Part shown: positions 1 through 33,025 of the stretch, in pieces
How the letters are laid out: the number at the start of each line of letters is the position of its first letter
Position numbering within the stretch: the stretch's first letter is position 1
Source: Comamonadaceae bacterium
GTDB lineage: Bacteria; Pseudomonadota; Gammaproteobacteria; Burkholderiales; Burkholderiaceae_C
NCBI GenBank assembly: GCA_947453645.1
Contig: CANGHG010000007.1
Span: forward strand, 1 to 33,025
Direction of reading: 5' to 3'
Length of the DNA: 33,025 nucleotides
The notes under the pieces: model-generated
Told to the model about the DNA's origin: nothing
Database searches by the model: none
The model's input: only the letters and a program-made list of their open reading frames with translations
Translations under genes and position numbers: made by a program

Positions 1-945
1 AGGGAAGTTGTAGGTGCGGATTCGGTCAGACCGGTCGCCGCTGCCAATCAGGCTTTTGCGCTCGGCGGCGTCTTTGGCGGCGCGCTCGGAGCGGTCTTTT
101 TCCTGGATGCGAGCGGTCAACACCCGCAGGGCTTGCGCTTTGTTGCTGTGCTGGCTGCGTCCGTCCTGGCACTCGGCCACGATGCCGGTGGGCAGGTGGG
201 TGATGCGCACGGCTGAATCGGTTTTGTTGATGTGCTGACCACCCGCACCGCTGGCGCGAAAGGTGTCGATGCGCAAGTCCGAGGGGTTGATTTGAATGGC
301 TTGGGCCTCGTCAGGCTCGGCCAACACCGCCACGGTGCAAGCGCTGGTGTGAATACGACCTTGGGTTTCGGTGGCAGGCACACGCTGCACCCGGTGGCCG
401 CCCGACTCGAACTTCAAAGCGCCATACACGCCTGAGCCCTCAATGCGGATCACCACCTCTTTGTAGCCACCCAACTCGCTCACCGACTCGCTGATCACCT
501 CCACCCGCCAGCCTGTGGCGGCGCAGTAACGGGTGTACATGCGCAGCAAGTCGCCGGCAAACAGCGCGGATTCGTCGCCGCCCGTGCCGGCTCGGATTTC
601 CAAAAACGCGTTGCGCGCGTCGTCGGGGTCTTTGGGCAGCAACATGCGTTGCAACTGGGCCTCCAGGGCGGGCATGGCCTGAGCGGCTGCGTCCAACTCC
701 TCTTGCGCCATGGCCTGCACCTCTGGGTCGGGGTCTTGCAGCATGGCTTGGGCGGCGCTCATGTCTTGGCCCAACTGGCACCATTTTTGATAGGGCGTGA
801 CCAAGGCCACCACCTCGGCATGCTCACGCGAGAGCAGCATGAACTGGTTCATGTCTTGCATGATGTCTTCGCGGGACAGCAAAAAATCCAGCTCGGACAA
901 ACGTTGTACCGAGCGCTCAAGTTGAGCGCGCATGAAAGGTTTCAT
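1..945 (-). CDS. prfA: Peptide chain release factor 1 (RF1), 3' end missing
   Basis: RF1 reads UAA and UAG stop codons on the ribosome and triggers release of the finished protein. The gene runs off the left edge; 315 codons are visible of about 360 usual for the family. Seen in the translation: the stop-codon recognition tripeptide PAT inside [14 protein letters not shown], the catalytic GGQ loop in [16 protein letters not shown], and the RIRTYNFP motif at the cut end. PAT, rather than SPF, separates RF1 from RF2. I start it at the ATG at 945 ([16 protein letters not shown]), which matches the usual MKPF start in Burkholderiales; an in-frame ATG at 933 is possible. It lies 16 bases downstream of hemA on the same strand, so the two are probably co-transcribed, as is common in proteobacteria. 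Confidence 0.96.
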
Positions 946-961
946 AAGGGGGCTGCCTCAG

Positions 962-2221
962 CTAACGGCTGTGGCGCAAGAAGAAGTGTTCGATGGCGCT
1001 GCGCGCTTGTTGACGTGCTTGGGTGTCGTCGTTGTGCAACTCGGCCATGACGCCATGCAGCATTTTTTGGGTGAGGCCTTTGGCCAGGGTTTCCAGCACC
1101 GCATCCACCGACTCGCCTTTGGACAACAGCTTTTGGGCACGTTGCAATTCAGCAGAACGCCAAGCTTCGGCTTGCTGATTGAGTTGCTGAATCAGCGGCA
1201 CGTCCGAGCGTTGGTCCAGCCAGTGCACAAAGCTTTGCACCCCAGCGTCGATGATGACCTCGGCCTCGGCCACCGCGGCTTGGCGGCTGGCTTGGCCGGT
1301 TTGCACCACATGGGACAAGTCGTCCACGGTGTAGAGATAAACGTCACGCAAGGATTTGACTTCAGGCTCAATGTCCCGTGGCACGGCCAAATCGACCATG
1401 AACATGGGGCGGTTGCGGCGGTTTTTCAGGGCACGCTCCACAGCGCCCAATCCAATGAGCGGCAAGGTGCTGGCGGTGCAGCTGATGACCGCGTCAAATT
1501 CATGCAGGCGGTCGGGCAGGTCGGCCAGGCGCATGACATTCGCACCCAATTGCTGGGCCAAATGCTCGCCACGCTCTTGGGTGCGGTTGGCCACGGTCAT
1601 GCTGAGTGGGGACTTGCCAGCAAAGTGGGTGGCGCAAAGTTCGATCATTTCGCCCGCGCCGACAAACAGCACGTGGATTTTGCTGAGGTCTTCAAACAAC
1701 TGGCTGGCCAAACGCACAGAAGCGGCGGACATGCTGATGCTGTGGGCGCCAATTTCGGTGGAACTGCGCACCTGCTTGGCCACGGCAAACGAGCGCTGGA
1801 ACATTTGGTGCAAGGTCGAGCCCAGCACGCCCACCTCACGGGCCACACGCACCGCGTCCTTCATTTGCCCCAGGATTTGCGGCTCGCCCAAGACCATGGA
1901 GTCCAACCCGCTGGCCACCCGAAAAGCATGACGTGCGGCTTCGTCGTCCAGCATGGTGTAGACATGGCCTTGCAGCGCGTCGGGGCTGACGCCGCCAGAC
2001 TCGGCCAGCCAATGCATGGTTTGAGGCAGGGAGATTTCTTGCGAGGCGCAGTAGATTTCGGTGCGGTTGCAAGTGGAGAGGATGGTGGCTTCGGTTTGAT
2101 CGCCCACCTTGTTGCGCAGGCCGTGCAACACCGGACCCATTTGATCGACGGCAAAGGCAAAGCGCCCCCGCAAATCGAGTGGTGCGGTGGTGTGGTTGAG
2201 ACCGAGCGCCCAAACAGACAT
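962..2221 (-). CDS. hemA: Glutamyl-tRNA reductase
   Basis: HemA reduces glutamyl-tRNA(Glu) with NADPH to glutamate-1-semialdehyde, the first committed step of C5-pathway tetrapyrrole (heme) synthesis in the cytoplasm. The 419-residue product has the normal length. The catalytic Cys is C51 in STCNRTEIY, the GEPQILGQ motif is at 112-119, and the NADPH-binding Rossmann motif is at about 184-191 (VLFVGAGE). A helical dimerisation domain forms the C-terminus. The ATG at 2221 gives the expected start [21 protein letters not shown]. No purine-rich ribosome binding site is visible upstream, and only 22 bases separate this start from the divergent gene at 2244. prfA follows downstream. Identity is secure. 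Confidence 0.97.
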
Positions 2222-2243
2222 GGCCGGATTATAAAATTTGCCA
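2222..2243. promoter_or_regulatory. Very short divergent start region with -10-like hexamers on both strands
   Basis: Only 22 bases lie between the start codons of hemA (minus) and the membrane-protein gene (plus). The AT-rich core reads TATAAT on the minus strand (2233 to 2228) and TATAAA on the plus strand (2230-2235). Each hexamer sits only 7 to 9 bases from its start codon, and neither gene has a visible Shine-Dalgarno sequence. I found no good -35 element on either side. Either transcripts start at or very near the start codons, or the real promoters lie inside the opposing genes and these hexamers are chance. Confidence 0.3.
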
Positions 2244-2522
2244 ATGGATGTTCTGTCTCTTATTGTTCACGTCTTGAATTTTTCAGTACCTGCAGTGGCT
2301 GTTGCAGCCTGGATTACCTTGATTTCACCCCTGATTTGGCGCAGTTCCAATCCTTGGAAAGCATGGAAATCTCGGTTTGTTCTAAACAGCATGGCTGGCG
2401 TCTTGATGCTGCTGATGGGCTTGATCTGGTCGGGTCAAGACGGCAAGATGAGCAGCTATGCCGCCATGGTGCTCGCTTGCGCCACTAGCCAGTGGTTATT
2501 AACCCGTGAACAGCAGGTTTGA
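2244..2522 (+). CDS. Small hypothetical inner-membrane protein
   Basis: This encodes 92 residues ([19 protein letters not shown]...). About three hydrophobic segments are visible: roughly 4-30, 48-62 and 70-85, joined by a short basic loop containing WKAWKSRF. I recognise no domain and no catalytic residues. I chose the ATG at 2244; a TTG at 2238 would add two residues. The next gene's ATG lies 32 bases downstream at 2555, so the two are probably one transcript. Position upstream of the large FAD/Fe-S oxidoreductase hints at a membrane link for that enzyme, but this is inference only. Confidence 0.75.
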
Positions 2523-2554
2523 CAAGGCCCTGGGTTAACATTCCCTCACTATTT

Positions 2555-5500
2555 ATGAATGCGCCAACGCCACTCCATCATTTGACGATGGCTGTCCAAG
2601 ACGGTCCTCGACTACGTGAAATCCCCTACAACTACACCTCGTTTTCCGACCGCGAAATCGTGATTCGCTTGTTGGGCGACGACGCTTGGTCGATTTTGGA
2701 GGCCTTGCGGGTGGAAAGACGCACTGGCCGCTCAGCACGAATGCTCTACGAGGTGCTGGGCGACATCTGGGTGGTGCAGCGCAACCCCTATTTGCAAGAC
2801 GATTTATTGGACAACCCCAAGCGCCGTGCCATGTTGGTGGACGCCTTGCAGCACCGTTTGCACGAGGTGCAAGTTCGCCGCAGCCAACAGCCAGCTGACC
2901 AAGAGCGTGACACCTTGGTGAACCAGTTGATCGACAAAGCCCAACAAGCTGTGGCGCAATTTGCCAAGCAATTTGAAGTGGTGGCCAAGTTGCGCAGCCG
3001 TGCCAAACGGGTGTTGCGCAAACACACGCTGGCCGACAACATCAAGTTTGACGCCATGAGCCGGGTCACCCATGTCACCGACGCCACCGACTGGCGGGTG
3101 GAATACCCGTTTGTGGTGTTGGCCCCTGACACCGAGGCGGAGATGGCCAAGCTGGTGAAGGCCTGCATCGACTTGGAGCTCACCATCGTGCCGCGTGGCG
3201 GCGGCACCGGCTACACGGGGGGCGCCATTCCCCTCACTTGGAAAAGTGTGGTCATCAACACCGAAAAATTGCAGGCCTTGGGTGCGGTTGAACACCTGAC
3301 CTTGCCTGGTTTGAGCCAGCCCGTGGCCACTGTCGCCACCGAAGCTGGCGTGGTCACTCAGCGCGTGGCCGATTTGGCCGAAAGCGCTGGACTGGTGTTT
3401 GCAGTCGATCCGACATCGGCCGAAGCCTCTTGCATCGGCGGCAACATCGCCATGAACGCTGGCGGCAAAAAGGCCGTGCTTTGGGGCACGGCCCTGGACA
3501 ACCTGGCCAGTTGGCGCATGGTCACCCCCGACGCCCAGTGGCTGGAGGTGGTCCGACTGAACCACAACCTGGGCAAGATTCACGACGCGCAAACCGCCAG
3601 TTTCGAGTTGCGTTACTTCGAAGCCGATGGCCAAACCCCTGTGCGCACCGAGCGTTTGGACATTCCAGGGCGCAGTTTTCGCAAAGCTGGTTTGGGCAAG
3701 GACGTCACCGACAAGTTTTTGAGCGGCTTACCAGGCGTGCAAAAAGAAGGTTGTGATGGCCTGATCACCAGCGCCCGCTGGATCTTGCACCGCATGCCCA
3801 GCCACACCCGCACCGTTTGCTTGGAGTTTTTCGGCCCAGCCCACGAGGCAGTGCCCAGCATTGTCGAAATCAAGGACTACATGTTCGAGGTGGCGCGTCA
3901 CAGCGGCACCGTGTTGGCGGGCTTGGAGCATCTGGACAACCGGTATTTGAAAGCCGTGGGTTACACCACCAAGTCCAAACGTGGCGGCCTGCCCAAGATG
4001 GTCTTGTTTGGCGACATCGCTGGCGACGACGCCGATGAAGTGGCCCGGGTCACCTCCGAGGTGGTGCGCCTGGCCAACGCCCGAAGCGGCGAAGGTTTTG
4101 TGGCGGTCAGCCCCGAGGCGCGGAAAAAGTTTTGGCTGGACCGCAAGCGCACCGCAGCCATCAGCCGCCACACCAACGCTTTCAAAATCAACGAAGACGT
4201 GGTGATTCCCTTGCCTCGCATGGCCGAGTACACCGACGGCATTGAACGCATCAACATCGAGCTGTCTTTGCGCAACAAAATTGCGCTTTGCACCGCGCTC
4301 GAACACCTGTTGCGAAACGACGCCTTGCCTTTGGGTGCGGTGGAAGACGACAGTGACTCTGCCTCCCCCGAATTGCTGCAAGACCGTGTGGGTCAAGCAT
4401 TGGCATTGATTGCCGAGGTGCGGGGTCTTTGGCAGTCTTGGTTGAACGATGTTGAAAAACTCCTGTTGCCACTGCAAACCCATGAACTTCGGGCCAGTTG
4501 GAAAACCCAGTTGCGCCCGCAACTGCACGATTTGTTCAGCGGCGCAGCCTTTGCCCCTTTGCGCCAAGAGTTTGATGCGGTGCATCAACGCATTTTGAAA
4601 GGCCGTGTGTGGGCCGCTCTGCACATGCATGCCGGTGACGGCAATGTGCACACCAATTTACCGGTCAACAGCGACGACTACGACATGCTACAAACCGCGC
4701 ACGAGGCGGTGGACCGCATCATGGCTTTGGCCAGGTCCTTGGATGGCGTCATCTCGGGTGAACACGGCATTGGCATCACCAAACTCGAGTATTTGAGCGA
4801 GCAAGAACTCAAACCTTTTGCTGATTACAAAACCCGCATCGACCCGAATGGCCATTTCAACAAAGGCAAGTTGTTGAAAAATGCCGACCTGAGCCAGGCC
4901 TACACCCCCAGCTTTGGCCTGATGGGCCACGAGTCGCTGATCATGCAGCAGTCGGACATTGGGGCCATCTCGGACTCGATCAAAGACTGCTTGCGCTGCG
5001 GCAAATGCAAACCTGTATGCGCCACCCATGTGCCTGGCGCCAATTTGCTCTACAGCCCACGCGACAAAATTTTGGCCACCTCGCTCTTGATTGAAGCCTT
5101 TTTGTACGAAGAGCAAACCCGTCGTGGCATTTCCATCAGGCACTGGGAAGAGTTTGAAGACGTGTCCGACCACTGCACGGTCTGCCACAAATGCGCCTCG
5201 CCTTGCCCGGTGAAGATTGACTTTGGCGACGTGACCATGAACATGCGCAACCTGCTGCGCAAAATGGGTCGACAAAGTTTCCGCCCCGCCTCGGCTTTCC
5301 AGTCTTGGATGGTGGGCACGGTCAATCCACAAGCCATTCAAGTGGCGCACCAACTCACCCGCTGGGGCATGCAAGCCCAGCGCCTGGCCAACACCGTGTT
5401 GGGCAGCCTGACTCGTCAGCAAACCAAAGCGCCTCCGGCAACCGTGGGGGCAGCGCCTTTGAAGGCGCAGGTGATTCACTTTGTGAACAAAAAAATGCCC

Positions 5501-6397
5501 AAGGGCTTGCCCAACAAAACGGCCCGCGCCATGTTGGACATTGAGGACAGGGACTATGTGCCCATCATCCGCAACCCCGCGCAAACCAGCGCGGACGCCG
5601 AGGCGGTGTTTTATTTCCCAGGTTGTGGTTCCGAGCGCCTCTTTAGCCAAGTGGGCTTGGCGACCCAGGCCATGCTTTGGCATGCGGGGGTGCAAACCGT
5701 GTTGCCACCAGGCTATTTGTGCTGCGGCTATCCGCAGCGCGGCTCGGGCCAGCAAGACAAGGCGGACAAAATCATCACCGACAACCGGGTGCTGTTCCAT
5801 CGCGTGGCCAACACCTTGAACTACCTGGACATCAAAACCGTGGTGGTGAGTTGCGGCACCTGCTTTGACCAGCTGCAAGGCTATGAGTTCGACAAAATTT
5901 TCCCAGGCTGCAAGATCGTCGACATCCACGAATACCTGCTGAGCAAAGACATCACCTTGCCTGGCGGGCAGGCTTATCTGTACCACGACCCCTGCCACAG
6001 CCCCATGAAACAGCAAGCGCCCATGAAAACGGTGAAAGCCTTGTTGGGCGATCAGGTGCTGGAGAGCAAGCGCTGCTGCGGTGAAAGCGGTGGGTTGGCG
6101 TATTCACGCCCCGACATTTCCACCCAAATTCGCTTTCGCAAAGAGGCGGAAATCTTGGCGGGTGAGGCGCAATTGCGAGACAAAGGTTGGTTGGCACCGA
6201 AGGACAACATCAAGGTGTTGACCTCCTGCCCGAGTTGCATGATTGGCTTGAACCGTTTCCAAGATGATCTGCAAAACGGCTTGCTAGAGGCAGATTACAT
6301 CGTGGTTGAAATGGCCAAGAAGATCTTGGGCGAGAACTGGATGGCCGAGTATGTGCAGGTCGCCAATGCAGGTGGCATTGAACGGGTGCTGGTCTGA
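2555..6397 (+). CDS. Giant FAD-linked oxidase fused to a 4Fe-4S/CCG module (GlcD/GlcF-like, DUF3683 N-terminus)
   Basis: This 1280-residue protein probably oxidises a 2-hydroxy acid (D-lactate or glycolate type) and passes electrons through Fe-S clusters to quinone; the substrate is not readable from sequence. An N-terminal DUF3683-like region covers about 1-160. An FAD-binding type 4 domain follows, with the pyrophosphate loop [10 protein letters not shown] near 213-224. The FAD-oxidase C-terminal domain has HAGDGNVH (692-699) and SGEHGIG (from 734). Two CxxCxxCxxxC sets lie at C812/815/818/822 and C874/877/880/884. Two CCG-type repeats follow, one from PGCG (C1025/1026 region) with a CC pair at 1056-1057, the other with [12 protein letters not shown] at 2519 is in frame, but the ATG at 2555 gives the usual MNAPTP start before [14 protein letters not shown]. 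Its stop overlaps the DUF971 start by one base (TGATG). Confidence 0.9.
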
Positions 6398-6807
6398 TGG
6401 CTGGATTGCAAGCCCATACCCCCACCCCCACGGACATCGTGCTCCACAATGCCTCCAAGGTATTGGAAATCGCGTTTGACGATGGCAGCCGCTTTCGGAT
6501 TCCTTTCGAGTTGATGCGGGTGCTCAGCCCTTCAGCTGAAGTTCAGGGCCACGGCCCAGGTCAAGAGGTGCTGCAAACAGGCAAGCGCCATGTGGGCATT
6601 ACTGCGCTGGAGCAAGTGGGCCACTATGCAGTGCAACCCAGTTTCAGCGACGGTCACAACAGCGGTATTTTTTCTTGGGACTATTTGCACCACTTGGGTC
6701 ACAACCAAGACGCCCTGTGGGCCCAGTACGAACAACGCTTGCAAGCCGCGGGTGTGGACCGGGATGCGCCCATGGCCCAGCGCGGTGGCTCGGCTTGTCA
6801 TTCATAA
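6397..6807 (+). CDS. DUF971 domain protein
   Basis: This 136-residue protein has the DUF971 fold signature: IVLHNASKVLEIAFDDG near the N-terminus, the LRVLSPSAEVQGHG-type region (here LMRVLSPSAEV), and GIFSWDYLHHLG near 90-101. DUF971 resembles the N-terminal domain of gamma-butyrobetaine hydroxylase and also forms the C-terminal domain of the Fe-S carrier HCF101 in plants. Its own role is not established. The start ATG overlaps the stop of the preceding Fe-S oxidoreductase, so translation is probably coupled, and ubiE begins 9 bases after its stop. The pairing with a two-cluster Fe-S enzyme suggests a part in cluster delivery or enzyme assembly; this is inference. Confidence 0.85.
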   Translation: MAGLQAHTPTPTDIVLHNASKVLEIAFDDGSRFRIPFELMRVLSPSAEVQGHGPGQEVLQTGKRHVGITALEQVGHYAVQPSFSDGHNSGIFSWDYLHHLGHNQDALWAQYEQRLQAAGVDRDAPMAQRGGSACHS

Positions 6808-6816
6808 GGTGTGACC

Positions 6817-7548
6817 ATGGCAACGACAGATTTCGGTTTCAAAACAGTAGACGAGCAAGACAAAGCGCGGCGCGTGCGCGGCGTGTTCGACTCTGTGGCT
6901 TCCAAATACGATGTGATGAACGATCTCATGTCCATGGGCTTGCACCGTGCGTGGAAGGCCTACACCGTGATGGTGGCCCATTTGAAGCCCGGCGATCAGG
7001 TGCTGGACATTGCAGGTGGTACAGGCGACATGGCCCAAGCTTTTGCGGCGAAAGTGGGCAGCACCGGCACTGTGGTGCATACCGACATCAATTTGGCGAT
7101 GTTGCGCCAAGGTCGGGACCGCCTGACCGATGAAGGTGTGCTGTTGCCCACGGCCGTTTGCGACGCCGAGCAACTGCCTTTTCCAGACCAGCATTTCAAC
7201 TTGGTGTGCGTGGCCTTTGGCTTGCGCAACATGACCCACAAAGACCGCGCTTTGCGCGAAATGGCGCGGGTGCTCAAGCCTGGCGGCAAGCTCTTGGTGT
7301 TGGAATTCTCCAAAGTGGCCCCACCTTTGAGCAAGATCTACGATTGGTATTCCTTTCAGGTCTTGCCTAGGCTGGGCAAAATGGTGGCAGGCGACGACGC
7401 CAGTTACCGCTATTTGGCCGAATCGATTCGCATGCACCCAGACCAGCAAACCTTGAAAGCCCTCATGCAAGAAAGTGGCTTTGCGCATGTGGACATTCAC
7501 AACCTGTCCTTGGGCGTGGTGGCCCTGCATGTTGGAATACGTTGTTGA
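6817..7548 (+). CDS. ubiE: Ubiquinone/menaquinone C-methyltransferase UbiE
   Basis: UbiE is the SAM-dependent C-methyltransferase of ubiquinone synthesis (and of menaquinone synthesis where that exists), working on the prenylated benzoquinol ring in the cytoplasm. The product is 243 residues, the normal length. [23 protein letters not shown] is the family N-terminus, the SAM-binding motif [10 protein letters not shown] lies at 62-71, and the C-terminus [10 protein letters not shown] is typical. I start at the ATG at 6817; an in-frame GTG at 6811 is less likely. The Tim44-like gene begins 36 bases later and ubiJ and ubiB follow, so this is one quinone-biosynthesis operon. Confidence 0.96.
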
Positions 7549-7584
7549 CACGGATTTTGTTTCTCTGATTGGAGTCGTCGTTTC

Positions 7585-8562
7585 ATGAACATCACCAGTT
7601 TTGTTTTGGCCTGTCTCTTGGTCCTCACCAGCTTCCATGCAGAGGCGGCCAAGCGTTTCGGTGGCGGCAAGTCCATCGGACAACAGTCCGGCAATGTGAC
7701 CCAGCGTGAAGCCAGTCGCCCGGCAACACCCGCCTCTTCCAATGCGGCCCCTAACGCGGCACCCAATGCCACACCTGCGCCTGCGCCCGCTGCACCAGCG
7801 CCCGCCGCCGCTCCCCGTCGTCCCTGGGGTGCCATGCTTGGCGGCTTGGCTGCAGGCTTGGGCCTGGCCTGGTTGGCCCATTCCATGGGCTTTGGTGCCG
7901 AGTTCGGACAGTTCTTGATGTTTGGCTTGATCGCCTTGGGGGTGGTCATGGTCATCGGCCTCTTCATGCGTCGCCGTGCGCACGACCCGTATGCTTATGG
8001 CGGTGCCAGCCCGCACAACCCCAATGAAATGCGCCAATACAACCCCGCCAAGATTGGCAATGACGCATCGGCCCGTCCTTGGGAGCAAACCAGCACTGGA
8101 TTTGAAAGCGCACCAGCACCCAGTCGCTCGGCCACCCGCATCGGCTCTGCCCTGATGGGCAGTGGCAGCAACTGGCAAATTCCTGAGGGCTTTGACGCCG
8201 CAGGATTTGTGGCTGCGGCCAAGGCCAACTTCATCAGTCTGCAAGCCGCTTGGGACAAGGCCGACATCCCCGCTTTGCGTGCCATGATGACCGACACCAT
8301 GTTGGCTGAAATCCAGTCCCAGTTGGCCGAGCGTGCCAACTTGGTGTCCGGTCCGAACACCACTGAAGTGGTCATGCTCGAAGCCCAGCTCTTGGGCATT
8401 GAAGACTTGGGCGAGGGCTACATGGCCAGCGTCGAGTTCTCGGGCATGATCCGTGAAGACCAAACATCTGGCCCCAGCCCATTCCGCGAGGTGTGGAACA
8501 TGACCCGTCCCAAGCAAGGCCAGATGGGCTGGTTGGTGGCAGGTGTGCAAGCCTTGCAATAA
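7585..8562 (+). CDS. Tim44-like domain membrane protein
   Basis: The 325-residue product has an N-terminal signal peptide or anchor (MNITSFVLACLLVLTSFHAEA), a basic glycine patch with RFGGGKSIGQQSG, and an Ala/Pro-rich low-complexity linker at about 50-75. One or two hydrophobic helices follow at about 86-105 and 110-130. The soluble C-terminal domain (about 200-325) resembles the Tim44/MRPL45 fold. Tim44-like domains bind lipid or act as scaffolds; the bacterial role is not settled. A GGAG ribosome binding site lies about 12 bases before the ATG. The gene sits between ubiE and ubiJ with gaps of 36 and 21 bases, which suggests a link to quinone synthesis or the membrane-bound Ubi complex. That function is inference. 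Confidence 0.85.
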   Translation: MNITSFVLACLLVLTSFHAEAAKRFGGGKSIGQQSGNVTQREASRPATPASSNAAPNAAPNATPAPAPAAPAPAAAPRRPWGAMLGGLAAGLGLAWLAHSMGFGAEFGQFLMFGLIALGVVMVIGLFMRRRAHDPYAYGGASPHNPNEMRQYNPAKIGNDASARPWEQTSTGFESAPAPSRSATRIGSALMGSGSNWQIPEGFDAAGFVAAAKANFISLQAAWDKADIPALRAMMTDTMLAEIQSQLAERANLVSGPNTTEVVMLEAQLLGIEDLGEGYMASVEFSGMIREDQTSGPSPFREVWNMTRPKQGQMGWLVAGVQALQ

Positions 8563-8583
8563 TTTCAACATTTGGGCAGACCC

Positions 8584-9099
8584 ATGGCCATCGCACCCAC
8601 CTTACAAGACCTCCCTGCCCAATTCGCCCAATTCATCCTGCAACTCAAGCCGCCTCCATGGTTGCTTCACGAGTTGCAAGACAAGTTGGTGATCCTGCTC
8701 AACCATGTCTTGTCACAAGAACCTGCTGCGCTGGAGCGCTTGCGCCGACAGCAAGGTCGCCACATCGCCGTGGCTTGGCGTGAACACCATTTGCAGTGGC
8801 GCATCACAACTGCAGGTTTGTTGGAGCGTGCCACCGACCAAACCAAGGCCGACTTGCGGGTGCAAATCAGCGAAAATTCCCCCCTGAACTTGGTGCAAGG
8901 CTTGGTCAAAGGCGATAAACCCGCCATGCGCATCGAAGGCGATGTGATGCTGGCCAGTGAGATCAACTGGCTGGTTGACCATGTGCGCTGGGATGCCGAG
9001 GAAGACTTGTCTCGCATCGTGGGTGACGCCGCTGCCCACCACATCGTCAGTGTGTCCAAGCGTGCCATGCAGTCCTTGAGCGAGTTCGTGCGCAAATGA
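8584..9099 (+). CDS. ubiJ: Ubiquinone biosynthesis accessory factor UbiJ (SCP2 domain)
   Basis: UbiJ is an SCP2-type lipid-binding protein that, with UbiK, helps assemble the aerobic Ubi enzyme complex and is thought to present the hydrophobic intermediates. The product is 171 residues. The SCP2-like domain covers roughly 40-135 ([13 protein letters not shown], then a region ending [18 protein letters not shown]), followed by a helical C-terminal tail containing [15 protein letters not shown], which is the UbiJ hallmark. I use the ATG at 8584; a TTG at 8572 is in frame. Its stop overlaps the start of ubiB (ATGA), matching the ubiE-ubiJ-ubiB order known from enterobacteria. Confidence 0.93.
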
Positions 9100-10664
9100 G
9101 CCGACTCTACCGTGGTGCCTTCATTGTTTGGATTGTGTTGCGCTTCGGCCTGGACGAACTGGTGCTCTCGGGCTTCAAACAACCCTGGCTGAAAACCCTG
9201 AGCCGTGTCCTCACCGTGGGCCGCAATTTATCCGCCCCACGAGGTCAGCGCTTGCGTCAAGCCTTGGAGCACTTGGGGCCTATTTTTGTCAAGCTCGGTC
9301 AGGTTCTGTCCACCCGCCGTGACTTGTTGCCCAGTGACATCGCTGATGAATTGGCCAAGTTGCAAGACCGGGTGCCGCCGTTTTCCTCGGAGGTGGCTGT
9401 GGCCACCATTGAGCGAGCCTTGGGTCGCAGCATTGACCAGGTGTTCAGCGAATTTGACCGCACGCCTGTGGCCAGTGCATCCATAGCTCAGGTCCATTTC
9501 GCCACACTGCGCAATGGCAAAGGCCATTTGCGCGAAGTAGCGGTGAAGGTATTGCGACCAGGCATGTTGAATGTGATCGACAAAGATCTGCAACTCATGC
9601 ACACCATGGCGCGTTGGCTGGACCGCTTGTCTTCAGACGGCAAGCGCTTGAAGCCCCGTGAAGTGGTCGCCGAGTTTGACAAGTACCTGCATGACGAACT
9701 CGATTTGGTGCGAGAAGCATCGAATGCCACCCAGTTGCGCCGCAACATGGAAGGCTTGAACCTGGTGTTGATTCCAGAGATGGTCTGGGAATACTGCCAC
9801 CAAGAGGTCTTGGTGATGCAGCGCATGCACGGTCTGCCCATCAGTCAAGTGGAGGGTTTGCGCAAAGCTGGCGTGGACATTCCCAAGCTCGCTAGAGATG
9901 GCGTGACCATCTTTTTCACCCAGGTGTTTCGTGATGGTTTTTTCCATGCCGATATGCACCCTGGCAACATCCAAGTGAGTGTGGCACCCGACACCTTTGG
10001 TCAGTATGTGTCGCTGGATTTCGGCATTGTGGGCACCCTCACCGAGTTTGACAAAGAGTACTTGGCGCAAAACTTCACGGCTTTTTTCAGGCGCGATTAC
10101 AAGCGCGTGGCCGAGTTGCATATTGAGTCGGGTTGGGTGCCTGCGCACACCCGGGTGGATGAACTGGAGTCAGCCATTCGCTCGGTGTGCGAGCCCTATT
10201 TCGACAGGCCGCTGAAAGAAATTTCGCTGGGCATGGTGCTCATGCGCTTGTTCCAAACTTCCAGACGCTTTCAGGTGGAGATTCAACCGCAGTTGGTCTT
10301 GTTGCAAAAAACCTTGCTCAATATCGAGGGCCTGGGTCGCGAACTCGACCCCGATTTGGACTTGTGGAGCACGGCCAAACCCTTCTTGGAACAATGGATG
10401 TTGGAGCAGGTGGGGCCGCAACGCCTGTGGCATCAACTCAAGGTGGAAGCGCCGCGTTTGGCCAAAATGCTGCCCGAATTACCCCGCTTGGTGCATGCCT
10501 TTTTGCAGCGTGACCACGAGAGCGAACGCAAGCAACTCATCGAGTTGCTCAACGCGCAACGCAAAACCAATCAAACCTTGCAAACCATCTTGCTGTTGTC
10601 GTTGGGCTTTTTTGCGGGCATCGTCATCACCGCTATGCTGGGCTTTTGGAGCCTGGTCAGCTGA
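9096..10664 (+). CDS. ubiB: Ubiquinone biosynthesis protein kinase-like UbiB
   Basis: UbiB is a membrane-anchored atypical kinase-like ATPase (ADCK/COQ8 family) needed for ubiquinone synthesis, probably by extracting or presenting lipid intermediates. The 522-residue product has the family's normal length. Signature residues are the KxGQ motif at 66-69 (KLGQ), the ATP-binding lysine K151 in AVKVLRPG, the catalytic-loop DMHPGN (D286, N291) and the metal-binding DFG at 308-310. Two C-terminal transmembrane helices follow (about 492-520), with [17 protein letters not shown] visible. The ATG overlaps the ubiJ stop by four bases. Only two bases separate its stop from the stop of the convergent permease gene, so any terminator must lie inside the opposing coding sequence. 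Confidence 0.96.
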
Positions 10665-10666
10665 TC

Positions 10667-11494
10667 TCAAGGCAATGGTTTGAGTGTCAAGCGCCGTGCT
10701 TGCCTGGCGGTGTGAACACCGTAAATCACCACCGCCAAACTCACCACGGTCATCAACAAGGTGGCTGCCGCATATATGGACGGGTTCACACCACGTCGGG
10801 CGTAGCTGAAGATGACTTGAGGCAGTGTGGTCACGCCTGGCCCGGATAAAAATTCAGACACCACCACATCGTCAAAAGACAAGGTGAAGGTGAGCAACCA
10901 AGCGGCCACCAAGGCTTGCGACATATTGGGCAAGGTGATCAAGAAAAAAACCTGGAAGGGGCGGCACCCTAAATCGAGCGCCGCTTCTTCAATCGAGCGG
11001 TCCATCTCTTTCAAACGCGATTGAATCACCACACTGGCATAAGCCATGCCCAATAGCGCGTGGCCCAACACGATGGTCAAGGCACCGCGCCCTGGCCAAC
11101 CCAAGACCCGCTCCATGCCCACAAACAGCAGCAGCAAGGACAAGCCAATGATGACCTCTGGCATGACCAGGGGAGAACTCAGCATGGCATTGAACAAGGT
11201 GCGCCCTTTGAACTTGCCAAAGCGGATCAAGGCAAAAGCAGCCAAGGTCGCGAGTACCGTGGCCAAACTGGCGCTCATGAGGGCCACATTCAAAGACAGG
11301 GTGAAGCCTTCCACCAAACGGCTGTCGTTCCACAGCGCTTGGTACCAGCACAATGAAAAACCAGTGAACTCACTGTCTTGACGGGTGCTGTTGAACGAGA
11401 AAGTGATGAGAAAAAAAAGCGGCATGTAAAAAAAGACAAACACCGCTGCCAGCCACCATTTGCCAATGTGTCGACGCCATCCTTGCGCTTGCAT
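10667..11494 (-). CDS. Spermidine/putrescine-type ABC transporter permease (PotC/PotI-like)
   Basis: This is the second inner-membrane permease subunit of a polyamine-type importer. From the ATG at 11494 it has 275 residues (MQAQGWRRHIGKWWLAAVFVFFYMPLFF...), with about six hydrophobic helices. The cytoplasmic EAA loop that docks on the ATPase is seen as EEAALDLGCRPFQVFFLITLP. A longer in-frame reading from 11629 would lie inside the upstream permease gene and lacks the family N-terminus, so I reject it. Its start overlaps the stop of the partner permease by one base (TGATG). No ATPase gene follows; ubiB converges from the other side. Substrate is assigned by family resemblance only. Confidence 0.9.
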   Translation of the reverse strand: MQAQGWRRHIGKWWLAAVFVFFYMPLFFLITFSFNSTRQDSEFTGFSLCWYQALWNDSRLVEGFTLSLNVALMSASLATVLATLAAFALIRFGKFKGRTLFNAMLSSPLVMPEVIIGLSLLLLFVGMERVLGWPGRGALTIVLGHALLGMAYASVVIQSRLKEMDRSIEEAALDLGCRPFQVFFLITLPNMSQALVAAWLLTFTLSFDDVVVSEFLSGPGVTTLPQVIFSYARRGVNPSIYAAATLLMTVVSLAVVIYGVHTARQARRLTLKPLP

Positions 11495-12426
11495 CAGACC
11501 ATCTCCTGCTCGACTTTGCGCGCAAGTCGCTGGTTGAACCAAGCCAGTGGCAACACCACACCGACGATCATGACCACTGACAAGGCACTGGCGCGAGGCC
11601 AGTTGTTGCTGCTGAACATTTCGTCCCAAACCACTCGGCCAATCATCAGGTTATCTGCGCCGCCCAAGAGGGATGGAATGACAAACTCACCCAAGCAAGG
11701 GATGAACACCAAAATGGACCCCGCCACAATGCCCGAGCGACTCAAGGGCACGGTGATCAGCCAAAAGCTTTTCCAAGGCGTGGCACCCAAGTCTTGCGCA
11801 GCCTCGAGCAATCGATCGTCCAGTTTCACCAGGTTGGCGTAAAGGGGCAGCACCATGAAAGGCAGGTAGACATAGGTCATGCCCACCAACATGGAAACGT
11901 CGTTGTAGAGCAATTGCAAAGGTTCTGGGGTGAGCCCCAAAAAAATCAGCGCGTTGTTGATGATGCCTTGGTCGGCCAACAAACCTTTCCATGCATAGAC
12001 GCGCAACAAGAAAGACGTCCAAAAGGGGAGCATGACCATCAAGAGCAACAGGGGTCGCACACGCGGCTCGCTGCGAGCCAAAAAATAGGCAAAGGGATAG
12101 CCCACAAACAAGCACAACACAGTGGTCCAGAAGGCGTATTTGATTGACAAACCATAGGACTCAATGTAGAGCGTGTCACCCCAACCCGTTTCGGGGTCGA
12201 GCAACAGGGATAGATAGTGGGAGAGTTTGAGATGCAAGGACCAATGTCCTGCATCGTGTTGAATCAGGGGGGCAAAGGGATTCAAACCCTCACCCATGTC
12301 GGTCACGCTGATGCGCAACAAAATGAAAAAGGGGACGGCAAAAAACAACAGCAACCAAAACCACGGGATACCCAGCACAAGCGCCCGTCCGCGCTTGTGC
12401 ATGAGTTGTCGGAACAAGTCCTTCAC
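11494..12426 (-). CDS. Spermidine/putrescine-type ABC transporter permease (PotB/PotH-like)
   Basis: This 310-residue protein is the first permease of the importer. A basic N-terminus leads into about six transmembrane helices, the first at about 18-40 (LGIPWFWLLLFFAVPFFILL). A periplasmic loop carries the LSHYLSLLLDPETGWGDTLY region, and the ATPase-docking EAA loop reads EAAQDLGATPWKSFWLITVPL. The start codon is GTG at 12426, overlapping the stop of the binding-protein gene by four bases (GTGA), so translation is probably coupled. Length and motifs fit PotB/PotH, with putrescine or spermidine as likely cargo. Confidence 0.91.
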   Translation of the reverse strand: MKDLFRQLMHKRGRALVLGIPWFWLLLFFAVPFFILLRISVTDMGEGLNPFAPLIQHDAGHWSLHLKLSHYLSLLLDPETGWGDTLYIESYGLSIKYAFWTTVLCLFVGYPFAYFLARSEPRVRPLLLLMVMLPFWTSFLLRVYAWKGLLADQGIINNALIFLGLTPEPLQLLYNDVSMLVGMTYVYLPFMVLPLYANLVKLDDRLLEAAQDLGATPWKSFWLITVPLSRSGIVAGSILVFIPCLGEFVIPSLLGGADNLMIGRVVWDEMFSSNNWPRASALSVVMIVGVVLPLAWFNQRLARKVEQEMV

Positions 12427-13556
12427 TTACCTTTTTTGAAGCTGGTGTAAACCGCAGTCATCGATTCACGTGCGGCATTGCCCAGGGCTGCTGGCGGCAC
12501 CATCAAGCCCAAGTTGCCTTCATCAGGAAAGACGGCTTTATTCTGAGCGGTTTCAGGTTCCACGTTCGCCAAGCTGGCTTTGTTGGCTGTGGGGTAACCC
12601 AGTTCATTGGTCAAAGCGGCAGAGACTTCTGGCTTCAAGAAGTAGTTGATGAAGGCCATGGCGTTGTTGGGGTGCTTGGCATCTGCAGGCACGGCCAGGG
12701 TGTCAAAGAAAATCAAACCACCTGTTTTGGGCAACAAGGCCTCAATTTCTTGACCGCTTTTGTTCTCTTTGGCGCGTTTGGCTGCGATGTTGATGTCGCC
12801 AGCCCAACCCAGTGCCACGCAAGCTTTGCCACCTGCCAGGTCGTCGATCATGGTGCTAGAGAACAAGCGAATGTCTTTGCGCACTTTGGCCAACATCTCA
12901 CCAGCTGCTTTGTGGTCAGCAGCGTCTTCGGAGTAAGCGTTCTTGCCGATGTAGTGCAGGGCGGGTGGCAAGATTTCGGTGGGTGAATCCAGGTAAGCGA
13001 TGCCACAAGACTTCAGCTTCGCGGTGTAAGTGGGGTTGAACACCAAGTCCCAGGCGTTGTCGGGCATGGGGGTGTTGCCCAGTGCTTTGGCGACCTTGGC
13101 TTTGTTGATGCCCACGGTGGTGAAGCTCCAAGCCCATGGCAATACATGCTCGTTGCCCGCATCAACGCCGACGAGTTTTTTCATCAAGTCAGCGTCGAGG
13201 TTTTTGTAATTCGGGATTTGTGACTTGTCGAGTTTCTTCAGCAATCCTGCTTCAATTTGCGCTTTCACAAACACCGAGCCTGGCACCACGATGTCGAAGC
13301 CTGAATTGCCCGCCACCAGTTTGGCTTGCAGGGCTTCATTATTTTCAAATGTTTGGTAGTTGACTTTGATGCCAGTTTCTTTTTCAAAGTTTGTAATCAT
13401 GTCTTGGGCCACATAATCGGGCCAGTTATAGACATTAAGTACCTTTTCTTCTGCGTTGGCGGCTGCTGCAGGTGCAGCGGCCTTGGGCTCTTCTTTTTTT
13501 CCGCAGGCTGCAACAGCAAGCGAAGCCATGACAACAAGTAAAAGACGTTTATTCAT
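12423..13556 (-). CDS. Polyamine-type ABC transporter substrate-binding lipoprotein (PotD/PotF-like)
   Basis: This periplasmic binding protein captures the substrate and delivers it to the two permeases encoded just downstream. The 377-residue product starts at the ATG at 13556 with MNKRLLLVVMASLAVAAC: a lipoprotein signal peptide with the lipobox VAAC and acylation at C18. The mature protein begins with a charged, Ala-rich linker, then EKVLNVYNWPDYVAQDM, typical of PotD/PotF. Later features such as FEKETGIKVNYQTFENNEALQAKL and ALGWAGDI fit the same family. An upstream in-frame extension to 13691 would bury the signal peptide and is rejected. It is first in a three-gene unit and diverges from fmdB. 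Confidence 0.93.
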   Translation of the reverse strand: MNKRLLLVVMASLAVAACGKKEEPKAAAPAAAANAEEKVLNVYNWPDYVAQDMITNFEKETGIKVNYQTFENNEALQAKLVAGNSGFDIVVPGSVFVKAQIEAGLLKKLDKSQIPNYKNLDADLMKKLVGVDAGNEHVLPWAWSFTTVGINKAKVAKALGNTPMPDNAWDLVFNPTYTAKLKSCGIAYLDSPTEILPPALHYIGKNAYSEDAADHKAAGEMLAKVRKDIRLFSSTMIDDLAGGKACVALGWAGDINIAAKRAKENKSGQEIEALLPKTGGLIFFDTLAVPADAKHPNNAMAFINYFLKPEVSAALTNELGYPTANKASLANVEPETAQNKAVFPDEGNLGLMVPPAALGNAARESMTAVYTSFKKGK

Positions 13557-13730
13557 GATGGCAAAAACTCCAAAATCAATGTGTGTTGAACCAGGGTGGA
13601 AACGCTTGGAAGAGCGCCAGGGGCGTAGTATAGGGACAGAAGCCTTGACAGCTGGGCCTTTGACAGGCTCGAAGAGATAAAAAGCATACAATCTACGGCT
13701 TTGTGCGGTCTACTGAACAGCGAAAACACC
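13557..13730. promoter_or_regulatory. Divergent intergenic region between the polyamine importer and fmdB-aspS operons
   Basis: These 174 bases must hold the promoters of both divergent operons. On the plus strand a TTGACA lies at 13660-13665 and a TACAAT at 13687-13692, but the spacing of 21 bases is longer than the optimal 17. On the minus strand a TATACT hexamer (13632 to 13627) lies about 70 bases before the lipoprotein start, with no clear -35 partner. I see no operator palindrome or riboswitch structure. Confidence 0.35.
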
Positions 13731-14051
13731 ATGCCAATTTATGCCTATAAATGCGGGTCTTGCGGATTCGCAAAAGATCAACTTCAAAAAATATCCGACC
13801 CCGTTCTCACCGATTGCCCCGCTTGCGGTCAATCCACCTTCACCAAGCAAATAACCGCTGCGGGCTTTCAGCTGAAAGGCTCTGGTTGGTATGCCACCGA
13901 TTTCAAGGGTGGAGCCAGCAGCTCGCCTGCACCAAGCAGCGACGCCAGCGCGGCAACACCTGCGGCCAGCACAGGCGCTTCCTCAGACACGCCAGCTACA
14001 ACAGCCACAGCTGGAACTGGCGGATGTGCTCCTTCTTGCGCCTGCCACTGA
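13731..14051 (+). CDS. FmdB-family zinc ribbon protein
   Basis: The 106-residue product starts MPIYAYKC and has a CxxC...CxxC zinc ribbon (C8, C11, C29, C32), the FmdB family pattern; FmdB was first described as a putative regulator of formamidase/amidase genes. After about residue 60 it becomes a low-complexity Ser/Ala/Thr/Pro tail and ends in a cysteine-rich GGCAPSCACH, which could bind metal. The gene leads the operon with the DUF502 gene (7-base gap) and aspS, an arrangement I recognise from other betaproteobacteria. Its molecular function is unknown. Confidence 0.88.
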   Translation: MPIYAYKCGSCGFAKDQLQKISDPVLTDCPACGQSTFTKQITAAGFQLKGSGWYATDFKGGASSSPAPSSDASAATPAASTGASSDTPATTATAGTGGCAPSCACH

Positions 14052-14058
14052 ACACACC

Positions 14059-14703
14059 ATGAATTTGCGCAAATACATTTTGGCCGGCTTGTTGGTGTGG
14101 CTCCCCTTGGCCATCACTTTGTGGGTGCTGAGTTGGTTGGTAGGGGCCATGGATGGCATTTTTGCCAATGTGTTGTATGGCCTGGGCAGCTTATTGCCAC
14201 AAGCTTTCAACGACTCTTTTGCCCATTTGCAAAGCATTCGCGGATTGGGTGTGGTGCTTGTTTTTTTGGTATTGGTCATCACGGGAGCCTTGGCTTCCAA
14301 TGTGGCAGGGCGTTGGATGGTCAAGCAATGGGACAAATTGTTCACGCATATTCCCATCGTCAAGTCCATCTACACCAGTGTCAAAAAAGTCTCTGACACC
14401 TTGTTTTCCAGCAATGGCAATGCATTTCGCAAAGCACTGCTGATTCAATACCCGCGCCAAGGCGCATGGACCATCGCCTTTCAAACAGGTGCACCCTCTG
14501 GTGAAGTGGCTCAGCATGTGGGCGAAGGCTTCATCAGCGTCTATGTCCCAACCACACCGAATCCCACCAGTGGCTTCTTCTTGTTGGTTCCTATCGCCGA
14601 CGTGATTGAGCTTGAGATGAGCGTTGACGAAGCGTTGACGTATGTGATTTCCATGGGTGCTGTCTCTCCTGGCACCGCCGTCATTCAAGAAAAGAGAAAT
14701 TAA
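14059..14703 (+). CDS. DUF502 family membrane protein
   Basis: This 214-residue protein has an N-terminal hydrophobic helix at about 6-30 ([22 protein letters not shown]) and a second at about 65-88 ([18 protein letters not shown]). A conserved soluble region with [19 protein letters not shown] follows, then [23 protein letters not shown] and ISMGAVSP. These are hallmarks of DUF502, a bacterial family distantly like plant LCV/COV proteins, with no established biochemical role. The ATG at 14059 lies seven bases after the fmdB stop, and two bases separate its stop from aspS, so the three genes form one transcription unit. Confidence 0.9.
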
Positions 14704-14705
14704 AA

Positions 14706-16523
14706 ATGGCTATGCGCTCTCACTATTGCGGTCTTGTGACCGAAGCCCTGAATGGTCAAACCGTGAGCCTGTGCGGCTGGGTCAACCGTCGCCGTGACCA
14801 CGGCGGCGTCATCTTCATTGACTTGCGTGACCGCGAAGGCTATGTGCAGGTCGTTTGTGACCCAGATCGCCCCGACATGTTCAAAGTCGCTGAAGACGTT
14901 CGCAACGAATTCTGTGTGCAAATCAAAGGCTTGGTGCGCCCACGTCCTGACGGGACCAACAACGACAACCTCAAGAGCGGCAAAATTGAAGTGCTGTGCC
15001 ACGAGCTGACGGTCCTGAATGCTTCTGTCACGCCTCCATTCCAAATCGACGACGACAACCTGTCTGAAACCACGCGTTTGACTCACCGAGTGCTCGATTT
15101 GCGTCGCCCCTACATGCAAAACAACCTGATGCTTCGTTACAAAGTATCCATGGAAGTGCGCAAATATTTGGACGAAAACGGTTTTGTGGACATTGAAACC
15201 CCCATGCTCACCAAGAGCACACCTGAAGGTGCTCGTGATTACCTGGTCCCCAGCCGTGTGCACGATGGTCACTTCTTTGCCTTGCCTCAGTCCCCCCAAT
15301 TGTTCAAACAGTTGTTGATGGTGGCGGGTTTTGATCGCTACTACCAAATCACCAAGTGCTTCCGCGACGAAGACTTGCGCGCTGACCGACAGCCCGAATT
15401 CACGCAGATCGATATTGAAACCTCGTTCCTGAGTGAGGAAGAAATCCGCGACATGTTTCAAGGCATGATCAAGCGTGTGTTTCAAAAAACCATTGGTGTC
15501 GACCTGGGCGAATTCCCGGTCATGTCCTATCAAGATGCGATGCACATCTATGGCTCGGACAAGCCTGATTTGCGTGTCAAGTTGCAATTCGCTGAATTGA
15601 CAGATGTCATGGGCGATGTGGACTTCAAGGTGTTCTCCGGTGCTGCCAATATGAAAGGCGGTCGCGTGGTGGCCCTGCGCGTTCCTCACGGTTCGGTCGA
15701 GGGCGGTGGCATCAGCCGTGGCGAGATTGACGCCTACACCGAGTTCGTCAAGATCTACGGCGCCAAAGGATTGGCCTACATCCGGGTCAACGACCTGTCC
15801 AAAGGCCGTGACGGCTTGCAGTCGCCCATCGTTAAAAACATACACGACGCAGCGCTAGCAGCCGTGCTGGAGCGCACAGGCGCGAAGGATGGCGACCTGA
15901 TCTTCTTCGGCGCTGACAAGGCCAAAATCGTCAACGACGCCATCGGTGCTTTGCGCAACAAAATTGGTCACAGCGAGTTCGGCAAGAAAAACGGCTTGTT
16001 TGAAGACCGTTGGGCGCCAATGTGGGTGGTCGACTTCCCCATGTTTGAATACGACGATGAGAGCCAGCGCTATACCGCGGTTCACCATCCCTTCACCGCG
16101 CCCAAAGACGGCCATGAAGACTGGATGGTCACCGCCCCCGAGAAATGCATCTCCAAAGGCTATGACATGGTCTTGAACGGCTGGGAAATGGGCGGCGGCT
16201 CGGTCCGTATCCACCGCGCCGACGTGCAACAAAAAGTGTTTGACGCTTTGAAAATCACACCAGAAGAGGCACAAGTCAAATTTGGTTTCTTGTTAGATGC
16301 GCTTCAGTATGGCGCGCCTCCCCACGGTGGCTTGGCCTTTGGCCTGGACCGCATCGTGACCTTGATGACAGGCGCCGAATCGATCCGCGACGTGATCGCC
16401 TTTCCCAAAACCCAACGCGCTCAGTGCTTGCTCACCCAGGCACCCTCCTTGGTCGATGAAAAGCAGCTGCGTGAATTGCATATTCGCTTGCGCAATTTAG
16501 AGGCAAAAACAGCCGCAAACTGA
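14706..16523 (+). CDS. aspS: Aspartyl-tRNA synthetase, probably non-discriminating (Asp/Asn)
   Basis: AspRS charges tRNA(Asp) with aspartate. The 605-residue product has the bacterial layout: N-terminal OB anticodon-binding domain (about 1-110), class II catalytic core with the inserted GAD domain, and C-terminal extension. Motif 2 is [14 protein letters not shown] from F219 and motif 3 is [10 protein letters not shown] with R549. The OB domain reads NRRRDHGG with His at position 32; the E. coli enzyme has Leu there, while the non-discriminating Pseudomonas aeruginosa enzyme has the matching His31. This suggests that the enzyme also makes Asp-tRNA(Asn) for GatCAB. A second in-frame ATG at 14712 (MRSHYCG) may be the true start. 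Confidence 0.96.
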
Positions 16524-16678
16524 AACTTCTCAAAAGCCATCATTGGTATTCAATTATGAAAATAATTCTTCATTTCTGAATACTTAGTTGTTTATATTTC
16601 ATTTTTATAAGTCCTTATAGATTATTGAGTCATCAAATATCTATATAAATGAATACTTTGCGGAAATAACATGGCCGC
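16524..16678 (+). promoter_or_regulatory. AT-rich promoter region of the tandem hybrid-kinase genes
   Basis: This 155-base stretch is far richer in A and T than the rest of the window and lies between aspS and the first kinase gene. A TATAAA element at 16644-16649 could be a -10; no convincing -35 sits 16 to 18 bases upstream. The nonamer TGAATACTT occurs twice, at 16577-16585 and 16650-16658, 73 bases apart, and could be a pair of binding sites or chance in AT-rich DNA. I see no clear terminator hairpin for aspS. Confidence 0.4.
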
Positions 16679-18439
16679 ATGTACAACCATTTAAATGACT
16701 TTTTGAGGACGTTTTCGAGTGCCTCAGAAGCAGATAAACGCAAACTGATTCGATTGGCCTTGTGCCTGTCGGCATTGGTCAACTGCAGTTTCACGGCCAC
16801 TTCCAATGTGGTGGCTGACTTGGGCCCAACCTACATCAGCACATTGTTGGCCTTTGTCAGTTTGTTGGTGTTGAGTTTTTTCAGCATCAGCCATCAGTTG
16901 CTTGTGCATGGTTTGTTGGGTGTGACCTTGGTCAGTGGCGTCAATATGGCCATGCAAAGTGGCGGTATTCATTCACCCACTTTGTTGTGGCTTGTATTCA
17001 CACCCAACTTGGCTTTGTTCTTCCTGACCCAATGGGCCACATTGGTTTGGGTGTTGAATGTGTTGTTGGCTTTGGGGGTGGTGGCCTACCTGTCATTTGA
17101 AAATTCGAGTCAGATTCAAGATGCGGCTTGGACCTATTCCAGCAGTTGGACTGCTGCCCATTTGATGGCCGCACAACTGTTTCTGATGTTGGTGCACTTG
17201 ATTTATGACACGCAATATAGGCAAAAAACCAAACGCATCAGCATCAGCATCGAGCGAATGAAAGAGGTCAAAAAACATTTGCAAATGACCGAGGCCTATA
17301 AAGATCGGTTCATTTCGACGGTCAGCGCCGATTTACGTTCACCCATGAATGCCATATTGGGATATAGCGATGTGCTGGCTGACATGACCCAGCACCAAAG
17401 CAGTTTGACTCAAACGGTGGAGCATATTCAAAACTCCATCAAACAGTTGCTGGAATTGACCAACAATATTTTGGACCATGCGCAATTGAATGAAGCAAAG
17501 TTGACTTTGAATTACAGGGCAGTGGATGTTCGTCGAATGATTGCAGCTGAATGGCCCGTGGAGCGATTCAAGGCAGATGTCGAGTTTGAAGTGAAGATTG
17601 ACAACAATGTGCCAGATTGGTTGTGGTGCGACCCGCAGCGATTGCAACAAATCGTGCATATTTTGGTGGCCAACGCTAAGAAATTCACCAACTCTGGCAA
17701 GGTTTGGCTGCACTGGTGTTACGAAGCACAACATTTGCGCGTTGATGTGAGAGACACAGGCATTGGTATCAGCGATGAAGTCAAGGCCTATATATTCAAG
17801 CGCTTTGACAAAGCGGATGAAGCCATCAATCGTCAATTCGGCGGCATTGGGCTGGGGTTGACCAATGCTTTGGAGTTGACCAAATTGTTTGGTGGCAATA
17901 TGGGCTTCAACAGTGAAGCGTTAAAGGGTTCGCATTTTTGGGTGAGCTTGCCCATCAAATCTTTCGACATCGCACCGGTTCACGCCATCCCAGATGACGA
18001 ACTGGTCACGATGAAGAATGGGCACATTTTGGTGGTGGATGATCAGCCTGTGAGCTTGATGGTCACCATGCAAATTCTCAGAAAGTTGCTGCCACAAGTG
18101 CAACTGAGTCATGCCACTAGCGGTGCACAAGCCTTGGAGCAACTGCGAAATGTGGATGTGGACTTGGTATTAATGGATGTGTTGATGCCACAAATGGATG
18201 GACCCACCACATGTCGAATGATTCGTTCAGTGTTGGATGTCCGCGCCCGCAAAATGCCCATCATCGGCTTGACGGCCAGTACCCACCCCAAAGACAGCCA
18301 ACGATGTTTTGATGCAGGCATGGACGACGTGATCATCAAACCGATAGAACCCAAGCATTTGATCCAAGTCATCTCCACCGAATTGCAACGCACAAAGCTT
18401 GCAGACAGTGACGACGAAAGAAACAAGGCGACTGCGTGA
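16679..18439 (+). CDS. Hybrid histidine kinase lacking the phosphoacceptor His (intact ATP domain, receiver)
   Basis: This 586-residue inner-membrane protein starts with about six transmembrane helices (about 22-175), including the GGIHSPTLLW loop near 95. A HisKA-like helix follows. Its H-box reads VSADLRSPMN instead of the usual SHELRTPMN, so the phosphoacceptor position is Ala (A217, codon GCC at 17327). The HATPase domain looks complete: N-box VANAKKFT with N332, G1 DTGIG from D359, F-box IFKRF, and G2 GGIGLGL at 388-394. A C-terminal receiver has the VVDD acidic pair, phospho-acceptor D500 in LMDVLMP, LTAS and IKP. It can therefore bind ATP but not autophosphorylate on the usual His. The stop overlaps the start of a paralogous kinase with the opposite defect. 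The signal sensed is unknown. Confidence 0.93.
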   Translation: MYNHLNDFLRTFSSASEADKRKLIRLALCLSALVNCSFTATSNVVADLGPTYISTLLAFVSLLVLSFFSISHQLLVHGLLGVTLVSGVNMAMQSGGIHSPTLLWLVFTPNLALFFLTQWATLVWVLNVLLALGVVAYLSFENSSQIQDAAWTYSSSWTAAHLMAAQLFLMLVHLIYDTQYRQKTKRISISIERMKEVKKHLQMTEAYKDRFISTVSADLRSPMNAILGYSDVLADMTQHQSSLTQTVEHIQNSIKQLLELTNNILDHAQLNEAKLTLNYRAVDVRRMIAAEWPVERFKADVEFEVKIDNNVPDWLWCDPQRLQQIVHILVANAKKFTNSGKVWLHWCYEAQHLRVDVRDTGIGISDEVKAYIFKRFDKADEAINRQFGGIGLGLTNALELTKLFGGNMGFNSEALKGSHFWVSLPIKSFDIAPVHAIPDDELVTMKNGHILVVDDQPVSLMVTMQILRKLLPQVQLSHATSGAQALEQLRNVDVDLVLMDVLMPQMDGPTTCRMIRSVLDVRARKMPIIGLTASTHPKDSQRCFDAGMDDVIIKPIEPKHLIQVISTELQRTKLADSDDERNKATA

Positions 18440-20262
18440 TGGCTCAGGTCCGAGATAACAAGATCAAACTCCAAAGCACCTCCGACCAATCGGAGCCTGT
18501 GGTCGATCAAAAACTCGTCACCTTGTCCAAGTCGGAGCGAAATCAAATCTTTGGATTTCCTTGGGCCATTGGCTTGATCGTGCTATTCATGTCTTTCTAT
18601 GCACCTTCAACATCCGTGCGATGGGAATCATCAGTGGTGGGCATGCTGTTGTTGCTCACGCCATTGTTTTATTTGGCGGGCATGTCACTCAAGTGGATAG
18701 TGCACGTGGCCGTAGGCATCTGCACATTGGGCATCATTGGTGTGTCCATGGAAACTGGCGGCATATATTCAGCACAAATTGTTTGGTTGATGTTGATCCC
18801 GGTTATGCCATTGCGCTTGGTATCGATCAAAGCTTCATTGGCTTGGTTGACCGTGAGTCTGCTGATACTGCTTGTCTTTGGCCAGATGGACCATCAGGAG
18901 TTGGTGGGCGACATGCACCAATCCTTTGGCAGCATGTCAACATGGACTTTTTTGCAACGCATTCTGTTGTGCGCCAGCATGCTGGTGTTGCCTTGGTATT
19001 ACGCCAAGACCTACCGTCAGTCGATAGCGGTCATGAGGCGATATAACAAAGTGATCCACCATAAAAAAATGGAATTGGTGCGTGAACAAGCCAATAAGAA
19101 ATTGTTCATCTCCAGGTTGAGTCATGAAATGCGCACGCCAATGAATGCAGTCGTTGGTTTTTCAAATTTGCTACAAGCGCAATCAGATCAATTTCCACAA
19201 GCTGCAGGCGTTGTCGACCATATTCAAACCACATCTCGACATTTGCTCGCCATCATCAACGGCATCATGGACTACACACAATTGATTGATGGTCAATTGA
19301 AAATCCGTCAGCAAGATGTTGAGTTAACAAGCCTTGTTCTACAAACATTTGACATGTTCAAAGACAGAGCCAGGAGCATGCAAATTGAATACACCTGTGA
19401 GTTGCAAGCAGGAGCACCCCAATGGATCAGAGCCGATGCGCAGCGGGTTGGTCAAATACTCATGAATTTTTTAGAGCTCGCATTGCAAAGAACGTCTGAA
19501 GGCTTTGTGCAGCTCAAGACTCAACACAGTGCTGAGTTGATCGTGTTCACAGTGCATGACTCTGGCACTCACCTGACAGATGATGAATTGCAGTTGTTGA
19601 ATTTACTTGAGATGAGTGCTCAAGACATGCCCGTGAATCATTTGAGCGGTACCGCGCTTGGTTTGAGCATGGCCAAAGCCTTGGCTCAAATGATGGGCGG
19701 CGATGTACTGGCCCAAAATCATTCGGGCCAGGGTTCGAGTTTGACTTTGAGATTGCCCCTGGAGGTGGTTCAGTCGGCCAAGTTGGATGGCATGGGTGGG
19801 CAGGAAGCAGGGGCAAACAGGCATATCAAAGAACTGGGTATCGAAATCTTGGTGGTTGACGACAATCCCGTCAACCGACTATTGGTTCAGCAAGTGATTC
19901 ATGCGCAATGGCCATTGGCCAAAGTCACTCAGGCTGACAATGGACAAAAAGCATTGACCAGACTCAGTGCTCAAAAATTTGATTTGGTGCTGATGGACAT
20001 GTTGATGCCAGAAATGGATGGCATTGAAGCTACCCAGTATGTTCGCCAAGATCCAACTTCCCCCAATCAATGGATCCCTGTGCTGGGTTTGACTGCCAAT
20101 ATCAGCACCGAAGACCATGTCCGTTGTTTGAGTGCTGGCATGAATGATGTGTTGCTCAAACCATTTGATCGGCAGGTGTTGGTCCAACGTGTTGAGCAGT
20201 TGTTATTGGCGTGTCCTGTGTTCACAACCAAATATGCTCGCTTGTTCAAAGCCAAAAGCTGA
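18439..20262 (+). CDS. Hybrid histidine kinase with intact H-box but degenerate ATP domain (receiver)
   Basis: This 607-residue paralogue of the preceding protein has a cytoplasmic N-terminal stretch of about 37 residues, about six transmembrane helices (with GGIYSAQIVW near 107), and a HisKA domain with a normal H-box LSHEMRTPMN (H229). The ATP-binding domain is degenerate: the N-box reads NFLELALQRT with Leu347 for the Mg-binding Asn; G1 reads DSGTH (D374, His378 for Gly); no F-box Phe pair is visible; and G2 reads GTALGL with Ala406 for Gly. The receiver is intact (VVDDNP, D520 in LMDMLMP, LTAN, LKP). It should be unable to autophosphorylate but able to accept phosphate from a partner. The ATG at 18439 shares a base with the upstream stop (TGATG), arguing for coupled synthesis. 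Confidence 0.92.
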   Translation: MAQVRDNKIKLQSTSDQSEPVVDQKLVTLSKSERNQIFGFPWAIGLIVLFMSFYAPSTSVRWESSVVGMLLLLTPLFYLAGMSLKWIVHVAVGICTLGIIGVSMETGGIYSAQIVWLMLIPVMPLRLVSIKASLAWLTVSLLILLVFGQMDHQELVGDMHQSFGSMSTWTFLQRILLCASMLVLPWYYAKTYRQSIAVMRRYNKVIHHKKMELVREQANKKLFISRLSHEMRTPMNAVVGFSNLLQAQSDQFPQAAGVVDHIQTTSRHLLAIINGIMDYTQLIDGQLKIRQQDVELTSLVLQTFDMFKDRARSMQIEYTCELQAGAPQWIRADAQRVGQILMNFLELALQRTSEGFVQLKTQHSAELIVFTVHDSGTHLTDDELQLLNLLEMSAQDMPVNHLSGTALGLSMAKALAQMMGGDVLAQNHSGQGSSLTLRLPLEVVQSAKLDGMGGQEAGANRHIKELGIEILVVDDNPVNRLLVQQVIHAQWPLAKVTQADNGQKALTRLSAQKFDLVLMDMLMPEMDGIEATQYVRQDPTSPNQWIPVLGLTANISTEDHVRCLSAGMNDVLLKPFDRQVLVQRVEQLLLACPVFTTKYARLFKAKS

Positions 20263-20376
20263 GCCTCAGTGCTTCGCGGATGGCCCCGATACAGTCCTGG
20301 GAATTCTTTATCGCCCCAAAGTTACTTGAAGAAGGGCTGTTAGCATGCGATTCTCGAAATCCAAGTGGTTTGAACC

Positions 20377-21078
20377 ATGCCTCAAAACAGCAAAGATCAA
20401 GGCGTACCCGTCTCTGTGAAAATTCGCGAACGGATTTTGGCGGCCAAGAAACGCTTTCATGCCAACGACAACATTGCCGAGTTTTTGCAACCAGGTGAGT
20501 TGGATGACTTGCTTGACGAAGTGGAAGTCAAGATGCGCGGGGTGTTGGAAAGCTTGGTGATAGACACCGATCACGATCACAACACCACCGACACAGCCAA
20601 ACGTGTGGCCAAGCTGTATTTGAAGGAAGTGTTCAATGGTCGCTATGTCAAAGCACCTGAAATCACCGAATTCCCGAATGCAGAGCAGCTCAATGAACTC
20701 ATGATCGTGGGGCCAATCACGGTTCGCAGCGCTTGCAGCCACCATTTTTGTCCTGTGATTGGCAAAATTTGGATTGGCATTTTGCCCAATCAACACACCA
20801 ATGTCATTGGTTTATCCAAGTACGCCAGATTGGCTGAGTGGGTCATGGGTCGTCCCCAAATTCAAGAAGAAGCCGTGGTGCAACTCGCCGATTTGATTCA
20901 AACCAAAACCAAACCCGATGGCCTTGCCTTGGTGATGGAAGCCACACATTACTGCATGGCTTGGCGTGGCGTGAAAGACATGGACAGCCGCATGATCAAC
21001 TCGGTCATGCGCGGAGCGTTCCTCAAAGACCCCAATTTGCGCCGTGAATTTTTAGCGCTGATTCCACAAAAGCATTGA
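20377..21078 (+). CDS. folE: GTP cyclohydrolase I
   Basis: FolE converts GTP to 7,8-dihydroneopterin triphosphate, the entry point to folate and also the source of queuosine precursors. The 233-residue product has the expected zinc site: C120 and H123 in SACSHHFCPVIGK and C193 in HYCMAWRGVKDMDS. GLSKYARLAEWVMGRPQIQEE corresponds to the family's GLSKLAR...RLQVQER region. The usual CEHH motif is CSHH here, with Ser121 in place of Glu; I recall this variant from other betaproteobacterial FolE proteins. The preceding 114 bases hold no clear promoter or ribosome binding site. The downstream DUF429 gene starts 22 bases later. Confidence 0.92.
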   Translation: MPQNSKDQGVPVSVKIRERILAAKKRFHANDNIAEFLQPGELDDLLDEVEVKMRGVLESLVIDTDHDHNTTDTAKRVAKLYLKEVFNGRYVKAPEITEFPNAEQLNELMIVGPITVRSACSHHFCPVIGKIWIGILPNQHTNVIGLSKYARLAEWVMGRPQIQEEAVVQLADLIQTKTKPDGLALVMEATHYCMAWRGVKDMDSRMINSVMRGAFLKDPNLRREFLALIPQKH

Positions 21079-21100
21079 ACTGCGGCTGAGCTTGTCTGTC

Positions 21101-21919
21101 ATGCAGTTGCTTGGATGCGATTTCAGCAGCAGTCCCTCCAAGCGAAAGGCCATTGTTTTGGCTTGGGGGCATTGGCACCAAGAACGTGTGATGCTCAGTC
21201 GACTTGAACGCTGTATGTCTTTGCCAGAGTTCAGTGCCAAATTGCAAACACCTGGGCTTTGGGTTGGTGGTTTCGATTTGCCATTTGGGTTGCCGCGTGA
21301 ATTGGTCATGCAATTGAACTGGCCCAGCCATTGGGTGGCTTGCATGCAGCACTATGCCCAATTATCTCGAGACTCTATTCGCGACCAGTTCGCTGCCTTT
21401 TGCAATGCCCGCCCAGTGGGAGGCAAATTCGCGCACAGGGCAACAGATGGACCAGCAGGCTCAAGTCCTTCCATGAAATGGGTCAACCCCCCAGTGGCCT
21501 TCATGATGCATGCGGGTGTGCCGTTGATGTTGGAAGCCAATTTGCATTTCCCAGGTTTGCATGATGGCGACAGATCGCGCGTGGCTTTGGAAGCCTACCC
21601 AGGTTTGTGGGCTCGTCGTGTATTGGGGGCTCGCAGTTACAAGAGCGACTCGGCAGCCAAGCAAACAGCAGAGCGATTCATTGCTCGAAAAGACCTGCTG
21701 CATGCCTTGGTTTGGGGTCATGATGACTTGCCAGTGCGGCTCCAACTCAGCTCCGCACAGCAAGATGCTGTGTTGGCAGATGCCAGTGGAGACAGCTTGG
21801 ATGCCGTGGTGTGCATGATGCAAGCTGCTTGGGCTGAGCAGCAGCACGCGCAAGGTCATCCCCTGTATGGGTTGCCCGACAACATGGACCCCCTTGAGGG
21901 TTGGATTCTCAACGCATGA
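21101..21919 (+). CDS. DUF429 family protein
   Basis: This 272-residue protein begins LLGCDFSSSPSKRKAIV, the acidic first strand typical of DUF429, a family thought to adopt an RNase H-like fold. Further markers are GGFDLPFGLPRELV near 68-81, the LEAYPGLWARRVLGARSYKSD stretch near 165-185, and GDSLDAVVCMMQAAW near the C-terminus, where an Asp would complete a metal site. The substrate and role are unknown. I use the ATG at 21101; a TTG at 21092 is in frame. The stop overlaps the acetyltransferase start by four bases (ATGA), so the two are coupled. Confidence 0.85.
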   Translation: MQLLGCDFSSSPSKRKAIVLAWGHWHQERVMLSRLERCMSLPEFSAKLQTPGLWVGGFDLPFGLPRELVMQLNWPSHWVACMQHYAQLSRDSIRDQFAAFCNARPVGGKFAHRATDGPAGSSPSMKWVNPPVAFMMHAGVPLMLEANLHFPGLHDGDRSRVALEAYPGLWARRVLGARSYKSDSAAKQTAERFIARKDLLHALVWGHDDLPVRLQLSSAQQDAVLADASGDSLDAVVCMMQAAWAEQQHAQGHPLYGLPDNMDPLEGWILNA

Positions 21920-22491
21920 GTGATGTTTTTTCTCAGCTGATAGAAACGCCACGCATGTGGTTGCGTTGCCCACTCCCAGGGGACGGTGAGGCGGTGTATG
22001 CAGGGGTTTTGGAAACCTTGGTGCAATTGCGGCAATGGCCCGAGTCTTTGCCATGGGCGCAGAACGAGCAGTCCCCACGCTTGTCAGAAGATTACTGCCA
22101 AACTTGTTACGCAGCTTGGGTCATGCGGGTGACTTGGCCTATGTTGATGATTGACAAAGCCAGCGATCAATTTGCAGGCACTGTGGGGTTTCATCACATC
22201 GATTGGACAAACCAACGCTGGGAATTGGGGTATTGGTGCCGACTCGCATTTCAGGGACAAGGTCGCATGACCGAGGCTGTGAAAGCCTTGACCGATGCGG
22301 CCACCAAGGCTTGTCCAGGCATGCAGCTGACCTCACGGGTGGATGAGCGAAACAAGCCAAGCATCAAGGTGCTTGAACGCGCTGGCTATTCGATGGTCAA
22401 AGAAGAGAAGCAGGGTGTTTCAGGTGACCAACACCGACTGGTGCGCCATTACGCCTGGGGACGAGCGCTGCACACCGGGCAATCGGCTTGA
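21916..22491 (+). CDS. GNAT family N-acetyltransferase (RimJ/RimL type)
   Basis: This 191-residue protein has the ETPRMWLRCPLPGDGEAV start typical of RimJ/RimL-like acetyltransferases, which use acetyl-CoA to modify protein N-termini or small molecules. The core has FAGTVGFHHIDW, ELGYWCRLAFQGQGRMTEAV (the CoA-binding region, with QGQGRM in place of the common RGKGYA), and RVDERNKPSIKVLERAGY, which matches the usual VxxxNxxSxxVxEKxGF. The target is unknown. The last 43 bases overlap, tail to tail, the 3' end of the E1-like gene on the other strand. Confidence 0.87.
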   Translation: MSDVFSQLIETPRMWLRCPLPGDGEAVYAGVLETLVQLRQWPESLPWAQNEQSPRLSEDYCQTCYAAWVMRVTWPMLMIDKASDQFAGTVGFHHIDWTNQRWELGYWCRLAFQGQGRMTEAVKALTDAATKACPGMQLTSRVDERNKPSIKVLERAGYSMVKEEKQGVSGDQHRLVRHYAWGRALHTGQSA

Positions 22492-23207
22492 CGTTGCATT
22501 CGCATCTCAGTCCAACTCAAGTCACGGCCATCCATCATCTGTAGACGACCTGCCAGCGAAGTGCCCAAACCTGCCAGAAGTTTCAAGGCTTCTGCCGCTT
22601 GCAAGCTGCCAATCACGCCGACCAATGGCGCGAGCACGCCCATGGTGGCGCAGCTCACCTCTTCAGGTGCGTGATCGGGTGGAAATACACAGGCATAGCA
22701 AGGTGAAAGCGGGTTGCGCACATCGTAAGTGGTGAGTTGACCATCCAAACGAATGACCGCGCCACTGACCAAGGGCACTTGGTGAGTCACGCAGGCCGCA
22801 TTCACAGCATGACGGGTTTGAAAGTTGTCAGAACAGTCGAGCACCACATCGGCTTGCGACACGAGTTGCATGAGCATGTCGGCATCGGCGCGGTGAGGCA
22901 CCAATTGCACTTGGCACTCTGGGTTGAGAGCCAGCATGGCGGTGCGTGCTGAAGCTACTTTGGCTTGTCCGATGCGCTCGGTGGTGTGGGCAATTTGACG
23001 TTGCAAATTGGTCAGGTCCACGGTGTCGTGGTCTACCAAGGTAATGCGCCCCACGCCAGACGCCGCCAAGTACATGGCCGCTGGGCTACCCAAACCGCCC
23101 GCACCCAAGATGAGTGCGTGGCTGTTCAAAAGCTGGGTTTGTCCCTCGTCACCCAGTTCATTGAGCAGGATGTGGCGCGAGTAGCGCAGCAGCTGGGCGT
23201 CATTCAC
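22449..23207 (-). CDS. MoeB/ThiF-type adenylyltransferase (E1-like)
   Basis: This enzyme adenylates the C-terminal glycine of a small sulfur-carrier protein (MoaD or ThiS) for molybdopterin or thiamine synthesis. The 252-residue product has the nucleotide-binding GAGGLGS at 35-41, the conserved DLTNLQRQ at 64-71, and a zinc site of two CxxC pairs (C170/C173 and C243/C246). C186 lies in EEVSCATMGVL. No rhodanese domain is fused. Sequence alone does not separate MoeB from ThiF; I see neither moaD nor thiS nearby. The second zinc pair and the stop are encoded within the 43-base overlap with the convergent acetyltransferase gene. It starts three bases after the protease gene stop. Confidence 0.92.
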   Translation of the reverse strand: MNDAQLLRYSRHILLNELGDEGQTQLLNSHALILGAGGLGSPAAMYLAASGVGRITLVDHDTVDLTNLQRQIAHTTERIGQAKVASARTAMLALNPECQVQLVPHRADADMLMQLVSQADVVLDCSDNFQTRHAVNAACVTHQVPLVSGAVIRLDGQLTTYDVRNPLSPCYACVFPPDHAPEEVSCATMGVLAPLVGVIGSLQAAEALKLLAGLGTSLAGRLQMMDGRDLSWTEMRMQRQADCPVCSARPQA

Positions 23208-23210
23208 GCC

Positions 23211-24659
23211 TTACTGTTCCTTTTTCTCAGCTGGGCGTTCAGCCTGGGTTTTGCTGACCTTCACAGGTTGGTTTTTCAGGTGGTTGAGGGCTTGCTGCAA
23301 TTGGAAGTCATCTGCACTGCCAAACTCTGGTGATTTGCGATCGGCCACAGGCTTTTTGGATTCTTCTTCCAACCGCTTCAAAGCTTCTTCGCGTGCTTTC
23401 TCACGGGCGGTGTCTTTCACTTCAGCGCCTTGGCCACTGTTGAGGTGCTTTTCCAAATCGGCTTCACGGGTCCGCAATGCGGCATAAGGACTGCCTTCGG
23501 CGGTGTCATCGACCAGCAGCTCGGGCACGATGCCTTTGGCTTGAATCGAGCGTCCGCTGGGGGTGTAGTAGCGCGCCGTGGTGATTTTCAAGGCCGTGTC
23601 GGCACCGAGTTGACGAACGGTTTGAACCGAGCCTTTGCCAAAGGTTTGACTGCCCATGAGCACGGCACGCTTGTGATCTTGCAAAGCACCCGCCACGATT
23701 TCGCTCGCAGAGGCTGAACCTTCATTGACCAAGACCACCAAGGGAATTTTCTTGAACAAACCTTTGGTGTTTTTGTCCAAAACTGCTACCGTGTCTTGAC
23801 CACCGCGGCGCAAATAAAACTCGGGCGCGGCTTTGAAGGTGAACTTGCTTTCTTCCAGCTGGCCGTTGGTAGAGACCACGGTCACGTTGTCGGGCAAGAA
23901 GACGGCAGAAATGGCCACCGCCGCATCCAACAAACCGCCTGGGTCGTTGCGCAAATCGAGCACCAAGCCCTTCATTTTCGGATCTTGTTTGTAGAGCTCC
24001 TCCAGCTTGCGGGTCAAGTCGTCCACGGTGCGCTCTTGGAATTGGCTCACGCGAATCCAGCCGAAGCCGTTCTCGATCATCTTGCTTTTCACACTGACGG
24101 TCTTGATTTCCTCACGGACGATGGTGACCGGGAAGGTGCGGTTTTCGTCCTTGCGGAAGATGGTGAGTACCACCTGGGTTTTGGGCTCGCCACGCATGCG
24201 TTTGACCGCTTCATTGAGTGACATGCCTTTGACCGCGGTGTCATCCACCTTGGTGATCAAGTCGCCAGGCTTGAGTCCAGCGCGGTCGGCGGGTGAACCC
24301 TCGATGGGCGAGACCACCTTGACCAGGCCTTCTTCTTGAGAAATTTCGATGCCCACACCGACAAATTTGCCTGTGGTGCCTTCGCGGAATTCTTTGTAGG
24401 ATTTTTTGTCGAAGTACTGGGAATGAGGGTCAAGGCTGGCCACCATGCCTGCGATGGCGTCGTTGATGAGTTTTTTCTCGTCCACGGGTTCCACATAATC
24501 GCTCTTGACCATGCTGAAAACAGCGGCCAATTGCTGCAACTCTTCCAAGGGCAGGGGCGCCATGTTGGCGCGGGCCACGGTTTGGAGAGAGAACGTGGTG
24601 AGTGCGCCCGTGAGTGCGCCAACGGTCAACCAACCTGCAATTTTGAGTTTGTGGCCCAT
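23211..24659 (-). CDS. C-terminal processing protease (S41, CtpA/Prc-like)
   Basis: This 482-residue serine protease of family S41 degrades or trims envelope proteins from their C-termini. It has an N-terminal signal or anchor (about 7-30) and a PDZ domain at about 95-165 with GVGIEI and AGLKPGDLI. The S41 catalytic domain contains LRNDPGGLL (237-244), the nucleophile motif GSASASEI (314-321) and the catalytic lysine K342 in FGKGSVQT. A charged, helical C-terminal tail (about 400-482) is rich in Lys, Glu and Arg. An AAGG ribosome binding site precedes the ATG. It lies between gpmA and the E1-like gene on the same strand, and the latter is probably co-transcribed. Confidence 0.94.
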   Translation of the reverse strand: MGHKLKIAGWLTVGALTGALTTFSLQTVARANMAPLPLEELQQLAAVFSMVKSDYVEPVDEKKLINDAIAGMVASLDPHSQYFDKKSYKEFREGTTGKFVGVGIEISQEEGLVKVVSPIEGSPADRAGLKPGDLITKVDDTAVKGMSLNEAVKRMRGEPKTQVVLTIFRKDENRTFPVTIVREEIKTVSVKSKMIENGFGWIRVSQFQERTVDDLTRKLEELYKQDPKMKGLVLDLRNDPGGLLDAAVAISAVFLPDNVTVVSTNGQLEESKFTFKAAPEFYLRRGGQDTVAVLDKNTKGLFKKIPLVVLVNEGSASASEIVAGALQDHKRAVLMGSQTFGKGSVQTVRQLGADTALKITTARYYTPSGRSIQAKGIVPELLVDDTAEGSPYAALRTREADLEKHLNSGQGAEVKDTAREKAREEALKRLEEESKKPVADRKSPEFGSADDFQLQQALNHLKNQPVKVSKTQAERPAEKKEQ

Positions 24660-24680
24660 GTGTACCTTGTTAATGTAGCT

Positions 24681-24700
24681 ATCGCACGCCAGGGTGCGAT
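24681..24700. promoter_or_regulatory. Perfect 7-base inverted repeat upstream of the S41 protease gene
   Basis: ATCGCAC (24681-24687) and GTGCGAT (24694-24700) are perfect inverted arms around a 6-base spacer, 21 bases before the protease start codon in the 102-base gap after gpmA. It could be a regulator binding site, a hairpin in the protease mRNA leader, or part of gpmA termination, although no T-run follows on the minus strand. Confidence 0.4.
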
Positions 24701-24761
24701 TTAGGCAGATAGTCTACTGTGGAAGAGCCCCAAGCGTTTGCCAAAACCTGGATACCCCAAC

Positions 24762-25478
24762 TCAGGCCGGTTTGAGGGCGACGGCTTGCTCGTGTAAGTA
24801 GTAATGGCGAACAGGACGCAAATTGGCGTCGAGTTCATACACCAAAGGTTGTCCATTGGGGATGTTCAGGCCCACAATATCCTGATCTGAGATGCCATCC
24901 AGGTACTTGACCATGGCGCGTATGGAGTTGCCATGAGCGCTGACGATCACCCGTTTGCCGCTGCGCAAGGCCGGGGCCAATGCGTCTTGCCAAAATGGCA
25001 TGACCCGATCTACCGTGTCCTTGAGGCATTCGGTGAGCGGAATTTGCTCCGCTTCAAGTTTGGCGTAACGCAGGTCGCCGCGCTCGCTGCGCGTGTCATC
25101 TGGCGTGAGGGATGGCGGGGGCACGTCATAGCTGCGACGCCACGCCAGCACTTGGGCGTCACCGTATTGTTGAGCTGTTTCAGCTTTGTCCAAACCTTGC
25201 AATGCACCATAGTGGCGCTCGTTCAAACGCCAGTGATGTGCCACGGGCAGCCAGCTGCGGTCCATGCCATCTAGCATGTGCCACATGGTGTGAATCGCTC
25301 GCTTGAGAACGCTGGTGTAGCCCACATCAAATTCAAAACCATGGGCTTTGAGCAATTCGCCTGCTGCGCGGGCTTGCGCCACCCCTGTGGGGGTGAGATC
25401 GACATCGGTCCAGCCAGTGAAGCGATTTTCCAAATTCCAGGTGGACTCGCCATGGCGAATCAAAACAAGCGTGTACAT
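24762..25478 (-). CDS. gpmA: 2,3-bisphosphoglycerate-dependent phosphoglycerate mutase
   Basis: GpmA interconverts 3- and 2-phosphoglycerate in glycolysis and gluconeogenesis, using a phosphohistidine. The 238-residue product has the phosphorylated H9 in [10 protein letters not shown], the catalytic E87 in [11 protein letters not shown], and the second active-site H182 in [27 protein letters not shown] near the C-terminus is typical of the dPGM family. The gene diverges from the rhodanese gene with a 77-base gap. Identity is secure. Confidence 0.96.
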
Positions 25479-25555
25479 GGGGAGAATGACCTTGAGGTGA
25501 GAACAGCGTTAAAAGGATTCTAAAATGGCCACATTACATGTTTCTGGGCTAGCGC

Positions 25556-25963
25556 GTGAATTTTCTATTAGACAACTGGTTATTGATCCTGGTGGCCTTC
25601 TCTTCAGGCGTTGCCTTGTTGCTGCCCAATCTCAGTACTTTGGGCGCACCAGGCTTGTCGCCCACCCAAGCGGTGCTGATGATCAACCGCGAAAAAGCCA
25701 ATATCGTGGATGTGCGTGCCGCTGATGAATTTGCGAGCGGTCACCTCATTGGTGCTCGCCACTTGCCCTTGGACCGTTTGCAAGAAGAGTTGAGCAAAAC
25801 CGTCACCGATAAAAAACGCCCTCTTATTTTGGTTTGCCACAGTGGCATGCGGTCTCAAAAGGCTTTGGTCATTGCCAAAGCGCAAGGCTACGAACAAGCC
25901 CATAGCCTGGGCGGTGGTTTGAAAATTTGGCAAGAAGCCAACTTACCTTTGGAAAAAGCTTGA
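25556..25963 (+). CDS. Membrane-anchored rhodanese domain protein
   Basis: The 135-residue product has one N-terminal transmembrane helix (about 5-25, DNWLLILVAFSSGVALLLP), then a single rhodanese domain with the persulfide-carrying C94 in the active-site loop CHSGMRS (94-100). VDVRAADEFASGHLIGARHLP matches the family's N-terminal pattern. Single-domain rhodaneses carry sulfane sulfur; the acceptor is unknown. The start codon is GTG at 25556, giving the expected MNFLLDNW start; no nearer ATG is in frame. It heads a cluster with the glutaredoxin (3-base gap), secB and gpsA, an order I know from other betaproteobacteria and beyond. A TAAAAT hexamer at 25521-25526 is a weak -10 candidate. Confidence 0.9.
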   Translation: MNFLLDNWLLILVAFSSGVALLLPNLSTLGAPGLSPTQAVLMINREKANIVDVRAADEFASGHLIGARHLPLDRLQEELSKTVTDKKRPLILVCHSGMRSQKALVIAKAQGYEQAHSLGGGLKIWQEANLPLEKA

Positions 25964-25966
25964 ATC

Positions 25967-26227
25967 ATGTCGCCAGTCAAGATGTTCACGACCGCCGTTT
26001 GCCCTTTCTGTGTTCGCGCCAAGCAGTTGCTCAAAGCGCGAGGAGTTGAGCACATTGAAGAGGTGCGCATCGACCAACTGCCCGAAGAGCGCGACCGCAT
26101 GATGGCCCTGACTGGGCGACGCACCGTGCCGCAAATCTTCATTGGCGACAAGCACGTGGGTGGTTGTGACGACCTGGTGGCGCTGGACAGCCAAGGGGGC
26201 CTGCTGCCCCTGCTGCAAGCAAACTGA
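25967..26227 (+). CDS. grxC: Glutaredoxin 3
   Basis: Grx3 is a small glutathione-dependent dithiol reductase that keeps cytoplasmic protein thiols reduced. The 86-residue product has the redox motif CPFC (C12, C15), the cis-proline segment TVPQIF near 61-66, and the glutathione-binding GGCDDL near 74-79. This fits GrxC in length and motifs. It starts three bases after the rhodanese stop, which suggests shared transcription. A hairpin with a T-run follows, so part of the transcription may end before secB. Confidence 0.95.
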   Translation: MSPVKMFTTAVCPFCVRAKQLLKARGVEHIEEVRIDQLPEERDRMMALTGRRTVPQIFIGDKHVGGCDDLVALDSQGGLLPLLQAN

Positions 26228-26251
26228 GATAATCCCCCGCACATTAACCCC

Positions 26252-26286
26252 ACCCGCTTCAGGCATGGTTGCTCGGCGGGTTTTTT
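26252..26286 (+). terminator. Possible Rho-independent terminator between grxC and secB
   Basis: ACCCGC (26252-26257) can pair with GCGGGT (26276-26281), followed by a run of six T at 26281-26286. The stem is GC-rich but the loop is long (18 bases), so it is weaker than a standard terminator. secB begins at 26302, so this could be an attenuating element between grxC and secB instead of a complete stop. Confidence 0.45.
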
Positions 26287-26301
26287 CATTCAGGAAGCCC
26301 C

Positions 26302-26748
26302 ATGGCAGACAACCTCGAACCCGTCTTTCAAATTCAACGCGTCTATCTCAAAGACCTGTCTTTGGAACAGCCCAATTCACCTGCCATTTTGTTGTCGCAA
26401 GAAACCCCCAGCGTGGACATCCAAATTGGCATTGGCTCTGAACAAATTGGCGATGGTGTTTACGAAGTCGTGGTCACCGCCACCGTCACCACCAAAATCA
26501 AAGAACAAACCATGTTCTTGGTAGAAGCCAAGCAAGCGGGCATTTTCGAAATTCGCCACATGCCCGACGGTCAACTCGAGCCCATTCAAGGCATTGCTTG
26601 CCCTCAAATCGTCTATCCCTATTTGCGCGGCAACGTGGCTGATGTGATTCAGCGCGCTGGTTTCCCGCCAGTGCACATGGCGGAAATCAATTTCCAAGCC
26701 ATGTACGACCAGCAGCAACAAATGAAAGCTGAGCAGCAACTGCAGTGA
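26302..26748 (+). CDS. secB: Protein-export chaperone SecB
   Basis: SecB is a tetrameric cytoplasmic chaperone that holds preproteins unfolded and passes them to SecA. The 148-residue product has the family signatures [14 protein letters not shown] near the N-terminus, the acidic [12 protein letters not shown] beta region, and the [16 protein letters not shown] segment near the C-terminus, followed by a Gln-rich tail. An AGGAAG ribosome binding site at 26292-26297 supports the ATG at 26302 over an in-frame upstream start. Its stop overlaps the GTG start of gpsA by four bases. Confidence 0.97.
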
Positions 26749-27758
26749 AACTGCTCATTCTTGGCGCGGGTGCCTGGGGAACGGCGCTCGCCATTCAAGC
26801 CAGCCCACGCCACGAAGTCACTTTGTGGGCGCGCCACCCAGGGTTGGTGGACGACATGCGTTCTCGCCATGTCAACCAGCGCTATTTGCCCGGTCAACCC
26901 CTGCCCGACAACTTGACGCTCAGTGCGGCCGCGCTGAGCGAATGCGTGCCAACAGCCGACTTGGTGGTGTTGGGGACACCCATGTCTGCCTTGCGCGACA
27001 TGCTCTTGGCCACGGCCCCTTTGCTGGGTGAACGTCCCTTGGCTTGGTTGTGCAAAGGCTTTGAAGCGGTGCAACCCTCGATTGCCAACACCCATGCGGC
27101 TTTTGGCCTGCTGGCGCACGAGGTCCAGCAGCAAGTGGCCCCGCAAATGAAGGCGGGCATGCTCAGTGGCCCCAGCTTTGCGCAAGAGGTGGCGGCGCGT
27201 CAGCCCGCCGCCTTGGTCGCCGCCAGCAGCCATGCGGGCGTGCGCGACGCCTTGGTGCAGGCCTTTCATGGCGACAACCTGCGGGTCTATGCCAATGAGG
27301 ACATGGTGGGCGTGGAGGTGGGCGGCGCGGTGAAAAACCTCATGGCCATTGCCACGGGCATGTGCGATGGTCTGCAACTGGGCATGAATGCGCGTGCCGC
27401 GCTCATCACCCGCGGCTTGTCGGAAATGACGCGCTTGGGCTTGGCCATGGGTGCCAAGGCTGACACCTTCATGGGCTTGAGTGGCTTGGGTGACTTGGTG
27501 CTGACCGCCACGGGTGACTTGAGCCGCAACCGTCAAGTGGGCTTGGCACTGGCACAAGGCAAGTCTTTGGACCAAGTGCTGCAGGCCTTGGGCCATGTGG
27601 CCGAGGGTGTTTACAGCGCCCACACCGTGTTGCAACGCGCCCAGCATCTGGGGGTGGACATGCCAATCACCCAGGCCGTGGTGTCGGTCTTGCAAGGTCA
27701 AATCTCGCCGCCGCAAGCGGTGTCGGCCTTGATGGGGCGGGGCGCTAAAGGCGAATAG
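26745..27758 (+). CDS. gpsA: Glycerol-3-phosphate dehydrogenase [NAD(P)+]
   Basis: GpsA reduces dihydroxyacetone phosphate to sn-glycerol-3-phosphate for phospholipid synthesis. The 337-residue product begins with the Rossmann motif GAGAWGTA (7-14), and carries the active-site lysines K104 (CKGFE) and K197 in [22 protein letters not shown] (141-150) and [11 protein letters not shown] are further family marks. The start is GTG at 26745, overlapping the secB stop (GTGA), a secB-gpsA coupling known widely in proteobacteria. The stop is followed directly by a duplicated repeat shared with the end of panC. Confidence 0.96.
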
Positions 27759-27760
27759 CC

Positions 27761-27816
27761 GTCCTTGCGAGCGAAGCGAAGCAATCCCCCGTCATTGCGA
27801 GCGCAGCGAAGCAATC
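27761..27816. repeat. Two tandem copies of a 26-base dispersed-type repeat between gpsA and panC
   Basis: Copy 1 is at 27761-27786 and copy 2 at 27791-27816, separated by four bases. They match at 24 of 26 positions. Each carries the core TTGCGAGCG-AGCGAAGCAATC, with short inverted ends (TTGC/GCAA). Closely similar sequences occur as dispersed intergenic repeats in many bacterial genomes, from memory. Copy 2 lies almost wholly inside the 3' end of panC and encodes its last residues. No T-run follows either copy, so a terminator role between the convergent genes is uncertain. Confidence 0.85.
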
Positions 27817-28673
27817 GTCTCAAGCTCCAGGTTGTCAATCAACCGGGTTTGGCCCAACTTGGCCGCTCCCAACACCACCAAAGGCGCATCTGTCACAGCG
27901 GACAAAGGCGACATGTCCAAGCGATGGCGCACGGTCAGGTAGTCGGGTTGCCAGCCTAAAGAACGCAACTGGTCCATGGCTGCAATCTCCAAAGCGGGCA
28001 AGTTCAAGTCAAGACCTGAAGCTGTCCTGTCTCGAACATGGGCAGCCAAGTTTTTCAACGCCGCAGACAGTTGCACCGCCTGAGCTCGTTCGGCAGGGGA
28101 CAAATACATGTTGCGTGAACTCAGCGCCAAACCGTCTGGGGCGCGGGTGGTGGGGCAGGTGACGATCTCAATGGGGAGCGCAAACTGGCGCACCATGTGC
28201 CGAATGATCAGCTGTTGCTGGTAGTCCTTCTGGCCAAACAAGGCCACACCAGCGCTGCCGTTGAAAACGCAGCTGAAGAGTTTCATCACCACGGTACAGA
28301 CACCCGTGAAAAAGCCAGGACGGAATTCGCCTTCCAAGATGTTGGCCAAGACGGGGTCAGGCAGCACTTTGAAGGTTTGCGGCTGGGGATACAACTCGGC
28401 TTCAAGGGGCGCAAACAGCACATCGCAGCCCAGGGCTTCAAGCAAGGCGCAATCGTTGTCAAAGGTGCGGGGGTAGCTGTCGAAATCCTCGTGCGGCAAA
28501 AACTGCAAGCGATTCACAAAGATGCTGGCCACCAAGGCGTCGCCCAATGGCTTTGCTTGGCGCAGCAAGGATGCATGCCCTTGGTGCAAATTGCCCATGG
28601 TGGGCACAAAAGCGGGTTTGTCAGCGTGGGCCAAGTGCTGTCGCAACTCGGCCACGGTACGGGCGATGAACAT
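27792..28673 (-). CDS. panC: Pantothenate synthetase
   Basis: PanC joins pantoate and beta-alanine with ATP to give pantothenate, the precursor of coenzyme A. The 293-residue product has the nucleotide-binding MGNLHQGHASLL (HxGH) motif near 26-37, FFTGVCTVVMKLF and FGQKDYQQ in the middle, and the KMSKS-like SSRNMYLS. The family normally ends near RLIDNLEL; here the frame runs on through a 26-base repeat that adds TIASLRSQ and provides the TGA stop. The ATG lies three bases after the panB stop, so panB and panC are co-transcribed. Confidence 0.95.
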   Translation of the reverse strand: MFIARTVAELRQHLAHADKPAFVPTMGNLHQGHASLLRQAKPLGDALVASIFVNRLQFLPHEDFDSYPRTFDNDCALLEALGCDVLFAPLEAELYPQPQTFKVLPDPVLANILEGEFRPGFFTGVCTVVMKLFSCVFNGSAGVALFGQKDYQQQLIIRHMVRQFALPIEIVTCPTTRAPDGLALSSRNMYLSPAERAQAVQLSAALKNLAAHVRDRTASGLDLNLPALEIAAMDQLRSLGWQPDYLTVRHRLDMSPLSAVTDAPLVVLGAAKLGQTRLIDNLELETIASLRSQ

Positions 28674-28676
28674 GAA

Positions 28677-29546
28677 TTACCAGGCGTGGAGTGTGTTGTC
28701 GGGAAAGCTGCCGTCCTTGACCGCCGCCACATAGCGTTGCAAGGCGGATAACACGCTGTCGGTGCCGGTCATGAAGTTACGCACGAACTTGGGGTTCTTG
28801 CCCAAGTTGATGCCCAGCATGTCGTGCAGCACCAGCACCTGTCCGGCGGTGCCGTTGCCAGCCCCGATGCCAATGGTGTGGCACTTGGGCAAGGCCTGGG
28901 TGAGGGTGGTGGACAAAGCCGCAGGCACCATTTCCAGCACCAGCATGGCCGCGCCGGCGTCTTGCAGGGCCATGGCGTCTTGGTGGAGTTGGGCGGCCGA
29001 TTCGGGGTCGCGGCCTTGGACCCGGTAGCCGCCCAAGGCGTGAACGGTTTGGGGTGTGAGGCCCAAATGACCGCACACGGGAATGCCACGTTGCACCAAG
29101 AAATGAGCGGTTTCGGGGGCCCAGTCGCCGCCTTCCAGCTTCACCATGTGGGCGCCCGCCTGCATCAGCACGATGGCACTGCGCAGGGCTTGTTCAGGGG
29201 ACTCTTGGTAGGTGCCAAAGGGCAGGTCGCCAATCACCCAAGCCGTGCCTTGCACCCTGCGCAAACCACGCACCACGCTTTCGGTGTGATAGCGCATGGT
29301 CTCCAAACTCACGCCAGCCGTGCTGTGCAAGCCTTGGCAGACCATGCCCAGGGAGTCGCCGACCAAGATGCATTCAATGCCAGCGGCGTCAGCCACGGCG
29401 GCAAAGGTGGCGTCGTAGGCGGTGATCATGGTGATCTTCTCGCCACGGGCTCGCATCTCGTTCAAGCGGGGCAGGCTGATGGGCTTGCGCGACGCCATGT
29501 CGGCGGCGGGTGGCAAGGTACCGTAGGGACTGGCAGCGTTGGTCAT
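28677..29546 (-). CDS. panB: 3-methyl-2-oxobutanoate hydroxymethyltransferase
   Basis: PanB transfers a hydroxymethyl group from 5,10-methylene-tetrahydrofolate to 3-methyl-2-oxobutanoate, giving ketopantoate in pantothenate synthesis. The 289-residue product has [17 protein letters not shown] near 40-56, the metal-binding VGDSLGMV near 62-69, HMVKLEGG with its metal-site Glu, GHLGLTPQ, and the catalytic [27 protein letters not shown] is a strong family mark. It lies between scpA (21-base gap) and panC (3-base gap) on the same strand. Confidence 0.96.
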
Positions 29547-29567
29547 GCGTGTTCTCCCCTTCCAGAT

Positions 29568-30422
29568 TCAATTCGTGGGCGCATAAGCCAGGCGCACATA
29601 AATGGGCGCATAGGCTTCGGCCTGGGTGATGTCCACCAAGGTTTCTTTGCCAAGTTCGAGCAAGGCGATGAAGGTGACCAGCATGACGGGCACGCCCAAG
29701 CTGGCGTCGAACAAATCTTGGAACTCGACAAAGCGTTGGCCTTGGAGTTTTTTCAGCACGATGCTCATGTGCTCGCGCACCGAGAGCTCTTGGCGGCTGA
29801 TTTTGTGGTGCTCGACCAGCTTGGCGCGACGCAAGATGTCGGCCCAGGCTTGCTGCAATTCCAGTGCTTCCACATGCGGGAAACGCGGTTGAAAGGACTG
29901 CTCGATGTAGACCTGAGCCCGTAAAAAGTCCCGTCCCTGCTGGGGTGCTTCGTTCAGGCGGGCGGCGGCCAACTTGAGTTGCTCGTACTCCAGCAAGCGG
30001 CGCACCAGCTCGGCGCGCGGGTCTTCTGGCTCCACGCCCTCGGGCACTTTCTTGGGCGGCAGCAGCATGCGGGACTTGATTTCAATCAGCATGGCGGCCA
30101 TGAGCAGGTACTCAGCAGCCAACTCCAGGTTGGTTTTGCGGATTTCCTCGACATAACTCAGGTACTGGCGGGTCAGGCCCGCCATGGGGATGTCCAGGAT
30201 GTTGAAGTTTTGCTTGCGAATCAGGTAGAGCAGCAAGTCCAGCGGGCCTTCAAACGCTTCCAAGAAGATTTGCAGCGCATCGGGCGGGATGTACAAATCT
30301 TGCGGCATGGCAAACAGCGGTTCGCCATACAAGCGTGCCACGGCCACGTGGTCGATGACCGTGGGCATGTGGGGCAAATCGGCGTTTGGGCCTTGCCAAT
30401 TCGCCTGGGGGGTGGTGCTCAC
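29568..30422 (-). CDS. scpA: Segregation and condensation protein A (kleisin)
   Basis: ScpA bridges the SMC ATPase heads and, with ScpB, forms the condensin that organises and segregates the chromosome. The 284-residue product has the kleisin hallmark FEGPLDLLLYLIRKQNFNI near 75-93, then DIPMAGLTRQYLSY and the EYLLMAAMLIEIKSRMLLP helix. The SMC-contacting winged-helix region lies at the C-terminus. The start is GTG at 30422, overlapping the DUF3460 stop by four bases. I see no scpB next to it. Linkage with panB and panC is known in related genomes and has no clear functional meaning. Confidence 0.94.
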   Translation of the reverse strand: MSTTPQANWQGPNADLPHMPTVIDHVAVARLYGEPLFAMPQDLYIPPDALQIFLEAFEGPLDLLLYLIRKQNFNILDIPMAGLTRQYLSYVEEIRKTNLELAAEYLLMAAMLIEIKSRMLLPPKKVPEGVEPEDPRAELVRRLLEYEQLKLAAARLNEAPQQGRDFLRAQVYIEQSFQPRFPHVEALELQQAWADILRRAKLVEHHKISRQELSVREHMSIVLKKLQGQRFVEFQDLFDASLGVPVMLVTFIALLELGKETLVDITQAEAYAPIYVRLAYAPTN

Positions 30423-30628
30423 TTGCTGCCAGCGTTGAAGTAAACGTAGGGTTGTTGGGGCACCCTTGCGGCCTGGAAGTCGGCTTGGGCGTCACGGTCC
30501 ACCGACTTGTCCCACAGCAGCGAGCGGCCCTGGCGTTGCTCGGCTTCCAACGTGGGCTTTTGCGCCTTGAGCTGCTGGATGAACGCTTGGGCTTCAGAGG
30601 TGTATTCGGGTCGGGCAAACAAAGACAT
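30419..30628 (-). CDS. DUF3460 family small protein
   Basis: This 69-residue protein (MSLFARPEYTSEAQAFIQQLKAQKP...) matches the DUF3460 family found next to scpA in Burkholderiales. It is soluble and charged, with a predicted helix at about 11-35 and a Pro-rich C-terminal part that includes RVPQQPYVYF. No catalytic motif is visible and its function is unknown. A GGAG ribosome binding site lies about 10 bases before the ATG at 30628. Its stop overlaps the scpA start (GTGA), so the two are translationally coupled. Confidence 0.85.
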   Translation of the reverse strand: MSLFARPEYTSEAQAFIQQLKAQKPTLEAEQRQGRSLLWDKSVDRDAQADFQAARVPQQPYVYFNAGSK

Positions 30629-30657
30629 GACGGGGGTACTCCAAGGGGAGCCGCATT

Positions 30658-32286
30658 CTACCCAGCCAGGGTTTTCAGGGCATGGGCCCAATCAGGCTGC
30701 ACCTGGTCCGCACCCAACAGCGCCAGCAAGTTGGTGCGTTGCAGCAAGTCGCTGGCTTGCTGGTTCAAACCCGTCAGCACCAGGCGAACGCCCGCTTTTT
30801 GGCAACTGCGCCACAGGCTGTGCAAGGCGTCAGCCCCGCTGGTGTCCATGTAAATCAGGCCGCTGCAATCGAGCACCAGCGCCTCTTGCGGCAGTTGAAG
30901 GCTCAGCTTTTCCAACAAATCGACCGCGCCAAAAAACAAAGCGCCTTGCAAACCCCAGACCTGCACCTGCGGGCTGTGGTGCAAGGCTTGGCAGCGGGTC
31001 AGGCTGGAAATACGGTAGACAAAAATAAGGCAGGCGGCCAGCAGACCCACCTCGAAGGCCACGGTCAAATTGACCAACACCGTCAGCCCAAAAACCGCCA
31101 ACAGGGTGAGCCGATAGGACCAGCGAAATTGCTTGAGCTGGGCAAAGGCTCGCCAGTTGCCCATGTTCCAAGCGACCGAGATCAGGATGGCGCTCAAAGC
31201 CCCCAGCGGAATGTGCGACACCAAGGGCGCTGCCAAGAGCACCACCAGCAACAAGCCCAAAGAATGCACCATGCCAGCCAGCGGACTGCTGGCGCCGTTT
31301 TTCAAATTGGTCATGGTGCGGGCAATGGCTCCCGTGGCAGGCATGCCGCCGACCAAGGGCACGACCATGTTGGCAATGCCTTGGGCCATCAGCTCTTGGT
31401 TGGGGTTGTGGCGGTCGTCGATCATGCCGTCGGCCACGCGCGCGCACAGCAGCGAGGTGATGGCACCCAACATGGCCAAGGTGAAACTGGGGGCGAGCAA
31501 GCTTGGCAGTTGTGCCCATGAAGCGTTGGGCCAGACCAGGGTCGGCAAGCCTGCTGGAATGCCCCCAAAACGGCTGCCCAAGGTTTCCACTGGCCAGTCG
31601 CTCAGGTAAGTCCCTGCAGTCGCAACCAACATGACCAACATGGGGCTGGGCATCAGCGCCAGGCGTTGGGACCAAGCGCTTGACAGCAGGCGTGGCACGC
31701 CAAATTGCCACCAGGCCAAGAGCATCACACTGCCCAGGGTCAGCACCAAGGTGGCCGGGTTGGTTTGGTCCAGGTGGGTGAAGACCACGCCCAGCAAAGA
31801 CAAGACATCGGCAGGCATTTGGGCGATGGGCAAGCCCAAACAATCTTTCATTTGCAGCATGGCAATCAGCACGGCAATGCCATTGGTGAAGCCAATCACC
31901 ACGGCCACTGGGATGAAGCGAATCAACACGCCCATGTGCAGCACGCCCATCAACAGCAACCACAGCCCCGACATCATGGTAGCCAGCAGCAAACCGCCCA
32001 CGCCGTGCTGCAACACGATGCCGTAAACAATGACGATGAAGGCGCCTGCGGGGCCGCCAATTTGCACCCGACTGCCGCCCAAGGCCGAGATGAGCAAGCC
32101 GCCCACGATGGCGGTGATCAGACCCGCTTCGGGCTTCAAACCCGAGGCGATGGCAAAGGCCATGGACAAAGGCAGGGCCACCACGCTCACCGTCAAACCC
32201 GCGCCCAAGTCTTTGACAAAACGTCCTCGGTTGTAGCCCTGCAAGGCCTCGAACAGCTTGGGTTTGAAGTGCAGGCCCAGGCTCAT
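30658..32286 (-). CDS. SulP family anion transporter with STAS domain
   Basis: This 542-residue inner-membrane protein belongs to the SLC26/SulP family, which carries sulfate, bicarbonate or other anions; the substrate cannot be read from sequence. From the ATG at 32286 it begins GLHFKPKLFEALQGYNRGRF. It has about 10 to 14 hydrophobic helices, with the signatures GLTVSVVALPLSMAFAIASG and GGSRVQIGGPAGAFIVIVYG. A STAS domain lies at about 435-530 with LVLDCSGLIYMDTSGADAL. An extension to 32310 is unlikely, since the ATG overlaps the stop of the upstream nucleotidyltransferase gene (ATGA). It is followed by DUF3460 after 29 bases. Confidence 0.92.
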   Translation of the reverse strand: MSLGLHFKPKLFEALQGYNRGRFVKDLGAGLTVSVVALPLSMAFAIASGLKPEAGLITAIVGGLLISALGGSRVQIGGPAGAFIVIVYGIVLQHGVGGLLLATMMSGLWLLLMGVLHMGVLIRFIPVAVVIGFTNGIAVLIAMLQMKDCLGLPIAQMPADVLSLLGVVFTHLDQTNPATLVLTLGSVMLLAWWQFGVPRLLSSAWSQRLALMPSPMLVMLVATAGTYLSDWPVETLGSRFGGIPAGLPTLVWPNASWAQLPSLLAPSFTLAMLGAITSLLCARVADGMIDDRHNPNQELMAQGIANMVVPLVGGMPATGAIARTMTNLKNGASSPLAGMVHSLGLLLVVLLAAPLVSHIPLGALSAILISVAWNMGNWRAFAQLKQFRWSYRLTLLAVFGLTVLVNLTVAFEVGLLAACLIFVYRISSLTRCQALHHSPQVQVWGLQGALFFGAVDLLEKLSLQLPQEALVLDCSGLIYMDTSGADALHSLWRSCQKAGVRLVLTGLNQQASDLLQRTNLLALLGADQVQPDWAHALKTLAG

Positions 32287-32918
32287 TCGGGAGCCCAGGC
32301 GGGAGGCCAACTGAGGGTTCTGCCAGTTCTTTGGGTGAACAAGTCCAGGTCTGCCAGGTGGTCCAAGTCGGTGGTGTAGTGGCTGTTGTCAGTGGCAAAC
32401 GGCTGTACTTGAGGCCGGTGGGCTTGCCGCCATTCCTGGCAACCGAAGGCTGGGCCTTGCGCCAAGATGGCGTCGCGGGCCTCGGCGCTCAACATCACCG
32501 GGTTGCCAGGGACGCCGTCCACCATGGGAAACACCATGTGTGTCGCAACTGGTCTGGCGGCGAATTGCGTACAGAGGGCCGTCACATCGGTGGCGTCCAA
32601 CAAGGGTTGATCGGCCAACATCATGAGCACGCCTTCGCTGCCATGGGGCACAGCCTGCAGCCCCAGGCGCTGCGAGGACACCAGGCCGTCGTCGGGGCGG
32701 GGGTTGTGCACGACATGAATATCCAAGTCTGTCAATGCGGCGGCGATGTCCGAGGCGTAATGCCCCAGCACCACCGTCACCTGGGATGCACCGGCTTGCT
32801 GCAGGCTGTGCACATGGCGGCGAATCAGCGGCTCGCCATCGAGCAACAACAAGGATTTGGGCCTGTGTCCCATGCGAGAACCCGCACCGGCTGCGAGCAA
32901 GACCGCAGCCCAGTTCAT
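32283..32918 (-). CDS. MocA-like nucleotidyltransferase (molybdenum cofactor cytidylyltransferase family)
   Basis: The 211-residue product is an NTP-transferase-3 protein that resembles MocA, which joins CTP to molybdopterin for xanthine-dehydrogenase-type enzymes. It has the nucleotide-binding LAAGAGSRMG (8-17) with K21 in the following RPKSLLLLDGEPLI, the metal-binding ADQPL (102-106), and DGVPGNPVML. The MoCo role is by family resemblance; a MobA-like GTP enzyme is an alternative. I start at the ATG at 32918; a TTG at 32921 is also in frame. The ATG shares a base with the stop of the cut gene upstream, and its stop overlaps the SulP start, so all three are coupled. Confidence 0.85.
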   Translation of the reverse strand: MNWAAVLLAAGAGSRMGHRPKSLLLLDGEPLIRRHVHSLQQAGASQVTVVLGHYASDIAAALTDLDIHVVHNPRPDDGLVSSQRLGLQAVPHGSEGVLMMLADQPLLDATDVTALCTQFAARPVATHMVFPMVDGVPGNPVMLSAEARDAILAQGPAFGCQEWRQAHRPQVQPFATDNSHYTTDLDHLADLDLFTQRTGRTLSWPPAWAPE

Positions 32919-33025
32919 CAATGAATCCGCATGCCGGGCGTGGCGCCTGGCCAGGGTTTGAGCACGTGAATGCCTGGGTGGGCTTTTTCATCGGCATGGC
33001 TGGCGGCCAGCACCATCCCCTCTGA
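32918..33025 (-). CDS. C-terminal fragment of an unidentified protein, cut by the window edge
   Basis: Thirty-five residues and a stop are open to the right edge in the frame that ends at the TGA at 32918-32920. The visible tail includes [20 protein letters not shown] and ends ATPGMRIH. I do not recognise the family. The shared base with the next start codon and the same strand argue that this is a real gene end. MocA-like genes often lie beside xdhC-type genes, but the tail does not let me call that. Confidence 0.6.

Follow-up and report, generated by a model that had tools for sequence, protein, structure and literature searches.

A tandem pair of membrane hybrid histidine kinases with complementary losses, a probable heteromeric split kinase

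Introduction

Can two neighboring sensor kinases, each lacking what the other retains, act as one kinase? Histidine kinases are taught as homodimers, and the available parts of two papers report few natural heterodimers, the best known being inhibitory (PMC9491836, PMC5992135). The question is raised by a 33,025-nucleotide stretch of DNA from a Comamonadaceae bacterium, here called the window, in which two adjacent genes on the forward strand encode membrane hybrid histidine kinases. A first-pass annotation had proposed that the first protein lacks the phospho-acceptor histidine, that the second lacks a working ATP domain, and that the two divide the roles of one kinase. Here we follow up that proposal by comparison with related genomes.

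Results

The first kinase, HK1 (586 amino acids, positions 16679..18439), and the second, HK2 (607 amino acids, positions 18439..20262), overlap by the single base common to the stop and start codons in TGATG (18437..18441, forward strand). Each protein carries HisKA, HATPase_c and Response_reg domains (Pfam) behind membrane helices (hydropathy). The reading frames, the overlap and every residue named in the first-pass annotation (HK1 A217, N332, D359 and GGIGLGL at 388-394; HK2 H229, L347, H378 and A406) were found at their positions in the sequence.

In HK1, the HisKA/DHp domain (amino acids 208-271, 17300..17491, forward strand) has alanine at the phospho-acceptor position (codon 217, 17327..17329), and the H-box Glu and Thr are gone as well, with D218 and, at position 221, S, G and S in the window and its two orthologues, respectively. 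The HATPase_c domain (amino acids 318-427, 17630..17959) is intact, with N332, DTGIG at 359-363 and GGIGLGL at 388-394, and the receiver (amino acids 450-565, 18026..18373) has D500. HK2 is the reverse. Its HisKA/DHp domain (amino acids 220-282, 19096..19284, forward strand) includes His229 (codon 19123..19125), the predicted acceptor of phosphate from HK1, within an HExxT motif found in all three orthologues, and its receiver (amino acids 470-586, 19846..20196) has the strongly conserved D520. Its HATPase_c domain (amino acids 333-442, 19435..19764) is degenerate, with L347 for the N-box Asn, DSGTH and SGTALGL, and the N-, F- and G2-elements are lost in all three orthologues. The Pfam HATPase_c scores are 74.3 bits for HK1 vs 51.1 bits for HK2. 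Thus, neither protein combines an acceptor His with a complete ATP site, and in all three species these two functions reside on different proteins.

Such defects depart from what is usual in the family. In an alignment of other tandem-pair members, the acceptor His, the H-box Glu and the H-box Thr were each present in all 60 first genes (100%). Of the 61 second genes, 100% of those readable at the site had the N-box Asn and the G2 Gly at position 406. The G1 residues D374, S375 and G376 of HK2 are retained in all three orthologues, so weak nucleotide binding by HK2 may remain. H267 is fixed in all three HK1 orthologues, whereas F, I or Y occupies this position in the remaining first genes. It was considered as a candidate relocated phospho-acceptor, and by helix arithmetic it would lie about two turns off the normal site.

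Some further features of the locus were examined. Neither promoter nor terminator predictions across the region clearly exceeded those in shuffled sequences. A match to MASE11 at the HK2 N-terminus fell below Pfam's cut-off and was rejected as the identity of that region. AlphaFold models (mean pLDDT 65 for each protein) do not tell an active ATP site from an inactive one, the lid region being of low confidence in both.

The same pair was found at the same site, between aspS and folE, in two other species of the genus (genomes G015 and G099), with whole-protein identities of 43-53% across the three species. Position 217 of HK1 is A, E and E in the three, each with an intact ATP domain, and HK2 retains RLSHEMRTPMNAV along with a degenerate ATP domain in G015 and G099 too. 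D520 is present throughout, and all six reading frames are open. The search of relatives that the first-pass annotation had called for supports its proposal in part: the complementary split and the adjacency are kept in all three pair-carrying species, neither orthologue has a normal HK1 H-box or HK2 ATP domain, and unpaired members of the two classes were met in the genus sample only at contig ends. Sequencing error as the cause of the defects is ruled out by the recurrence of the split in three species. The HK1 of G099 has lost an N-terminal stretch in addition to its receiver Asp. The pair is rare, being found in only three of the 84 genomes of the genus, and is absent from the aspS-folE site of the genome nearest by aspS (G032). 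All three split-pair genomes also contain intact tandem pairs, and either missing function could come from these paralogues within the cell.

We compared constraint domain by domain with intact pairs of like divergence, 42 of 49 of which gave 161 comparisons. In the three orthologue comparisons, ATP-domain identity is 64.5 each time for HK1 and 34.2, 39.5 and 34.4 for HK2, giving HK1-HK2 differences of +30.4, +25.0 and +30.1. The same difference in the controls is -7.9 +/- 3.1, with a maximum of 0.0, and another control set of 152 comparisons gave the same result for this domain. The HK1 ATP domain is at 64.5 vs 61.5 in controls. The DHp domains of both proteins are at control level among orthologues (75.5% conserved in HK1), the HK2 receiver is at 72 vs 68 in controls, and few parts of HK2 are as well conserved as its HExxT stretch and receiver. 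The pattern in dN agrees with that in identity; only dN was read, dS being saturated in most domain comparisons. A general loss of constraint on the HK1 receiver was considered and rejected: the trio mean of 42.2 is lowered by G099 alone, the only orthologue in which decay is seen and the Asp is lost, and the window and G015 are at 56.4 vs 57.1 in controls. Constraint has been lost, then, on the ATP domain of HK2 and not on that of HK1, as the proposed division of roles would have it.

We read tandem HK1-HK2 hybrid kinases in two genera, and the window pair is a member of this family. Both members are intact in 63 of the 69 readable tandem pairs, and in none of the 69 have both members lost the same function. 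The genes of a pair are adjacent in 64 of 64 cases, within -169 to +63 bp, and their order is fixed: one branch of the tree, with support of 96, has 66 of the 67 first genes on one side and all 66 second genes on the other. The two kinases had been described as looking like duplicates, each of which lost one half after duplication. They are indeed paralogues, but of two old classes separated by that one branch, and a recent duplication is rejected; the duplication predates the losses, and 63 of the readable pairs still have two intact kinases. The position of the HK2 trio varies with the columns used: when the motif columns are omitted, its neighbors are two fusions and another class made up mostly of single kinases (support 86), and when the ATP domain is omitted, it joins HK1's pair class at a support of only 40. 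Other members depart from the intact form in other ways. One pair, in G034, is a partial mirror image, with a dead ATP domain in HK1 and the H-box Glu lost from HK2, and at three loci (L127, L133 and L139) the two kinases are naturally fused.

Other searches returned little that was close. With an HK1 profile at E <= 1e-130, and considering the best three candidates per genome, the window's own genome was the sole match among 399 genomes of the family. All 3286 matching records in a plasmid collection were below 60% identity, a scan of genome contigs with P0001 gave six distant kinases or fragments, a second VIA-align look for HK1 gave mostly receiver domains, and a viral collection searched with the HK1 alignment held no relative.

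Discussion

The losses in HK1 and HK2 are opposite, and the same split has been kept in two related species; on this comparison of sequences, neither protein, very probably, functions without the other. We consider it likely that they are complementary subunits of a heteromeric, membrane-bound split hybrid histidine kinase and that HK1 phosphorylates HK2 at H229. The genomes show the split directly, along with its occurrence in three species, the constraint on each domain, the wider family and its fused forms, whereas heterodimer formation, the direction of phosphotransfer, the path after Asp520 and the signal are inferred. The subunits would pair through their still-conserved DHp helices, and the ATP-binding domain of HK1 would phosphorylate His229 across the subunit interface. 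Phosphate would then pass to Asp520 of the HK2 receiver and from there probably to a stand-alone HPt protein. Such an HPt occurs in other members of the genus, but neither the Pfam model nor the HPt of one relative found any in the window's own genome (G000, 69% complete). HK1 would contribute a second membrane input along with the ATP chemistry, and HK2 would contribute the main output receiver as well as the phospho-acceptor and the HExxT phosphatase motif. In two of the three species the receiver of HK1 also remains intact. The split pair itself probably arose by specialization of one member of a tandem family whose ordinary members are intact.

The alternative that survives best, which we nevertheless consider unlikely, is that HK1 and HK2 are pseudokinases with no need of each other, each tuning intact paralogous kinases in the same cell in the manner of RetS or DivL. 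RetS and DivL are known modulators, both are among the sequence and fold matches, and intact tandem pairs exist in all three genomes. Regulation of GacS by RetS is also documented in the available text of one paper (PMC12189002). However, this explanation does not account for complementary functions retained side by side in three species, for an HK1 ATP domain as conserved as that of active controls, or for the fused HK1-HK2 proteins. More doubtful still is the suggestion that HK2 serves only as a phosphatase or phosphotransfer station, with an intact HExxT, no use of ATP and phosphate fed from elsewhere, and that HK1 is a scaffold or a non-phosphorylating controller of HK2. The strong conservation of the HExxT stretch and receiver is in keeping with such a role, but a pure scaffold would have no use for the N-, G1- and G2-boxes that HK1 keeps in an ATP domain at control identity. 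Decay by chance, with coincidental complementarity, could be read into the patchy distribution and the eroded HK1 of G099, but it is highly improbable given six open frames out of six at synonymous distances at or near saturation and the strong constraint on the DHp domains, the HK1 ATP domain and the HK2 receiver.

Several known systems resemble the proposed split kinase in part. In mixed dimers of EnvZ or NtrB, a subunit without the His and a subunit without ATP binding complement each other, but these are laboratory mutants rather than a natural conserved pair. In DivL-type pseudokinases a Tyr replaces the phospho-acceptor His, whereas the three HK1 proteins have Ala, Glu and Glu. The Mycobacterium tuberculosis kinases Rv0601c and Rv0600c have the His and ATP parts on separate proteins, but, unlike HK1 and HK2, they are truncated and non-hybrid. 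As the accessible portion of one report describes, those two kinases cooperate with a single regulator, TcrA (PMC9274095). CheA3 and CheA4 of Rhodobacter sphaeroides also place the ATP-binding and phospho-accepting functions on two proteins; according to the available sections of the paper, neither autophosphorylates alone, and the acceptor half is also a phosphatase (PMC3591291). They are, however, of the CheA class and lack whole domains, P1 being missing in CheA4 and P3 and P4 in CheA3 (PMC3591291, same sections), whereas HK1 and HK2 are full-length HisKA-type membrane hybrids that keep all their domains and have lost residues and constraint. CheA-type P1 (HPt-like) and CheW-binding domains are absent from both, only HisKA, HATPase_c and Response_reg exceeding the Pfam cut-offs. 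Matches below the cut-offs, such as MASE11 in HK2, include no CheA domains either.

GacS and RetS of Pseudomonas are hybrid kinases that associate (PMC12189002, PMC5992135, as far as the available text goes). There, RetS inhibits GacS; HK1 and HK2, in contrast, are adjacent and co-conserved, and each is without what the other has. The solved structures closest to both proteins include GacS, RetS and the RetS-GacS DHp co-complex 7n0e, which provides a precedent for heterodimers of hybrid kinases. The RetS-GacS heterodimer is DHp-mediated; HK1 and HK2 keep constraint on DHp, have fold matches to RetS, GacS and 7n0e, and may associate in a similar manner. The first-pass annotation knew of no membrane hybrid-kinase pair of this kind, and our literature search gave nothing to contradict it, although split histidine kinases as such are known from CheA3/CheA4 (PMC3591291, available sections).

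The ordinary, intact members of the family probably already hetero-associate. We would go further, at about even odds, and suggest that tandem membrane hybrid kinases as a family, in two genera or more, normally work as heterodimers. If both halves meet in one dimer, selection would allow either partner to lose either half. The window pair would then be the fully specialized end point, G034 would be on its way to the opposite one, and fusion into a double kinase would be a third outcome, so that obligate heterodimeric sensor kinases would have evolved repeatedly.

What this locus offers is a genetically clean split between adjacent membrane hybrid kinases, kept in three species, that can be compared with relatives of intact, one-sided, partly mirror-image or fused form. 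By analogy with bifunctional split kinases, for which modelling predicts switch-like responses (PMC3591291, in the sections available), the pair may also set a threshold. HK1 and HK2 make testable the existence of natural sensor-kinase heterodimers, the direction in which phosphate moves across the dimer and the insulation of paralogous kinases from one another.

Results

The two adjacent membrane hybrid histidine kinases of the window, HK1 (586 amino acids; 16679-18439, forward strand) and HK2 (607 amino acids; 18439-20262, forward strand), lie between aspS, a class II tRNA synthetase gene (14706-16523), and folE, the GTP cyclohydrolase I gene (20377-21078), in a 1.59 Mb draft genome that is 69% complete. 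They overlap by one base, in TGATG, and both carry HisKA, HATPase_c and receiver domains behind an N-terminal part that is membrane-like by hydropathy. The first-pass annotation had described complementary defects, and each residue it named matches when read by position: A217, N332, DTGIG at 359 and GGIGLGL at 388-394 in HK1, and H229, L347, H378 and A406 in HK2.

When the split and the adjacency were sought in related genomes, the same complementary pair was found in two, G015 (locus L023) and G099 (L041). At the thresholds used, aspS was located in 77 of the 84 genomes of the genus and folE in 78, and we pulled 54 loci with the aspS-folE gap or its start, some of them shortened by contig ends. 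HK1- and HK2-like genes are present in two of the 54, those of G015 and G099, and the other 52 hold no ORF of at least 100 amino acids matching HK1 or HK2 at E <= 1e-8. In 16 genomes aspS and folE adjoin without space for the pair; together with the gap loci, these cover all but a few of the 84. When the 84 genomes were searched with an HK1 profile and at most 16 candidates were scored per genome, no other orthologue appeared, and the matches that followed were paralogues. Window positions 9849-24669 are collinear with G015, with gaps within HK2, and a 275-amino-acid frame without a Pfam match (21092-21919) has 75% identity in G015, in the same place.

Whole-protein identity among these three pairs, the trio, is 43-53%. 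Position 217 of HK1 is A, E and E in the window, G015 and G099, respectively, and all three keep the N-box Asn, DTG(I/V)G and GIGLGL. The His, Glu218 and Thr221 are each present in 100% of the other first genes (n = 60), which shows that the loss in HK1 covers the whole acceptor and phosphatase motif, beyond the His alone. In HK2, RLSHEMRTPMNAV is identical across all three, the N-box Asn position is L, H and H, the subsequent Lys and Phe have become Gln and Arg, and the F-box and G2-box are lost; N347, K350, F351 and G406 are each found in 100% of the readable other second genes (n = 61). Both comparison sets take in the pairs of G019, G034 and G091 described below. D374, S375 and G376 of HK2 are kept in all three, which speaks against this protein having lost nucleotide binding completely.

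The domains of the trio diverge in a pattern that the controls do not share. From 49 intact pairs, leaving out L148 (changed H-box) and L151 (another class), 42 enter 161 control comparisons at 43-58% whole identity, which share pairs and are hence non-independent. Control identities for the dimerization domain (DHp), ATP domain (CA) and receiver are 75.9, 61.5 +/- 3.9 and 57.1 +/- 5.2 in HK1, and 79.9, 69.5 +/- 3.2 and 68.3 +/- 6.1 in HK2, with a CA difference (HK1 minus HK2) of -7.9 +/- 3.1 and a maximum of 0.0. The same difference is +30.4 between the window and G015, +25.0 between the window and G099, and +30.1 between G015 and G099, CA identity being 64.5 in every HK1 comparison and 34.2-39.5 in HK2. 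DHp identity is 71.9-79.7 in HK1 and 71.4-73.0 in HK2, and that of the HK2 receiver 71.8-72.6. The HK1 receiver is at a control-like 56.4 between the window and G015 and falls to 37.1 and 34.2 when either is compared with G099, and its decay is therefore limited to G099. There, HK1 (L041:269-1867) has a membrane part about 50 residues shorter and a receiver without constraint, with Asp changed to Asn (VVLMNGWM). Nonsynonymous divergence (dN; HK1 CA 0.27-0.29, HK2 CA 0.60-0.67, HK2 receiver 0.20-0.24, DHp 0.11-0.20) ranks the domains as identity does; dS is mostly saturated. Taken together, identities and dN indicate that HK1 has been maintained as an ATP and dimerization domain, and HK2 as an acceptor, dimerization domain and receiver.

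Most tandem pairs read in this family have two intact kinases. An HK1 search of the window's own genome gave 14 matches, several of them same-strand neighbours; three further complete tandem pairs in this genome (C62, C12 and C35) have H-, N-, G1- and G2-boxes intact in both members. An HK2 profile search of the genus, scoring roughly 15 candidates in each genome, gave matches at E <= 1e-70 in 59 of 84 genomes. Our census of regions around the best matches comprised 86 loci, the window among them, and 152 kinase proteins; as a sample from the best matches among those listed, it yields at least 64 tandem pairs readable in both members, of which 58 are intact in both and three, those of the trio, are complementary. 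The first member is ATP-dead with its His kept in G019 (L129), where the second is intact, and in G034 (L134), where the second has the H-box SHALRTLMN (Glu to Ala, Pro to Leu); the sole change in the G091 pair (C4) is the H-box Glu of the second member. Single kinases, three fusions and L079 of G014, whose first gene is broken by a stop into two frames (3734-5488), stand outside the 64. Four species of genus g111, in the same family, add five pairs, all intact when read by eye; a pair cut by a contig end (L200, G069) is outside the count. Both members are thus intact in 63 of 69 readable pairs, and none of the 69, again a sample from the best matches, has lost the same function from both. In another genus of the family, L187 (G368) is a row of four hybrid kinases, alternating HK1-HK2-HK1-HK2.

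The members of all 64 census pairs lie on the same strand, -169 to +63 bp apart when each gene is measured from the earliest start that its frame allows. In the census, the paired classes have six single members (L018, L105, L130, L138, L140, L143), for which the contig extends only 0-635 bp further on the side where the partner would lie, and four in a later set (G070, G008, G024, G001) have a contig end within 130-739 bp. Of the other 12 single kinases of the census, 10 form a class of their own, in which the H-box reads, for example, MVSHDMRTPLN, and L020 and L021 are other kinases. Unpaired relatives in other genera, which may be of the paired or of another class, are not close to a contig end (G321, G390, G136).

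In a tree built without the diagnostic motif columns, one branch (support 96) parts 66 of 67 first genes from all 66 second genes; the exception, L151, is a tandem of the other class and falls entirely on the second-gene side. HK1 and HK2 are thus old paralogues, and the order of events first proposed, duplication and then loss of one half by each copy, has to be amended: pairs were duplicated as units, and the functions were split later in one pair. At three loci HK1 and HK2 form one open frame of about 1000-1080 amino acids with the first receiver absent or shortened: L127 (G003, 632-3757; 1041 amino acids, with HisKA and HATPase_c each in two copies and a single receiver), L133 (G029, 615-3857; 1080 amino acids, the first receiver stopping, by eye, near the place of its Asp) and L139 (G027, 1-3014; at least 1004 amino acids, at a contig edge). 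Natural fusion supports a putative physical association of the pair members.

The window's aspS is nearest that of G032 (97%), a genome with no such pair between aspS and folE, and its folE is nearest those of G015 (90%) and G099 (89%), with 85% to G032. These two genes suggest recombination between them, in which the pair may have moved together with folE. The aspS-folE gap (16524-20376 in the window) varies from a few bases to more than 20 kb across the genus, and its gene content therefore seems to vary.

Discussion

The simplest reading of the pair is a heterodimer joined by the DHp helices, in which the ATP domain of HK1 would phosphorylate H229 of HK2. Phosphate would then pass to D520 of HK2, with D500 of HK1 a possible second acceptor in the window and G015, not in G099, and a stand-alone HPt the likely next acceptor. 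HPt matches at E <= 0.001 occur in 64 of the 84 genomes of the genus (53 above the cut-off), mostly in frames of about 115-190 amino acids and some within larger proteins, with one each in G015 and G099 and none found in the window's own, 69% complete genome. The stand-alone HPt-like frames at L163:1441-1818, L165:1435-1791 and L162:1444-1833 are candidates for a common HPt of the genus; in the three loci inspected, the frame adjoins an smc-like frame in all three and an aminotransferase-like frame in two (named by eye). In G034 the ATP-dead HK1 has an intact HExxT and the ATP-intact HK2 a damaged H-box. This arrangement partly mirrors that of the window pair and suggests that the opposite direction of phosphotransfer may be possible too.

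The AlphaFold model of HK2 has a folded ATP domain, with block means of 82-86 outside residues 381-410. Lid confidence is low in both proteins (48-67 in HK2; 55-57 at 371-390 in HK1), and because of this the models do not distinguish their ATP sites. The nearest solved structures include ShkA, GacS, RetS and the RetS-GacS DHp co-complex 7n0e.

In mixed dimers of EnvZ or of NtrB, mutant subunits that lack the His or ATP binding complement each other. CheA3/CheA4 is a known split kinase, and an estimate from domain content puts at 1.7% the share of HisKA proteins that might be both split and bifunctional (PMC3591291). GacS-RetS heterodimers are also known (PMC12189002, PMC5992135), TcrA works with Rv0601c/Rv0600c (PMC9274095), and for ChrS, laboratory evolution has produced a pseudokinase and two-hybrid assays detect native ChrS-HrrS heterodimers (PMC9491836). 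Our searches of open-licence papers, judged by title and abstract opening, listed no case in nature of two full-length hybrid kinases conserved as a pair and defective in complementary ways. Judged by its sequence, the HK1-HK2 pair would work as a split kinase and belong to that kind as a variant.
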